Source: Agrococcus sediminis (lineage in GTDB: Bacteria > Actinomycetota > Actinomycetes > Actinomycetales > Microbacteriaceae). From it: 64,000 nt of DNA. The stretch's first letter is position 1. Every line of letters begins with the position of its first letter. The DNA lies in contig NZ_VOIR01000011.1 in NCBI RefSeq assembly GCF_007923295.1, positions 434,001 to 498,000 of the forward strand, read 5' to 3'. A program made the position numbers and the translations under genes. Positions 1 to 64,000 of this stretch are shown here, piece after piece. The notes under the pieces were generated by a model. That model was not told the origin of the DNA. It worked only from the letters and a program-made list of their open reading frames with translations, and did not search any database.

Positions 1-228
1 CGCGCCCTGCGGCACGATCCACGCGATCACGGCGCCGTCGCGCACCACCAGGTACTTGCCCGCCTGCTCGGGCCACGCATCCGTCTCCTGCAGCGCGGCG
101 AAGCCGGCGCCCTCGAGACGGCGGGCGACCTCGGCCGCGGCGTGGAAGCTCGAGGGGGACGCGGCGACGAAGTCGGCGAGGTCCTCGGCGTGGGTGCGGG
201 CGGTCTCGGGCGTGGGCGCTGCGGGCAC
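1..228 (-). CDS. M18 family aminopeptidase, N-terminal fragment
   Basis: The first 76 codons of a gene that runs off the left edge. The start is a GTG at 228, preceded by a GGAG ribosome-binding site about ten bases upstream. The visible protein reads DLADFVAASPSSFHAA near residue 16 and GKYLVVRDGAVIAW near residue 57. These are typical of the amino end of M18 (aspartyl/deblocking) aminopeptidases, cytosolic dodecameric zinc peptidases that remove N-terminal residues from peptides. The zinc ligands lie outside the window, so activity cannot be judged. One copy of the 71-bp palindromic element sits directly upstream. Confidence 0.75.
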   Translation of the reverse strand, partial: MPAAPTPETARTHAEDLADFVAASPSSFHAAAEVARRLEGAGFAALQETDAWPEQAGKYLVVRDGAVIAWIVPQGA

Positions 229-273
229 GGCGGTGTCCTCCAGGGTGACGGGGCTTCCGAGCCTAGCCGCGCC

Positions 274-344
274 GTTCGTCGACCGGCTCAGTGCGCCGCC
301 GGCCGGATTATCCGGCCGGGCGGGCATCTGGCCGGTTGGCGAAC
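274..344. repeat. 71-bp nested palindromic element, copy A
   Basis: The outer arms are GTTCGTCGACCGG at 274-286 and CCGGTTGGCGAAC at 332-344. The inner palindrome has perfect ten-base arms, CCGGCCGGAT and ATCCGGCCGG, around one T (299-319). The same architecture, exactly 71 bp long, occurs at 7508-7578 and 14001-14071. This copy lies between two minus-strand genes: just past the stop of the DUF3054 gene and upstream of the aminopeptidase start. Confidence 0.85.
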
Positions 345-372
345 GACGGATGCGGTGCCCGGCTCGGGCGGG

Positions 373-777
373 TCAGCGCGCGCGGGCGCGTGCGCGCCGC
401 ACGGCCGCCGCGACCAGCCGCCAGCCGACGAGCAGCACGAGCAGCGTCACCGTCGCGATGATCACGAAGGGCAGCGCTGTGCCCTGGCCGAGCAGCAGAC
501 GCAGCAGCATGCCGCCGCCGACCGTGACGAGCCACACCGGCACGCCGGTGCGCAGCGGCGCGAGCGGCGCCCGCCACGCGACGCTCACGACCCAGCCGAC
601 GGCGAGGGCGACGAGGAACGGCCACGCCGTCATCGCGATGCCCCAGACGCTGACCGCGTCGGGGCTGTGCGTCGCGAAGCCGACCCCAGCGAAGAGCGTG
701 ACGAGCGCGGCGTCGGTGAGCAGCGCGATCACCGCCGGGCGCACGGTCACCCCGGTCTCGGTCTTGTCGATCGCCAC
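373..777 (-). CDS. DUF3054 family membrane protein
   Basis: A 134-residue integral membrane protein with about four hydrophobic segments (residues 15-35, 45-65, 75-95, 102-122), ending in a basic tail RRARARAR. The layout and the T-A-W-P-F-L motif match the DUF3054 family, which is common in actinobacteria and has no known function. The start is GTG at 777. It has no ribosome-binding site but has TAGCGT six bases upstream, which indicates a leaderless transcript. A 71-bp palindrome follows the stop codon. Confidence 0.75.
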   Translation of the reverse strand: MAIDKTETGVTVRPAVIALLTDAALVTLFAGVGFATHSPDAVSVWGIAMTAWPFLVALAVGWVVSVAWRAPLAPLRTGVPVWLVTVGGGMLLRLLLGQGTALPFVIIATVTLLVLLVGWRLVAAAVRRARARAR

Positions 778-783
778 GACGCC

Positions 784-789
784 ACGCTA
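784..789 (-). promoter_or_regulatory. -10 hexamer of leaderless DUF3054 transcript
   Basis: TAGCGT on the minus strand, followed by six bases and then the GTG start at 777. This matches the TANNNT -10 of actinobacterial leaderless promoters. No convincing -35 box is visible. Confidence 0.6.
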
Positions 790-897
790 TCCGCGTGGTC
801 CCATGCCCCACGGCAGACAGATGTGCGGGCAAGGGCTCGCAACCTGGGCGGATGACAGCCGATGCTCACACATCTACCGGCGACCCGGCGCTGAGGG

Positions 898-1377
898 TCA
901 GCGCAGCGCGCGCTTGATCGACTCGCGCTCCGCCTCGAGCTTGCGCACGCGGCGGCCCAGCTTGAGCAGCCGGATCGAGCCCAGCAGCGCCGCGACGAGC
1001 ACGCCCGCGATCGCCGCGAAGAGCATCGCGACGCCCAGCGGCAGGCTGAACTCGAAGCCGAGGTAGGCGAAGTCGGCGGGCACGTTGTTCTGCAGGATGA
1101 AGATGAGCAGCAGCACGAGGATGAGCGCGCCGAGGATGAGCGCGATCCACGTGCCGCCGCTGACGCCCTGCTTCTGGTGCCCGTCGAGCGAGGAGTCGAG
1201 CACGACGCGCGGACGGTCGTCGTGCACCGGGGTCGTGCTCGCCGTGGTGTCGGCGGTCGTGCCCGTCGTGGCACCGGAGGCGGGCATCGCGGCCGTCGTG
1301 CGGGTCGGCTCGGCGGGCGAGCGGGTGCCGTCGGTGCGGCGGATGTCTCGGTCGTCGGCGTCGGACGTGGCGTCCAT
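898..1377 (-). CDS. LapA (DUF1049) domain membrane protein
   Basis: A 159-residue protein. Residues 1-60 are a low-complexity Thr/Ala/Pro-rich cytoplasmic region. Two transmembrane helices follow (about 75-95 and 110-135) with the QNN motif after the first helix (LIFILQNNVPADF). A basic C-terminal helix LLKLGRRVRKLEAERE looks coiled-coil-like. This is the LapA/DUF1049 arrangement. LapA acts in lipopolysaccharide assembly in Gram-negatives; its role in actinobacteria is unknown. The ATG at 1377 has a GAGGAG ribosome-binding site. Confidence 0.75.
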   Translation of the reverse strand: MDATSDADDRDIRRTDGTRSPAEPTRTTAAMPASGATTGTTADTTASTTPVHDDRPRVVLDSSLDGHQKQGVSGGTWIALILGALILVLLLIFILQNNVPADFAYLGFEFSLPLGVAMLFAAIAGVLVAALLGSIRLLKLGRRVRKLEAERESIKRALR

Positions 1378-1473
1378 GCGGCTGCTCTCCTCAAGTCGCG
1401 GCGGTGCTGCGGGTCTCTCTGCTCGGAGCGTACGCCTGCACGCTGGACGCCAGCGGGCAGCGCACCGCGACGG

Positions 1474-1704
1474 CTATCGCGGGCGAGGTGCGGGCAGCGG
1501 CGGCACCGGCTTCGCCAGCAGCACGTCGGCCAGGGCGATCTCGACCTCGCCGCGACGGGTGGCGACCGTGCACGTCACCGCGTCGACCGCGACCAGGTCG
1601 CCGAGCGCATCCGTCGCCCGGTGCGTGTCGCCGTGGAGGCGGTAGCGCACGACGACGCGGGTGCCGAGGGGGAGGGCGGCGAGGGAGTCGGCGGCGCTGG
1701 TCAC
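1474..1704 (-). CDS. Small SH3-like domain protein
   Basis: A 76-residue protein starting with GTG. The GTRVVVRYRLHG...TDALGDLVAVDAVTCTVATRRGEVEIALADVLLAKPVPPLP pattern (shown in parts) is a small beta-barrel like the SH3-type domain at the amino end of Rv0428c-like actinobacterial GNAT acetyltransferases. Here it is a stand-alone protein with no acetyltransferase domain attached. Such proteins are sometimes labelled FeoA-like because of the fold, but no iron-transport gene is nearby. The function is unknown. It lies 61 bases past the stop of the SDR gene and may be co-transcribed with it. Confidence 0.6.
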   Translation of the reverse strand: MTSAADSLAALPLGTRVVVRYRLHGDTHRATDALGDLVAVDAVTCTVATRRGEVEIALADVLLAKPVPPLPAPRPR

Positions 1705-1765
1705 GGGGTGGTCTCGAGACGCGGCCTGCGGCCGCTCCTCGACCAGCGGGGGCTGGAGGCGGCGA

Positions 1766-3268
1766 TCACCACGAGCCCGGCGCGTAGTCCTTCAGGAAGA
1801 CGCCGAAGAGGTCCTCGCCCGCCTCGCCGCGCACGATCGGGTCGTAGACGCGGGCGGCGCCGTCGACGAGGTCGAGGGGCGCGTGGAAGCCCTCCTCCGC
1901 GAGCCGCACCTTCGTGAAGTGCGGCCGCTCGTCGGTGATCCAGCCCGTGTCGACGGCGGTCATGAGGATGCCGTCGCGCTCGAACATCTCGCGCGCGCTC
2001 GTGCGCGTGAGCATGTTGAGCGCCGCCTTCGCCATGTTCGTGTGCGGGTGGCCGGGGCCCTTGTAGCCGCGGCCGAAGACGCCCTCCATCGCCGAGACGT
2101 TCACGATGTAGGTGCGGCGCGCGGTCGAGGCGGCGAGCGCCGGCCGCAGCTTCGACACCAGCAGGAACGGCGCCGTCATGTTGGCCAGCTGCACCTCGAG
2201 CATCTCGAGCGGCTCGACCTGGTCGACGTGCTGCGTCCAGCTGTTGCTGTGCTCCTCGTCGGGCACGAGACCGCCTGCGTCGATCGCGGTGCCGGCGGCC
2301 AGCCGCTCGAGCGACGACGAGCCCGCGGCCATCGCCTGCTGCGTGAGCTCGTCGGCCGTGCGGGCGGCGCTCGCGAGGATCGGGTGCGCCGCGACCGAGG
2401 CGGCGAGGGCGAGCGGATGCGCGTCGTTCGTGTGCCCGAAGGTCACGAGCTCGGGGAGCGGGCCGTCGGGCAGCGGCGCGAGCTCGGCCTCGACGAGCGG
2501 CGCGTAGGCGCCGGGCGAGCGCCGCACCGTCTGCGCCGCGTTGTTGATGAGTATGTCGAGCGGCCCCGCCGCGGCGACCTCCTCGGCGAGCCCTACCACC
2601 TGCGCCGGGTCGCGCAGGTCGATGCCGACCACCTTGAGCCGGTCGAGCCACTCGCCCGAGTCGGGCAACGACGAGAACCGCCGCACCGCATCCCTCGGGA
2701 ACCGCGTGGTGATGGTCGTGTGGGCGCCGTCGCGCAGCAGCCGCAGCGCGATGTGCATGCCGATCTTCGCCCGGCCGCCCGTGAGCAGCGCGCGCTTGCC
2801 GGTGAGGTCGGTGCGGGCGTCGCGCTTGGCGTGGCTCATGGCCGCGCACGTCGGGCAGAGCTGGTGGTAGAACGCGTCGACGAGCGTGTACTGCTGCTTG
2901 CAGATGTAGCAGCCACGCGAGCGGATGAGCGTACCGGCGGTGGGCGCGGCGGCCCTGGTGGCGAGCGGGATGCCCCGCGTCTCGTCGTCGATGCGGTCGG
3001 GGGCTCCCGTGGCGGTCGCGGCGACGACGGCGCGGTCGGCGGCCTGGATGCGCGCGTGCTTCGCCTTGCGGCTCGCGAGCTTGACCTCCTTGAACATGTT
3101 GGCCGTCGCCTGCCGCACGGCCACGTAGGCGGGGTCGTCGCGGTCCATGCGGTGGAGCGTCTCGAGCACGCGCAGCGTGGTGGCGACGTCGTCGGGCGAG
3201 AGCGTCGCGGGCGCATCTGCGGCGGCGTCTTCGGGCGCGCCGGAGGGGACCGAGTGGTGGGGGAGCAC
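1766..3268 (-). CDS. SDR-fold protein with N-terminal zinc finger, catalytic Tyr missing
   Basis: A 500-residue protein. Residues 25-110 form a helical region rich in charged residues. A treble-clef or ribbon-like zinc site follows (C120, C123, C138, C141: GCYICK...LCPTC). A Rossmann domain begins near 160 with a modified nucleotide motif TGGRAKIG, followed by the SDR motif INNAA. The usual Ser is present (NVSAMEG) and the Lys is in TNMAKAALN, but the Tyr of the canonical YxxxK is Thr here and the loop between Ser and Lys is long. Classical SDR oxidoreductase chemistry is therefore doubtful; binding or regulation by NAD(P) is possible. The GTG start at 3268 has TAGAAT five bases upstream. Confidence 0.75.
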   Translation of the reverse strand: MLPHHSVPSGAPEDAAADAPATLSPDDVATTLRVLETLHRMDRDDPAYVAVRQATANMFKEVKLASRKAKHARIQAADRAVVAATATGAPDRIDDETRGIPLATRAAAPTAGTLIRSRGCYICKQQYTLVDAFYHQLCPTCAAMSHAKRDARTDLTGKRALLTGGRAKIGMHIALRLLRDGAHTTITTRFPRDAVRRFSSLPDSGEWLDRLKVVGIDLRDPAQVVGLAEEVAAAGPLDILINNAAQTVRRSPGAYAPLVEAELAPLPDGPLPELVTFGHTNDAHPLALAASVAAHPILASAARTADELTQQAMAAGSSSLERLAAGTAIDAGGLVPDEEHSNSWTQHVDQVEPLEMLEVQLANMTAPFLLVSKLRPALAASTARRTYIVNVSAMEGVFGRGYKGPGHPHTNMAKAALNMLTRTSAREMFERDGILMTAVDTGWITDERPHFTKVRLAEEGFHAPLDLVDGAARVYDPIVRGEAGEDLFGVFLKDYAPGSW

Positions 3269-3273
3269 AGGCG

Positions 3274-3279
3274 ATTCTA
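3274..3279 (-). promoter_or_regulatory. -10 hexamer upstream of zinc-finger SDR gene
   Basis: TAGAAT on the minus strand, five bases from the GTG at 3268. The spacing is one base shorter than in the other leaderless promoters here, so the true start could differ by a codon or so. Confidence 0.4.
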
Positions 3280-3331
3280 CCGCCGACGGATTCTGCGGCG
3301 CAGGCCGTCGGCCGGGGTGCTCGGGCGCGGC

Positions 3332-3679
3332 TCAGCCCGCGCCACCCCCCGACCCCGCGAACGGATGCAACCAGGCGGTGACCGCGAGCAGCGCGACCGC
3401 GAAGCCGATGAGCTGCACGGTCGTCCGGGTGGTGCGTCGCGACATGGCGGTGCGCTCGCGCACGAGCAGCACCACCGCACTGACCGCTGCGATCGCGGCC
3501 CAGGCCGCGCACGCCCAGCCGGCGACCCACAGCAGCTCGGCGGCGCCCTCCGGTGCTCGCATCGCGAGCGACGCGAGCGGCAGCAGCAGCGCGGCCAGCG
3601 CCGCGCCGACGGACGCCATCCCGGCGGGCACGCGGGCCGGTGCGGCCGGTGCCGCGTGCTGAGGCGCTGCGAGGTGCAT
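3332..3679 (-). CDS. Small hydrophobic membrane protein, unknown
   Basis: A 115-residue protein with an Ala/Pro-rich amino end and three predicted transmembrane helices (about 20-40, 48-70, 86-103), ending in a Gly-rich tail. No family is recognised. The ATG at 3679 was chosen over upstream in-frame ATGs because TACCGT lies exactly six bases before it, the leaderless pattern seen repeatedly in this window. Confidence 0.6.
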   Translation of the reverse strand: MHLAAPQHAAPAAPARVPAGMASVGAALAALLLPLASLAMRAPEGAAELLWVAGWACAAWAAIAAVSAVVLLVRERTAMSRRTTRTTVQLIGFAVALLAVTAWLHPFAGSGGGAG

Positions 3680-3685
3680 GCTCGC

Positions 3686-3691
3686 ACGGTA
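3686..3691 (-). promoter_or_regulatory. -10 hexamer of leaderless transcript (gene 3332-3679)
   Basis: TACCGT, then GCGAGC, then the ATG at 3679, read on the minus strand. Confidence 0.55.
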
Positions 3692-3773
3692 GTCCCGTCG
3701 CCGACACCGTGGGCTCAGGGCTCCGCCAGCATCCGCTCCGACGACTGTGCGTTCGATTTTTCCGTTTCTCGAG

Positions 3774-3779
3774 TATGGT
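3774..3779 (+). promoter_or_regulatory. -10 hexamer of toxin-antitoxin operon
   Basis: TATGGT seven bases before the ATG at 3787. The preceding stretch (about 3749-3770) is unusually T-rich for this window. It may include a -35 such as TTCGAT sixteen bases upstream. The layout implies a leaderless mRNA. Confidence 0.5.
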
Positions 3780-3786
3780 GAGCGGT

Positions 3787-4314
3787 ATGAGCACCGCAAC
3801 GGCCGCAGGTAACGGCTCCAAGAACGCCCGCACATACCTGCCCGACCAAGGCAATCGCGAACAACTGCTCAACTTCGCAGAGTTCATGCGTGAGTTGGAA
3901 GCGCATCTCGCGCAGAACTCCAGCCAGGCGGCCCTCGTGGATCCCACGGGCGAAGCTCGTCCGATCCCAGAGGAGATCTTTCGAATCCTGGATCAGGTGA
4001 CGAACGCGTTGGCCGCGGGCAAGGGCATCACTGTCGTGCCACAAGGCATGACGATGACGACGCAGCAGGCAGCGGACTTCCTTGGCGTCAGCCGACCGAC
4101 GCTGGTTCGTCTTCTCGAGTCCGGGGCGATCCCGTTCGAGCAGCCCGGGCGGCACCGGCGCGTGCGACTGCATGACCTCCTCGACTACCAGCAGTCGTTC
4201 AGTGCCCAGCGACGCGAGGCGCTCAGGGATCTCGCACGAGCCAATCTGGACGCCACGGAGAAGACAGGATCGCCGAGTCAGATTCAGCGGCTTTCGGAGA
4301 TGCCGGGCGAGTGA
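3787..4314 (+). CDS. HTH (excisionase/MerR-like) antitoxin of a PIN toxin-antitoxin pair
   Basis: A 175-residue soluble protein. The central helix-turn-helix (about residues 79-125) contains MTTQQAADFLGVSRPTLVRL followed by the wing GRHRRVRLHDLLDY, the HTH_17/excisionase type. The amino half is helical and may dimerise; the acidic C-terminal third is where antitoxins of this type usually embrace the toxin. Its stop overlaps the start of the PIN gene by four bases (GTGA), so the two are translationally coupled. The expected job is to neutralise the PIN nuclease and repress its own promoter. The two genes are less extreme in GC than their neighbours, suggesting acquisition by transfer. ATG 3775 is an alternative start. 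Confidence 0.8.
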   Translation: MSTATAAGNGSKNARTYLPDQGNREQLLNFAEFMRELEAHLAQNSSQAALVDPTGEARPIPEEIFRILDQVTNALAAGKGITVVPQGMTMTTQQAADFLGVSRPTLVRLLESGAIPFEQPGRHRRVRLHDLLDYQQSFSAQRREALRDLARANLDATEKTGSPSQIQRLSEMPGE

Positions 4315-4862
4315 GGTTTCCCGCACTCTTCGACACCAACGTGCTCTACGGGGCGCTGCTGAACGATTGCATCCTGACGCTCGCCGAGCACGGCCTCTTC
4401 CGGCCACTCTGGTCGCAGGACATCCTGACCGAGCTTCGGCGCAACCTGGTCGCGAACGGCGAACGCGCAGCGCTCGTGGAGAAGCGCATCTGCACGATGG
4501 TCGCCTTCTTCCCCGACGCCATGGTCAGCGGGCATGAGTCACTGATCGACCAGATGACGAACGATCCGAAAGACCGGCACGTCCTCGCCGCAGCCGTCCG
4601 AGGCGGTGCCGAGGTGCTCGTCACCTTCAATGGCAAGGACTTCCCCGCCGACTCGACCGAAGCGTACGACGTAGAGGTGGTGCATCCGGACGACTTCCTG
4701 CTCGACCAGCTCGATCTCTACCCCGGGGCGACCATCCGCGCCCTCGAGGAGGTCGTTGCGGACTACGACTCGCCCGCGATGACGATGGACGACTATCTCC
4801 TGGCCTTGGCGCGCGCTGGAACTCCCCGATTCGCTGACGCAGTGCGCGACCGCTTGGACTGA
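4311..4862 (+). CDS. PIN-domain toxin (VapC-like ribonuclease)
   Basis: A 183-residue protein starting with a GTG that overlaps the antitoxin stop. The PIN-fold acidic residues are visible: D8 in FDTNVLYGA, E41 in SQDILTELRRN, and D85/D88 in NDPKDRHVLAAAV. VTFNGKDF follows, then a C-terminal helical extension to about residue 180. PIN toxins are magnesium-dependent ribonucleases that cut tRNA, rRNA or mRNA when freed from the antitoxin. All key acidic residues are kept, so it should be active. The specific target cannot be read from sequence. Confidence 0.82.
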   Translation: MRFPALFDTNVLYGALLNDCILTLAEHGLFRPLWSQDILTELRRNLVANGERAALVEKRICTMVAFFPDAMVSGHESLIDQMTNDPKDRHVLAAAVRGGAEVLVTFNGKDFPADSTEAYDVEVVHPDDFLLDQLDLYPGATIRALEEVVADYDSPAMTMDDYLLALARAGTPRFADAVRDRLD

Positions 4863-4921
4863 CCGCCGCTTCGAAGTGCACCGGCGCATCTCGACCGTCA
4901 CCGAGCATGAAGGACCTGCCA

Positions 4922-7432
4922 ATGATGCCCCTCCTCGACCACGCCCCAGCGACCTGGGATCCCGACGCCGCGTTCGAGGCGTTCGCCGCCTGGTCGGCCG
5001 AGCGCGGCCTGCCGCTCTACCCGGCGCAGGAGGAGGCGCTGATGGAGGTCGTCAGTGGCGCGAACGTCATCCTCTCGACGCCCACCGGCACCGGCAAGTC
5101 GCTCGTCGCCACCGGCGCGCACTTCGCCGCGCTGGCGCAGGGGAAGCGCACCTTCTACACCGCGCCCATCAAGGCACTCGTGAGCGAGAAGTTCTTCGCC
5201 CTCGTCGAGGTCTTCGGCGCCGAGAACGTCGGGATGGTCACCGGCGACTCCTCCGTCAACGCCGACGCCCCGATCATCTGCTGCACCGCCGAGATCCTCG
5301 CCAACCTCGCGCTCCGCAACGGCGAGCGCACCGAGGTCGACCAGGTCGTCATGGACGAGTTCCACTTCTACGGCGACCCGCAGCGCGGCTGGGCGTGGCA
5401 GGTGCCGCTGCTCACGCTGCCGCACGTGCAGTTCATCCTCATGTCGGCCACGCTCGGCGACGTCACCCGCATCGCCCGCGACCTGACCGAGCGCACCGGC
5501 CGCGAGACCGCGCTCGTCACCGGCGTCGAGCGGCCCGTGCCGCTCAGCTTCGAGTACGCGATGACGCCCGTGCACGAGACCATCGAGGAGCTGCTCGCCA
5601 CCCAGCGCGCCCCCGTCTACATCGTGCACTTCGCGCAGGCCGCCGCGCTCGAGCGGGCGCAGGCGCTCACCTCGGTGAAGATCATCGACCGCGAGCAGCG
5701 CGACCGCATCGCCGAGGCGATCGGCGAGTTCCGCTTCACCACGCGCTTCGGGCAGACGCTCTCGCGGCTCGTGCGCAGCGGCATCGGCGTGCACCACGCG
5801 GGCATGCTGCCGAAGTACCGCCGCCTCGTCGAGCAGCTCGCGCAGCAGGGCCTGCTGCGGGTCATCTGCGGCACCGACACCCTCGGGGTCGGCATCAACG
5901 TGCCCATCCGCACCGTGCTCCTGACGGGCCTCACGAAGTTCGACGGGCAGCGGATGCGTCAGCTCACGGCGCGCGAGTTCCACCAGATCGCGGGCCGTGC
6001 CGGCCGGGCCGGCTACGACACCGCCGGCACGGTGGTGGCGCAGGCGCCCGAGCACGAGGCCGAGAACGCGAAGCAGCTCGCCAAGCTCGGCGACGACCCG
6101 AAGAAGCGGCGCAAGCTCGTGCGCAAGAAGGCGCCCGAGGGCTTCGTCTCGTGGGGGCAGCCGTCGTTCGAGAAGCTCATCGACGCCGATCCTGAGCCGC
6201 TCGTGTCGCACATGCAGATCAGCCACTCGATGCTGCTCAACATCATCGGCCGCGGCGGCGACGCCTTCACCGAGGTGCGCGAGCTCATCGAGGCCACCCA
6301 CGAGCCGCGCGACTCGCAGCTCGCGCTGCAGCGCCGCGCGCTCGCGATCTACCGCACCCTCCGCACCGCCGGCGTCGTGGAGCAGCATCCCGACCCCGAC
6401 GACGCCGACGCGCCCCCGCGCATCCGCCTCACCGTCGACCTGCAGCCGAACTTCGCGCTCAACCAGCCGCTCTCGCCGTTCGCGCTCGCGGTCATCGACA
6501 TGCTCGACCCCGCCGACCCGACGCATCCGCTCGACGTCATCTCGGTCATCGAGTCGACGCTCGACGACCCGCGGCCGATCCTGTCGCAGCAGCAGTTCCT
6601 CGCCCGCGGCGAGGCCGTCGCGGCGATGAAGGCCGAGGGCATCGAGTACGAGCAGCGCATGGAGCTGCTCGAGGCGGTCACGCATCCGAAGCCGCTCGAG
6701 GAGCTGCTCACCGAGGCGCTCGCGGTCTTCGCGTCGTCGCAGCCGTGGGTGTCGGACTTCGCGCTCTCGCCGAAGTCGGTGGTGCGCGACATGTGGGAGC
6801 GGGCGATGACCTTCGCCGACTACGTGCAGCACTACGGGCTCGCGCGCAGCGAGGGGCTCGTGCTGCGCTACCTGTCGGACGCCTACCGGGCGATCCGCCA
6901 GACGGTGCCCGACGAGGCGAAGACCGACGAGCTGCTCGACCTCATCGAGTGGCTCGGCGAGGTCGTGCGGCAGGTCGACTCGAGCCTGCTCGACGAGTGG
7001 GAGCAGCTCATGCACCCGACCGAGCCGGGCGAGGCGCCCATCGCGCCGCCTCCACCGCCGTCGGTCGTGGCCAACCCGCGCGCGTTCCGGGTGCTCGTGC
7101 GCAACGAGCTGTTCCGGCGCGTGCAGCTCGCGGCGCTCGACAAGGTCGACGAGCTCGGCGAGCTCGACGCGGCCTCCGGCTTCGACGCCGACGCGTGGGC
7201 CGACGCGCTCGACGCCTACTTCGACGAGCACGGCTCGATCGGCACCGGCGCCGACGCCCGCAGCTCGCGCATGCTCGTCATCGACGAGGGGCCGCACGAG
7301 TGGCAGGCGCAGCAGATCCTCGCCGACCCGGCGGGCGACCACGACTGGCGCATCTGGGCGACCATCGACCTGCAGGCGTCGGCGGATGCCGGCGCCGCGG
7401 TCGTGCGCGTGACGCGCGTCGGGCGGCTGTAG
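4922..7432 (+). CDS. DEAD/DEAH-box helicase, Ski2-like, DUF3516 C-terminal domain
   Basis: An 836-residue SF2 helicase. Walker A is STPTGTGKS (about residues 52-60), Walker B is VVMDEFHF, motif III is LMSATLG, and motif VI is HQIAGRAGRAGYD. The C-terminal half matches the DUF3516 region found only in actinobacterial relatives of Ski2/Mtr4. RNA or DNA unwinding with ATP is expected; the cellular role is unknown. The ATG at 4922 is preferred over the one at 4907 because AAGGA (4910-4914) sits seven bases before it and lies inside the longer reading frame. The gene follows the toxin by 59 bases on the same strand but belongs to the core genome in style. Confidence 0.88.
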   Translation: MMPLLDHAPATWDPDAAFEAFAAWSAERGLPLYPAQEEALMEVVSGANVILSTPTGTGKSLVATGAHFAALAQGKRTFYTAPIKALVSEKFFALVEVFGAENVGMVTGDSSVNADAPIICCTAEILANLALRNGERTEVDQVVMDEFHFYGDPQRGWAWQVPLLTLPHVQFILMSATLGDVTRIARDLTERTGRETALVTGVERPVPLSFEYAMTPVHETIEELLATQRAPVYIVHFAQAAALERAQALTSVKIIDREQRDRIAEAIGEFRFTTRFGQTLSRLVRSGIGVHHAGMLPKYRRLVEQLAQQGLLRVICGTDTLGVGINVPIRTVLLTGLTKFDGQRMRQLTAREFHQIAGRAGRAGYDTAGTVVAQAPEHEAENAKQLAKLGDDPKKRRKLVRKKAPEGFVSWGQPSFEKLIDADPEPLVSHMQISHSMLLNIIGRGGDAFTEVRELIEATHEPRDSQLALQRRALAIYRTLRTAGVVEQHPDPDDADAPPRIRLTVDLQPNFALNQPLSPFALAVIDMLDPADPTHPLDVISVIESTLDDPRPILSQQQFLARGEAVAAMKAEGIEYEQRMELLEAVTHPKPLEELLTEALAVFASSQPWVSDFALSPKSVVRDMWERAMTFADYVQHYGLARSEGLVLRYLSDAYRAIRQTVPDEAKTDELLDLIEWLGEVVRQVDSSLLDEWEQLMHPTEPGEAPIAPPPPPSVVANPRAFRVLVRNELFRRVQLAALDKVDELGELDAASGFDADAWADALDAYFDEHGSIGTGADARSSRMLVIDEGPHEWQAQQILADPAGDHDWRIWATIDLQASADAGAAVVRVTRVGRL

Positions 7433-7507
7433 GCGCAGGCCGCTCGCCAGCTCGCTCGCCTACCCGCCTCCTCGCCCGCCAGCCCGCCTCGCTCGACTGC
7501 AGCCACC

Positions 7508-7578
7508 GTTCGTCAACCGGCTCCGTGCGCGTCCGACCGGATAGTCCGGTCGGCGACGCACTGGGCCGGTCGACGAAC
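7508..7578. repeat. 71-bp nested palindromic element, copy B
   Basis: The outer arms are GTTCGTCAACCGG (7508-7520) and CCGGTCGACGAAC (7566-7578). The inner palindrome is CCGACCGGA and TCCGGTCGG around TAG (7533-7553). GTGCG and CGCAC pair between the two stems. It lies between the convergent ends of the helicase and the M20 amidase, where it could act as a bidirectional terminator. Confidence 0.87.
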
Positions 7579-7644
7579 GACGGATGCGCGGGGGCGGGCG
7601 GCGCGAGCCGCGCGGCGCGCGCGGGGCGCGCGGGCGACGCTGCG

Positions 7645-8916
7645 TCAGCCGCCGGGCGTGAACGCGGCCGCCGAGCCCAGCTCGCCCGCCACGAGGCGCG
7701 CGGTCACCTCGGTCAGCAGCGCGACGCCGGCGACGCTGTCCTCGTCGCTCGTGCGCTCGCCCTCGTTGTGCGAGATGCCCTCGATGCTCGGCACGAAGAG
7801 CATGACGGTCGGCGCGACGTCCTTCATGTTCGTCGAGTCGTGGCCGGCGACGGTCATCGTCGGCGCGTGCGTGAGCCCGAGCGCCGCGGCGGCCGAGCGC
7901 GCGAGCTCGACGCCCTCCGGCTGGTAGGCGAGCAGCCCCCACTGATGCGTGAGCCGGCGCTCGATCGTGACGCGGGCGCGCTCCTCGATCGCGGCGAGGC
8001 GCTCCTCGAGCAGCGCGTTGGCGCGCTCGAGCACGGCCTCGTCGGGGGAGCGGAGGTCGAGGTTGATCTCGACGAGCCGCGCGACGGTCACGGGGGAGTT
8101 GGGCGCGAGCTCGAGCTCCGAGACCGACGAGTGCAGCATGCCCTCCGGCAGCTCGTCGGTGAGCTCGCGCGCGGCGACGATGACGAGCGCCGCGCCGTAG
8201 AGCGCGTCGCGCCGGTCGGCCATCACGGTCGAGCCCGTGTGGCTCTGCTCGCCGTGCACGACGATGCGGTACTTGCTCGCCGCCCACGTGCGGTCGACGA
8301 GCCCGATCGTGGTGCCCGACTCCTCGAGGCCGCGGCCCTGCTCGATGTGGATCTCGGCGTACGCCGCGACGGGCGGCGGCGTGAGGTCGAGCGCGTCGCC
8401 CGGCTCGGCGATCGCCTGCGCCACCGTGACGCCCGCGCGGTCGGTCGCCGCGAGCGCGGTCTCGAGCGGCAGCTTGCCGGTGAGCACCGAGCTGCCCATC
8501 ATGCTGGGGGTGAACCGGCTGCCCTCCTCGTTGAACCAGTTGACGACCGCGAGGTTGCACGCGGGCTGCAGCGAGCCCTCGCGCACGCGCCGCGCGACCT
8601 CGCGGGCGGCGTGGGCCGCGGCCAGCACGCCGTAGGCGCCGTCGAAGCGGCCGGCGAGCGGCTGCGAGTCGAGGTGCGAGCCGACGAGCACGTAGGGCGC
8701 GCCCGGCACGAGCTCGAGCAGCCCGAACTGGTTCGAGACCGCGTCGTGCCGCACCTCGAAGCCGGCGCGCTCGAGCCATCCGGCGAACCACGCGCGCGTC
8801 TCGTGGTCGGCGGCGCTGCCGGCCTGCCGCTCGACGCCGCCGCCCGGGGTCGCGCCGAAGCCCGACATGGTCGCGAAGTCCTCGAGGAAGTCCTCGGCCT
8901 GCTCGTGCTGCTGCAT
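7645..8916 (-). CDS. M20-family Zn hydrolase (allantoate amidohydrolase / N-carbamoyl amino acid hydrolase type)
   Basis: A 423-residue cytosolic hydrolase. Metal-binding and catalytic motifs are present: VGSHLDSQ (His), GRFDGAYGV (Asp), VNWFNEEGSRF (paired Glu) and YAEIHIEQGRGLE (His). The dimerisation insert lies around residues 215-330. This is the hydantoinase/carbamoylase subgroup, which cleaves C-N bonds of ureides or N-carbamoyl amino acids. The substrate is not decidable from sequence. An AAGGAG ribosome-binding site precedes the ATG at 8916. It lies 62 bases downstream of the amidohydrolase gene, so the two form an operon under the divergent PucR regulator. Confidence 0.85.
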   Translation of the reverse strand: MQQHEQAEDFLEDFATMSGFGATPGGGVERQAGSAADHETRAWFAGWLERAGFEVRHDAVSNQFGLLELVPGAPYVLVGSHLDSQPLAGRFDGAYGVLAAAHAAREVARRVREGSLQPACNLAVVNWFNEEGSRFTPSMMGSSVLTGKLPLETALAATDRAGVTVAQAIAEPGDALDLTPPPVAAYAEIHIEQGRGLEESGTTIGLVDRTWAASKYRIVVHGEQSHTGSTVMADRRDALYGAALVIVAARELTDELPEGMLHSSVSELELAPNSPVTVARLVEINLDLRSPDEAVLERANALLEERLAAIEERARVTIERRLTHQWGLLAYQPEGVELARSAAAALGLTHAPTMTVAGHDSTNMKDVAPTVMLFVPSIEGISHNEGERTSDEDSVAGVALLTEVTARLVAGELGSAAAFTPGG

Positions 8917-8978
8917 GGGTGCTCCTTGCTGCGCGCCGTCGTCGGCGCTCGTGGTGGGTCGGATGCGCGGGGTCGCGA

Positions 8979-10610
8979 TCAGCGCTCGGCGAGCGTGCCG
9001 TGCACGGCCTCGCCGCCGACGAGGGTCGCGACGACGTCGATCGCGCCGATGCGCTCGGTCGGCACGTGGTGGGGGTCGTCGGCGAGCACGACGATGTCGG
9101 CGAGCATGCCCGGCGCGAGCACGCCCTTGCGGCCGCCCCAGCCGGTCGCGGCGGCGGAGCCGGCGGTGCAGGCGCGCAGCGCCTCGTCGATGGTCAGCCG
9201 CTCGTCGGGGCCGTAGGGCGCGCCGCTCTCGGTGCGGCGCTCGACGAACGCCTGCACGATGCGCAGCGGCTCGCCGGGCGCGACGGGCCGGTCGGAGCTG
9301 CCCGCGAGCACGCCGCCCGCGCGCAGCACGCTCGCCGCCGGGTAGGAGCGCAGCGTGCGCTCGGGCCCCAGCCGCTCGGCCATGCCGTCGCCGTACTCGG
9401 CGATGAAGCGCGGCTGCGGCACGAGCGCGACGCCGAGCTGCGCCATGCGGGCGATCTGGTCGGGGCGCACGACGCCGCCGTGCTCGATGCGGCTCGGCAG
9501 CGGGCGCGCGCCGTGCAGCCGCTGCGCCTCGTCGATGAGGTCGAGCGCGAAGTCGATCGCCGCGTCGCCGATGGCGTGCAGCGCGAGCGCCCAGTCGCCG
9601 CCGGCGGCGGCGAGCACCTGGGCGCGCATCGCCTCGGGGTCGCCCTGCAGGTAGCCGTGGTTGCCGTGATCGTGCGCGTAGTCCTCGCTCATCGCCGCGG
9701 TCGAGCCGAGCAACGAGCCGTCGGTGAACACCTTGACGGGGCCGAGCTGCAGCCGGTCGTCGCCGGCGCCGCTGCGGATGCCGGCGGTGAGCCCGATCGC
9801 GCGCGGGTCGTCATCATGGCCGGCGAGCTCGACGAGCGCGTCGAGCGTCACCATCGCCTGCGTGCGGGTGCGCAGCAGCCCCCGCTCGCGGGCCCGCTGG
9901 TAGGCGGCGAACTCGCGCGGCGAGTGGCCGATCCAGCCGCCGGCGATGCCCGCGTCGGTGACCGACGTGATGCCCTCCCGCGCGTACTGCGCGCTCGCCC
10001 GGCCCAGCGCATCCTCGATCGCGGTGAGCGGGTCGGGCAGCAGCACGTCCTGCACGATCCGCATCGCGTTCTCCTCGAGCAGACCGGTCGGCCGCCCGCG
10101 GTGATCGCGCGCGATGACGCCGCCGTCGGGGTCGGCGCGCGGGCCGTCGTCGATGCCGATGCGCCGCAGCCCCTCGCCGCTCATCGTCGCGGCGTGCCCC
10201 GAGGCGTGCTTGATCCACACGGGCCGCCCGCCCGACGCGCGGTCGAGCGCGTCGCGGTCGAGGCGGCCGGCGAGGCCGAGGGGGTTGAAGCCGGATGCGA
10301 CGACCCAGTCGTGCGGGTCGGTCGCGACCCGCTGCTCGATGCGCCGGTAGACCTCGTCGGGCGTCGTCGCGCCGGCGAGGTCGAGCTCGGCGAGCGTCTG
10401 GCCGAACCAGACGCTGTGCGCGTGCGCGTCGTTGAAGCCGGGCAGGAGCACGGCGCCGTCGGCGTCGAGGCGCCGATCGGCGTGCACGCCGTCGAGCTGC
10501 TCGTCGAGGCCCACGATGCGGCCCGCCCAGATGCCGACGCGGCTCGCCGTCGGCCGCGCGTCGTCGCCGGTGAGCACTCGGGCGTTGTCGATGATCGCGT
10601 CGATGCGCAC
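8979..10610 (-). CDS. YtcJ-like amidohydrolase (TIM-barrel metal hydrolase)
   Basis: A 543-residue enzyme of the amidohydrolase_3 type. The metal ligands are visible: FNDAHAHSVW (HxH), the candidate carbamylated Lys in VKVFTDGSLLG, His in ALHAIGDAAID, His in SRIEHGG and Asp in GSSDRPVAPG. The reaction is hydrolysis of an unidentified amide or ester. The GTG at 10610 is the likely start, since AGGAGG lies six bases upstream; the longer frame from the ATG at 10643 has no ribosome-binding site. It is transcribed with the M20 amidase, opposite the PucR gene. Confidence 0.85.
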   Translation of the reverse strand: MRIDAIIDNARVLTGDDARPTASRVGIWAGRIVGLDEQLDGVHADRRLDADGAVLLPGFNDAHAHSVWFGQTLAELDLAGATTPDEVYRRIEQRVATDPHDWVVASGFNPLGLAGRLDRDALDRASGGRPVWIKHASGHAATMSGEGLRRIGIDDGPRADPDGGVIARDHRGRPTGLLEENAMRIVQDVLLPDPLTAIEDALGRASAQYAREGITSVTDAGIAGGWIGHSPREFAAYQRARERGLLRTRTQAMVTLDALVELAGHDDDPRAIGLTAGIRSGAGDDRLQLGPVKVFTDGSLLGSTAAMSEDYAHDHGNHGYLQGDPEAMRAQVLAAAGGDWALALHAIGDAAIDFALDLIDEAQRLHGARPLPSRIEHGGVVRPDQIARMAQLGVALVPQPRFIAEYGDGMAERLGPERTLRSYPAASVLRAGGVLAGSSDRPVAPGEPLRIVQAFVERRTESGAPYGPDERLTIDEALRACTAGSAAATGWGGRKGVLAPGMLADIVVLADDPHHVPTERIGAIDVVATLVGGEAVHGTLAER

Positions 10611-10648
10611 GCGCTGCCTCCTGCTGCTGCTCGGGGTCTCCATTCAAT

Positions 10649-10716
10649 CTGGGCATCGCTACAGCGACAATGGGAGCGCGGCACGGGAACGGCCGCCTGG
10701 AGTGTGCAAGCGCACA
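10649..10716. promoter_or_regulatory. Candidate operator module, divergent amidohydrolase/pucR region
   Basis: Contains CTGGGCAT (10649-10656), ACAATGG (10668-10674) and the inverted repeat TGTGCAAGCGCACA (10703-10716). CTGGGCAT and TGTGCAA recur upstream of the MFS transporter at 11918 and 11972 with the same 54-base offset. The two copies probably bind the same regulator, most simply the adjacent PucR protein. Confidence 0.45.
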
Positions 10717-10749
10717 GTGCCGCAGGAGCGGCCGGATCGGGGAGGCATC

Positions 10750-11898
10750 GTGGAGGACCCAGGGGCGGCGCGCTCGCCGGAGTGGGTCGCGCTCGTCGAC
10801 CGGCTCGACGAGGAGATGGACGGGATCGTCGACGACTTCGTGCGGGCGTTCGGCGAGCGCTCGCTCTACGACCGCGACGCCGTGCCCGCGCACGACCTGC
10901 GCGACACCGCCGACGCCACCTTGCGCATGCTCGTCGCGCGCATGGCCGGCCGCACGCCCACCCAGGACGAGGCGGCGCTCGCGACCACGCTCGGCGTGCG
11001 CCGGGCACGGCAGGGCGTGCCGCTCGACGCGCTGCTCGAGGCGGTGCGGCTCGACTTCCGGGTGCTGTGGCGCTGGCTGCAGCGCCTCGCGGGCGACGCG
11101 CAGCGGGCGGCGCTCGTCGACCAGGTCGAGTGGGTGCTCACCGTCGTCGAGCAGTACGTCGGCGAGGTGCAGCAGTCGTTCCTGCGCGAGACGGCCGCGA
11201 TGCAGCGCGACGCGAGGCTCGCGACCGAGCGGCACCTCGCGCGGCTGCTGAGCGGCGACGCCCCGAGCGCGACCGCCGTGGAGGGCATCGCGCAGGGCCT
11301 CGGCGTCGCGGCGGATGCCGAGTTCGACCTCATCGCCGTGCCCGTCGACCGCATCGAGCTCGCGCAGCGCGCGGCGGCCGCGGCGCTCGCGGCCGGCGCC
11401 GTCTTCGGCCACAGCCACGGCGACGCCTACTGCCTCTTCTGGGTGCGCGGCGAGGAGCGGCTGACCGACGAGCTCGCCGAGCTGCCGGGCGTGCACCTGC
11501 AGCGCCTCGCGGGGCTCTCCGCGGTCGCCGGCGGTGCGCGCACCGCGCTCGCACTGCTCACGACGACGCCCGCGCCCCAGCGGCTCGTCGGCATCGACGA
11601 GCTGTGGCCCGTCGTCGCGGCCGGCCGGCTCGCCGAGCTCGTGCCCGGCTTCGTCGAGCTGCGGCTCGCGCCGCTGCTGGAGCTCACCGACTACCAGCGC
11701 GACGCGATCGTCGAGACGGTGCGCGCCTTCCTCGAGACCGGCTCCGTGCACGCCACCTCCAAGCGCGTCTTCTGCCACCGCAACACCGTGCTCAACCGGC
11801 TTGCCGCGTTCCGCGAGCGCACGGGGCTCGATGTGCAGGTGCCCGTCGACGCGGCCCTCGCGCACGTGCTGCTCGCGGCCGACGGCGCTCCGCGCTGA
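10750..11898 (+). CDS. PucR/CdaR-family transcriptional regulator
   Basis: A 382-residue regulator. The amino half is helical (RsbR/PucR-type sensor, residues 1-150). The middle is a GGDEF-like or CdaR-like region. The C-terminal HTH_30 domain includes YQRDAIVETVRAFLETGS, followed by KRVFCHRNTVLNRLAAF, the hallmark of PucR/CdaR regulators of purine, ureide and sugar-acid catabolism. The GTG at 10750 has GGGGAGG four bases upstream. It is divergent from the hydrolase operon and followed by the transporter, so local control of both is likely. Confidence 0.85.
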   Translation: MEDPGAARSPEWVALVDRLDEEMDGIVDDFVRAFGERSLYDRDAVPAHDLRDTADATLRMLVARMAGRTPTQDEAALATTLGVRRARQGVPLDALLEAVRLDFRVLWRWLQRLAGDAQRAALVDQVEWVLTVVEQYVGEVQQSFLRETAAMQRDARLATERHLARLLSGDAPSATAVEGIAQGLGVAADAEFDLIAVPVDRIELAQRAAAAALAAGAVFGHSHGDAYCLFWVRGEERLTDELAELPGVHLQRLAGLSAVAGGARTALALLTTTPAPQRLVGIDELWPVVAAGRLAELVPGFVELRLAPLLELTDYQRDAIVETVRAFLETGSVHATSKRVFCHRNTVLNRLAAFRERTGLDVQVPVDAALAHVLLAADGAPR

Positions 11899-11917
11899 GG
11901 AGTCCACGCCCGCTCGA

Positions 11918-11978
11918 CTGGGCATACGCACAATCGGCCGAGGCGAATCCGCGTCGCACCGCCATTGAGGATGTGCAA
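11918..11978. promoter_or_regulatory. Candidate operator module upstream of MFS transporter
   Basis: CTGGGCAT (11918-11925), ACAAT (11930-11934), CCATTG (11962-11967) and TGTGCAA (11972-11978). The first and last words repeat the module at 10649-10716 with identical spacing, which links the transporter to the hydrolase operon as one regulon. Confidence 0.45.
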
Positions 11979-12121
11979 ACGGCTCCGACACGATGGCAGG
12001 ACGTCGCCGCACGCGTTCCGCACGAGTGTCGACGGCCGCAGGACGCACCCTGCGGGCACCGCCGTCCCAGCACCCGGCACCCGGTAGGGCACGCGCCCCC
12101 GGTCTCGAGGAGGAGAGCAGC

Positions 12122-13456
12122 ATGAACCAGGCAGCGCACGACGTCACGCCCCCGGGCGACGAGATCGTCGTCAAGCCCAGAGACGTCCGCCGCATCGCGA
12201 CCGCCGCCTTCGTCGGCACCGCGCTCGAGTGGTACGACTACTTCCTGTTCGGCACCGCGGCCGCGCTGGTGTTCAACCGGCTCTTCTTCACCGAGCTCGA
12301 CCCGACCGCCGCGGTGCTCGCGTCGCTCGCCACCTTCGGCGTCGGCTTCGCCGCGCGCCCCATCGGCGCCTTCTTCTTCGGCGTGCTCGGCGACCGCGTG
12401 GGCCGCCGCCCGACGCTCATCCTCACGATCGTGCTCATCGGCGTCGCCACGGGCGTCATCGGCGTGCTGCCCACCTACGCCGACATCGGCATCATGGCCC
12501 CGGTGCTGCTCGTCGTGCTGCGCCTGCTGCAGGGCCTCGCCGTCGGCGGCGAGTGGGGCGGCGCGACGACCATCGCGATCGAGCACGCCCCCGTCAAGCA
12601 GCGCGCCCGCTACGCGGCGCTCGTGCAGGTCGGCTCGCCCGTCGGTACGCTCATGTCCTCGGGCGCCATCGCGCTCGTGCTGCTCTTCCCGCCGGCCGAG
12701 TTCGACGCCTGGGCGTGGCGCCTGCCGTTCCTCGCCGCCTTCCCGCTGCTGGGCATCGCGCTGTGGATCCGCCTCAAGGTGGAGGAGTCGCCGATCTTCG
12801 AGGACCTCGTGCGCCTCGACAAGCGCGCCAAGGTGCCGGCGCTGCAGGTGTTCACGAAGGCCTGGGGGCGCCTCATCGTCGCGGTGGCGGCCGCGTTCCT
12901 CGGCGTCGGCGGCTTCTACGTGATGAACACGTTCGTCGTCAGCTACGCCGCGAACACGCTCGGCATCGACCGGCAGATCGCGGTGAACGCGACGCTGATC
13001 GCCGCCGTCGCGCAGATCGTCGTCATCCTGCTCTGCGGCCGGCTCGCCGAGCGCGTCGGCCCGGGTCGCGTCACCTTCTGGGGCGGCCTCGCGACCGCGG
13101 CAGCCGCCGCGCCGCTGTTCTGGCTCATCGACACGGGCTCGCCCCTCGCGATCACGCTCGCCGTGACCGCCGGCATCTCGCTGCTGACGATCACCTACGC
13201 CGTCACCGGTGCGCTGCTCACCGAGCTCTTCCCGCCGGAGCTGCGCTACAGCGGCGTCTCGCTCGGCTACAACATCGCCGGCGCGCTCTCGGGCTTCCTG
13301 CCCTTCATCGCGACCTGGATGATCAGCCTCAGCGAGGACGCCGTGTCGTGGCCGGCAGTCGTGATCCTCGCCATCGTCGCGCTCATCACCGCGGCGGGCG
13401 GCTTCTTCGGCGAGCGCCTGCGCGTCAAGGACAAGGAGCTCGTGCACTCGGCCTGA
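12122..13456 (+). CDS. MFS transporter, metabolite:H+ symporter (MHS) type
   Basis: A 444-residue protein with twelve predicted transmembrane helices. The MHS-family N-terminal signature [11 protein letters not shown] is present, with the loop motif [10 protein letters not shown] between helices 2 and 3 and GGEWGGA in helix 4. Relatives import organic acids, betaines or similar small solutes with protons. AGGAG upstream fixes the ATG at 12122. Its place beside two hydrolases and PucR suggests it imports their substrate. Confidence 0.85.
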
Positions 13457-13471
13457 GCCGGGCAGTGCACG

Positions 13472-13505
13472 CTGCGCCGGTCGCCGGGAATGGCGGCCGG
13501 CGCAG
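13472..13505 (+). terminator. Hairpin between MFS and reductase genes
   Basis: The nine-base stem CTGCGCCGG (13472-13480) and CCGGCGCAG (13497-13505) encloses a 16-base loop. It lies 16 bases past the transporter stop and has no T-run. It could be an intrinsic terminator of the actinobacterial kind or a processing hairpin. Confidence 0.5.
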
Positions 13506-13542
13506 TCGCGTTCTCCCGACGGACATCGAGCGAAGGAGCACC

Positions 13543-13986
13543 ATGCCGCTGCAGGGCGAGTACGCACCGAGCACCTCCGAGTGGGCGCGCACGCAGGCCG
13601 AGACCTACGAAGCCTCCGGGGGCACCGAGGGCAACCTCCTGCGCGACCGGCCGATCATCGTGCTGACGAGCGTCGGCGCGAAGACCGGCAAGCTGCGCAA
13701 GACGGCGCTCATGCGCGTCGAGCACGACGGCGAGTACGCGGTCGTGGCGTCGCAGGGCGGTGCCCCGACGCATCCGGTCTGGTACTGGAACCTCACGAAG
13801 CACCCGCACGTCGAGCTGCAGGACGGCGCCGAGAAGCACGACTACCTCGCGCGCGAGCTCGAGCCGGGCGCCGAGCGCGACGCCTGGTGGGCGCGCGCGT
13901 GCGAAGCGTGGCCGCCGTACGCCGACTACCAGCAGAAGACCGAGCGCCTCATCCCGGTCTTCGTGCTCACGCGCACCGACGCCTGA
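13543..13986 (+). CDS. Nitroreductase/deazaflavin-dependent (Ddn-like) oxidoreductase
   Basis: A 147-residue split-barrel protein with the family motifs [14 protein letters not shown] (cofactor phosphate contact) and [12 protein letters not shown]. Members bind F420 or other deazaflavins or FMN and reduce quinones or nitroaromatics. It has full family length and no signal peptide. The ATG at 13543 has GAAGGAG upstream. A 71-bp palindrome begins 15 bases after the stop. Confidence 0.85.
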
Positions 13987-14000
13987 GCCGCGGCGCCGCC

Positions 14001-14071
14001 GTTCGTCGACCGGTTCCGTGCGGGGCCGACCGGACTATCCGGCCGGGCGCGCACCTGGCCGGTCGACGAAC
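14001..14071. repeat. 71-bp nested palindromic element, copy C
   Basis: Perfect outer arms GTTCGTCGACCGG (14001-14013) and CCGGTCGACGAAC (14059-14071). The inner arms are CCGACCGGA and TCCGGCCGG around CTA (14026-14046). GTGCG and CGCAC can also pair. It sits between the convergent ends of the Ddn-like gene and the SDR gene, as copy B does between its neighbours. Confidence 0.9.
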
Positions 14072-14105
14072 GGGGAGAGCGGATGCGCGGCGCGCGCGGC
14101 GCGCG

Positions 14106-14735
14106 TCAGTCGAACGAGGGCTGCGGCCCGAACTCGGCGACCAGCTCGGCCGCGAGGTCGGCGACGTCGGTCGTGCCCGCGAAGTCGCGCTCGGGCTGGG
14201 CCGCCCGGTCGGCATCCGACACGAGCGCCTTCACGCGCTTGACGACGACGCGCGCCGGCGTCGCGCGCAGCGCGTGCCCGACGGCCGCGACCCACGCCTC
14301 GGCGGCGGCCTTGAGTGCCGCATAGTTGGCGTTCCCGGCCGTGGGGTGCTCGACGCCCGTCGACGACACGATCGCGACGACCCCCGCATCCGACCGCCCG
14401 ATCGCGTCGGCGAACGCCCGCGTCGTGTTGCGCAGCGTGCCGACGACCCGCGCCTCGAGCCACGCCCAGTCCTCGTCGGTCTGCCCGGCGAGCCCGCCGC
14501 CGCCGCGCCAGCCGCCGACGAGGTGCACGAGCCCGTCGAGCTCGCCCACCTCGTCGGCGAGCGACCGCACCGCCTCGAGGTCGGTCAGGTCGCACGCGAA
14601 GCGCTCGCTCGCGTCGACCATGCCGAGCCTCCCCGCGTCGGAGCCGACCGCGATCACGTGGTGGCCCGCCTCGATGAGGGCGGATGCGGTGGCGTGCCCG
14701 AGCGCGCTCGTGGCGCCGGCGATGAGGATGCGCAT
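14106..14735 (-). CDS. Short-chain dehydrogenase/reductase
   Basis: A 209-residue SDR. The nucleotide motif is GATSALGHATA (residues 6-16), the active-site Ser is in VSSTG, and the catalytic pair is in NYAALKAAAEAW. The fold is compact, with no extra domain, and the substrate is unknown. The ATG at 14735 has no ribosome-binding site; CAGACT six bases upstream could be the -10 of a leaderless mRNA. Alternatively it is read with the membrane gene that ends 17 bases upstream. Confidence 0.82.
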   Translation of the reverse strand: MRILIAGATSALGHATASALIEAGHHVIAVGSDAGRLGMVDASERFACDLTDLEAVRSLADEVGELDGLVHLVGGWRGGGGLAGQTDEDWAWLEARVVGTLRNTTRAFADAIGRSDAGVVAIVSSTGVEHPTAGNANYAALKAAAEAWVAAVGHALRATPARVVVKRVKALVSDADRAAQPERDFAGTTDVADLAAELVAEFGPQPSFD

Positions 14736-14752
14736 GCAGACAGTCTGCCCCG

Positions 14753-15136
14753 TCACGCCGAGCCGGCGTCGACCGTCGCGAGGTCGATGCGCACGAGCAC
14801 CGCCGCGGCGGTGAGCGCCGCCCCGATGAGCCCCAGCATCCACGCGCGCCGCCCCTGCACGACGAGCACGAGCACCGTCACCGCCGTCGCGAGCGCGAGC
14901 ACGGGCGCGGCGATCGCGAGCGCATCGATCGCGGTCGAGACGCGCGCGGCGTAGACCGGCGTGCAGCCGCCCGGCCCGGGCACGGCCGGGCACGCGCTCT
15001 GCGTCGTGATCGGGCCGACGCCCGCGAGCATCCAGCGCGGCAGGTCGAGCAGCAGCGGCAGCAGGGCGAGCGTGGCGAGGCCGAGCGCCGCCTCGCGCAC
15101 CCGGGTGCGCTTCGGCACCCGCGCCATGAGGCTCAT
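14753..15136 (-). CDS. Membrane protein of unknown function, vitamin-K-reductase-like topology uncertain
   Basis: A 127-residue protein with three hydrophobic helices (about 16-38, 70-92, 98-116). Two cysteines lie in the loop between the first two helices (SACPAVPGPGGC). No family is recognised, and the cysteine loop is probably outside the cell. TATCGT lies six bases before the ATG at 15136, so the message is probably leaderless. It probably also covers the SDR gene downstream. Confidence 0.6.
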   Translation of the reverse strand: MSLMARVPKRTRVREAALGLATLALLPLLLDLPRWMLAGVGPITTQSACPAVPGPGGCTPVYAARVSTAIDALAIAAPVLALATAVTVLVLVVQGRRAWMLGLIGAALTAAAVLVRIDLATVDAGSA

Positions 15137-15142
15137 GCCCCG

Positions 15143-15148
15143 ACGATA
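15143..15148 (-). promoter_or_regulatory. -10 hexamer of leaderless transcript (gene 14753-15136)
   Basis: TATCGT, CGGGGC, ATG on the minus strand. Confidence 0.55.
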
Positions 15149-15196
15149 CGCGCCGCCGCCGCGCTCGCCCAGGTGCGCGATGCGGGGCCGCGCGAC

Positions 15197-15835
15197 TCAG
15201 TAGGCGAAGGAGATGTGCTCGCGCCGGTGCGCGCCCGCCTCGATCTCGTCGACGACCGCGAGGGCGAAGTCGGGGCCCGAGATCGCCGAGACGCCGTCGG
15301 CGTCGACGATCGCCGTGTCGCCGCCCGTGCGGTACTCGCCGCGCCGCGACTGATCGGGCACGAACGCGCCGAAGGTGCCGGCGGGGGAGATGTACGTCCA
15401 GTCGACGTCGGTCGCGGCGACCCGCTCGTAGGCGTCGAGCAGCTCCTCCGACTCCGGGCGGTACTCGGGCGCGAACGCGTCGGTCTCGACGATGCGGCGG
15501 CCCGAGGCGTCGCGCAGCGAGCCGTAGCCGCCCACGATGAGGAACCGGGCACCGGTGCCCGCGAGCCGCGCGGCCACGTCGGCGTACGCATCCGCCACCT
15601 TGCCCTCCATGTCGCCGCGGGGCGCGAGCGCCCCGACGACCACCTCGGCGCCGTCGAGCGCCTGCGCGAGCACGTCGCCGTCGAGCACCGAGCCGCGCAC
15701 GATGCGGGCGCCCTCGGGGGCGTCCTGCGGGGTCGAGCGCGAGACGAGGGTGAGCTCGTGGCCGCGGGCGGCGGCCTCGCGGGCGATGTGGCCGCCGGCG
15801 AAGCCGGTCGCGCCGAGGACGGTGATCTGCGCCAT
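15197..15835 (-). CDS. NAD(P)H-binding (NmrA/atypical SDR) protein
   Basis: A 212-residue Rossmann protein. The glycine motif GATGFAGGHIA is at residues 8-18. It shows the atypical-SDR pattern of YwnB/NmrA-like proteins (LDGAEVVVGALAPRG, then FLIVGGYGSL and WTYISPAGTF), which often act as flavin-reductase-like enzymes or redox sensors. The YxxxK pair is not clear. GAGAGG precedes the ATG at 15835. Confidence 0.75.
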   Translation of the reverse strand: MAQITVLGATGFAGGHIAREAAARGHELTLVSRSTPQDAPEGARIVRGSVLDGDVLAQALDGAEVVVGALAPRGDMEGKVADAYADVAARLAGTGARFLIVGGYGSLRDASGRRIVETDAFAPEYRPESEELLDAYERVAATDVDWTYISPAGTFGAFVPDQSRRGEYRTGGDTAIVDADGVSAISGPDFALAVVDEIEAGAHRREHISFAY

Positions 15836-15905
15836 GGGGTTCCTCTCGGAGGGTCGAGCAGCGGATGCTAGGGGCAACCCGGCAGGCGGCCGGGGCATTC
15901 CTGCG

Positions 15906-17144
15906 TCAGCGCCGCGCCTGCAGCGCCAGCTGCTCCTCGACCAGGTCGGCGGCACGCGTCGGGCCGCCGGCCGCCGCGAAGCCACGCGCGACCGCCTCGG
16001 CGCCCGCACCCATCCGCCGGGCGCGGCGCACCGCATCCCGCACCCGCTCCGGGGTCAGCTGCCCGCGGTTGACCCGCACGCCGCAGCCGGCGTGCTCCAC
16101 GCGGGCGGCGACCTCGTGCTGGTCGCGCCCCCACGGCACGACGACGACGGGCACGCCGAGCCCGAGCGCCTTCTGCGTCACGCCCATCCCGCCGTGCGTG
16201 ACGGCGCAGACCGCCCGCTCGAGCACCGCGGAGTGCGGCAGGAACCGCGTGATGCGCGCGTTCGCGGGCGGCTCGAAGCCGAGCGGGGCATCGCCGGGGA
16301 TGGTCGCGACGACGGAGACCGGCTCGTCGGCGAGCGCCATGAGCGCGACGCGCGCGATGTCGGTGTCGCCCTGGTAGTCGCCCGAGGTCGTGACGAGCAC
16401 GATCGGCCCCTCGAGCTCGTCGAGCCACGGCGGCGTCGGCGCCTGCGGCTCCCAGCTCGTGGGCCCGACCATGCGGATGCGCGGCCCCCAGTCGACGTGC
16501 GCGTACTCGAGCGGCTCGGCGGTCGTCACGAGCATCTGCGGCGCACGGCGCAGCACCGCGTCGAAGTCGGCGCGCGGCGGCAGCCCGGCCACGTCGGCGC
16601 GCAGCGCGTTGATCGCCGGCATCGCCCGGGCGGTCGCGGCCTCGAGCACCGCGCGGCCGATGGCGGCGTTCCGCATGCGCTCGAACAGGCCACGGGCGGG
16701 CCGCAGGCCCGGTCCGAAGGCCGGCAGGCCCCGGGAGCGCAGCACCGGCGTGTAGGGCGAGATCGCGATCCACGGCAGCCCCGACCGCTCGGCGACCGCG
16801 GCGGCGCCCCACGTGTTCACGTCGGTGAGCACGATGTCGGGCCGCGAGTCGTCGATGAGATCCTGCAGGTCGGGGCCGTCGAGCGCGCCTCGGACGCAGT
16901 AGAGCTCGCTCAGGCGGAGCAGGGCGTCGAGGGGACTCCGCGCCCGCCAGTCGTCGAACTCGATGCGGTCGATCGCGGGGTCGATCTCGTCGGCGTCGAA
17001 GCCGAGCATGCGCATGCGGTCGACCTCGGAGGCGAGCGTGCGCATCCGGATCCGGTGCCCGCGCGCCTGCAGCTCGAGCAGGATGCCGGCGAACGGGAAC
17101 GCGTGCGCGATGGCGGGGCTCGTGTAGGCGGCGATCAGCGCCAC
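15906..17144 (-). CDS. GT1-family (UGT/macrolide-type) glycosyltransferase, copy 1
   Basis: A 412-residue GT-B glycosyltransferase. The acceptor half begins AYTSPAIAHAFPFAGILLEL and carries the likely catalytic His. The donor site contains AVCAVTHGGMGVTQKALGLG and VPWGRDQHEVAARV. The family transfers sugars from NDP-sugars to lipids, terpenoids or macrolides in the cytoplasm. GTG start at 17144 with an AGAAGG ribosome-binding site. It is paralogous to the next gene: 76 residues around the donor site are identical (16011-16238 against 17407-17634). Confidence 0.82.
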   Translation of the reverse strand: MALIAAYTSPAIAHAFPFAGILLELQARGHRIRMRTLASEVDRMRMLGFDADEIDPAIDRIEFDDWRARSPLDALLRLSELYCVRGALDGPDLQDLIDDSRPDIVLTDVNTWGAAAVAERSGLPWIAISPYTPVLRSRGLPAFGPGLRPARGLFERMRNAAIGRAVLEAATARAMPAINALRADVAGLPPRADFDAVLRRAPQMLVTTAEPLEYAHVDWGPRIRMVGPTSWEPQAPTPPWLDELEGPIVLVTTSGDYQGDTDIARVALMALADEPVSVVATIPGDAPLGFEPPANARITRFLPHSAVLERAVCAVTHGGMGVTQKALGLGVPVVVVPWGRDQHEVAARVEHAGCGVRVNRGQLTPERVRDAVRRARRMGAGAEAVARGFAAAGGPTRAADLVEEQLALQARR

Positions 17145-17304
17145 GCAGCACCTTCTGGCGCACCGGGGGCGTCGCCGCGCCAGCGCGGGAGCCCGACATC
17201 GGGGATCGCGTCGGCGTCGCGCCTCCGCGTGCGCTCCACGCTAGCCGCAGGCGCTGACAGCCGGGGCATGGGGCGCTGACGGGGCCGCCGCGAACGCGCG
17301 CGAC

Positions 17305-18540
17305 TCATCGCCGCTGCAGCGCCAGCTGCTCCTCGACCAGCTCGGCGGCACGGGCGGCGCCGCCTGCCGCCTCGAAGCCCGCGGCGACCGCCTCGGCGCC
17401 CGCGCGCATCCGCCTGGCGCGGCGCACCGCATCCCGCACCCGCTCGGGGGTCAGCTGCCCGCGGTTGACGCGCACGCCGCAGCCGGCGTGCTCGACACGC
17501 GCCGCGACCTCGTGCTGGTCGCGCCCCCACGGCACGACCACGACCGGCACGCCGAGGCCGAGCGCCTTCTGCGTCACGCCCATCCCGCCGTGCGTGACGG
17601 CGCAGACGGCCCGCTCGAGCACCGCCGAGTGCGGCACGAAGTCGACGATGCGCGCGTTGCCGGGCACGTCGATGCCGAGCCGCACGCGCGCGGGCATCGT
17701 CGCGACGACCGTCACGGGCTCGTCGCGCAGCCCGTGCACCGCCGCCCGCACGATCTCGGTGTCGCCCTGGTACTCGCTCGAGGTGGTCACGAGCACGAGC
17801 GGGCCCTCGACGCCCGCGAGCCACGCGGGCGGCGCGACGGGCGGCTCCCAGGAGGTCGGGCCGACCATGCGCAGCCGCGGCTCCCAGTCGTCGTGCGGGT
17901 ACTCGAGCGGCTCGGCCGTCGTCACGAGGGTGAGCGGCGGTAGCCGCTGCATCTCGTCGACCGAGCGCACGTGCGGCAGCCCCGCGACCTTCGCGCGCAT
18001 GCCGTTGATGCGCGGCATGACGAGCCGCACGGCGACACCCGTGACGGTGCGCTCGAGCAGCGCGTCGCGCAGGCGCCCGGCCGCGTCGACCGCGGGGCGC
18101 AGGCCCGCGCCGTACGGCGGGCAGCCGCGCGAGACGATCGCCGGCGTGTAGGGCGAGAACGCCACCCAGGGCAGGCGTGCGCGCTCGGCGACGGCGGCGG
18201 CGCCCCACGTGTTGATGTCGGTGATGACGAGGTCGGGCTGCGCCTCGTCGAGCAGCTGCTGCAGGTCGGGCCCGTCGAGCTCGCCGCGGCTGCAGAAGAT
18301 CTCGGCGGTGCGCTTCAGGCCCTCGAGCAGGGTGCGCGCGTGCCAGTCGTCGAACTCGATCTGCTCGATGGCCGGATCGATCGCGTCGGCGTCGAAGCCG
18401 AGCTGCCGCATGGCGCGCACCTGGCTCGAGAGCGTGCGGAGGCGGATGCGGTGCCCGCGCCGCTGCAGCTCCTGCAGCACGCCTGCGATCGGGAACAGGT
18501 GCCCGATCGCAGGGCTCGTGTAGGCGGCGATCGTCGCCAT
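17305..18540 (-). CDS. GT1-family glycosyltransferase, copy 2
   Basis: A 411-residue paralogue of the adjacent enzyme in the same orientation. The start MATIAAYTSPAIGHLFPIAG (ATG 18540, AGGAG upstream) and the donor-site region are shared. The middle third, which binds the acceptor, differs most, so the two probably glycosylate different acceptors with the same donor. No sugar-biosynthesis or aglycone genes lie next to the pair. Confidence 0.82.
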   Translation of the reverse strand: MATIAAYTSPAIGHLFPIAGVLQELQRRGHRIRLRTLSSQVRAMRQLGFDADAIDPAIEQIEFDDWHARTLLEGLKRTAEIFCSRGELDGPDLQQLLDEAQPDLVITDINTWGAAAVAERARLPWVAFSPYTPAIVSRGCPPYGAGLRPAVDAAGRLRDALLERTVTGVAVRLVMPRINGMRAKVAGLPHVRSVDEMQRLPPLTLVTTAEPLEYPHDDWEPRLRMVGPTSWEPPVAPPAWLAGVEGPLVLVTTSSEYQGDTEIVRAAVHGLRDEPVTVVATMPARVRLGIDVPGNARIVDFVPHSAVLERAVCAVTHGGMGVTQKALGLGVPVVVVPWGRDQHEVAARVEHAGCGVRVNRGQLTPERVRDAVRRARRMRAGAEAVAAGFEAAGGAARAAELVEEQLALQRR

Positions 18541-18676
18541 CCCGTGACTCCTCGCGTCGCCCTGTGCGATCGTGCTGAGCGTACGACGAGCCGCCCACGC
18601 GCGAAAGGGGCAGCCGGGGTACAGCGGATGCGCCCCGCCCCCGCGCTCGGGGACGGGCCGCATCGGCGGGCTCGGC

Positions 18677-20050
18677 TCAGACCGTCTCGGCCGTGATGCC
18701 CTTCGTCGAGGCGATGACGTCGCGCATCTTCTTCTCGAACGCCTCGTAGAACATCGACAGCGGGAACTCGTCGTCCATCACGAGGTCGGTCAGCTGCCGG
18801 GGCGTGCCGTCGAGCGGCAGCTCGCCGGCCTTCCAGGCGGATGCGGGGTGCGGCTCGACCACGGAGGAGACGAGCTCGTACGCCGCGAGCCAGTGCGCGA
18901 CCTTCGGCCGGTCGATCGAGCGCCAGTAGAGGTGCTCGATCGCCTCGCCCAGCCTGTTGACGACGTCGGGCACCTCGTCCCAGTCGAAGGCGAGCTGCGT
19001 GTCGGTCCAGTGCAGCACGCGGTGCTGGTGCAGCCACGCGAAGAGCAGCTGGCCGCCGAGGCCGTCGTAGTTGCGGGTGCGGCTGCCGGTGATCGCGAAG
19101 CGGAAGATGCGGTCGAAGATGACCGCGTACTGCACGAGCTTCGCGTGCTTCGCGAGGTCGCGGTCGGCGTCGGTGGCGTGCTCGTCGGCGACGATGCGCC
19201 GCTCGATCGCGACCGACTCGCGGAAGGCCGTGAGATCGCAGCGCAGCTCCTCGAGCGAATAGAGGAAGAAGGGCATGCGCTGCTTGATCATGAACGGGTC
19301 GAAGGGGAGGTCGCCGCGCATGTGGGTGCGGTCGTGGATGAGGTCCCACATGACGAACGTCTCCTCGGCGAGGCGCTGGTCGGCGAGCATCTCGGCGGCG
19401 TCGGCCGGCAGCTCGAGCTTCGTGACCTCGCACGCGGCCTCGACGACGCGGCGGAAGCGGGCCGCCTCGCGGTCCTGGAAGATCGCGCCCCACGTGAAGG
19501 CGGGGATCTCGCGCATCGCGACCGTCTCGGGGAAGAGCACCGCCGAGTTGGTGTCGTAGCCGGCGGTGAAGTCGATGAAGCGCAGCGGCACGAAGAGCGC
19601 GTTGCCGTAGTCGCCGGCCTCGAGCTCGGCGATGAACTCGGGCCAGATCACCTCGACCAGCACGGCCTCGACGAGCCGGTCGCTCGAGCCGTTCTGCGTA
19701 TACATGGGGAAGATGACGAGGTGCTGCAGCCCGTCGACGCGGTGCTGCTGCGGCTGGAAGCGCACGAGGGCGTCGAAGAAGTCGGGCTCGCCGAAGCCCT
19801 CGGCCGCCCAGCGCTCGAAGTCGAGGGCGGCCTGCGCGAGGTAGTCGGCGTCGTGGGGGAACTCGGGGGCGATGTCGCGGATGCCCTGGGCCAGCTCGGC
19901 GACGTGGGCGCGGGCGGCGTCGTGGTGGGCGGCGTCCTCGATGGAGCCGTTCTTCGACTGCAGCGGCTGCAGCGCCGTCGCGGCCGCCTTGATGCGGAGC
20001 CAGGCGGGGTGCTGGCGGAGGTCGGCGGCGGTGGCCTGGGTCATCGTCAT
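18677..20050 (-). CDS. DUF6421 family protein
   Basis: A 457-residue soluble protein that matches the actinobacterial DUF6421 family throughout. Examples are LQPLQSKNGSIEDAAHH near residue 29, VIFPMYTQNGSSDRLVEA near 125, RFIDFTAGYDTNSAVLFP near 170 and WDLIHDRTHMRGDLPF near 240. Several His/Asp/Glu motifs (HDRTHM, DGLGGQ) suggest a metal-dependent enzyme, but no activity is known. AGGAGG lies five bases before the ATG at 20050. Confidence 0.8.
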   Translation of the reverse strand: MTMTQATAADLRQHPAWLRIKAAATALQPLQSKNGSIEDAAHHDAARAHVAELAQGIRDIAPEFPHDADYLAQAALDFERWAAEGFGEPDFFDALVRFQPQQHRVDGLQHLVIFPMYTQNGSSDRLVEAVLVEVIWPEFIAELEAGDYGNALFVPLRFIDFTAGYDTNSAVLFPETVAMREIPAFTWGAIFQDREAARFRRVVEAACEVTKLELPADAAEMLADQRLAEETFVMWDLIHDRTHMRGDLPFDPFMIKQRMPFFLYSLEELRCDLTAFRESVAIERRIVADEHATDADRDLAKHAKLVQYAVIFDRIFRFAITGSRTRNYDGLGGQLLFAWLHQHRVLHWTDTQLAFDWDEVPDVVNRLGEAIEHLYWRSIDRPKVAHWLAAYELVSSVVEPHPASAWKAGELPLDGTPRQLTDLVMDDEFPLSMFYEAFEKKMRDVIASTKGITAETV

Positions 20051-20251
20051 GGGAGCCTCCTGGGCGTGTCGGCGCCGGTGATCCGGCGGTGCGATCGGAG
20101 CGCTGGGGGCGCGGGATCGGTGCGTGAATCCAGCGTATGGGCGCCTTCGCGCACGTATCTTGTGGCCAGCCCCGGCTTTCCTGCCCGTTTCGAGCGCGGC
20201 GCGGATGCCAGCCGTCGGCCGCAATTCCTTTGCGTGAGCATCCCTCATGCG

Positions 20252-20271
20252 CCGGATTCGTACGAATTCGG
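20252..20271. promoter_or_regulatory. Near-perfect 20-bp palindrome, candidate operator
   Basis: A perfect core ATTCGTACGAAT (20256-20267) is flanked by CCG and CGG with one mismatched pair. It lies in the divergent gap between the DUF6421 gene and a membrane gene, about 70 bases before the latter's start, where a dimeric repressor could act. Confidence 0.4.
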
Positions 20272-20343
20272 AAGATTGCGGCATCAGAAGGTGGCGCCGA
20301 GTGGGCGGCCCCGCCTACTGTCGCTGCCAGGGAGGGGAGGCCC

Positions 20344-20850
20344 ATGCAGACGACGCGCGCCACGAGGCCGGTCGCGGTCACCGGTGCGCTGGTCGCCGTG
20401 ACGCTGGTGCTGCACGCCTCCGCGACGGCCGCACTCGTGTGGAACGCCGTCCTGCCCTCGGATCGCCTCGGATCGGCCACGCTGCTGTGGGGCGCGGTCA
20501 CGTGGCTGCCGTCGCTCGTGTGGGCGGCGCTCGTCATCGCCAGATCTGCCCACTGGCGCGTGGTCTCGGCCTTCTGGCTCCCCGGCGCCGCGACGCTCGT
20601 GGGGATGCTCATGTTCCTGATGACGTTCACCACGCGCGTCTCGGGCATCGACCTGTCCGGCATCGGCACGGGCGCGATGGTCTCGTCGTGGATCCTGCTC
20701 GTGTGCGCCTTCGTGGTCGCCGTGGCGAGCCGGTTCGCGCGCATCTCGGGCGACAGCCTCGCCGAGCTCGAGGCGTCCCTCGCCGAGGACGGCCGGCCGG
20801 CCCCGCAGCCGCAGCCGCAGCCGCAGCCGCAGCCGCCGAGCGTCGCGTAG
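20344..20850 (+). CDS. Four-helix membrane protein with Pro-Gln tail
   Basis: A 168-residue protein with four predicted transmembrane helices (about 10-30, 38-58, 68-95, 110-132). A charged stretch (SGDSLAELEASLAEDG) follows, then a tail of five Pro-Gln repeats. The family is not recognised. GGGGAGG lies three bases upstream of the ATG at 20344. The tail is encoded by five CCGCAG units and is likely variable in length between strains. Confidence 0.65.
   Translation: MQTTRATRPVAVTGALVAVTLVLHASATAALVWNAVLPSDRLGSATLLWGAVTWLPSLVWAALVIARSAHWRVVSAFWLPGAATLVGMLMFLMTFTTRVSGIDLSGIGTGAMVSSWILLVCAFVVAVASRFARISGDSLAELEASLAEDGRPAPQPQPQPQPQPPSVA
20803..20832 (+). repeat. CCGCAG hexanucleotide repeat, five units
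   Basis: Five exact tandem copies inside the 3' end of the gene at 20344-20850, encoding (Pro-Gln)5. The length is in frame, so slippage would only change tail length. Confidence 0.9.
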
Positions 20851-20874
20851 CGCAGCAGCACCCCGACACGAAGA

Positions 20875-20909
20875 CGCCCCGACCGGCGTGCTGCATCTCG
20901 GTCGGGGCG
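20875..20909. terminator. Strong intrinsic hairpin
   Basis: Perfect ten-base arms CGCCCCGACC (20875-20884) and GGTCGGGGCG (20900-20909) with a 15-base loop. It ends the plus-strand membrane gene 25 bases after its stop. The stem works in both directions. On the minus strand it directly follows a short Trp-rich frame starting at 20962. Beyond it, 20910-21078 shows no further supported gene. Confidence 0.7.
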
Positions 20910-21078
20910 TTCGCCCAGCTCTTGTCCTGTGAGCGGAACTCGAACTGGATCCACCATCCCATCCGTCGCTCGTCCCCTCGGCCCGGCAGCGGTCGCTTGA
21001 GCCAACAATCGGCAGACCTTGCGCCGACGCAGAGGTCGCTCGCCGCATCGCGCCGGCCGGCGGCGAGGGGCGCCGCCC

Positions 21079-21420
21079 TCAGACCAGGGCGGATGCGGCG
21101 GCGAAGCCCACCCAGCACCCGGCTGCCGCGAGCAGCGGCGGCACGATCGCCCAGCGCTGCCGGGTCGCGGCGGCCGCGGCGCCGATCGCGTTGCCGACGA
21201 GCGTCACGCCGATCACCGACACCCAGAACGTCAGCCGCCCGGGACCGTCATCCGTGCCGGCCGCCTCGGCGGCCTGCACGATCGCGCTGTCGCCGACCGG
21301 CGCCAGCAGCAGCACGCCCAGCAGGTTCGCGAAGATCAGCACCCACCCGGCGAGCCGCAGGCGGTCGGCGGGCGTCCACTCGCGCTCGGGCTCGAGCTCG
21401 TCCCACTCCTCGGCGCTCAC
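21079..21420 (-). CDS. Small membrane protein, unknown
   Basis: A 113-residue protein with an acidic amino end (SAEEWDELEPEREW), then three or four hydrophobic segments (about 25-42, 62-80, 90-110). The family is not recognised. It starts with GTG 49 bases downstream of exonuclease III and may be co-transcribed with it. Confidence 0.6.
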   Translation of the reverse strand: MSAEEWDELEPEREWTPADRLRLAGWVLIFANLLGVLLLAPVGDSAIVQAAEAAGTDDGPGRLTFWVSVIGVTLVGNAIGAAAAATRQRWAIVPPLLAAAGCWVGFAAASALV

Positions 21421-21469
21421 GCGGCACCAGCCGTCGCCGACGACGCGGCGACCCCCGACGCATCCGCCA

Positions 21470-22282
21470 TCAGAAGATCATCGGCCGGTCGTCGTCGAGC
21501 TCGGTCTCGAGGTCGAGGTCGACGACCACCGGCACGTGGTCGCTCGGGGCGTCGCCGGCGCGCTCGTCGCGGTCGATGCGGGCGCGCGAGACGAGCTCGG
21601 CGAGCTCGGGGCTGCCGAGCACGAAGTCGATGCGCATGCCCTCGTCCTTGTTCCAGCGCCCGGCCTTGTAGTCCCAGTAGGTGTAGCCGGGGGCGCGGTC
21701 GCGCACGACGTCGACGAGGCCCCCCTCGAGCAGCGCGCCGAACGCCTCGCGCTCGGGCTGCGACACGTGCGTCGAGCCGTCGAAGGCGCCGATGTCCCAC
21801 ACGTCGGTGTCGAGCGGCGCGATGTTGAAGTCGCCCATGAGCGCGAGCGGCTGCCCGCGCCACTCGTCGAGCAGGCCCGTCAGCACCCGCAGCCACTCGA
21901 GCTTGTAGCCGTAGTGCGCGTGCGTGAGCTCGCGGCCGTTGGGCACGTAGAGGCTCCAGAGCCGCACGCCCTCGACCGTCGCCGCCATCGCGCGCGCCTC
22001 CACCACCGGGTCGCCGGTGTTGGCGTAGCCGGGCTGGCCCGGGAAGTCGCGCTCGACCTCGGTCATCGGCAGCCGCGACGCGATCGCGACGCCGTTCCAC
22101 TGGCTGTGGCCGTGCGCCTGCACCTCATAGCCCGCGGCCTCGAACGCCGCGTAGGGGAACTGCTCCGTCTTGCACTTGATCTCCTGCATCGCGAGCACGT
22201 CGACGTCGCTGCGCTCGAGCCAGTCGACGATGCGGGCCGTGCGGGCGCGCACGGAGTTCACGTTCCAGGTGGCGATGCGCAT
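21470..22282 (-). CDS. xthA: Exodeoxyribonuclease III
   Basis: A 270-residue enzyme of usual length. The endonuclease/exonuclease/phosphatase fold is complete: WNVNSVRAR at the start, metal-binding Glu in MQEIKCKTEQFP, SLYVPNGRE, LMGDFNIAP, RIDFVLGS and the catalytic pair APSDHVPVV. It removes 3' blocks and cuts at abasic sites in base-excision repair. TAGGCT lies six bases before the ATG at 22282, so the mRNA is probably leaderless. Confidence 0.93.
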   Translation of the reverse strand: MRIATWNVNSVRARTARIVDWLERSDVDVLAMQEIKCKTEQFPYAAFEAAGYEVQAHGHSQWNGVAIASRLPMTEVERDFPGQPGYANTGDPVVEARAMAATVEGVRLWSLYVPNGRELTHAHYGYKLEWLRVLTGLLDEWRGQPLALMGDFNIAPLDTDVWDIGAFDGSTHVSQPEREAFGALLEGGLVDVVRDRAPGYTYWDYKAGRWNKDEGMRIDFVLGSPELAELVSRARIDRDERAGDAPSDHVPVVVDLDLETELDDDRPMIF

Positions 22283-22288
22283 GCTCCG

Positions 22289-22294
22289 AGCCTA
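22289..22294 (-). promoter_or_regulatory. -10 hexamer of leaderless xthA transcript
   Basis: TAGGCT, CGGAGC, ATG on the minus strand. Confidence 0.6.
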
Positions 22295-22354
22295 GATGGG
22301 GCGGCGGATGCGTGGGGTGCGGGCGCGCGTGTACCCCTGGTGCACACTGGATGC

Positions 22355-22966
22355 ATGGTAACCGCGCGCGAACGCTACCTCCAGGCGCTCGATCTCTTCT
22401 CCGCCGAGGCTCGAGCCGGAGCGGACCGACTGGGTCTGCCGTCGGCGTGCTCCGACTGGTCGATCGCCGACGTCGTGCGCCACGTCTCGGGCGTGCAGGC
22501 CGAGCACGGCGGGGCGGCGCTGCTGGGCGGCGACCCCGGCTCCGAGGAGCGGGAGCACCTCGAGATCATGGATCCGGGCGGCGACTTCGAGGCTGTCGAG
22601 CGCTGGGAGGACCTCGCGGCGCAGCTGCGTTCCGCGGCGCACACCGCGGTCGAGGAGCGCTTCGCAGCGCTCGCCCTGCCGACGCTCGACATGGCGCTCC
22701 ACGCGTGGGACGTGCGCTGGGCCTCAGCCCGCGTGGGGCTCTCCGGCAACCTCGAGTTCCCCGCCGACCTGCTCGAGTGGATGGAGGCGTTCCGCGACAG
22801 CGCCGACGAGGCGGCCGTGCGCCGGCCCGGCATCTTCGACGCGCCGATCGAGCCGCCGGCCGGCGCGACGCGGTCGGAGCGCCTCGTCGCGTGGGCGGGC
22901 CGCGACCCGCGCGCGGGCATGCGGCCGCGCGCAGACAGCGTGCCCGTCCCGACCGACGCGTCCTGA
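22355..22966 (+). CDS. Maleylpyruvate-isomerase/DinB-like family protein (TIGR03086-like)
   Basis: A 203-residue protein of the mycothiol-dependent DinB-like four-helix family. It starts TARERYLQALDLFSAEA and contains CSDWSIADVVRHVSGVQ near residue 30 and the helix LDMALHAWDVRWASA near 112 (family metal-site His residues). Relatives bind a divalent metal and may transfer or isomerise thiol adducts; no substrate is evident. CACACT lies six bases before the ATG at 22355, resembling the leaderless promoters here. Confidence 0.7.
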   Translation: MVTARERYLQALDLFSAEARAGADRLGLPSACSDWSIADVVRHVSGVQAEHGGAALLGGDPGSEEREHLEIMDPGGDFEAVERWEDLAAQLRSAAHTAVEERFAALALPTLDMALHAWDVRWASARVGLSGNLEFPADLLEWMEAFRDSADEAAVRRPGIFDAPIEPPAGATRSERLVAWAGRDPRAGMRPRADSVPVPTDAS

Positions 22967-23010
22967 CGCATCCGCCCACCGGTTGACGCATCTGGGGTGC
23001 CGGCGCGAAG

Positions 23011-23016
23011 TAGCCT
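23011..23016 (+). promoter_or_regulatory. -10 hexamer of leaderless pyrE transcript
   Basis: TAGCCT, then GGTAGGC, then GTG at 23024. Confidence 0.55.
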
Positions 23017-23023
23017 GGTAGGC

Positions 23024-23575
23024 GTGACCGCGCGCGACCGACTCATCCAGCTCATCCGCGACGAGGCCGTCTTCCACGGCGACTTCGTGCTCACGAGCGG
23101 CAAGCGCGCGAGCTACTACATCGACCTGCGCAAGCTCTCGCTCGACCACCGCGCCGCGCCCCTCATCGGCGACGTGCTGCTCGACCTCATCGCCGACATC
23201 CCCGACCTCGCCGCGGTCGGCGGCCTCACGATGGGCGCCGACCCGCTCGCGAACGCCGTGCTGCACCGCGGCCTCGCCCGCGGGCTCGAGGTCGACGCGT
23301 TCGTCGTGCGCAAGGAGCCGAAGGACCACGGCCGCGGCCGCCAGATCGAGGGGCCCGACCTCGCCGGCAAGCGCGTCGTCGTGCTCGAGGACACCTCCAC
23401 CACCGGCGGCAGCCCGCTGAAGGCGATCGAGGCGCTGCGGAAGGTCGGCGCCGAGGTCGTCGCCGTCGCGGTGATCGTCGACCGCGCCACCGGCGCGCAG
23501 GCGGCGATCGAGGCGGCGGGCGTCGAGTACCGCGCGGCGATCACCCTCGACGACCTCGGGCTCGAGCCGCAGTAG
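23024..23575 (+). CDS. pyrE: Orotate phosphoribosyltransferase
   Basis: A 183-residue enzyme converting orotate and PRPP to OMP in pyrimidine synthesis. It shows the family sequence FVLTSGKRASYYIDLRKLS near residue 25, the flexible catalytic loop RKEPKDHGRGRQIEG and the PRPP loop VVVLEDTSTTGGS. The GTG at 23024 is placed by a TAGCCT -10 seven bases upstream. The rest of the pyr operon is not in the window. Confidence 0.93.
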   Translation: MTARDRLIQLIRDEAVFHGDFVLTSGKRASYYIDLRKLSLDHRAAPLIGDVLLDLIADIPDLAAVGGLTMGADPLANAVLHRGLARGLEVDAFVVRKEPKDHGRGRQIEGPDLAGKRVVVLEDTSTTGGSPLKAIEALRKVGAEVVAVAVIVDRATGAQAAIEAAGVEYRAAITLDDLGLEPQ

Positions 23576-23597
23576 CCCCGCCCCGGCACACGTCGAG

Positions 23598-23646
23598 CTT
23601 CCCTCTCCGGCGGGCTCTCGTGGCGGGAACCCGCATCTCAGGGAAG
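23598..23646 (+). terminator. Nested hairpin after pyrE
   Basis: CTTCCCT (23598-23604) pairs with AGGGAAG (23640-23646). A smaller CGGGAACCCG hairpin lies inside the loop. It starts 22 bases past the pyrE stop. Confidence 0.45.
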
Positions 23647-23662
23647 TTCGGCCAGAGCGCCG

Positions 23663-23683
23663 TGTCAGACTTGCTATCTGACA
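23663..23683. promoter_or_regulatory. Inverted repeat upstream of AEC transporter
   Basis: TGTCAGA (23663-23669) and TCTGACA (23677-23683) are perfect seven-base arms around CTTGCTA. It is AT-richer than its surroundings and 22 bases before the transporter start. This is the size and position expected of an operator for a dimeric regulator such as GntR. No regulator gene is adjacent. Confidence 0.45.
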
Positions 23684-23705
23684 AGCGGCGGATGCGGGAG
23701 GTCAC

Positions 23706-24632
23706 GTGGGCGGAGTGCTCATCGGCTTCGGCATCATCGGCTTCGTCATCCTCGTCGGCTGGCTGCTCGCGCGCTTCCGGATCGTCGATCAGGAGGGGCG
23801 GCTCGTGCTCAACCGCACGAGCTTCTTCGCCGCGAGCCCTGCGCTGCTCTTCACGGTGCTGAGCGAGGCCGACGTGGGCCTGCTGTTCTCGAGCGTGCTC
23901 GCGGTCGCGCTGATCGCGTTCGTCGCGGTCGCACTCATCTACGCGGTCGTCGCGCGCATCTGGTTCACCCGCGATCCGAGCCGGATCGCGATCGCCGCGA
24001 CCGCGACCGGCTACTCGAACATCAACAACATCGGGCTGCCCGTCGCGATCTACGTCATCGGCGACGCGAGCTTCGTGGGGCCCATGCTGCTGCTCCAGCT
24101 GCTGCTGCTCGCCCCCGCCCTGCTCGCGACCCTCGACATCCTGACCGCAGGCCGCGCATCCGTCTCGCGCATCCTCACCCAGCCGCTCCGCAACCCGATG
24201 CTCATCGCGTCGGCCCTCGGTGCGCTGGTCTCGGCGCTCGAGATCGAGCTGCCCGCCCCGGTGCTCGCGCCGCTCGAGATCCTCGGCGGCGCCGCGGTGC
24301 CGCTCATGCTGCTCGCGTTCGGCATCTCGCTCAGCGGCGACCGGCCGCTGCAGCCGGGCTCCGGCCGCAAGGAGGTGGCGCTCGCGGTGCTGCTGAAGTC
24401 GCTCGTCATGCCGGTCGTGGCCTTCGCGCTCGCGCGCTTCGCCTTCGGCCTCGACGAGCAGCTCGTCTACGCGTGCACCGTGATGGCGGCGCTGCCGAGC
24501 GCGCAGAACATGTACCAGTACGCGCTGCGCTACGACCGCGCGACCCTCATCACCCGCGACATCGTGCTGCTGACGACCTTCGGATCGCTGCCGGTGATGC
24601 TGCTGATCGCCTGGCTCCTCGGGCCTGCCTAG
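23706..24632 (+). CDS. AEC (auxin efflux carrier) family transporter
   Basis: A 308-residue protein with ten predicted transmembrane helices. It starts at helix 1 (GGVLIGFGIIGFVILVGWLL). The family's conserved mid-protein motif ATATGYSNINNIGLPVA lies near residue 105 and the second crossover region with PSAQNMYQYALRY near 263. AEC proteins carry organic anions such as malate or malonate across the cell membrane. GTG at 23706 with GGGAGG four bases upstream. The 3' end overlaps the convergent next gene by four bases. Confidence 0.85.
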   Translation: MGGVLIGFGIIGFVILVGWLLARFRIVDQEGRLVLNRTSFFAASPALLFTVLSEADVGLLFSSVLAVALIAFVAVALIYAVVARIWFTRDPSRIAIAATATGYSNINNIGLPVAIYVIGDASFVGPMLLLQLLLLAPALLATLDILTAGRASVSRILTQPLRNPMLIASALGALVSALEIELPAPVLAPLEILGGAAVPLMLLAFGISLSGDRPLQPGSGRKEVALAVLLKSLVMPVVAFALARFAFGLDEQLVYACTVMAALPSAQNMYQYALRYDRATLITRDIVLLTTFGSLPVMLLIAWLLGPA

Positions 24633-25003
24633 GTCGCGGCTCCCGGCCACTCGGTGAGCGGCGGCGCCGGCCGCAGCCGGCCGGTCTCGGGCACGGGCAG
24701 CTCCCAGAAGCGGGCGTCGCCGCCGACCGCGCCGAGGTCGTCGCGCTTGACGCGCACCCGCTCGGGCGTGAGCTCGGTGACCCGCACGCGCACGTCACCG
24801 TCGTCGACCGAGAGCAGGAAGGCATCCGTCAGCCACGCGATCGGGTGCTCGTCGAGCGCCTCCTCGGCGGCGAGCCAGTCGGCTGCCTCAGCGAGCGGGC
24901 GGCCGAGCAGGTCCATCGGCTGGAAGTCGTCGCCGACCATCCGCACGTAGCCGACGGTCTCGCCGTCGGGCCGTCGGTGGGGCATCCAGTCGCTCGGGAT
25001 CAT
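24629..25003 (-). CDS. Conserved actinobacterial hypothetical protein
   Basis: A 124-residue soluble protein. It opens MIPSDWMPHRRPDGETVGYV and has a central acidic region (LAAEEALDEH) and a run of beta strands (AFLLSVDDGDVRVRVTELT). No catalytic motif is evident. The ATG at 25003 was chosen because TATCGT lies seven bases before it. It is divergent from the next membrane gene with 61 bases between them. Confidence 0.65.
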   Translation of the reverse strand: MIPSDWMPHRRPDGETVGYVRMVGDDFQPMDLLGRPLAEAADWLAAEEALDEHPIAWLTDAFLLSVDDGDVRVRVTELTPERVRVKRDDLGAVGGDARFWELPVPETGRLRPAPPLTEWPGAAT

Positions 25004-25010
25004 GCCGACC

Positions 25011-25016
25011 ACGATA
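25011..25016 (-). promoter_or_regulatory. -10 hexamer of leaderless transcript (gene 24629-25003)
   Basis: TATCGT, GGTCGGC, ATG on the minus strand. Confidence 0.55.
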
Positions 25017-25052
25017 CGGCGGATGCGCTGGGGCACGTCGCGCGGGATGGCC

Positions 25053-25058
25053 TACGGT
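25053..25058 (+). promoter_or_regulatory. -10 hexamer of leaderless transcript (gene 25065-25457)
   Basis: TACGGT, GTGCGC, ATG at 25065. It is back-to-back with the minus-strand hexamer at 25011-25016. Confidence 0.55.
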
Positions 25059-25064
25059 GTGCGC

Positions 25065-25457
25065 ATGAGCGACGCCGCACCGCAGCACCCACCGCACGCG
25101 ACGGGCGGGCGGCCGCCGCAGCAGTACGCGCCGCCGCCCGCGCGCCGCGGCGGCCGGACGTTCGCGATCCTGGCGCTCGTCGTCGCCGGCCTCGAGGTGC
25201 TCACCGGGCCGCTCATGGTGCTCGTGCTCAGCGGAGCGATCCGCGCTGGCCTCGACCCCTCGGGCATCGGCTTGCTGAGCGGCGGCGTCGGCGCGCTCAG
25301 CGCGGTGCTCGGCGCGATCGCCGCGGCGCTCGCGATCGTCTCGATCCTCCGCCGCGAGCCGGCGCGCGTGCTCGCCGGCATCGCGCTCGGCGTCGCGATC
25401 TCGGCGCTCGCGTCGCTGATCGCGTCGGCCCTGCAGGTCGTGCTCTTCTCGTTCTGA
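25065..25457 (+). CDS. Membrane protein with Pro-rich N-terminus (DUF4190-like layout)
   Basis: A 130-residue protein. Residues 1-30 are Pro/His/Gln-rich (PPQQYAPPPARRGG). Two or three glycine-rich hydrophobic segments follow (about 33-55, 68-92, 105-128). The layout is common among small actinobacterial envelope proteins; no specific function can be given. Confidence 0.6.
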   Translation: MSDAAPQHPPHATGGRPPQQYAPPPARRGGRTFAILALVVAGLEVLTGPLMVLVLSGAIRAGLDPSGIGLLSGGVGALSAVLGAIAAALAIVSILRREPARVLAGIALGVAISALASLIASALQVVLFSF

Positions 25458-25494
25458 GCCGCGGGCGCGGCGGGGCCCACGGGCGTCGCGGCCG

Positions 25495-26214
25495 CTACTG
25501 CGAGAGCTCGCGGTCCAGGCGGTCGAGCAGCGCCTCGAGCGAGATCTCGAACTCCTCGTCGCTGCGATCCTCGCTCAGCAGGGGGCGCAGACGAAGGACC
25601 TCCGGCGCGTCGTCGAGCGTGAGCTCGCCGTCAGCGTGCGCGATGGTCGCGTCGCCCTCGTCGAGCGGCTCCTCGACCGGACCGGTGTCGGCTCCCCGCA
25701 CCGACGACTCGAGCAGCAGCTGCCCGAGCAGGAAGCTGCTGAAGAGGCGGTAGGTCGTGACGGCCTGCTGATCGCTGAAGCCCTGCTGCACAAGGGTGCT
25801 GAGCAGGGTCTCGATGACCTCGACGCTGCGCAGCGGCGGGCGCAGCCACGGTGCCGCCGGGTGCCGGGTCGCGACGAGCGGGAAGGCCTTCGGGTGCTCG
25901 ATCGCGATGCGACGCACGCGATGCGCGAACATCTGGAGGAAGCCCTGCCAGTGCTCGGCGAGCTCGTCGTCGAGCTCTGCCGTCAGGTCGCCCATGAGCC
26001 GGTTCACGACGCCCTCGAGCAGATCCTCCTTGCCGTGCACGTAGCGATACAGCGCCATGGCCTCCACGCCCAGGTCCTGCGCTAGCGATCGCATGGTGAG
26101 GCCGTGCGGCCCTGATCGGTCGATGTGCGCGAGGGCGGCGTCGATGACCAGCTCTTGGCTCAGCCGCCGCGTGGGCGCGGCCGACGCCGGCTTGCTGGTC
26201 GATCGCTTCGTCAT
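25495..26214 (-). CDS. TetR/AcrR-family repressor
   Basis: A 239-residue repressor. The N-terminal HTH (about residues 18-65) includes LVIDAALAHIDRSGPHGLTM, then RSLAQDLGVEAMALYRYVHGKEDL. A large TetR_C-type ligand domain (80-239) has the helices AHRVRRIAIEHPKAFPLVA and TYRLFSSFLLGQLLLES. The ligand is unknown. AGAGGGAAG precedes the ATG at 26214. A perfect palindrome 51 bases upstream is the probable operator and would control both this gene and the divergent gene at 26346. Confidence 0.88.
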   Translation of the reverse strand: MTKRSTSKPASAAPTRRLSQELVIDAALAHIDRSGPHGLTMRSLAQDLGVEAMALYRYVHGKEDLLEGVVNRLMGDLTAELDDELAEHWQGFLQMFAHRVRRIAIEHPKAFPLVATRHPAAPWLRPPLRSVEVIETLLSTLVQQGFSDQQAVTTYRLFSSFLLGQLLLESSVRGADTGPVEEPLDEGDATIAHADGELTLDDAPEVLRLRPLLSEDRSDEEFEISLEALLDRLDRELSQ

Positions 26215-26264
26215 CCGTCTTCCCTCTCGGTGCGGTGGCCCGCGCTCGCGCCCAACGCTACTGT

Positions 26265-26281
26265 GGTTTACGTAGTAAACC
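26265..26281. promoter_or_regulatory. TetR operator palindrome
   Basis: GGTTTAC and GTAAACC around GTA form a perfect 17-base inverted repeat. It lies between the divergent tetR (26214) and plus-strand gene (26346). TACTGT (26258-26263) abuts it and could be a -10 element blocked by binding. Confidence 0.7.
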
Positions 26282-26345
26282 GATGGCTCACGACGACACC
26301 GTCACCCATCGATCCACGACCCGACCACGCTTGCGAGGAGCAGCC

Positions 26346-26885
26346 GTGCAGCGCACGAAGGAGACCGACGGTCTCATGACGCACCTGTCCGCCGCGCTCT
26401 CGACGCGCGCGGACCGGGCGAGGCTGCGAGGCGCACACCGCCAGACGCCCGTGACGACGGAGTTCGAGATCCGCATCCTCCGCGAGGGCGACCGGAAGGT
26501 GCTCCACGCCGGTGCGGTCTCGTCGCTCGTCTCCACCGCCTTCCTCGAGGCGCTGTTCATGACGACGAACGACGCGACGCTGCAGCGCCTCGTGCCGAGG
26601 AACCCGCGCGCGCCGCTCTGGGTCATCGCGCGCGGCGTGCACCGCGACTTCGACGAGGCGGCGCTCGCGAGCTTCGCGAGCCGCATGGGCCGACCGGATC
26701 TCGCAGCTGCGTTCGGAGAGCCCATCGCCGACGGCACGGTCACGCTCGAGGAGCGCTGGGTCGCGATCGGCGGCGGTGCGCCGCCGCTGCTCGAGCCGAG
26801 GCTGCGCTGCGGCGACGCATCCGTCGGGCACGAGCCGACGGGCGACCCCGACGATGACGGCACGGCTGGAGCCCGCCGCGACTGA
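26346..26885 (+). CDS. Hypothetical protein controlled by adjacent TetR
   Basis: A 179-residue soluble protein of no recognised family. The middle is mixed alpha/beta (TTEFEIRILREGDRKVLHAG, then SSLVSTAFLEALFMTTNDAT). The C-terminal third is Gly/Pro/Asp-rich and probably disordered. GAGGAG five bases upstream fixes the GTG at 26346. The TetR operator in its upstream region suggests it answers a small-molecule signal. No transporter, the usual TetR target, lies next to it. Confidence 0.6.
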   Translation: MQRTKETDGLMTHLSAALSTRADRARLRGAHRQTPVTTEFEIRILREGDRKVLHAGAVSSLVSTAFLEALFMTTNDATLQRLVPRNPRAPLWVIARGVHRDFDEAALASFASRMGRPDLAAAFGEPIADGTVTLEERWVAIGGGAPPLLEPRLRCGDASVGHEPTGDPDDDGTAGARRD

Positions 26886-27027
26886 GCTGAGCGCACGGGC
26901 TCGGTGCGGCCCGCGGCGAGGACGCGGCCCGGGAGCGCGCCGACGAGGGTGCGCTCGCGGAATCGCCAAGCCGACGCATCCGTTGCATCAGTCGTTGCGG
27001 TTCGGACGAGCGGGCGAGAGGGTGGCG

Positions 27028-28176
27028 GTGCGGGAGCAGGGGGAGCGGCGAGCGGCCGTCGTGGTCATCGGCGCCGGTCAGGCCGGGCTGTCGGCCGGCT
27101 ACCACCTGCAGCAGCGCGGCTTCGCGAGCGCGCTCGACGAGCCGGGGGCCGGGCGCACCTTCATCATGCTCGACGCGGACGCGACACCCGGCGGCGCATG
27201 GCAGCACCGGTGGGAGTCGCTGCGGATGTCGACGGTCAACGGGATCTTCGACCTGCCGGGCTTCCCGCAGCCGCCGATCGACCCGGCCGAGCCGAGCCGC
27301 ACCGCCGTGCCGCGCTACTTCGCCGGCTTCGAGCGCGAGATGGCGCTGCCGGTCCTGCGGCCCGTCGCCGTGCACGCGGTCGAGCGGGTCGACGACGACC
27401 CCGAGGGCGAGCTGCTCGTCGAGTCGAGCGGGGGCCGCTGGCGCACGCGGGCGATCATCAACGCGACCGGCACGTGGAACAACCCGGTGCTGCCGCACTA
27501 CCCTGGCGCCGAGCGGTTCCTCGGTCGCCAGCTGCACACGCTCGACTACACGTCGGCCGACGAGTTCGCCGGGCAGCGCGTGGCCGTCGTCGGGGGCGGC
27601 ATCTCTGCCGTGCAGCTGCTCGAGGAGCTCTCGCGCGTCGCCGACACCCGCTGGTACACGCGCCGCGAGCCGGTCTTCCTCGAGGGCGACTTCGAGCCCG
27701 AGATCACGGGTCGCAAGGTGATCGAGCAGGTGACTGCCGATGCCGAGGCGGGCCGGCCGACCGGCAGCGTCGTCTCCTACACCGGCCTCATCTGGACGCC
27801 GTACGCCCGCGCGGCGAAGGTGCGCGGCGCGCTCGAGCGGCGGCCGATGTTCGTCTCGATCGAGCCGCATGGCGTGCGCGAAGCCGACGGCACCCTCACG
27901 ACCGTCGACGCGATCCTCTGGGCGACGGGCTTCAAGGCCGACCTCGCGCACCTCGAGCCGCTGGCGCTTCGCAACGAGCTCGGCGCCGTGCAGGTGCGCG
28001 GCACCCGCGTCGTCAAGGAGCCGCGCGTGCACCTCATCGGCTTCGGCCCGAGCCAGTCGACGGTCGGCGCGAACCGCGCCGGCCGCGCGGCGGCGCGCGA
28101 GCTCGACCGGCTGCTCTTGCGGGCCGACGACCGGGCGCTCGCGGCTCCGGGCCAGCGGCGTAGCGTGGAGGCGTGA
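27028..28176 (+). CDS. Flavin-containing monooxygenase-like oxidoreductase
   Basis: A 382-residue flavoprotein. The FAD Rossmann motif is VVVIGAGQAGLSAGY (about residue 9), the FMO/BVMO signature is FLGRQLHTLDY (F-x-G-x-x-x-H), the second dinucleotide site is VAVVGGGISAVQ and the ATG motif is ILWATGFKAD. It should use NADPH and oxygen to oxygenate a nucleophilic substrate, or act as an oxidase. The GTG at 27028 has AGAGG six bases upstream. The stop overlaps the next start by four bases. Confidence 0.82.
   Translation: MREQGERRAAVVVIGAGQAGLSAGYHLQQRGFASALDEPGAGRTFIMLDADATPGGAWQHRWESLRMSTVNGIFDLPGFPQPPIDPAEPSRTAVPRYFAGFEREMALPVLRPVAVHAVERVDDDPEGELLVESSGGRWRTRAIINATGTWNNPVLPHYPGAERFLGRQLHTLDYTSADEFAGQRVAVVGGGISAVQLLEELSRVADTRWYTRREPVFLEGDFEPEITGRKVIEQVTADAEAGRPTGSVVSYTGLIWTPYARAAKVRGALERRPMFVSIEPHGVREADGTLTTVDAILWATGFKADLAHLEPLALRNELGAVQVRGTRVVKEPRVHLIGFGPSQSTVGANRAGRAAARELDRLLLRADDRALAAPGQRRSVEA
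28161..28166 (+). promoter_or_regulatory. -10 hexamer, possible leaderless start for gene 28173-28772
   Basis: TAGCGT, GGAGGC, GTG at 28173. It lies inside the end of the monooxygenase gene, so the membrane gene may have its own promoter as well as translational coupling. Confidence 0.45.
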
Positions 28177-28772
28177 GCCTCGCCGACCGCCTCCTCAAGC
28201 CGCCGCCGCGCATCGTCGCCGGCGAGCCGGGCACGGGCTGGCTGGGGCTGCTGACCTCGTGGGCGGCCGTCGGCTACGGCGCGGCTGCCGCGGCGAAGGC
28301 AGGCGGGCTCCTCATCTCCTTCGACGACGGCGCGTGCGGCATCCACTCGGCCACGGTCTGCCAGGTGGCCGGCTGGGGCGGCCTGCTCATGGGCGTCGTC
28401 GTGCTCGGTGTCGCGGCGCTGCTCTCCATCGTCGTCGCGCGCGGCTTCGGCCCGCCGACGACGTGGTGGGTGCTGCCGGTCATGCTCGGCGCGCTCGCGC
28501 TCGCGCCGTTCCAGGCCGCGCCGGGCGCGAGCATCGCGTGGGTGTGGCTGCTCGTCTCGGCGGCGGCCGCTGTCGCGGCGATCGCGCTCGCGGGCATGGT
28601 CGTGCGGCGGGGGAGGGCGGCGCTGTTCGGCTGGATCCGGCTCGACGGGCTCGACGCGCGCGAGGTGCCGCACCGGCCGCTCGACCAGCTCGTGGCGCCC
28701 GCTGCGGTCGCCGTCGCGATCGGCGGGGGCTTCTTCGCGGCCAACGTCGTGCGCCTGCTCTCGGAGGCTTGA
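28173..28772 (+). CDS. Membrane protein, unknown
   Basis: A 199-residue protein with five hydrophobic segments (about 22-48, 65-88, 97-112, 120-142, 172-190). Two cysteines lie in a loop after the first helix (GACGIHSATVCQ). It starts with GTG overlapping the monooxygenase stop (GTGA). No family is recognised. Confidence 0.6.
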   Translation: MSLADRLLKPPPRIVAGEPGTGWLGLLTSWAAVGYGAAAAAKAGGLLISFDDGACGIHSATVCQVAGWGGLLMGVVVLGVAALLSIVVARGFGPPTTWWVLPVMLGALALAPFQAAPGASIAWVWLLVSAAAAVAAIALAGMVVRRGRAALFGWIRLDGLDAREVPHRPLDQLVAPAAVAVAIGGGFFAANVVRLLSEA

Positions 28773-28813
28773 GCGCCCGGCCGTCTCACCGCAGCCGTCG
28801 TGCCGTCGACCCG

Positions 28814-29632
28814 TCAGGCGTCGACGTGCGGCTCGTCGAGCTCCGACTCGACGGGGGCGCGCTCGACGAGCTCGTGCACGCCAGCGAGCATCTCGTCGGG
28901 GCGGAACGGGTAGGTCTCGACGAGTGCGGCGTTCGAGATGCCGGTCATGACGAGCACGGTGTGGAGGCCCGCCTCCATGCCGGCGATGATGTCGGTGTCC
29001 ATGCGGTCGCCGATCATGCCGGTGACCTCGCTGTGCGCGCCGATCTTGTTGAGCGCCGAGCGGAACATCATCGGGTTCGGCTTGCCCACGATGTAGGGCG
29101 TGCGGCCCGTCGCCGTCGTGATGAGCGCGTTGATGGCGCCGGTCGCCGGCAGGATGCCGTCGGCGCTCGGGCCCGTCGCGTCGGGGTTCGTGGAGATGAA
29201 GCGAGCACCGCCGGCGATCAGGCGGATGGCCTTCGTGATCGCCTCGAACGAGTAGGAGCGCGTCTCGCCGATGACGACGAAGTCCGGATCCGAGTCCGTC
29301 ATCGTGAACCCGATCTCGTGCAGCGCCGTGATGATGCCTGCCTCGCCGATCACGTAGGCAGAGCCGCCAGGCGCCTGATCGTGCAGGAAGTCGGCGGTGG
29401 CGAGCGCGCTCGTCCAGATGCGCGCCTCCGGCACCTCGAGACCGGATGCGCGCAGGCGGGCCGCGAGATCGCGGGGCGTGAAGATCGAGTTGTTCGTGAG
29501 CACGAGGAACTCCGTGCCCGCGTCCTGCCACTGCCGCAGCAGCTCCTTCGCGCCCGGGAGCGGGCGGTTCTCATGGACGAGCACGCCGTCCATGTCGGTG
29601 AGCCAGCATTCGATGTCCTCGCGCGTTCGCAT
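28814..29632 (-). CDS. HAD-IIA phosphatase, NagD-like
   Basis: A 272-residue cytosolic phosphatase. HAD motif I is WLTDMDGVLVH (D13, D15), motif II is VLTNNS, the Lys motif is YIVGKPNPMMF and motif IV is MIGDRMDTDI. The C2-type cap lies between motifs II and III (about residues 70-190). Family members hydrolyse nucleoside monophosphates or sugar phosphates. TAGCCT lies six bases before the ATG at 29632. Confidence 0.88.
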   Translation of the reverse strand: MRTREDIECWLTDMDGVLVHENRPLPGAKELLRQWQDAGTEFLVLTNNSIFTPRDLAARLRASGLEVPEARIWTSALATADFLHDQAPGGSAYVIGEAGIITALHEIGFTMTDSDPDFVVIGETRSYSFEAITKAIRLIAGGARFISTNPDATGPSADGILPATGAINALITTATGRTPYIVGKPNPMMFRSALNKIGAHSEVTGMIGDRMDTDIIAGMEAGLHTVLVMTGISNAALVETYPFRPDEMLAGVHELVERAPVESELDEPHVDA

Positions 29633-29638
29633 GCCCTG

Positions 29639-29644
29639 AGGCTA
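29639..29644 (-). promoter_or_regulatory. -10 hexamer of leaderless nagD-like transcript
   Basis: TAGCCT, CAGGGC, ATG on the minus strand. Confidence 0.6.
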
Positions 29645-29712
29645 CGGCGTGCGGGTTGCAGGCGGATGTCGGAGATGTCGTCCGGGAGTCGGCGGTCCGG
29701 ACGGGGTACAAA

Positions 29713-29777
29713 ATTGCGTCTGTTAAAGTACAGTTGCCGAAAACGTTGCTTACGTTTCCGCAAGTCTGAACTACTCT
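29713..29777 (+). promoter_or_regulatory. AT-rich control region of the giant surface-protein gene
   Basis: The most AT-rich stretch seen in the window. It holds TTAAAG with nearby GTACA words, the inverted repeat AAACGT-N5-ACGTTT (29741-29757) and a possible -10 TACTCT (29772-29777) with TTACGT (29750-29755) sixteen bases before it. The inverted repeat would overlap the -35, as expected of a repressor site. A leader of about 65 bases follows. All of this is inferred from pattern. Confidence 0.4.
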
Positions 29778-29847
29778 CGAGTCGTTATGCCCGCCGCGTG
29801 CCATCGCCGCCGCCCGTGCTCTCTCCCCAACGAAGATTGCTGACTCG

Positions 29848-32800
29848 ATGCTCCCTCGCGCCCGCACGCCCCGCTGCCGCTCCATCACGAAGCCGATCGC
29901 GGCCGGCCTGACGATGCTGCTCGCAGCGACCGCCGTGGTGTTCACGCCCGCGGTGGCGGCCGAGGCGGCCGTGATCAAGCCCATCACGTCGAGCTACGAC
30001 GAGATCGTCAACGGCGACTACGTGATGATCGGCAACGGCAACCTCGTCGCCTCCACCCCGACCCTCTCTCAGCGCAGCGATACCCCGACCGGCCTGCACA
30101 ACGGCACGGTGAGCGGTACTGGCACCTCCCGCGTCCACTACAACGACTACCTCACCATGGTGAACGTCGGGGCTTCCGCGGCGATGGGCTCGAACTCGAG
30201 CCAGGCGCGGGTCACCATCCCCGCCGGCTCGAGGGTCGTGCGCGCCGAGCTCTACTGGATGGGCAACACCGGGGTCGTGCAGGGCCAGACGGGCGCGCGA
30301 TGCTCGTCCAACGCCGGCGTCACCGGCTCGGTGCCCACTGGCTCGTACCGCGACCGCATGCCGCGCGTCCGTGTCGGCACGGGCCCGGTGCAGGTCGTCT
30401 CTGGCGCGACGTTCACGACGGAGCCGACCGTCAACACGAACGAGTCCTACTACTACTCGGGCCGAGCCGACGTGACGTCGCTGCTCGCGGGCCTTCCTGC
30501 TGGATCGCAGCAGCTGGTGAGCGTCGGAGACCTGTGGCTCGCGCAAGGACACGGCTGCTTCGGCGGCTGGTCGATGTCGCTCGTGTACGACTTCGGCAGC
30601 TACAGCGCCAACGACCCGGGCACGGTTGCGCGCAACGTCATCCTCTCTGACGGCCACGCGCGTCTCGCATCATCGGACGTCCCGCTGACCGTCCCGTTCG
30701 GCACGTTCAACTCCGTCGCCCCCGGCACGCGCGCCAGCTTCTCCCTCGGCGAGGGAGATGCCGCGATCGTGGGCGATTACGCGGAGTACCGCAATGGCCC
30801 CAGCGGAGCGCGAACGCGCATCACCTCACCGACAGGCGTGACAGACAACATCGGCACGGGCTCGACCGCGTCGTCGGTGCGGTACCAGGGCACGTCCACC
30901 GGCAGCTTCTACAACGCGAGCATGACGGTGGTGGACGCGCCGCTCACCGCCATCGGCACGGGGCAGGTGCAGCCAGAGCTGGTCCTCGGCACGACCGGCG
31001 ACTCCTACATGCTGCAGTCGGTCGCGCTCTCGGTGCCCGTGGGTGCCGTCACCGTCGACAAGAGCGTCAACGGTGATGACGACCTGCAGCAGCTGGTCGA
31101 GGGAGAGATCCCGACCTTCACGATCGTGGTGAGCAACACGGGTTCCGCACCGCTGCGGAACGTGCGGGTGAGCGACCCCTGGGCGACCGCCTGCGACCGC
31201 GTCATCGGCGACCTCGCGACCGGCCAATCCGTCTCCTACGAGTGCCTCGGGCCGCCCGTCTTCGAGGGCTACACCAACGTCGCGACCGTCAGCGCAGAGA
31301 CCTCCGGCGGCGTCGCCGTGCGCGACCAGGATGACCCCTCGGTGATCCAGTACACCGACATCGCGCTCGACAAGCGCGTCTCGCCCGGCGCCGACTACAC
31401 CGCACGCGCCGGCGACACGCTCGAGTACGCCTTCGTCGTGCGCAACGCCGGGACCAGCCCGCTGACGAGCATCGTCCTCACCGACGACATGGCCGGCCTC
31501 CAGGGCCTCGCCATCGACTGGGCGACGTCGAGCAATCCCGCGAGCCCCTCCGGCACCCTCGCGGCGGGCGAGACCGTGATCGCTCGCGCCACCTACGTGC
31601 TGACGCAGGCCGACGTGAACCGCGGCTCGGTCGTGAACGCCAACGCCCGCGTCGAGGGCTCGGATGCCTCCGGCAACCGGGTCGCAGCGCTCGACGGCGC
31701 GACGCACCCGATCCCGAGCCTCCCCGCGCTCGAGCTGCTGAAGTCCGGCGTGCTCGCCGAGGGCATGCCGGGCGACCCGATCGTCTACACCTTCTCCGCG
31801 CGCAACACCGGCAACGTGCCCCTGACCGGCGTCGCGATCAGCGACCCGATGCCGGGCCTCGGCGCGCTCGCGTACACCTGGCCGGGCACGCCCGGCCAGC
31901 TGGCCCCCGGGCAGACCGTCACCGCCACGGCGACGGCCCCGCTGACGCAGGCGCAGGCGGATGCGGGCGAGGTGCGCAACACCGCGACGGTCGTCGGCAT
32001 GCCGCCGACGGGCCCGCAGATCAGCGACGAGGGCAGCACCCGCGTCGTCGTCGAGCGGGAGCCCTCGATCGACATCGAGAAGCGCGGCACCCTCACCGGC
32101 GGCAGCGTCGCGGGCGACCCGGTCGTCTACGAGCTCGTCGTCACGAACGACGGCAACACCACGCTCACCGGCGTGACGGTCAGCGACCCGCTCTTCGCGG
32201 CCGACGACATCCAGGTGGTCGGCGAGTGGCCCGGCGACCCCGGCACCCTGCTGGCAGGGCAGTCGATGACCTTCACGGCGACGCACCAGCTGACGCAGGA
32301 TGAGGTCGACGCGGGTCGCCTCGACAACACCGCGAACGTGTCCGGCACCCCTCCGGGCGGTCTCGCGGACGCCACGGACAGCGACTCGTTCACGATCTCG
32401 CTCGAGCAGGAGCCCGGCATCGAGCTCGCCAAGGCCGGCACGCTCGTGCTCGGCGGACCGGGCGTCGCCGACGACCGGATCGACTACACCTTCACCATCC
32501 TGAACAGCGGCAACGTCACCCTGACGGAGGTCGCGCTCGACGACGCCGATCTCGGCGGCGCGACGATCAGCTACACCTGGCCCGGCGAGACGGGCACGCT
32601 CGCACCCGGGGAGACCGCCACCGCGACCGCGGCCTGGTCGGTCACCCAGGCGCAGCGCGACGCGGGTCGCGCAGAGAACACGGCCGTCGTGAGCGGCACC
32701 TCGCCCGAGGGCGCCGCGGTCGAGGACGACGACACGGCGATCGTGCCGATCGTCTCCCGTCCGGCGCTCGCGCTCGACAAGTCGGGCTCGCTCGAGACCG

Positions 32801-35800
32801 GCATGCGCCAGATCGGCGACACCGTCGACTACGCCTTCACCGTCACCAACACCGGCAACATCACGCTCAGCGACGTCGCGGTCGCCGATGACCTCGTCGA
32901 CGCGCCCGTCGCCATCGCTTGGCCCGCGACCGCCGGCACGCTGCTGCCCGGCCAGTCGGCGACCGGCACGGCGCAGTACACGCTGACCCAGGCCGACATC
33001 GACCGCGGCTTCGTCGACAACGTCGCCACCGCATCCGCGACCTCGCCGCGAGGCGAGAACCCCGTGACGACCGACGACGACCGCGTGCTCGTGCCGCAGA
33101 CGTCCCGCTTCTCGCTCGAGAAGACCGGCACGCTCGCAGACGGCGCGCAGGGCATCGCGGGCGATGAGGTCGTCTACACCTTCTTGGTCGCGAACACCGG
33201 CAACACGACGCTCACCGACGTCACCGTCGAGGACCCGCTGCCAGGCCTCTCGACGCCCACCGCCGAGTCGTGGCCCGCTGCCGCAGGCGTGCTGCTGCCC
33301 GGCCAGACGGTCGAGCTCACCGCGACCTACACGCTCACGCAGGCCGATGTCGATGCGCTGACGCGCGAGAACACCGCGATCGTCTCCGGCACGACGCCGG
33401 ATGGCGCCAGCACCAGCGTCATCGACGACCACTCGCTGCCGATCGTCGTCGAGCCCAGCATCGCCCTCACGAAGACGGGCGCGCTCACGGGCGGCGCCGT
33501 CGTGGGCAGCACGATCTCCTACGACTTCGACATCGTCAACGACGGGCCGCTCACCCTCTCCGGCATCAGCCTCGTCGACGCGCTCCCCGGCATCAGCGCC
33601 ATCGAGTACGGCGCATGGCCCGACCCCGAGCAGCCCGCCACGCTCGCCCCGGGCGAGTCGGGCTCCGCGACGGCGACCTACGCGCTGACGCAGGCCGACA
33701 TCGAGCGCGGCTTCGTCGACAACGCGGCCTCGGTCTTCGCCTCCACGCAGGAGGGCGTCAGCGCCAGCGCCTCCGATGAGCAGCGGGTCGAGCTGCCCGC
33801 CGCTCCGGGCATCACGGTCACCAAGACCCCGACGCTCGTAGGCGAGGGCGTCGCCGGCGCGACGATCAGCTACGCGATCGTCGCCCAGAACACCGGCAAC
33901 GTGGCGCTCACGGGCGTCACCCTCACCGACGAGCTCGAGGGCCTGGCGGGCTTCACGCTGGTCTGGCCCGGCACTCCCGGCACGCTGCAGCCCGGGCAGT
34001 CGGTCACCGCTGCCCCGACCTACGCGGTGACGCAGGCCGACGTCGACCGCGGCCTGGTCGAGAACACCGCCGCCGCCTCCGGCACCCCGGCTCGCGGCGA
34101 GCCGGTCTCCGACAGCGCTGACGGCGACGTGCAGCTCTCGACCGACGCGTCGATCGTCCTCACGAAGGACGCGTCGCTCGCGACCGGCGCCACCGGTGCG
34201 GTCGGCGACGCGGTCGAGTTCGACTTCGTCGTGCGCAACGCCGGCGACGTCACCGTCACCGGTGTCTCGATCGACGACCCGATGTTCCCGGCCGGTGTCG
34301 TCTTCGGCGCCTGGCCCGACACGGCCGCGCCCGGCACGCTCGCGCCCGGCGAGCAGGTCACGGCGAGCGCCGAGCGCGCGCTGACGCAGGCCGACCTCGA
34401 CGCCAACGGCGTTGTGAACGAGGCCACCGCATCCGCCACCCCGCCGAACAACGCAGAGCCGGTCACCGACACCGACGACGCCACCGTGCCGCTGCCCGGC
34501 ACGGCGAGCCTGACGCTCGTGAAGGACGGCGCGCTCAGCGGCATCGGCAACCCCGGCGACACCATCGACTACACGTTCACGATCACGAACACCGGCACCG
34601 TCACCGTGCGCGACATCGCGCTCGCCGACGAGCTCGAGGGGCTCAGCGACATCGCCTTCGGCACCTGGCCGGGCACCGAGGGCGAGCTGCCGCCGGGCGA
34701 GTCGGTCGAGGCGACCGCCAGCTACGCGGTGACGCAGGCCGACGCCGACGCCGGCACGGTCGACAACTCGGCGACCGCTACGGGCTCGACGCAGGAGAAC
34801 GGTGAGGTCGAGGCGACCGACACCGACGAGCAGCCGCTCGCCTCGCTCGGCGCTCTGACGATCGACAAGACCCACACGGCCGACGGCCTCGCCGTGGGCG
34901 ACGTCGTCGACTACGCCTTCGTGGTCGAGAACACCGGCGGCCTCACGCTCAGCGACGTCTCGATCACCGACGAGCTGCCGGGCCTGACCGCCATCGCCTA
35001 CGGCGACTGGCCGGCTGCCGATGGCGTGCTCCTGCCCGGCGAGAGCGTCACCGCGACCGCGCAGCTCACCGTGACGCAGGCGCACCTCGATGCGGGCGAG
35101 ATCGTCAACGTCGCGACCGCCGCTGCCACCGCGCCCCGCGGCCCGGCCCCGAGCGGCACCGACACCGACACCGTCGCGCTGCTGCAGGGCCCCGCGCTGA
35201 CGCTCGTCAAGACCGGCGCGCTCGCCGAGGGCGCGACCGGCGTCGCGGGCGACGTGATCACCTACGCGTTCAGCATCCGCAACGCCGGCAACGTCACCGT
35301 CACCGGGCTCGAGCTGACCGACGAGCTCGACGGCCTCAGCGAGCCCGTCTTCGCGCTCTGGCCGGGCGAGCCCGGCACGCTCGCACCGGGCGACGTCGTC
35401 ACCGCCACCGCGACCTACGCGGTCACGCAGGCCGACGCCGACGCGGGTCGGGTCGACAACACCGCCGACGTCACGGGAGACACCGCGACCGCCGGCCCCG
35501 TGGCCGACGCAGACGACGCCACCGTGCCGCTCGGCGCCGCACCCGGCCTCTCGATCGCCAAGTCGCACACCGGCACCGGCTTCGGCGTCGACGACGTCGT
35601 GCCCTACACCTTCCTGGTCACCAACACGGGCGACGTCACGCTCACCGACGTGACGGTGGCGGATGCGCTGCCGGGTCTGGGCGACGTCGCCTACGGCGAG
35701 TGGGAGTCGGGCACCGCGGGCACGCTGCTGCCGGGCCAGTCGGTCACGGCGACCGCACCGCTCACGGTGACGCAGGCGCACGTGGACGCCGGGCTCATCG

Positions 35801-38800
35801 AGAACGAGGCCACCGCGACCGGCACGCCGCCGCGCGCGACGCTGCCCACGCCGTCGGCCACCGACGACGACACGGTCGTGCTCGCGCAGTCGCCGAGCCT
35901 CTCGCTCGTCAAGGATGGCGAGCTCGTCGACCTCGTCGACGGCGTCGCCGGCGACCGCATCGACTACACCTTCACGATCACGAACGACGGCGACGTGACG
36001 GTCTCGGACATCGCGCTGAGCGACGAGCTCGCGGGCCTCACGGACATCGCGTTCGGCACGTGGCCGGGCGAGCCCGGCGTGCTCGCGCCCGGCGAGGCGG
36101 TCACCGCGACCGCCTCGCTCGTGCTGACACAGGCCGACGCCGACGCGCTCCAGGTCGTGAACGAGGCATCCGCCACCGGCACGACCGCGACCGCCGGCGA
36201 CGTCGGCGACAGCGCCCAGCACGTCGAGCCGCTGCCCGCCGTCGGCGCGCTGTCGATAGACAAGACGCACCCCGCGGGCGACTACGCCGTCGGCGACACC
36301 GTCGAGTACTCGTTCGTGGTCACCAACACCGGTGACCTCACGCTCACGGGCGTCGAGGCGAGCGACGAGCTCGAGGGCCTGTCCGATCTGGCCTATGGCA
36401 CATGGCCGGGCGAGACCGGCGTGCTCGCACCGACGCAGTCGGTCACCGCGACGGCGACGCTCGTCGTGACGCAGGCGCATGTCGACGCCGGCAGCATCGA
36501 CAACACCGCCGCAGCGGTCGGCACGACTCCGCAGGGCGTCGTGCTCGAGGAGGACGACACCGACACGGTGCCCTTCGCCGCGACCCCGCGCCTGACGCTC
36601 ACGAAGACGGGCGCGCTGACGAGCGGCGTCGGCAACGCGGGCGACACGGTGACCTACACCTTCGAGATCGAGAACGAGGGCAACGTCACGATCGCCGCGA
36701 TCGCGCTGGCGGACGACCTCGAGGGCCTCAGCGACATCGCCTTCGGCCCGTTCCCCAGCATCGACGGCGTGCTCGCTCCCGGTGAGTCGGTCACGGCCAC
36801 CGCGACGTACGCGGTGACGCAGGCGGACGCCGACCGCGGCTCCATCGACAACGAGGCGACCGCCTCGGGGCTCACGCCCACGCGCCAGCCGGTCTCCGAC
36901 GCGGACGAGCACACGCAGGAGCTGCGCTCGGTCTCCGCCATCGAGATCGACAAGTCGCACACCGCTGGCACCTTCGCGGTCGGCGACGAGGTGGAGTACG
37001 CCTTCCTCGTCACGAACACCGGCGGGCTCACGCTCGAGGACGTCTCGGTGACCGACGAGCTGCCGGGCCTGGGCGACATCGCCTACGGCGAGTGGCCGGC
37101 CGCCGAGGGCGTGCTGCTGCCCGGCGAGTCGGTCACGGCGACCGCGACGCTCACGGTCACGCAGGCCCACCTGGACGCCGGCGAGATCGTGAACGAGGCA
37201 TCCGCGACGGCGACCGCGCCTCGGGGCGACGACCCGAGCGACAGCGACACCGATCGCGTCGCGCTCGAGCGCATCGCCAGCATCGAGCTGCTCAAGACGG
37301 GCGAGCTCGCCGGCATCGGCAACGCCGGTGACGAGATCGCCTACACCTTCACGATCACGAACGACGGCAACGTCACGGTCTCGGGCATCGAGCTCGAGGA
37401 CGCGCTGCCCGGCATCGGCGAGGTCGTCTTCGGCGACTGGCCGGCCGAGTCGGGCACGCTGCTGCCCGGCGAGTCGGTCGAGGCGACCGCGGTCTACGTC
37501 GTGACCCAGGCCGATGCCGACGCCGGCACCGTCGTCAACGACGCATCCGCCTCGGGCACCACGCCCGCAGGCCCCGTCGACGACCAGGCCGCGCACACGC
37601 AGGGCCTGGGCGCGACCGCGCTGCTCGAGTTCACCAAGTCGCACGAAGCGCCCGCGAGCCCGCTCGCGGTCGGCGACGACGTGACCTACACCTTCCTGGT
37701 CGAGAACGTCGGTGGCCTCACGCTCACCCACGTGACGGTGTCGGATGCGCTCACGGGCCTCGGTGACATCGCCTACGGCGAGTGGGCGTCGGGCACCGTC
37801 GGCACGCTGCTACCGGGCCAGTCGGTCACGGCGACCGCGACGCTCGCGGTGACGCAGGCGCACGTCGACGCCGGCGAGATCCTGAACGAGGCGAGCGTCA
37901 CCGGCGCCCCGCCGCGCGACGGCATCGCGCCGCCGGTGACGACCGACGACGACCGCGTGCCGCTGCTGCAGCGCGCGAGCGTCGCGCTCGAGAAGACGGG
38001 CGAGCTGCGCGATGGCGCGCTCGGCATCACGGGCGACACGATCGACTACGCGTTCACGATCAGGAACGACGGCACCGTCACGGTCTCGGGCATCGAGCTG
38101 AGCGACGAGCTCGAGGGTCTCGGCGACATCGCCTTCGGCGCGTGGCCGGGCGAGGCCGGTGTGCTGGCGCCGGGCGAGTCCGTCGAGGCGAGCGCCTCCT
38201 ACGTGCTGACGCAGGCCGACGCCGACGCCGGCACGGTCGTCAACGAGGCATCCGTCACGGGCACGACGGCGACAGCGGGCCCGGTCGGCGACGAGGCCGC
38301 GCACACGCAGCCGCTCGGCGCCGCGCCCTCGCTCACGATCGAGAAGTCGCACGAGGGCTCGGCCTTCGTGGTCGGCGAGACCGTGCCCTACACGATCGTC
38401 GCCACGAACGACGGCGACGTCACGCTGCGCGAGGTCGAGGTGACGGATGCCCTCGACGGGCTCGAGATCACCGGCACCGCCTGGGATGGCGCCGAGGGCG
38501 TGCTGCTGCCGGGCGAGTCGGTCGTCGTGACCGCGGGCCTGGTGGTGACGCAGGCGCACGTCGACGCCGGCAGCGTCGTCAACGAGGCCGTCGTGGCCGC
38601 GACGCCGTCCGCCGGTGAGCCGCTCCGCGAGACCGCCACCGACACGGTGCCGTTCGCGCAGCTGCCGTCGATCTCGCTCGAGAAGACCTCCGTCGTCGAG
38701 GGCGCGAGCGCCGGCGACGGCGTCGACTACGCCTTCACGATCGAGAACACCGGCACGGTGACGCTCTCCGACGTCGGGCTGAGCGACGAGCTCGAGGGTC

Positions 38801-41800
38801 TCGGCGACATCGCCTTCGGCGAGTGGCCGGGCGCCGAGGGCGTCCTCGCTCCCGGTGACGTCGTCACCGCCACCGCCCGGTACGTGCTCACGCAGGCGGA
38901 CGTCGACCGCGGCTCGATCGTGAACGACGCGACCGCCGTCGGCACCGCGCCGAGCGGCGCCGCCGCCGGCGTCGTGGCGCGCGACGAGGCATCCGTCACG
39001 GACACGCTCGAGGCCTCGCCCTCGCTGCGCTTCGCGAAGGAGGCGCAGGTCGACGCGCCGGCGCTCGGCTCGGTCGTCACCTACGGCTTCGAGCTCGAGA
39101 ACACCGGCAACGTGACGCTCGCGGGCGTCGCGGTCAGCGACCCGCTGCCGGGCCTCTCGGAGCTCGACTACAGCTGGCCCGGCGACGCCGGCGTGCTGCT
39201 GCCGGGCGAGATCGCCACGGCGACCGCCACCTACACGATCACGCAGGCCGACGTGGATGCCGGAGGTGTCACCAACGGCGCGTCCGCCGTCGGCGCGCCG
39301 CCCGTCGGCGAGCCCGTGCGGCCGACCGACGAGGTGACGGTGCCGATCACCACGCAGCCCGCGCTCGTGCTCGACAAGGCCGCGACGCTCGAGGAGGGCG
39401 CGGCCGGCGTCGCGGGCGACGAGGTCACCTACACGCTCGTGGTGCGGAACGACGGCGACGTCACGCTCACCGCGATCGAGCTGGCCGACCCGATGGCGGG
39501 GCTCAGCGACATCGTCTTCGGCGAGTGGCCCGGCACCGCGGGGCAGCTGGCGCCCGGTGAGCAGGTCTCGGCCACGGCGACCTACGCGCTCACGCAGGCC
39601 GACGTCGACGCCGGCTTCGTCGACAACGCGGCGACCGCCTCCGCGCAGCCGCCCTCGGGCGACCGCATCGCGGTCGACGACGACGAGCGGCTCCTGACGC
39701 CCGGCACCATCGGCATCTCGCTCGACAAGTCGGCTGTGGCCACCGCCGGCGCCGCGAGCGTCGCGGGCGACACCGTCGCCTACGAGCTCGTGATCGCCAA
39801 TGAGGGCTCGCGCACGCTCACCTCGATCGTGCTGAGCGACCCGCTGCCGGGGCTCAGCGCGCCCGTCATCGACTGGTCGACCGCCGCGATCGAGGGGCAG
39901 CTCGCCCCCGGCGAGCAGGTCGTGGCCACCGCCGGCTACACGCTGACGCAGGCCGACGTCGACGCCGGGCTGGTGGAGAACACCGCGACCGTCGCGGCCG
40001 CCGATCTGCGGGGCAACCCCGTGGAGGCGGGCGACACCGCGGCCGTCGCGCTCGAGGGCACGCCGCTGCTGACGCTCGACAAGCGCGTCGTCAACGACGC
40101 CGACGCCGTGGGCGAGACGGTCGAGTACCGCTTCGAGCTCGCGAACGAGGGCACCGTGACGCTGCGCGACATCGCGCTCGTCGACGCGCTCGCAGGCGTC
40201 TCGACGCCCGTGATCGACTGGTCGACCGCCGCCGTCAAGGGCGAGCTGGCGCCGGGCGAGACGGTCACCGCGACCGCCACGCTCACGCTCACGCAGGCCC
40301 ATGTCGACGCGGGCTCCGTCGTGAACGACGCCACCGCATCCGCCACCCCCGACGGCGGCGAGCCGATCGAGGCCGGCGACTCGAGCACGCTGCCGCTGCC
40401 GCAGCTGCCGAGCCTCACCACCGACAAGAGCGCCGAGCTGCCAGAGGGCTCGACCGGTGCGGTCGGCGAGGCGATCGACTACACGATCGTCGTCGTCAAC
40501 GACGGCACCGTCACGGTCGGCACCGTCACGGTCGACGACCCGATGTTCGCCGCCGACGCGCTCGCCTTCGACTGGAGCGGCGCCACCACCGAGGGCAGCC
40601 TCGCTCCCGGCGAGGCGCTCACCGTCACCGCGACGCACGTGCTCACGCAGGCCGACGTCGACGCAGGGCGCGTCGACAACACGGCGCTCGCGAGCGGCAG
40701 CTCACCCACGGGCACGGTCGACGACGACGCCACGGCGGTCGTCACGATCGTGCAGTCGCCGAGCATGGCGTTCACGAAGACCGCGTCGACGGATACCGCG
40801 CCCGCGCTGGGCGAGACCGTCACGTACACCTTCGAGGTCACCAACACCGGCAACACCACCCTCCGCGGCGTCGCCATCGACGACTCGATGGAGGGCCTGA
40901 GCCCGCTCGAGTACGCCTGGCCGGGCGAGGGCGGCACGCTGGCACCGGGAGAGACGGTCACCGCGACCGCGACCTACGGGATCACGCAGCGTGACGTCGA
41001 CGCCGGCTCGGTCGACAACACGGCGACCGCGACGGGGACGACGCCCGATGGCGGCACCCTGGAGCCGACCGTGACCGAGCAGGTGGAGATCGACCGGCAT
41101 CCGTCGCTGCGGCTCGCGAAGCTCGGCACGCTCGCAGGCGGCGCCGTCGGCGTCGCGGGCGACCGCGTCGACTACGCCTTCCAGGTGGTCAACACCGGTG
41201 ACGTCACGCTCACGGGCGTGGCCATCGACGACCCCCTGCCGGGGCTGAGCGACATCGTCTTCGGCGCCTGGCCGGGCGAGCCCGGCGTGCTGGCGCCGGG
41301 GCAGGCCGTCACGGCGAGCGCGAGCGCAGTGCTCACGCAGGCTCACGTCGATGCGGGCCGCGTCGTGAACGACGCCACCGCATCCGCCGCCTCGCCCTCG
41401 GGCGAGACGGTCACCGATGGCGACTCGGCGGAGGTCGGCACGCAGCAGCGCGGCGCCCTCGACGTCGAGAAGTCGTCGACCGTGACCGGCGCAGGGGTGG
41501 TCGGCGACGAGATCGCCTACGCGTTCTCGGCGACGAACACGGGCACGGTCACCCTCACGGGCGTCTCCCTCAGCGACGAGCTCGAGGGGCTGGGCGACAT
41601 CGCCTACGCCTGGCCCGGTGCGGCCGGTGTGCTGGCGCCCGGCGAGACGGTGACGGCGACCGCGACCTACGCGATCACCCAGGCCGACCTCGATCGCGGA
41701 TCGGTCGAGAACTCGGTCGTCGTCCGTGGCCAGGTGCCCGGCGGCGGGCCCGTCGAGCACGAGGACTCCGTCACGACCCCGACGCCAGGCTTCGGCTCGC

Positions 41801-43005
41801 TGACGTTCTCGAAGTCGGGCACGCTCGACGCTGAGGGCGACGCGCAGGTGGGCGATGTCATCACCTACGCCTTCGTGGTGACGAACGACGGCACCCGCAC
41901 GCTCGCGGACGTCGGCATCGACGACCCCATGGCGGGGCTGTCGGAGCTCGTCTACGCGTGGCCGGGCGAGACCGGCGTCCTGGCGCCGGGCGAGACGGTG
42001 ACCGCGACGGCGACCTACGCGGTGACGCAGGCCGACATCGACGCGGGCTTCGTGCGCAACGCTGCGCTCGCGTCGACGGACGGGCCGGATGCGCCGGGCG
42101 AGACGACGACCCCGCTGCAGCAGCGCTCCGAGCTGCTGTTCGAGAAGACCGCGGGCTACGCGGCGCCGCTGTTCGGTGCGCCTGCCTCGGTGGGCGACAC
42201 GATCTCCTACGGCTTCCGGCTCGAGAACGCAGGCACGACGACGCTCACGGGCGTCGCGGTGATCGACGAGCTCGCGGGCCTGTCGACCATCGAGTACGCC
42301 TGGCCCGACGAGGCGCGCCCCGGCGTGCTGCTGCCGGGCGAGGTCGCGACGGCGACGGCGACGTATGCGCTGACGCAGGCCGACCTCGACGCCGGCGCCG
42401 TGCACAACGCGGCCACCGGCACGGCGACGCCGCCGGTGGCACCGGGGGCTCCCGTCCCCGCGCCGCTGACGCCGGGCGATGAGACCACGACCGAGCTCCC
42501 GCGCACCACCGGCATCGAGCTGACCAAGGTCGGCGCGGTGGAGGAGGGCGCCATCGGCGAGGTCGGCGACCGCATCACCTACGCGTTCGAGGTCACGAAC
42601 ACGGGCAGCACGACGCTCACCGAGGTGTCGATCGCGGATGCGATGCCGGGCCTGTCCGAGATCGCCTACATCTGGCCGAGCCAGGCGGGCGTGCTGCTGC
42701 CCGGCGAGACGGTCGCGGCGACGGCGACGTATGCGCTGACCGCCGGCGACCTCGAGGGCGACACGGTCGTGAACGACGCGACCGCCACGGGCACGCCCCC
42801 GACCGGCATGGAGCCGCCGACGGACGGTGCCTCGGCGACGGTCGACGTGCCGAGCCCCGAGCACCCGGGCACGGGCCTGCCGCAGACGGGCATGGAGGTG
42901 CCGATCCCACTGATCGCGGGCGGCGCCGCCCTGCTGCTGCTCCTCGGCGGACTGCTCGTGTGGCGCTCGCGGCGGGCGCGCGACGACGAGGAGCCGCTGC
43001 TGTAG
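29848..43005 (+). CDS. Giant LPXTG-anchored surface protein with 34 DUF11/DUF7507-type repeats
   Basis: A 4385-residue secreted protein. Residues 1-41 are a signal peptide (basic start, hydrophobic GLTMLLAATAVVFT, then AVAAEAA). Residues about 45-400 are a non-repeated beta-rich head with the motifs RAELYWMGNTGV and CFGGWSMSLVYDF, as found at the tips of DUF11-type adhesins. Residues 401-4335 are 34 tandem domains of about 115 residues. Each has a pattern like YTFTITNTGNVT, then a DELEGL turn, W-P-G, LAPGESV and a TQADVDAG helix. A Pro-rich linker leads to LPQTG (4344-4348), a hydrophobic helix and the basic tail RSRRAR, a complete sortase signal. Covalent anchoring to peptidoglycan and an adhesin or stalk role are inferred. 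The ATG at 29848 has only a weak GAAGA ribosome-binding site. Confidence 0.9.
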   Translation: MLPRARTPRCRSITKPIAAGLTMLLAATAVVFTPAVAAEAAVIKPITSSYDEIVNGDYVMIGNGNLVASTPTLSQRSDTPTGLHNGTVSGTGTSRVHYNDYLTMVNVGASAAMGSNSSQARVTIPAGSRVVRAELYWMGNTGVVQGQTGARCSSNAGVTGSVPTGSYRDRMPRVRVGTGPVQVVSGATFTTEPTVNTNESYYYSGRADVTSLLAGLPAGSQQLVSVGDLWLAQGHGCFGGWSMSLVYDFGSYSANDPGTVARNVILSDGHARLASSDVPLTVPFGTFNSVAPGTRASFSLGEGDAAIVGDYAEYRNGPSGARTRITSPTGVTDNIGTGSTASSVRYQGTSTGSFYNASMTVVDAPLTAIGTGQVQPELVLGTTGDSYMLQSVALSVPVGAVTVDKSVNGDDDLQQLVEGEIPTFTIVVSNTGSAPLRNVRVSDPWATACDRVIGDLATGQSVSYECLGPPVFEGYTNVATVSAETSGGVAVRDQDDPSVIQYTDIALDKRVSPGADYTARAGDTLEYAFVVRNAGTSPLTSIVLTDDMAGLQGLAIDWATSSNPASPSGTLAAGETVIARATYVLTQADVNRGSVVNANARVEGSDASGNRVAALDGATHPIPSLPALELLKSGVLAEGMPGDPIVYTFSARNTGNVPLTGVAISDPMPGLGALAYTWPGTPGQLAPGQTVTATATAPLTQAQADAGEVRNTATVVGMPPTGPQISDEGSTRVVVEREPSIDIEKRGTLTGGSVAGDPVVYELVVTNDGNTTLTGVTVSDPLFAADDIQVVGEWPGDPGTLLAGQSMTFTATHQLTQDEVDAGRLDNTANVSGTPPGGLADATDSDSFTISLEQEPGIELAKAGTLVLGGPGVADDRIDYTFTILNSGNVTLTEVALDDADLGGATISYTWPGETGTLAPGETATATAAWSVTQAQRDAGRAENTAVVSGTSPEGAAVEDDDTAIVPIVSRPALALDKSGSLETGMRQIGDTVDYAFTVTNTGNITLSDVAVADDLVDAPVAIAWPATAGTLLPGQSATGTAQYTLTQADIDRGFVDNVATASATSPRGENPVTTDDDRVLVPQTSRFSLEKTGTLADGAQGIAGDEVVYTFLVANTGNTTLTDVTVEDPLPGLSTPTAESWPAAAGVLLPGQTVELTATYTLTQADVDALTRENTAIVSGTTPDGASTSVIDDHSLPIVVEPSIALTKTGALTGGAVVGSTISYDFDIVNDGPLTLSGISLVDALPGISAIEYGAWPDPEQPATLAPGESGSATATYALTQADIERGFVDNAASVFASTQEGVSASASDEQRVELPAAPGITVTKTPTLVGEGVAGATISYAIVAQNTGNVALTGVTLTDELEGLAGFTLVWPGTPGTLQPGQSVTAAPTYAVTQADVDRGLVENTAAASGTPARGEPVSDSADGDVQLSTDASIVLTKDASLATGATGAVGDAVEFDFVVRNAGDVTVTGVSIDDPMFPAGVVFGAWPDTAAPGTLAPGEQVTASAERALTQADLDANGVVNEATASATPPNNAEPVTDTDDATVPLPGTASLTLVKDGALSGIGNPGDTIDYTFTITNTGTVTVRDIALADELEGLSDIAFGTWPGTEGELPPGESVEATASYAVTQADADAGTVDNSATATGSTQENGEVEATDTDEQPLASLGALTIDKTHTADGLAVGDVVDYAFVVENTGGLTLSDVSITDELPGLTAIAYGDWPAADGVLLPGESVTATAQLTVTQAHLDAGEIVNVATAAATAPRGPAPSGTDTDTVALLQGPALTLVKTGALAEGATGVAGDVITYAFSIRNAGNVTVTGLELTDELDGLSEPVFALWPGEPGTLAPGDVVTATATYAVTQADADAGRVDNTADVTGDTATAGPVADADDATVPLGAAPGLSIAKSHTGTGFGVDDVVPYTFLVTNTGDVTLTDVTVADALPGLGDVAYGEWESGTAGTLLPGQSVTATAPLTVTQAHVDAGLIENEATATGTPPRATLPTPSATDDDTVVLAQSPSLSLVKDGELVDLVDGVAGDRIDYTFTITNDGDVTVSDIALSDELAGLTDIAFGTWPGEPGVLAPGEAVTATASLVLTQADADALQVVNEASATGTTATAGDVGDSAQHVEPLPAVGALSIDKTHPAGDYAVGDTVEYSFVVTNTGDLTLTGVEASDELEGLSDLAYGTWPGETGVLAPTQSVTATATLVVTQAHVDAGSIDNTAAAVGTTPQGVVLEEDDTDTVPFAATPRLTLTKTGALTSGVGNAGDTVTYTFEIENEGNVTIAAIALADDLEGLSDIAFGPFPSIDGVLAPGESVTATATYAVTQADADRGSIDNEATASGLTPTRQPVSDADEHTQELRSVSAIEIDKSHTAGTFAVGDEVEYAFLVTNTGGLTLEDVSVTDELPGLGDIAYGEWPAAEGVLLPGESVTATATLTVTQAHLDAGEIVNEASATATAPRGDDPSDSDTDRVALERIASIELLKTGELAGIGNAGDEIAYTFTITNDGNVTVSGIELEDALPGIGEVVFGDWPAESGTLLPGESVEATAVYVVTQADADAGTVVNDASASGTTPAGPVDDQAAHTQGLGATALLEFTKSHEAPASPLAVGDDVTYTFLVENVGGLTLTHVTVSDALTGLGDIAYGEWASGTVGTLLPGQSVTATATLAVTQAHVDAGEILNEASVTGAPPRDGIAPPVTTDDDRVPLLQRASVALEKTGELRDGALGITGDTIDYAFTIRNDGTVTVSGIELSDELEGLGDIAFGAWPGEAGVLAPGESVEASASYVLTQADADAGTVVNEASVTGTTATAGPVGDEAAHTQPLGAAPSLTIEKSHEGSAFVVGETVPYTIVATNDGDVTLREVEVTDALDGLEITGTAWDGAEGVLLPGESVVVTAGLVVTQAHVDAGSVVNEAVVAATPSAGEPLRETATDTVPFAQLPSISLEKTSVVEGASAGDGVDYAFTIENTGTVTLSDVGLSDELEGLGDIAFGEWPGAEGVLAPGDVVTATARYVLTQADVDRGSIVNDATAVGTAPSGAAAGVVARDEASVTDTLEASPSLRFAKEAQVDAPALGSVVTYGFELENTGNVTLAGVAVSDPLPGLSELDYSWPGDAGVLLPGEIATATATYTITQADVDAGGVTNGASAVGAPPVGEPVRPTDEVTVPITTQPALVLDKAATLEEGAAGVAGDEVTYTLVVRNDGDVTLTAIELADPMAGLSDIVFGEWPGTAGQLAPGEQVSATATYALTQADVDAGFVDNAATASAQPPSGDRIAVDDDERLLTPGTIGISLDKSAVATAGAASVAGDTVAYELVIANEGSRTLTSIVLSDPLPGLSAPVIDWSTAAIEGQLAPGEQVVATAGYTLTQADVDAGLVENTATVAAADLRGNPVEAGDTAAVALEGTPLLTLDKRVVNDADAVGETVEYRFELANEGTVTLRDIALVDALAGVSTPVIDWSTAAVKGELAPGETVTATATLTLTQAHVDAGSVVNDATASATPDGGEPIEAGDSSTLPLPQLPSLTTDKSAELPEGSTGAVGEAIDYTIVVVNDGTVTVGTVTVDDPMFAADALAFDWSGATTEGSLAPGEALTVTATHVLTQADVDAGRVDNTALASGSSPTGTVDDDATAVVTIVQSPSMAFTKTASTDTAPALGETVTYTFEVTNTGNTTLRGVAIDDSMEGLSPLEYAWPGEGGTLAPGETVTATATYGITQRDVDAGSVDNTATATGTTPDGGTLEPTVTEQVEIDRHPSLRLAKLGTLAGGAVGVAGDRVDYAFQVVNTGDVTLTGVAIDDPLPGLSDIVFGAWPGEPGVLAPGQAVTASASAVLTQAHVDAGRVVNDATASAASPSGETVTDGDSAEVGTQQRGALDVEKSSTVTGAGVVGDEIAYAFSATNTGTVTLTGVSLSDELEGLGDIAYAWPGAAGVLAPGETVTATATYAITQADLDRGSVENSVVVRGQVPGGGPVEHEDSVTTPTPGFGSLTFSKSGTLDAEGDAQVGDVITYAFVVTNDGTRTLADVGIDDPMAGLSELVYAWPGETGVLAPGETVTATATYAVTQADIDAGFVRNAALASTDGPDAPGETTTPLQQRSELLFEKTAGYAAPLFGAPASVGDTISYGFRLENAGTTTLTGVAVIDELAGLSTIEYAWPDEARPGVLLPGEVATATATYALTQADLDAGAVHNAATGTATPPVAPGAPVPAPLTPGDETTTELPRTTGIELTKVGAVEEGAIGEVGDRITYAFEVTNTGSTTLTEVSIADAMPGLSEIAYIWPSQAGVLLPGETVAATATYALTAGDLEGDTVVNDATATGTPPTGMEPPTDGASATVDVPSPEHPGTGLPQTGMEVPIPLIAGGAALLLLLGGLLVWRSRRARDDEEPLL
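31048..42855 (+). repeat. 34 tandem domain repeats of about 347 bp
   Basis: The repeats are counted from VTVDKS (residue 401) to the last TVDVPS. They are diverged at DNA level, with no long identical stretches obvious, but keep periodic words such as ctgacgcaggccgac. The first two units are the most divergent and the last units are more irregular in length. Confidence 0.88.
34498..38658 (+). repeat. Six alternating two-domain units inside the giant gene
   Basis: Repeats 11-22 alternate in kind. B units have TFTI-type strands and TQADADAG. A units open with DKTHT, KSHT or KSHE and have TQAHVDAG or TQAHLDAG. Six B-A pairs of about 693 bp follow each other, so this part grew by copying a pair rather than a single domain. 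Confidence 0.8.
42877..42891 (+). other. LPQTG sortase motif
   Basis: Encodes residues 4344-4348 of the giant protein, followed by a hydrophobic segment and an Arg-rich tail. Class A/E-type housekeeping sortase recognition is expected. No sortase gene lies in the window. Confidence 0.9.
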
Positions 43006-43015
43006 CCGCCGCCCG

Positions 43016-43021
43016 TAGCCT
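43016..43021 (+). promoter_or_regulatory. -10 hexamer of leaderless trmH-like transcript
   Basis: TAGCCT, GGAGGC, ATG at 43028, just after the stop of the giant gene. Confidence 0.55.
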
Positions 43022-43027
43022 GGAGGC

Positions 43028-43681
43028 ATGCAGCCACCGGTGACCGGCCCCGACGCCGACGAGCCCCAGCTGGCCGTCGGCGTCGGGCCGTTCGCGGGCG
43101 AGTGGCCGAGCGACGAGCGCCTCGACGCCGCGCTGCTCGAGCACGGCGACCGGCGCAACGTCGTCGACCGCTACCGCTACTGGCGGCACGAGGCGATCGT
43201 GGCCGACCTCGACACCCGCCGCCACCCCTTCCACGTCGCGATCGAGAACTGGCAGCACGACCTCAACATCGGGTCGATCGTCCGCACCGCCAACGCGTTC
43301 ACCGCATCCGCCGTGCACATCATCGGCAAGCGCCGCTGGAACCGGCGCGGCGCCATGGTGACCGACCGCTACCAGCACGTGCTGCACCACGAGACGACGG
43401 ATGCGTTCACCGCGTGGGCGCGCGGTGCGGGCCTGACCGTCGTGGCCGTCGACAACACCGAGGGCAGCGTGCCCGTCGACGCGGCGCCGCTGCCGGAGCG
43501 CTGCGTGCTGCTGTTCGGTCAGGAGGGGCCGGGGCTGACCGAGGCGGCGGTCGCGGCGGCTGATGCGCACGTCGCGATCCGCCAGTTCGGCTCGACCCGC
43601 TCGATCAACGCCGCGGCGGCCGCCGCCATCGTCATGCACGAGTGGATCCGCGTGCACGCCGCCGGCCGTCCCGCCGGCTGA
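43028..43681 (+). CDS. TrmH/SpoU-family RNA 2'-O-methyltransferase
   Basis: A 217-residue SPOUT enzyme. SpoU motif 1 is HDLNIGSIVRTANAF (with the conserved Asn and Arg), motif 2 is VLLFGQEGPGL and motif 3 is IRQFGSTRSINAAAAAAIV, which form the knotted SAM site. It methylates a ribose in tRNA or rRNA; the exact position is unknown. It has no extra RNA-binding domain beyond about 60 N-terminal residues. Confidence 0.88.
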   Translation: MQPPVTGPDADEPQLAVGVGPFAGEWPSDERLDAALLEHGDRRNVVDRYRYWRHEAIVADLDTRRHPFHVAIENWQHDLNIGSIVRTANAFTASAVHIIGKRRWNRRGAMVTDRYQHVLHHETTDAFTAWARGAGLTVVAVDNTEGSVPVDAAPLPERCVLLFGQEGPGLTEAAVAAADAHVAIRQFGSTRSINAAAAAAIVMHEWIRVHAAGRPAG

Positions 43682-43751
43682 GCAGACCGCGCCCGCAGCC
43701 CGCAGCCGTCTCGAAGTCCCCGCCCCGCCCCGCCCCGGCTCGCCCCGCCCG

Positions 43752-43845
43752 CGCACAACGCAAGCACCTCAGCCTGTTCGCGGGGCGAACGCTGCTGCTG
43801 CCACCCCCAGCCCGCTGCTCCTCGTCGCCGGGCTTGCGTTGTGCG
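43752..43845. terminator. 14-bp perfect inverted repeat between convergent genes
   Basis: CGCACAACGCAAGC (43752-43765) and its exact complement GCTTGCGTTGTGCG (43832-43845) flank 66 bases. It lies between the ends of the trmH-like gene and the nei2-like gene. It may be a bidirectional terminator with a large loop or the ends of a lost small element. No coding frame is convincing inside. Confidence 0.5.
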
Positions 43846-43882
43846 GACGGCCGTCGGGAGCGCGCGCCGCGGGGCAGAGTCG

Positions 43883-44680
43883 CTAGGCGGCCGCCGGCTC
43901 CGGCTGGCACCTCGGGCACCACTGCACCTGCCGCAGCATCCCGTCCTCGAGCCCGAGCTGCGCATCCCTGATGCGCGTGCCGCACCGCCTGCACGGCTGG
44001 CCGCCGCGGCCGTAGACCCACGTCCGCCGACCGTTGCGCGTGTCGCCCGTGAACGTGCGCTCGGTGCGCTCGCGGTTGGCGACCATCAGCCGCCGCGCGA
44101 GCGCGACGAGCCGCTCCACGTCGACCTCGCCCACGGGCGTCGCCGGGTGCACGCCGCGCAGGAAGCACAGCTCGCCGCGGTACACGTTGCCGAGCCCGGC
44201 GACGGCGTGCTGGTCGAGCAGTGCGACGCCCACCGGCGCACCGGTCGCGCGCAGCCGCCGCGCAGCCTCCGCGGCCATCGGCTCGTCCCATCCCTCGTCG
44301 AGCAGGTCGGGGCCGAGGTAGTCGAGCGAGGCGAGGTCGCCCGCGCGCGGCAGCAGCTCGAGCACCGGCAGGCTCGACCCGACGATCTCGTGCTGATCGG
44401 TGGCGAGCACGACGCGGATGGTGTGGGTCGCGACGGGCGCGCGGCGACCGGGCTCGAGCACGTGCCAGAGCCCGTCCATGCCGGCGTGCGAGTGGATCGT
44501 GAAGCGCTCGCCGCGCATCAGCAGGTGCTTGCCGACGGCTCGCACCTCGTCGATGCGCTCCCCGGCGAGGTCGGCGGTGGCGAGCGAGGGCACTCGGAAG
44601 TCGCTCCGCAGCAGCTCGCGCCCGGCCATCGCCGCGCCCAGGCGCACGGCGGCGCGGTAGATCGTGTCGCCCTCGGGCAT
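43883..44680 (-). CDS. Fpg/Nei-family DNA glycosylase (Nei2-like)
   Basis: A 265-residue repair enzyme. The start MPEGDTIYRAA provides the catalytic Pro2 and Glu3. The helix-two-turn-helix contains LLDQHAVAGLGNVYRGELCF, and a C-terminal zinc finger has CRRCG...CPRC. It excises oxidised bases and cleaves the abasic site. It lies 28 bases downstream of lhr on the same strand, so the two are probably co-transcribed, a common actinobacterial pairing. Confidence 0.9.
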   Translation of the reverse strand: MPEGDTIYRAAVRLGAAMAGRELLRSDFRVPSLATADLAGERIDEVRAVGKHLLMRGERFTIHSHAGMDGLWHVLEPGRRAPVATHTIRVVLATDQHEIVGSSLPVLELLPRAGDLASLDYLGPDLLDEGWDEPMAAEAARRLRATGAPVGVALLDQHAVAGLGNVYRGELCFLRGVHPATPVGEVDVERLVALARRLMVANRERTERTFTGDTRNGRRTWVYGRGGQPCRRCGTRIRDAQLGLEDGMLRQVQWCPRCQPEPAAA

Positions 44681-44708
44681 CAGCGTGCCGCCGCGATCGT
44701 CCAGCGCA

Positions 44709-49409
<4,701 letters not shown>

Positions 49410-49461
49410 CGGCTCAGTACAGCACAGCCGCCTTGGGGGACGACCGGGGAAGGATGGAGGG

Positions 49462-50523
49462 ATGCACGCGCTCGCCCACCCGGCCCCGATCCCGCGCTCC
49501 GCCTCCGTCGAGGTGGCCGGCGCCGACCCCTCGCCAGCGGCGGCGGTGACGATCGATCGCGGCACCGGCGCGGCGCTCGCGGCGGATGCGTCGGGTGCGC
49601 TGCCGAGCGACGTGGCGGCCGCGCTCCGGGCCGCGCCGGCGCTCGCCGCCGCCGTGCCGCTGCCCGCGGCCGACGCGACCGCCGAGCGGCTCGAGGCGCT
49701 CGCGACGCTCGGCGCCCACGACCTCGAGGTCGCGCGGGCGGTCGAGCCGCACCTCGACGCGGTCGCGATCCTCGCGGAGGCGGGCGTCGAGCCGCACCCC
49801 GGCGCCTACGGCGTCTTCGCCGCCGAGGGCCCCGGCATGCGCCTCGAGCTCGAGGGCGGCCGGCTGACGGGCGAGAAGCCCTGGTGCTCGCTCGCCGACC
49901 GGCTCGACCGCGCGCTCGTGTCGGCGTGGCAGGGCGACGAGCGCGTGCTCGTCGATGTCGACCTGCGGCAGCACGGCGTCGAGCCCGTCGCCGGCGCCTG
50001 GCACGCGCGCGGCCTCACCGGCATCCCCTCCGGCCCCGTGCGCTTCGACGGCGCCGCGGCGACGCCGGTGGGCGAGCCCGGCTGGTACCTGCGCCGCCCC
50101 GGCTTCGCGTGGGGCGGGATCGGCGTCGCCGCGTGCTGGCACGGCGGTGCGGTGGCCGTGGCGCGGCGGCTGCTCGACGGCGCGGGGGATGCGCCGCTGC
50201 GGCTCGCGCACCTGGGCGCGGTCGACGAGGCGCTCACCGCCTCCCGCCTGGCGCTCGCCGACGCGGCCCGACGGATCGACGCGGGCGACGTCGACGACCC
50301 GGGCATGCTCGCGCTCCGCACCCGCGGCATCGTCGCGCGCGCGGTCGAGGAGGTGCTCGCGCGCGTCGGCAGGGCGCTCGGCCCCGGCCCGCTCGCGCTC
50401 GACGCCGAGCACGCCCGCCGGGTGGCCGACCTGCAGCTCTACGTCCGGCAGCACCACGCCGAGCGCGACCAGGCGTCGCTCGGCGCCGCGCTCGTCGCCG
50501 ACCGCGCGGGCCGCGCGTGGTGA
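49462..50523 (+). CDS. Acyl-CoA dehydrogenase-like flavoprotein
   Basis: A 353-residue protein resembling acyl-CoA dehydrogenases. It has an N-terminal helical region, the middle beta domain (MRLELEGGRLTGEKPWCSLA, near residue 120) and a C-terminal helical bundle with RRLLDGAGDAPLRLAHLGAVD and QLYVRQHHAERDQASLG. It is shorter than typical members, and a catalytic Glu cannot be placed with confidence. It opens a three-gene operon with four-base GTGA overlaps. GAAGGA seven bases upstream fixes the ATG at 49462. Context suggests it acts on an acyl or carrier-bound intermediate made by the operon, not in beta-oxidation. Confidence 0.75.
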   Translation: MHALAHPAPIPRSASVEVAGADPSPAAAVTIDRGTGAALAADASGALPSDVAAALRAAPALAAAVPLPAADATAERLEALATLGAHDLEVARAVEPHLDAVAILAEAGVEPHPGAYGVFAAEGPGMRLELEGGRLTGEKPWCSLADRLDRALVSAWQGDERVLVDVDLRQHGVEPVAGAWHARGLTGIPSGPVRFDGAAATPVGEPGWYLRRPGFAWGGIGVAACWHGGAVAVARRLLDGAGDAPLRLAHLGAVDEALTASRLALADAARRIDAGDVDDPGMLALRTRGIVARAVEEVLARVGRALGPGPLALDAEHARRVADLQLYVRQHHAERDQASLGAALVADRAGRAW

Positions 50524-51836
50524 GCGCGACCGGGCCCGCCGGCGGTCCGCCGCGCTTCGACGGCGCCGACGCCGGCACCGCCCACGCCGACTGGCTCGCG
50601 AGCGCGGCGCTCCGCGATGCGGCGGTGCTCGAGGCCGAGCCGAGCGCGCTGCTCGTCGTCGCCGCGCACCCCGACGACGAGGTGCTCGGCGCCTACGGCT
50701 CGATGCTCGCCGCCGCCCGGCGCGGCGCCGCCGTCACCGTCGTGGTCGCGACCGACGGCGAGGGCTCGCACCCGGGGTCGCCGACCGTCGACCCGACCGC
50801 GCTCGCGCGGCTCCGGCGCGCCGAGCACGAGGCGTCGCTCGCGGGGCTCGGCGCCCGCATCGTGCGGCTCGGGCTGCCCGACGGCGCGCTGCAGGAGCGG
50901 CGGCGTGAGCTCGTGACGGCGATCGCGCCGCTCGTCGCCGCGCTGCCGGAGGACGGCCTCGTCGTCGCGCCCTGGGCGCACGACGGGCATCCCGACCACG
51001 AGGCGGTGGGGGATGCGTCGGCCGCGGTCGCGCGGGAGCTCGGCCGCGCGTGCGCGTGGGCGCCCATCTGGTCGTGGCTGTGGGGCGAGCCGGGGCTCTT
51101 CGACGGCGCGGCGCTGCGGCGGGTGCCGCTCGACGACGTCGCGCGCGCCGCGAAGGCGACGGCGATCGCCGCGCACCGCTCGCAGGTGGCGCCGCTCTCG
51201 CCGCACCCGGCAGACCGCGCCGTGCTCACGCCGACGATGCTCGAGCGGTTCGCGGGCGACGAGTGGCTGCTGCTCGCGCCGCCCGCCGCCGCGACGGCCT
51301 TCGACGACCGCTACGCGGGCGAGGGCGACCCCTGGTCGACCCGCGACTCCTGGTACGAGCGGCGCAAGCGGCAGGTCGTGCTCGCCGCGCTGCCCGAGGA
51401 GCGCTACCGCCTGGCGCTCGAGGTGGGCTGCGGCACCGCCACGCTCACCGCCGAGCTCGCCGGCCGCTGCGACGGCGCGCTCGGCGTCGACGCCTCGATC
51501 CCCGCGCTCGCCGAGGCGCGCCGCACGATCGCGGGCGCGGCGAACGCCTGGGTCGAGCACCGCGCGGTCGAGCAGGGCCTCCCGGCAGCCGCCGTCGACC
51601 TCGTCGTGCTCAGCGAGATCGGCTCCTACGTCGAGCCGCGGGTGCTCCGCGGGCTCGTCGAGCAGGCGCGCGACCGCGGCGCGCACGTCGTGCTGTGCCA
51701 CTGGCGCGGCGAGGGCGACGACCTCCTGGCCTCGGCCGACGAGGTGCACGCGCTCGCCGCCGGCGTGCCCGGCCTCCGCCGCATCGTCGAGCACCGCGAC
51801 GAGCGCTTCCTCGTCGACGTGCTGGTGCCCGCGTGA
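50520..51836 (+). CDS. PIG-L deacetylase fused to a SAM-dependent methyltransferase
   Basis: A 438-residue two-domain protein. The first domain (about 40-260) has the zinc motif VVAAHPDDEVLGAYGSM and DGHPDHEAVGDA of LmbE/PIG-L N-acetylglucosamine deacetylases. The second (about 285-435) is a NodS-like methyltransferase with the SAM motif ALEVGCGTATLTAEL. It probably deacetylates an amino sugar or similar and methylates the product. It starts with GTG overlapping the upstream stop and ends overlapping the next start. Confidence 0.85.
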   Translation: MSATGPAGGPPRFDGADAGTAHADWLASAALRDAAVLEAEPSALLVVAAHPDDEVLGAYGSMLAAARRGAAVTVVVATDGEGSHPGSPTVDPTALARLRRAEHEASLAGLGARIVRLGLPDGALQERRRELVTAIAPLVAALPEDGLVVAPWAHDGHPDHEAVGDASAAVARELGRACAWAPIWSWLWGEPGLFDGAALRRVPLDDVARAAKATAIAAHRSQVAPLSPHPADRAVLTPTMLERFAGDEWLLLAPPAAATAFDDRYAGEGDPWSTRDSWYERRKRQVVLAALPEERYRLALEVGCGTATLTAELAGRCDGALGVDASIPALAEARRTIAGAANAWVEHRAVEQGLPAAAVDLVVLSEIGSYVEPRVLRGLVEQARDRGAHVVLCHWRGEGDDLLASADEVHALAAGVPGLRRIVEHRDERFLVDVLVPA

Positions 51837-52534
51837 GCGCCCCGCGCATCCGCCGCCTGCTCGTCGTCGTGCCCGCGCGCGACGAAGCCGGGACGGTCGC
51901 CGCGTGCGTCGCGAGCGTGCACGCCGCAGCGGCCGCGCTCGCCGAGGCGAGGCCCGAGATCGAGGTGCGCCTCGTCGTCGTCGCCGACGCGTGCGCCGAT
52001 GCCACGGCCGCCGTCGCACGCGCCGCGGGCGCCGAGGTCCTCGAGATCGACGCCGCCGCCGTCGGCGTCGCCCGCCAGCGCGGCGTCGAGCACGGACTCG
52101 GCGCCGATCCCGCCGACGGCCGCAGCTGGATCGCGACGACCGACGCCGACAGCGTCGTGCCGCGCTCGTGGCTGCTCGACCACGCCGACGCCGCGGAGTC
52201 CGGCGCCGACCTGCTCGTCGGTCGCGTCGAGCCCGACGCCGCGCACCTGCCGCCCGGTGCGCTCGCCGCCTGGCGCGCGGCGCACGACCACCTCCCGGTG
52301 GGCGCGTCGGTGCACGGGGCGAACCTCGGGGTGCGGGCGGATGCGCTGGCGCGCGTCGGCGGGTTCGCCCCCGTCCGCCTGCACGAGGATGTCGACCTCG
52401 TCGCGCGCCTCCGCGGGGCGGGCGCCGTCGCCGACGCGGTCGAGCGCGCCGCGGTCGTGACCTCGGGCCGCACCCGCAGCCGGGTGCGCGGCGGCTTCGC
52501 GAGCTACCTCGCCGCGCTGTCCGACTGCGCCTGA
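51833..52534 (+). CDS. GT2-family glycosyltransferase
   Basis: A 233-residue GT-A enzyme. It starts RRLLVVVPARDEAGTVAACV and has the metal motif WIATTDADSVVP and the acceptor motif LHEDVDLVARLR (ED). It uses an NDP-sugar on an unknown acceptor, and no membrane helix is present. It is third in the coupled operon. Its last 31 bases overlap the end of the convergent sigma-factor gene. Confidence 0.85.
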   Translation: MSAPRIRRLLVVVPARDEAGTVAACVASVHAAAAALAEARPEIEVRLVVVADACADATAAVARAAGAEVLEIDAAAVGVARQRGVEHGLGADPADGRSWIATTDADSVVPRSWLLDHADAAESGADLLVGRVEPDAAHLPPGALAAWRAAHDHLPVGASVHGANLGVRADALARVGGFAPVRLHEDVDLVARLRGAGAVADAVERAAVVTSGRTRSRVRGGFASYLAALSDCA

Positions 52535-53817
52535 CCGGTCTCGCAGCGCGCGTCCGCGGCCGCCGCCGCGTCGCGGTAGCCGCGCCGTTCCCGCTCGCCC
52601 GGTGCGAGGTCGGCCGCGGCGCGGAAGCACGCCGCCGCCTCGGCGTCGCGACCGAGGCGCGCCAGCAGGTCGCCGCGGGCGGCGTGCAGCAGGGGGTGCC
52701 CGTCGAGCGCGGGGCGCAGGCCGTCGAGCGCGTCGAGACCGGCGGCGGCGTCGCCCGCGTTGGCCTGCGCGATCGCGCGGTTCAGCGTCACGTGCGGCGA
52801 GGGGTCGATCCGCTCGAGCACGCGGTACAGCTCGACGACGCGCTCGTGGTCGATCCTCGCGGGGAGCAGCGGGCGCATGTGCTCGGCGGCGATCGCCGCC
52901 TGCACGAGGTGCCTGCCGCCCGGCACCCCGCCCTGCGCGGCCGTCGCGAGCGCGTCGTCGACGAGGGCGAGGCCCTCGGCGGCTGCCTCGGCGTGCCAGA
53001 GGGCGCGGTCCTGCTCGACGAACGGCACGGGCGTGCCGTCGTCGCTCGTGCGCGCCGCGCGCCGCGCGTGCTGCAGCAGCATGAGCGCCAGCAGGCCGTC
53101 GAGCTCAAGGCGCTCGTGGGTGCCCTCCGCCATGAGCGAGCGGCAGAGCCGGGTGAGGCGGATGGCCTCGTCGGCGGCGCTGCCGTCGGCGTCGTCGCCG
53201 GTCGGCTCGGCGTGCGCGATCGCGTACAGCCCGTAGAGCACCTGCCGCACGCCCTCCGCCCTCGCGGGCAGCTCGGCGGGGCCGGGCACGCGGTAGGGGA
53301 TGCCGGCGTGCGCGATCTTGGCGCGCGCCCGCACGAGCCGCTTCTGCATCGCGGCCTCGCCGACGCCGAACAGGCGCGCCAGGCGCTCGATCGAGACGCC
53401 GAGCACGGTGCGCAGGGCGAGCGCCGCGCGAGCGTCGGGCGCGATCGCCGGGTGGCAGGCGGTGAAGACGAGCGCGAGCCGCTCGTCGCCGTGCGGGAAC
53501 GCCGAGCGCTCGGTGGGCTCGTCGTCGAGCGCCGGCTCGGCCGCGAGCCGGGCGGCGGCCCGCTCGGCCGCCCCGCGCGAGCGCAGCAGGTCGATGGCGC
53601 GACGCCGCGCGACGGTGGTGATCCACGCCGCGGGATTGCGGGGCACGCCGTCCTCCGGCCACCGCGCCAGCGCCCGCTCGAGCGCGTCCTGCACGGCGTC
53701 CTCGGCGATCGCCCAGTCGCCCGTCGCGCCGATCACGGTCGCCAGGATGCGGCCGTGCTCCGAGGCGGCGACCGCGCGCACCGCGGCCGCCGCGTGGTCG
53801 GCGCCTAGAACGGCCAC
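52504..53817 (-). CDS. ECF42-type RNA polymerase sigma factor with long C-terminal extension
   Basis: A 437-residue protein. Sigma region 2 contains GDWAIAEDAVQDALERALARW, sigma region 4 contains TVLGVSIERLARLFGVGEAAM. An extension of about 230 residues (DUF6596 and TPR-like helices) ends in ACFRAAADLAPGERE. This is the ECF42 group, which lacks an anti-sigma factor and is paired with DGPF/YCII proteins. The extension is needed for activity in studied members. The GTG at 53817 overlaps the YCII gene by 13 bases, so the pair is coupled. Confidence 0.85.
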   Translation of the reverse strand: MAVLGADHAAAAVRAVAASEHGRILATVIGATGDWAIAEDAVQDALERALARWPEDGVPRNPAAWITTVARRRAIDLLRSRGAAERAAARLAAEPALDDEPTERSAFPHGDERLALVFTACHPAIAPDARAALALRTVLGVSIERLARLFGVGEAAMQKRLVRARAKIAHAGIPYRVPGPAELPARAEGVRQVLYGLYAIAHAEPTGDDADGSAADEAIRLTRLCRSLMAEGTHERLELDGLLALMLLQHARRAARTSDDGTPVPFVEQDRALWHAEAAAEGLALVDDALATAAQGGVPGGRHLVQAAIAAEHMRPLLPARIDHERVVELYRVLERIDPSPHVTLNRAIAQANAGDAAAGLDALDGLRPALDGHPLLHAARGDLLARLGRDAEAAACFRAAADLAPGERERRGYRDAAAAADARCETGQAQSDSAAR

Positions 53818-54134
53818 ACGGGCCGCACCTCGACGCGGCCGAAGCGCGCCATCGGGTGCCGCGCGGCGACCGCGACGGCCTCGTCGAGGTCGTCGGCCTC
53901 GATGATGTCGAAGCCGGCGATCCACTCGCGGCTCTCGGTGAACGGGCCGTCGGTCACGACCGTCTCGCCGCCGCGCACGCGCACGGTCGTCGCGTCCTCG
54001 ACGGGCCGCAGCCGGTCGCCGAGCACGTACTTGCCGTCGGCCTCGAGCGCCTCGACCCACGAGCCGGGGTCGTCGGTGTCGGGGTCGTACGGCTCGCCGT
54101 CGGGATCGGTGCAGATGAACAGCACGTAGCGCAT
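53805..54134 (-). CDS. YCII/DGPF-family protein, partner of ECF42 sigma factor
   Basis: A 109-residue protein. The diagnostic VTDGPFTESREWIAGF motif is near residue 60, with an N-terminal MRYVLFICTD strand. DGPF proteins are conserved partners of ECF42 sigma factors. Their biochemical role is unsettled. GAGGAGGA lies before the ATG at 54134. Confidence 0.88.
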   Translation of the reverse strand: MRYVLFICTDPDGEPYDPDTDDPGSWVEALEADGKYVLGDRLRPVEDATTVRVRGGETVVTDGPFTESREWIAGFDIIEADDLDEAVAVAARHPMARFGRVEVRPVWPF

Positions 54135-54157
54135 GGGTCCTCCTCGTGGTCCGGTGC

Positions 54158-54169
54158 CTTGCATGCAAG
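54158..54169. promoter_or_regulatory. CTTGCATGCAAG palindrome in yciI leader
   Basis: A perfect 12-base palindrome between the putative -10 and the ribosome-binding site of the DGPF/sigma operon. It could be a repressor site or fold in RNA. Confidence 0.35.
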
Positions 54170-54174
54170 TGCAC

Positions 54175-54201
54175 GACGGATGGGCGCGGCCTGGGAGGAC
54201 A
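54175..54201 (-). promoter_or_regulatory. Candidate ECF42 autoregulatory promoter
   Basis: On the minus strand TGTCCT (54201-54196) and CGTC (54178-54175) are separated by 17 bases. ECF42 promoters are described as TGTCGA with CGA/TC, so the match is close in position and partial in sequence. Confidence 0.4.
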
Positions 54202-54223
54202 CCTGGCCGGCCCCGAGTCGGGA

Positions 54224-55648
<1,425 letters not shown>

Positions 55649-55651
55649 TCA

Positions 55652-55657
55652 ATCCTA
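55652..55657 (-). promoter_or_regulatory. -10 hexamer of leaderless argG transcript
   Basis: TAGGAT, TGAGGC, ATG on the minus strand. Confidence 0.6.
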
Positions 55658-55838
55658 CGTTCGGGGCGGATGCGCGCGGTGCCGCCGGTCTCCGCACGCC
55701 CGTCCCGGTCGAGCGATGCTCACGGACACGCCGGGACGCGCCCTCTGGTGACGTTCAGGATCCGGTGCCATGGTGGGGCCTTGGGGGACAACGGACGTTC
55801 CCGGGCCGAGCGCCACGGGCGGCTGGTTGGAGGAAGCG

Positions 55839-56267
55839 ATGCTGCAGGTCGACGAACGACTGGAGATCGACGCCCCGCGCCACGAGGTCTTCCGCATGTG
55901 GACGGACTTCGAGCGCTTCCCGAGCTTCATGACGGGCGTCGAGTCGGTCTTCGCCGAGACGAAGGAGCGGCTGCGCTGGCGCGTCTCGATCGAGGGCGTC
56001 GAGCCGAGCTTCTACGCGCTCATCACCGAGCGGGTGCCCGACCGCCGCATCGCGTGGGTGAGCGTCGACCTCGCCACGATGGGGTGGTGGGGCGACCTCA
56101 CCGACCTCGACGACGGCCGCACCTGCATGATGGTGCGCGTCGTCTGGGCCCCGCGCGGCGACGACCGCGCGCCGGCGGATGCGAAGCCGCTCGACGAGCG
56201 CACCATCCGCTGCGGTCTGCTGCGCTTCCGCACGCTCGTGCAGGAAGCGTTCGAGAAGGCGGCCTAG
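55839..56267 (+). CDS. SRPBCC (START-like) family protein 1
   Basis: A 142-residue helix-grip protein of the polyketide-cyclase/CoxG type. It has DERLEIDAPRHEVFRMWTDF at the start, FPSFMTGVESV near residue 28 and RTLVQEAFEKAA as the last helix. It should bind a hydrophobic ligand. GGAGG precedes the ATG at 55839. It is the first of three consecutive SRPBCC-domain genes. Confidence 0.8.
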   Translation: MLQVDERLEIDAPRHEVFRMWTDFERFPSFMTGVESVFAETKERLRWRVSIEGVEPSFYALITERVPDRRIAWVSVDLATMGWWGDLTDLDDGRTCMMVRVVWAPRGDDRAPADAKPLDERTIRCGLLRFRTLVQEAFEKAA

Positions 56268-56301
56268 CCTGCCTCCACCACCCAACGAGAGGAGCATCAC
56301 C

Positions 56302-56784
56302 ATGCCCCAGGTCACCGACAGCATCGACGTCAAGGCGCCGATCAGCGCCGTGTACGCGCTCTGGACCCAGTTCGAGGACTTCCCGAAGTTCATGAGCGGG
56401 GTCGAGTCCATCACGCAGCAGACCGACGACCGCCTCCACTGGGTCGTGTCGATCGCCGGGGTCGAGCGCGAGTTCGACGCCGAGATCACCGAGCAGCACA
56501 TGGACGAGCGCGTCGCGTGGCGCAGCCTCGACGGCGAGACGCACGCGGGCGTCGTCACCTTCCACCGCATCGACGACGACACCACTCGTGTCAACGTGCA
56601 GATCGACTGGAAGCCGCAGGGCATCGTCGAGCAGGCCGGCGCGCTGCTCCAGGTCGACGACATCCAGATCGGCCACGACCTCAAGCGCTTCAAGGAGCTC
56701 GCCGAGGCGGCCCCGGCCCGTCACGCCGCGGAGAAGGGCTGGGAGGGCGACATCGAGCGCCCCGCCGACAGCTCGGGCCTCTAG
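56302..56784 (+). CDS. SRPBCC (START-like) family protein 2
   Basis: A 160-residue paralogue of the gene before it (APISAVYALWTQFEDFPKFM matches the same place). It has the family motif GVVTFHRIDDDTTRVNVQ and a helical end with DIQIGHDLKRFKELAE. GAGAGGAG upstream. The 34-base gap makes an operon with its neighbour likely. Confidence 0.82.
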   Translation: MPQVTDSIDVKAPISAVYALWTQFEDFPKFMSGVESITQQTDDRLHWVVSIAGVEREFDAEITEQHMDERVAWRSLDGETHAGVVTFHRIDDDTTRVNVQIDWKPQGIVEQAGALLQVDDIQIGHDLKRFKELAEAAPARHAAEKGWEGDIERPADSSGL

Positions 56785-56853
56785 CCCCACGGGCGCCCGG
56801 CGCCCACCTCGTCGAGCCTGTGCTCCGCCGCGCGGATGCACAGGCTCGACGCG

Positions 56854-56859
56854 TACCGT
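56854..56859 (+). promoter_or_regulatory. -10 hexamer of leaderless transcript (gene 56866-58221)
   Basis: TACCGT, GCGGCC, ATG at 56866. It argues for this start rather than the in-frame ATG at 56836. Confidence 0.55.
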
Positions 56860-56865
56860 GCGGCC

Positions 56866-58221
56866 ATGGGCATCGAGCACTCCAGCACGGTCGACGCGGG
56901 CGTCGACGAGGTCTTCGCCTGGCACGAGCGCCCCGGTGCCTTCCCGCGGATGCTGCCGCCGTGGATGCCCGGCCGCGTGCAGCGCGAGGCGGAGTCGCTC
57001 GCCGATGGGCGCGCCGAGCTCGCGCTCCCGGGCGGGCTGGTCTGGGTCGCGCAGCACGACCCCGCCGGCTACGTGCCCGGCCGCGCGTTCGTCGACGAGC
57101 GCGTGCCCGACGGCCTCGCCTCGATGCCGCTCGGGCCCATCCGCTGGCGTCACGAGCACCGCTTCGAGCCGGTCGAGACCGCCTCCGGCACCGGCACGCG
57201 CGTGATCGACGCCGTCGACACCCAGGTCGGCTCGCGCGCGCTCCGTCCGATGTTCGTCTACCGCCACCGCCAGCTCGCCGACGACCTCGCGGCCCACGCC
57301 GCCGCCGCGGCCGCGCCCATGACGGTCGCCGTCACCGGCGCATCCGGCCTCATCGGCACACAGCTGACCGCGTTCCTCACGACCGGCGGCCACGAGGTCG
57401 TGCGGCTCGTGCGCCACGAGCCGGGCGCGGGGGAGCGGCGGTGGGATCCGGATGCGCCGGCGCCCGACCTGCTCGAGGGGGTCGACGCGGTCGTGCACCT
57501 CGCGGGCGCCTCGATCTTCGGCCGCTTCGGCGACGAGCACCGGCAGCGCATCCGCGACAGCCGCATCGGGCCGACGCGCAGGCTCGCCGAGCGCGCCGCC
57601 TCCGCCGGCGTGCGGGTCTTCGTGAGCGCGTCCGGGATCGGCCGCTACGGCGTCGACCGCGGCGATGAGCCGCTGACCGAGGGCAGCAGCGCGGGAGACG
57701 ACTTCCTCGCGCGCGTCGTCGTCGACTGGGAGGCCGAGACGCAGCCCGCCGCCGACGCGGGCGTGCGCACCGTGCAGGTGCGCACCGGGCTCGTGCAGAC
57801 GCCGCGCGGCGGCGTGCTCATGGTGCTGCGGCCGCTCTACGAGGCGGGGCTCGGCGGCCCGCTCGCGGGCGGCGAGCACTGGCAGTCGTGGATCGACCTC
57901 GACGACCTCGTCGACGTCTACCACCGCGCGCTCGTCGACGAGCGGCTCTCGGGGCCGGTCAACGCCGTCGCGCCCGAGCCCGTGCAGCAGGGCGAGTACG
58001 CCCGCACGCTCGCGCGCGTGCTGCACCGGCCGGCGCTGCTGCCGACGCCGGCCCTCGGGCCGCGCGTGGTGCTCGGCGAGCAGGGCATGCGCGAGCTCGC
58101 GCTCGCCGACCAGCGCGTGGTGCCCGAGCGGCTGCAGGAGCTCGGGCACCGCTTCCGCCGGCCGCAGCTCGAGCAGTCGCTGCGCCACCAGCTCGGGCGC
58201 ATGCGCGAGGCCGGCAGGTAG
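56866..58221 (+). CDS. TIGR01777 epimerase-like protein fused to an N-terminal SRPBCC domain
   Basis: A 451-residue protein. Residues 1-150 are a SRPBCC domain (HSSTVDAGVDEVFAWHERPG). Residues 155-450 are an extended-SDR domain with the nucleotide motif VAVTGASGLIGTQLTAFL, VVHLAGASIFGRF, SASGIGRYG and the C-terminal DUF1731-like region (LGEQGMRELALADQRVVPERL). TIGR01777 proteins (YfcH, SulA-like) have unclear function. The fusion places a ligand-binding fold on the enzyme and echoes the two free SRPBCC proteins just upstream. Confidence 0.85.
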   Translation: MGIEHSSTVDAGVDEVFAWHERPGAFPRMLPPWMPGRVQREAESLADGRAELALPGGLVWVAQHDPAGYVPGRAFVDERVPDGLASMPLGPIRWRHEHRFEPVETASGTGTRVIDAVDTQVGSRALRPMFVYRHRQLADDLAAHAAAAAAPMTVAVTGASGLIGTQLTAFLTTGGHEVVRLVRHEPGAGERRWDPDAPAPDLLEGVDAVVHLAGASIFGRFGDEHRQRIRDSRIGPTRRLAERAASAGVRVFVSASGIGRYGVDRGDEPLTEGSSAGDDFLARVVVDWEAETQPAADAGVRTVQVRTGLVQTPRGGVLMVLRPLYEAGLGGPLAGGEHWQSWIDLDDLVDVYHRALVDERLSGPVNAVAPEPVQQGEYARTLARVLHRPALLPTPALGPRVVLGEQGMRELALADQRVVPERLQELGHRFRRPQLEQSLRHQLGRMREAGR

Positions 58222-58267
58222 CGCGGCGCTCCCGGCGGCGCGGTGCAGACCGCACCGAGCTCGATCG

Positions 58268-58762
58268 TCAGCGCTCCCGCGCGACCGTGTCGGCGAAGCC
58301 GGCCGCGCGCATCCGCAGCTCGTCGATGCGCCGCAGCCGCGCGGCCTCGAGGTCGTAGCCCTCGTAGGCGAGCGGCGGCAGCCGACGCACGTTCTGCGAG
58401 CACTCGAATTCCTCGCACACGAGCGTGCCGGCGGTGTCGCCGCTGCGGCCCGCCGCGCCGGCGCGCTTGGCGCTGTAGAAGACGACGTCGTTCGGCAGGC
58501 GCACGTCCTGGCACCAGGTGCACTGCGCGCGGGCGCGCGGCGCGGCGTCGGCGCGGCGCAGCAGCACGCCGACCGGGTGGCCGTCGAGCGTCGGCAGGAT
58601 GACGTAGGCACGGCGCGCGATCTTCGGGTCGCGCCACCCGAGGTAGTCGAGCGAGCCCCAGTCGGCGTCGTCGAACCAGTCGGGCAGGGTGATGCTGGAG
58701 ACCTCTTTGCGGCTCGCGTTCACGAACGCGCCGCGGAGGTCCTGGGCGGTGATGGCCAGCAT
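58268..58762 (-). CDS. FBP-domain (FusB/FusC-like, EF-G-binding) protein
   Basis: A 164-residue protein. The N-terminal helices contain MLAITAQDLRGAFVNASRKE, and a C-terminal zinc-binding fold has CTWCQDVRLP and CEEFECSQNVRR (four Cys). FusB-type proteins bind elongation factor G and release it from stalled ribosomes, giving fusidic-acid resistance; the role of actinobacterial homologues is not established. A palindrome overlaps its ribosome-binding site. Confidence 0.8.
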   Translation of the reverse strand: MLAITAQDLRGAFVNASRKEVSSITLPDWFDDADWGSLDYLGWRDPKIARRAYVILPTLDGHPVGVLLRRADAAPRARAQCTWCQDVRLPNDVVFYSAKRAGAAGRSGDTAGTLVCEEFECSQNVRRLPPLAYEGYDLEAARLRRIDELRMRAAGFADTVARER

Positions 58763-58770
58763 GAGGGATC

Positions 58771-58784
58771 GCCTCTCGAGAGGC
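58771..58784. promoter_or_regulatory. GCCTCTCGAGAGGC palindrome over FBP gene ribosome-binding site
   Basis: A perfect 14-base palindrome located 9-22 bases before the ATG at 58762. The AGAGG that would serve as ribosome-binding site lies in its second arm, so it could be an operator or a site hiding the ribosome-binding site. Confidence 0.4.
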
Positions 58785-59049
58785 CGGCGAGCGCTGCGGT
58801 CGTCGGCGGATGGGTGTGGGAGGGCACGGCGGGACGGCCCTTCCCGGGAGGGCGGTCGACCGCGGCGCCGCGAGCCGGTCGGCGCGGGAGCGCGTTCCGG
58901 GCGCGGCTGCTACCTGCCGCCGGCGGGGGTGCCGCCGACGACCTCCTCACGCCGCACGGGCGTCGCTGCTGCGGAGCTCACGTCCCCAGGGTACGCGCGT
59001 GCTCGGCTGCCGGGCTCGGCGGCTGACCGGTCCCGCTCCTCCCGCTCGA

Positions 59050-59055
59050 TAGGGT
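59050..59055 (+). promoter_or_regulatory. -10 hexamer of purA
   Basis: TAGGGT about 33 bases before the ATG. Unlike the leaderless genes, purA has a leader of about 27 bases with a GAAGG ribosome-binding site. Confidence 0.5.
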
Positions 59056-59088
59056 GGGGTGTACGCGAACCCGTCGAAGGGATGCCCC

Positions 59089-60375
<1,287 letters not shown>

Positions 60376-60423
60376 CGCGGCCGCGGCGGGCCGCAACGGC
60401 CCCGCGCTGGCGTGGGCCCCACT

Positions 60424-60481
60424 GGGGCGGATGCGCCCGACCGGGGCCGGCGCGCCGTGCCCGCTCGGGCGCATCCGCCCC
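60424..60481. terminator. 17-bp perfect inverted repeat between purA and gdhA
   Basis: GGGGCGGATGCGCCCGA (60424-60440) and TCGGGCGCATCCGCCCC (60465-60481) flank a 24-base GC-rich loop. It is placed between convergent genes, 49 bases after purA and 19 bases past the gdhA stop, so it should terminate both. The stem contains the recurrent word GCGGATGC. Confidence 0.75.
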
Positions 60482-60499
60482 GCTCGCCACGAGGAGCGG

Positions 60500-62507
<2,008 letters not shown>

Positions 62508-62566
62508 GCGCGCATGCTCGCACGCGGCGGCGGACCGGGCAACCGCCCTCCGGCCAGAATGGGCAC

Positions 62567-63157
62567 GTGAGCATCCTCGAACGACCCGTCCTGACGCATC
62601 CGCTCGTCTCGCTCGAGCCCCTGTCGCACGACCACGCCCCGGCGCTCGCCGAGGCGGCCGCCGAGGGGGATCTGTGGCAGCGGGCCTGGTACACGTCGGT
62701 GCCCGAGCCGGAGGGCGTCGCGGCCGAGATCGACCGGCGCCTCCGGCTGCTCGCGGCAGGTTCGATGGCGCCGTGGGCGATCGTCGTCGACGGCCGAGCA
62801 GTCGGCATGACGACCTACATGCACATCGATGCCGCGACGCCGCGCGTGGAGATCGGCTCCACGTGGATGGCGCCGTCGGTGCAGGGCACGGGCGTCAACC
62901 CCGCGAGCAAGCTGCTGCTGCTCGAGCGCGCCTTCGATGTGCTCGGATGCGTCGCGGTCGAGTTCCGCACGTCGTGGCACAACCGCCAGTCGCGCGATGC
63001 GATCGAGCGGCTGGGCGCGAAGCGCGACGGCGTGCTGCGCAGCCATGAGGTCGTCAAGGGCTCGCTGCGCGACGTGGTCGTCTACTCGATCATCGAGCCC
63101 GAGTGGCCCGGCGTGCGGCGCGGGCTCGAGGCGCGGCTGCGCTGGCGCGCGAATTAG
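62567..63157 (+). CDS. GNAT-family N-acetyltransferase (RimJ-like)
   Basis: A 196-residue acetyltransferase. It starts LERPVLTHPLVSLEPLSHDH and has beta-strand/motif A VEIGSTWMAPSVQGTGVNPA (acetyl-CoA loop) and motif B AVEFRTSWHNRQSRDAIERLG. It resembles RimJ/RimL-type amine acetyltransferases. GTG at 62567, six bases after CAGAAT, which may be a leaderless -10. Its stop codon lies inside the -10 of the next gene. Confidence 0.82.
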   Translation: MSILERPVLTHPLVSLEPLSHDHAPALAEAAAEGDLWQRAWYTSVPEPEGVAAEIDRRLRLLAAGSMAPWAIVVDGRAVGMTTYMHIDAATPRVEIGSTWMAPSVQGTGVNPASKLLLLERAFDVLGCVAVEFRTSWHNRQSRDAIERLGAKRDGVLRSHEVVKGSLRDVVVYSIIEPEWPGVRRGLEARLRWRAN

Positions 63158-63160
63158 GCT
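63155..63160 (+). promoter_or_regulatory. -10 hexamer of leaderless chorismate mutase transcript
   Basis: TAGGCT, GGAGGC, ATG at 63167. The first three bases are also the stop codon of the upstream acetyltransferase gene. Confidence 0.55.
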
Positions 63161-63166
63161 GGAGGC

Positions 63167-63457
63167 ATGAGCTCTCCCGACGACCAGCTGCAGCGCCTGC
63201 GACGCTCCATCGACAACGTCGACGCGGTGCTCATCCACACGCTGGCCGAGCGCTTCAAGCTGACGCAGGCGGTCGGCGAGCTGAAGGCGGAGCACGGGAT
63301 GCCGCCGTCCGACCCCTCGCGGGAGGCGACGCAGATCGCGCGTCTGCGCCGGCTCGCCGAGGACGCCGAGCTCGACCCCGAGTTCGCGCAGAAGTTCATC
63401 ACCTTCGTGATCGCCGAGGTCATCCACCACCACGAGCGGATCGCGGGCGCCGAGTAG
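63167..63457 (+). CDS. Chorismate mutase, AroQ type
   Basis: A 96-residue all-helical protein. Catalytic residues are in DQLQRLRRSIDNVDAVLIHTL (first Arg), ERFKLTQAVGELKAEHG (Lys), REATQIARLRRLAEDA and FITFVIAEVIHHHE. It rearranges chorismate to prephenate for Phe and Tyr synthesis. It is a stand-alone single domain without prephenate dehydratase. Confidence 0.9.
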   Translation: MSSPDDQLQRLRRSIDNVDAVLIHTLAERFKLTQAVGELKAEHGMPPSDPSREATQIARLRRLAEDAELDPEFAQKFITFVIAEVIHHHERIAGAE

Positions 63458-63475
63458 GCAGCCGCCCGAGCGGCG

Positions 63476-63946
63476 CTACGCGCGGGAGCGCGCCTCCGCG
63501 GCCGCGGCGATGTCGTCGAGGTCCTGCTGCATCGCCTTCCGCGTCACGGCCAGCCCGAGGCGGGCGGTGAGCTTGGCGGCCAGGCGCTGCGCCCACGACG
63601 GCGTCTCGGACGTGCCGCTGAAGCGCGTCCGCAGCAGCGTGCCCCCGCCCACCGGCTCGAGCGTGAACTCGGTGCGGTAGCGCATGCCGTGCGCCTCGGC
63701 GGCGACCATCGTGGATCGTCCGGGGTCGATGCCGACGACCTCCAGCTCCTCGGTCGCCTCGCGGCCCATCATCGTGCGCGTCTCGCGCCAGCGGGTGCCG
63801 ATCGTGTAGCCGGAGCCCGCGAGCCGCTCGACCTTCGTCACGCCCGACAGCACCGTCGGCGCGGCGTCGAGATCCGTGAGCACCTGCCACACCGCATCCG
63901 TCGGCGCGTCGATCGACCGCTCCAGGGTCAGCACCACGTCGCTCAT
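63476..63946 (-). CDS. SRPBCC (polyketide cyclase/START-like) protein
   Basis: A 156-residue helix-grip protein. It opens with LTLERSIDAPTDAVWQVLTD and has SGYTIGTRWRETRTMMGRE near residue 45 and GGTLLRTRFSGTSETPSW near 100. It is the fourth SRPBCC domain in this 8-kb stretch. Its ATG overlaps the stop of the gene upstream (ATGA), so the two are coupled. Confidence 0.8.
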   Translation of the reverse strand: MSDVVLTLERSIDAPTDAVWQVLTDLDAAPTVLSGVTKVERLAGSGYTIGTRWRETRTMMGREATEELEVVGIDPGRSTMVAAEAHGMRYRTEFTLEPVGGGTLLRTRFSGTSETPSWAQRLAAKLTARLGLAVTRKAMQQDLDDIAAAAEARSRA

Positions 63947-64000
63947 GCGGGCGGCCAGACGCCGATGACGAGCGCCATCGCGGTGAGCACGAGCACCTCG
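63943..64000 (-). CDS. C-terminal end of a membrane protein (cut by window edge)
   Basis: Only the last 18 residues are visible, EVLVLTAMALVIGVWPPA, a hydrophobic helix and short tail. The stop overlaps the start of the SRPBCC gene. The family cannot be named. Confidence 0.5.
   Translation of the reverse strand, partial: EVLVLTAMALVIGVWPPA

Follow-up and report, generated by a model that had tools for sequence, protein, structure and literature searches.

The 71-bp palindromes of a 64,000-nucleotide stretch of Agrococcus sediminis DNA (contig NZ_VOIR01000011.1, positions 434,001 to 498,000; hereafter the window) probably belong, as solo copies, to a selfish DNA family of Agrococcus with two components, a 61-bp dyad and a DUF559 nuclease. 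As the first-pass annotation had suspected, the repeat is a genome-wide, mobile-like family, and we found no description of it in the literature.

A palindrome family of fixed length

The three palindromes described in that annotation are present at its positions, each reaching 73 bp when one extra pair per end is counted. Compared with shuffled sequences, the three copies folded with z values of -8.6, -9.3, and -7.1 (0 of 200 shuffles each), and a 23-base arm pattern allowing up to 3 mismatches gave 5 matches against 0.05 expected. The earlier observation of a palindrome family is thus confirmed. Copy 1 (273 to 345, core 279 to 339; all features are given without strand), supported by folding, family search, and gene context, sits between two minus-strand genes, past the stop of a DUF3054 gene (373 to 777) and ahead of an M18 peptidase gene. 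Copy 2 (7507 to 7579, core 7513 to 7573), supported by family search, gene context, and the sites of relatives, is flanked by the convergent genes of a DUF3516 protein and an M20 peptidase; relatives G008 and G020 carry the element at this site, and G017 has a 6-bp gap without it. Copy 3 (14000 to 14072, core 14006 to 14066), supported by family search and gene context, is flanked by convergent genes for an F420H2-dependent quinone reductase and a short-chain dehydrogenase. The description of all copies as following a gene end, two of them between convergent genes, was right for these three; genome-wide, however, two of the 15 copies are flanked by divergent genes and one is inside coding sequence.

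A search of the genome and its relatives found further copies with pairing kept in the relatives, rather than an isolated set or copies that had lost their pairing. The genome of the window holds 15 copies, every one 73 bp long, and family matches occur in 21 of 24 Agrococcus genomes. Among 249 Microbacteriaceae genomes, 9 matched, of which 5 were Agrococcus and the others had one weak, shorter place each. What stays constant across the genus is a core of 61 bp, TCRAC-N51-GTYGA, with symmetric ends (TCRAC/GTYGA), roughly 29 pairs, and an interior that varies between species. The match length was exactly 61 nt in 64 of 69 distinct matches from three genomes, a count obtained with a 61-bp model trained on 61-nt rows. 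More than one palindrome type can share a single genome. An Rfam gathering search of five loci returned no RNA family. A phage origin was rejected after an exact pattern scan of viral contigs gave 0.

The DUF559 nuclease between palindromes

The candidate driver gene encodes a DUF559 nuclease of about 290 amino acids. One domain matches the catalytic domain of I-Bth0305I (3r3p), both by sequence (E value of 2.5e-6) and by fold (target TM of 0.78), and the N-terminal half resembles in fold the AbiEi antitoxin (6y8q; target TM of 0.50). Among PADLOC models, those for homing endonucleases and for AbiEi matched weakly. The gene is fast-evolving; invariant in eight nuclease sequences are E187, D214, D226, H231, and D240, which we take to be the letters of EDxHD. 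Literature searches found no report tying DUF559 to palindromic repeats.

The nuclease was found in 13 genomes and has palindromes on both sides in 12. In eleven of these, both flanks were detected by the 61-bp model, each with an E value of <1e-3 (G001, G002, G004, G006, G007, G008, G011, G012, G016, G020, and G013); the nuclease gene of G011 is broken, and the model matches flanking that of G013 are 45 to 51 nt long. The twelfth, G017, has two 62-bp flanking palindromes of the TCAACGTC type, which the model does not score, the generic palindrome scan also missed, and only the half-site rule recovered. The G018 nuclease has at most one weak flank (E value of 0.12). The proposal that DUF559 genes are always flanked by palindromes failed in G018, where another, distant DUF559 gene has no standard palindrome beside it. 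The nuclease loci of G004, G006, G011, G017, and G018 were fetched by synteny and not by known elements. At one syntenic locus the nuclease is present in 11 of the 15 genomes examined and absent in G000, G014, G021, and G023. Genomes with the nuclease there had 17 to 78 element matches, versus 30, 13, 3, and 1 in those without it (two-sided p of 0.010, with kinship ignored). Because eleven of the units occupy a single locus, they do not count as independent events.

Units outside the syntenic locus occur in G012 and in the distant G013, whose palindromes are unrelated in outer sequence and have the same GGATAATCC centre. The window contains an empty site (1378 to 1473), identified by comparison with the homologous gene end in relatives. 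There, G007 and G020 each have a solo element, G016 has a degenerate one, and G012, with a different far flank, has a full palindrome-nuclease-palindrome unit. When the nuclease-flanking palindromes were compared with the solo copies of 12 genomes, those of their own genome ranked first in likeness for G002, G007, and G016 (for G007, three flank candidates were used, of which one is a coding false positive) and second for G001, G008, G012, and G020. Two nuclease clades bear different palindromes. Across many genomes, this nuclease is the one gene that recurs between elements, and it is not a known transposase.

In the genome of the window, the 287 kb searched (about a tenth of the genome) held no nuclease, nor did the 1.5 kb on either side of each of the 15 copies, and the usual nuclease locus is a 47-bp gap. 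These 15 copies may therefore be orphans or may use a nuclease elsewhere.

It is unlikely, if a serious alternative, that the palindromes are MITE-like and are moved by another enzyme, the nuclease gene being only a passenger between two copies. The concentration of the linkage at one syntenic locus fits such an origin, as do the homogeneous copies of the window's genome, whose searched part yielded no nuclease, and a lineage-specific insertion in a PMT gene. Genes other than the nuclease also sit between two elements, in pairs one gene apart at L257, L259, L262, and L266. However, the linkage recurs at another site in G012 and, with other palindromes, in G013, and the palindrome type changes along with the nuclease clade. 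The 31 genes beside the 15 copies of the window's genome, assigned by Pfam in a set short of at least one called small gene next to L040, include no transposase-like gene. They are mixed housekeeping genes, and the proposal of a regulon was rejected.

Sequence change and placement of the copies

The claim that differences between copies largely keep pairing did not hold within the genome of the window, where 13 copies were 89.7% paired versus 89.7% in shuffles and had 5 double-change cells versus 5.9. Between species, 175 double-change cells were counted versus 73 in shuffles, and a second set gave 270 versus 108 (0 of 500 shuffles each), with rows in these sets partly chosen for pairing. Compensatory change is strong between species only.

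Intergenic sites are shared across species, yet the element sequence is species-specific. The 85 orthologous element pairs were 56% identical, the level of copies from different genomes generally; 19 of 121 candidates had been removed from this comparison (nearest-neighbour identity of <0.60), about five coding false positives probably stay in the set, and 8 of 102 lie inside called open reading frames. Copies inside one genome had a mean identity of 69%. Those of the window's genome are homogeneous (0.78, equal to any large set), and G017 has a homogeneous TCAACCGG family (0.84, n = 5) while the nuclease at its usual locus is flanked by the TCAACGTC type. Both cases speak against the two-component explanation. 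Between the closely related G008 and G020, three sites retain the orthology signal (0.79) and one has lost it (0.57). This concerted change could alternatively stem from a co-evolving binding protein.

We also considered the dyad as the operator of a co-evolving protein that organises the chromosome, with sites kept for a host function and clustered near the origin. This is improbable, although the fixed-length, DNA-level dyad and the conserved positions are in its favour, as is the presence of 75 of 94 copies in the origin-proximal half of five single-contig genomes. That count comes from hand-compiled positions that include a few weak matches in G002 and G017 and three tandem copies counted singly, with the length of G001 taken as 2.95 Mb (2.962 elsewhere); G012 alone was not significant (KS p of 0.13). 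However, copies per genome range from 0 to about 39, with G009, G021, and G023 near zero, several types coexist in one genome, and one copy interrupts a coding gene. The latter is the copy in the PMT gene, a lineage-specific in-frame insertion of the window's genome, where the model match was absent from this place in 19 other stretches searched. The flanks of this one clear insertion are hypervariable, and no duplication of the target site was established.

The copies are numerous and extragenic, near 3' ends. With genes called by a small purpose-written codon-usage script rather than taken from annotation, 94 placed copies comprised 49 between codirectional, 36 between convergent, and 9 between divergent genes; 39 of the 49 codirectional copies were closer to the upstream stop, at a median of 21 bp. 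This placement, with its excess of convergent over divergent sites, is what favours bidirectional intrinsic terminators, or 3' RNA-stabilising hairpins, common to many genes. Such a function is nevertheless highly improbable. On the transcript strand of the 49 codirectional copies, 67 G-U pairs were counted versus 68 A-C pairs; RNA-type wobble is not favoured, and selection therefore seems to act on the DNA. A terminator scan of window positions 1 to 15000 gave 3 sites where 2.1 were expected, and the three copies were not among them; nor did reading the 25-base flanks of 46 loci by eye show the U run that follows a terminator hairpin. The divergent copies and some that are intragenic also disagree with termination, as does locus A, which is bordered by imuB-like and dnaE2-like genes of the same strand, and termination does not need a fixed 61-bp length or species-wide sequence change. 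Integron attC sites had been considered because these are hairpins at gene ends that are alike within species, and were dropped, the copies being dispersed at conserved housekeeping loci.

Under the two-component explanation, we infer that the nuclease would bind, cut, and be followed by copying through repair. The AbiEi-like half, as a dimer, would bind the 61-bp dyad, and the I-Bth0305I-like half would cut at the dyad or at an unoccupied site, after which repair would copy sequence from another copy. Cutting and repair copying would spread the repeat and maintain its length, and the copies in a genome would come to follow the type that its nuclease recognises. More tentatively, this may be a new mobile system, in which a homing-type nuclease that recognises the 61-bp dyad, and sits between two of its copies, seeds and continually rewrites solo palindromes throughout the chromosome, with nuclease and palindrome types co-evolving quickly enough for orthologous sites to outlast their sequence.

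Relation to known systems and significance

REP/REPIN repeats mobilised by a RAYT (Y1 HuH) transposase share much with the family, being palindromic and extragenic, near 3' ends, with species-specific types and an enzyme gene between repeats, but PF01797 was found in 0 of 24 genus genomes (5 of 14 controls were positive) and the repeat is one large hairpin, not 20- to 40-bp units with a one-sided tag, and the REP/RAYT origin is therefore refuted unless RAYT was lost from every sampled genome. The definition of REP excerpted from PMC3733652 is a palindrome of 20 to 40 bp that bears an unpaired tag of four nucleotides on one of its ends. Of the first-pass reading as a REP/MITE-like or terminator element, the genome-wide, mobile-like repeat stands; the lack of a Y1/RAYT transposase and of a one-sided tag excludes it from the REPs, and the scan, the wobble counts, and the divergent copies leave it poorly explained as a terminator.

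As outlined in parts of PMC3733652 and PMC8266576, REPtrons (REP/REPIN with RAYT) likewise consist of extragenic palindromes that are scattered near the ends of genes and fall into species-specific types, together with an enzyme gene set between its own repeats, and enzyme and repeat co-evolve. In Agrococcus, by contrast, the enzyme combines a DUF559/I-Bth0305I-like nuclease and an AbiEi-like DNA-binding half rather than being a Y1 HuH transposase, and its repeat is one fixed 61-bp dyad without a one-sided GTAG tag. The likeness to the EDxHD homing endonuclease I-Bth0305I extends from the catalytic domain, by sequence and fold, to a long target: according to the portion of PMC3943268 consulted, that enzyme seems to bind a target of nearly 60 bp as a dimer. 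EDxHD genes are expected inside an intron or intein or interrupting their target, whereas the Agrococcus gene lies between two complete intergenic palindromes, with many solo copies elsewhere, and its product has an AbiEi-like DNA-binding half. AbiEi, the antitoxin of a type IV toxin-antitoxin system, shares the fold of the N-terminal half, which in Agrococcus is fused to a nuclease. CGTC-tagged REPs and Rickettsia palindromic elements are also palindromes without a known transposase, some of them intragenic; as presented in the excerpted text of PMC3733652, they have 8- to 9-bp stems, 4- to 5-nt loops, and a CGTC tag, unlike the core of about 29 pairs and the linked nuclease of Agrococcus.

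Some bacterial palindromic repeats, such as the CGTC REPs, are given in that part of PMC3733652 as having no known enzyme. The linkage of a repeat family with a DUF559 nuclease offers a candidate enzyme class for such repeats, and Agrococcus offers matched nuclease-target pairs with long targets. If the proposed system is correct, it would give members of DUF559, a family of unknown function, a role, and would be a second route, beside RAYT, by which genomes come to carry populations of tiny selfish palindromes.

Copies in the window's genome and across the genus

The three 71-bp palindromes of the window (273-345, 7507-7579, and 14000-14072, each 73 bp with one more pair at either end) are real and share the same plan. 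The first-pass annotation had supposed a genome-wide element, and a covariance model built from 13 copies (R1) did find 15 in the 2.74-Mb genome, all of 73 bp, on contigs C1 (9), C12 (3), C14 (1), and C15 (2); an extra match was weak (49 nt, E 0.49). By our gene caller, four copies are between convergent, eight between codirectional, and two between divergent genes, with the L039 copy scored as codirectional despite a called start codon running into it, and one is intragenic, toward the 3' end of a PMT glycosyltransferase gene. The neighboring genes are unremarkable, and none of the 17 called genes in window 1-16 kb matched transposase families, in agreement with the earlier remark that no transposase is nearby. 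The element occurs in both orientations, told apart by eye by a CTCC arm opposite a CCAG arm. Within this genome mismatches hit the two halves independently, so its copies alone show no selection for pairing, and the earlier claim that differences between them preserve pairing was not borne out here. The genome also contains a toxin-antitoxin-like pair in which an HTH_17 gene overlaps a PIN_3 domain gene (window 3787-4862) and, unrelated to the palindromes, 66-bp tandem repeats with CGTTCGGCGACCGG that are perhaps coding (stretch L022:1435-1780, C1 at about 529300).

An exact pattern scan of an 84,980-species collection returned 25 stretches, 24 from Agrococcus and one from Microvirga; the same kind of scan of viral contigs returned none. 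The Microvirga aerilata stretch matches the 61-bp pattern exactly at one place (L094:528-588). R1 matched 15 of 60 relatives (the window's genome included), 14 of them in the genus; the one outside, G051, is by eye apparently unrelated. Further types were gathered via synteny and half-site rules, and they showed a common plan of TCRAC, 51 bases, and GTYGA, with 53 rows picked at 61-bp length aligning without gaps. The types include TCAACCGG, TCAACGGAGC, TCAACGTC, TCAACGTG, and TCAACGGCC; some palindromes of 62 bp also occur. The broad 61-bp model (R2) matched 21 of 24 genus genomes, with 78 matches (both strands counted) in G001 down to 1 in G023 and none in G009, G003, and G015. Across the family, with stricter filters and 21 candidates scored per genome, R2 matched 9 of 249 genomes, namely five Agrococcus (11-21 matches each) and four others, each with a single weak site (43-57 nt). 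Exactly 61 nt was the length of 64 of 69 distinct matches in three genomes, although the rows used to train the model were 61 nt long, which tilts it to that length. A different repeat, with arms CTGGTTGAG / CTCGACCAG and TCGAAGCC or GGTCTCGTGACGC, has a REP-pair-like look (L124 and L155 in G014, L125 in G016, L166 in G021, L167 in G009); the genus nonetheless yielded no Y1 transposase.

Pairing, placement, and turnover of sequence

Base pairing is kept in relatives, as shown by strong covariation across species: double-change cells numbered 175 versus 73 in shuffles for 34 rows and 270 versus 108 for 53 rows, with 0 of 500 shuffles reaching either count. These double changes, together with sites recovered purely through synteny, are better evidence for pairing than the percentage paired, which is biased because rows were found by structure-aware rules. 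Selection on RNA would favor G-U, yet on the transcript strand of 49 copies between codirectional genes G-U (67) and A-C (68) were about equal; accordingly, the dyad is best regarded as a DNA-level structure.

Copies tend to lie close to stop codons (median distance 21 bp), and convergent gaps are favored over divergent ones (36 versus 9). In five single-contig genomes, with the origin side set by dnaA, the origin-proximal half holds 75 of 94 copies (KS p per genome 0.0003, 0.13, 0.044, 0.00004, and 0.0008, tests that are not independent because positions are partly common by descent). The PMT-gene copy forms 24 in-frame residues within a variable linker and was found by the model in the window genome's stretch, with no match at the corresponding position in 19 other genus stretches, a comparison that omits G023 (anchor off target) and in which G005, G010, and G020 gave only short matches to the query; a 63-nt match in the G001 stretch is 1.5 kb off. 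The two genes that converge on the window's 7508 copy lie about 17 kb from each other in G002 (L147, L174), and both retain a 3'-end element, as if a rearrangement had passed through elements.

At locus A (between imuB-like and dnaE2-like genes) and locus B (the site of the 7508 copy), many species carry the element, each with a sequence of its own; the element is absent, with a short gap, from both loci in G017 and from locus A in G006. Mean identity of 85 two-sided orthologous pairs was 0.560, compared with 0.564 for all pairs between the same genomes and 0.694 for paralogues within one genome. Of these 85 orthologous pairs, 12 were above the own-genome mean and 43 above the other-genome mean. 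The close pair G008-G020 retains a memory of orthology at three sites (0.79) but has lost it at locus A (0.57). In G008, the inner module GGGCATCG..CGATGCCC recurs at four distinct places, including locus A, and this sharing suggests that sequence may be copied between sites.

A nuclease gene between palindromes

Pairs of copies that enclose a single gene occur repeatedly, and several genomes have the same gene there, which encodes a DUF559 protein of roughly 290 aa. Among 15 genomes examined, it is at a syntenic locus in G001, G002, G004, G006, G007, G008, G011 (broken), G016, G017, G018, and G020 and missing there from the window's genome, G014, G021, and G023. In G012 a palindrome-nuclease unit occupies a different site, a gene end where G007, G016, and G020 have a solo element and the window has none; the usual nuclease locus of G012 was not found in 545-640 kb. 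In the distant G013 (L198:470-1620), the gene is off the syntenic locus between two similar palindromes of 45-59 bp with the same GGATAATCC centre and different outer sequence. Its protein is 26-32% identical to the Agrococcus set and 45% to a second gene of G018, and the unit suggests a system that is not confined to the 61-bp type.

Of these 13 nuclease genomes in all, 11 have palindromes on both sides by the 61-bp model (E under 1e-3), whose training rows included three of these flanks (in L083 and L086). Decayed flanks are the second of G004 and both of G011; those of G013 match partially (45-51 nt), G017 shows a pair of 62-bp palindromes recognised only by the half-site rule, and G018 has one weak flank. 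The second, distant DUF559 gene of G018 (L295/L296, 251 aa) is flanked by inverted sequences resembling GTGCACATCTCAGCC and has no 61-bp element. Most nuclease loci were chosen because elements were there; the five chosen by synteny alone (G004, G006, G011, G017, and G018) are a fairer sample, with both flanks in four and one flank in one. On one nuclease side, G002 carries three element copies in tandem at 104-bp spacing (L086:1677-2022).

When nuclease-side palindromes are compared with solo copies, those of the own genome are the most similar in G002, G007, and G016 and rank second in G001 (behind G010), G008 and G020 (behind G017), and G012 (behind G018). The nucleases of G006 and G017 group apart as a clade of their own (58% mutual identity, 40-46% to the main set) with palindromes TCAACGGCC and TCAACGTC. 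Main-set nucleases are 52-69% identical, except for G008-G020 (81%). The DNA flanking the genes is 78-92% identical, whereas the proteins are highly divergent.

The predicted nuclease structure (mean pLDDT 86, pTM 0.66) aligned with the AbiEi antitoxin 6y8q over 199 columns (target TM 0.50, rmsd 6.1), and its C-terminal part with I-Bth0305I 3r3p (target TM 0.78). Sequence search gave 3hrl (E 1.4e-6) and 3r3p (E 2.5e-6), PADLOC weak matches to homing-endonuclease and AbiEi models, and NCBIfam sub-threshold matches only. According to a review (PMC3943268), I-Bth0305I apparently dimerises on a target of nearly 60 bp, a length whose agreement with the 61-bp dyad is suggestive.

A REPtron-like reading

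The best reading of these sequences is a REPtron-like pair whose putative enzyme is a homing-type nuclease. As weaknesses of this reading, most units are at one common locus, no nuclease gene was found in the searched part (about a tenth) of the window's genome, and the G017 and G018 signals are mixed. A literature search found no link between DUF559 and palindromic repeats. The system is close in logic to REP/RAYT but differs by its enzyme and repeat anatomy. A two-fold protein could serve as a ruler that fixes the element length, and cutting followed by repair copying would conserve the sites while rewriting their sequence. A REPtron-like pair with a homing-type nuclease would explain the DNA-level dyad, the fast change of the nuclease, and the flanked nuclease genes.
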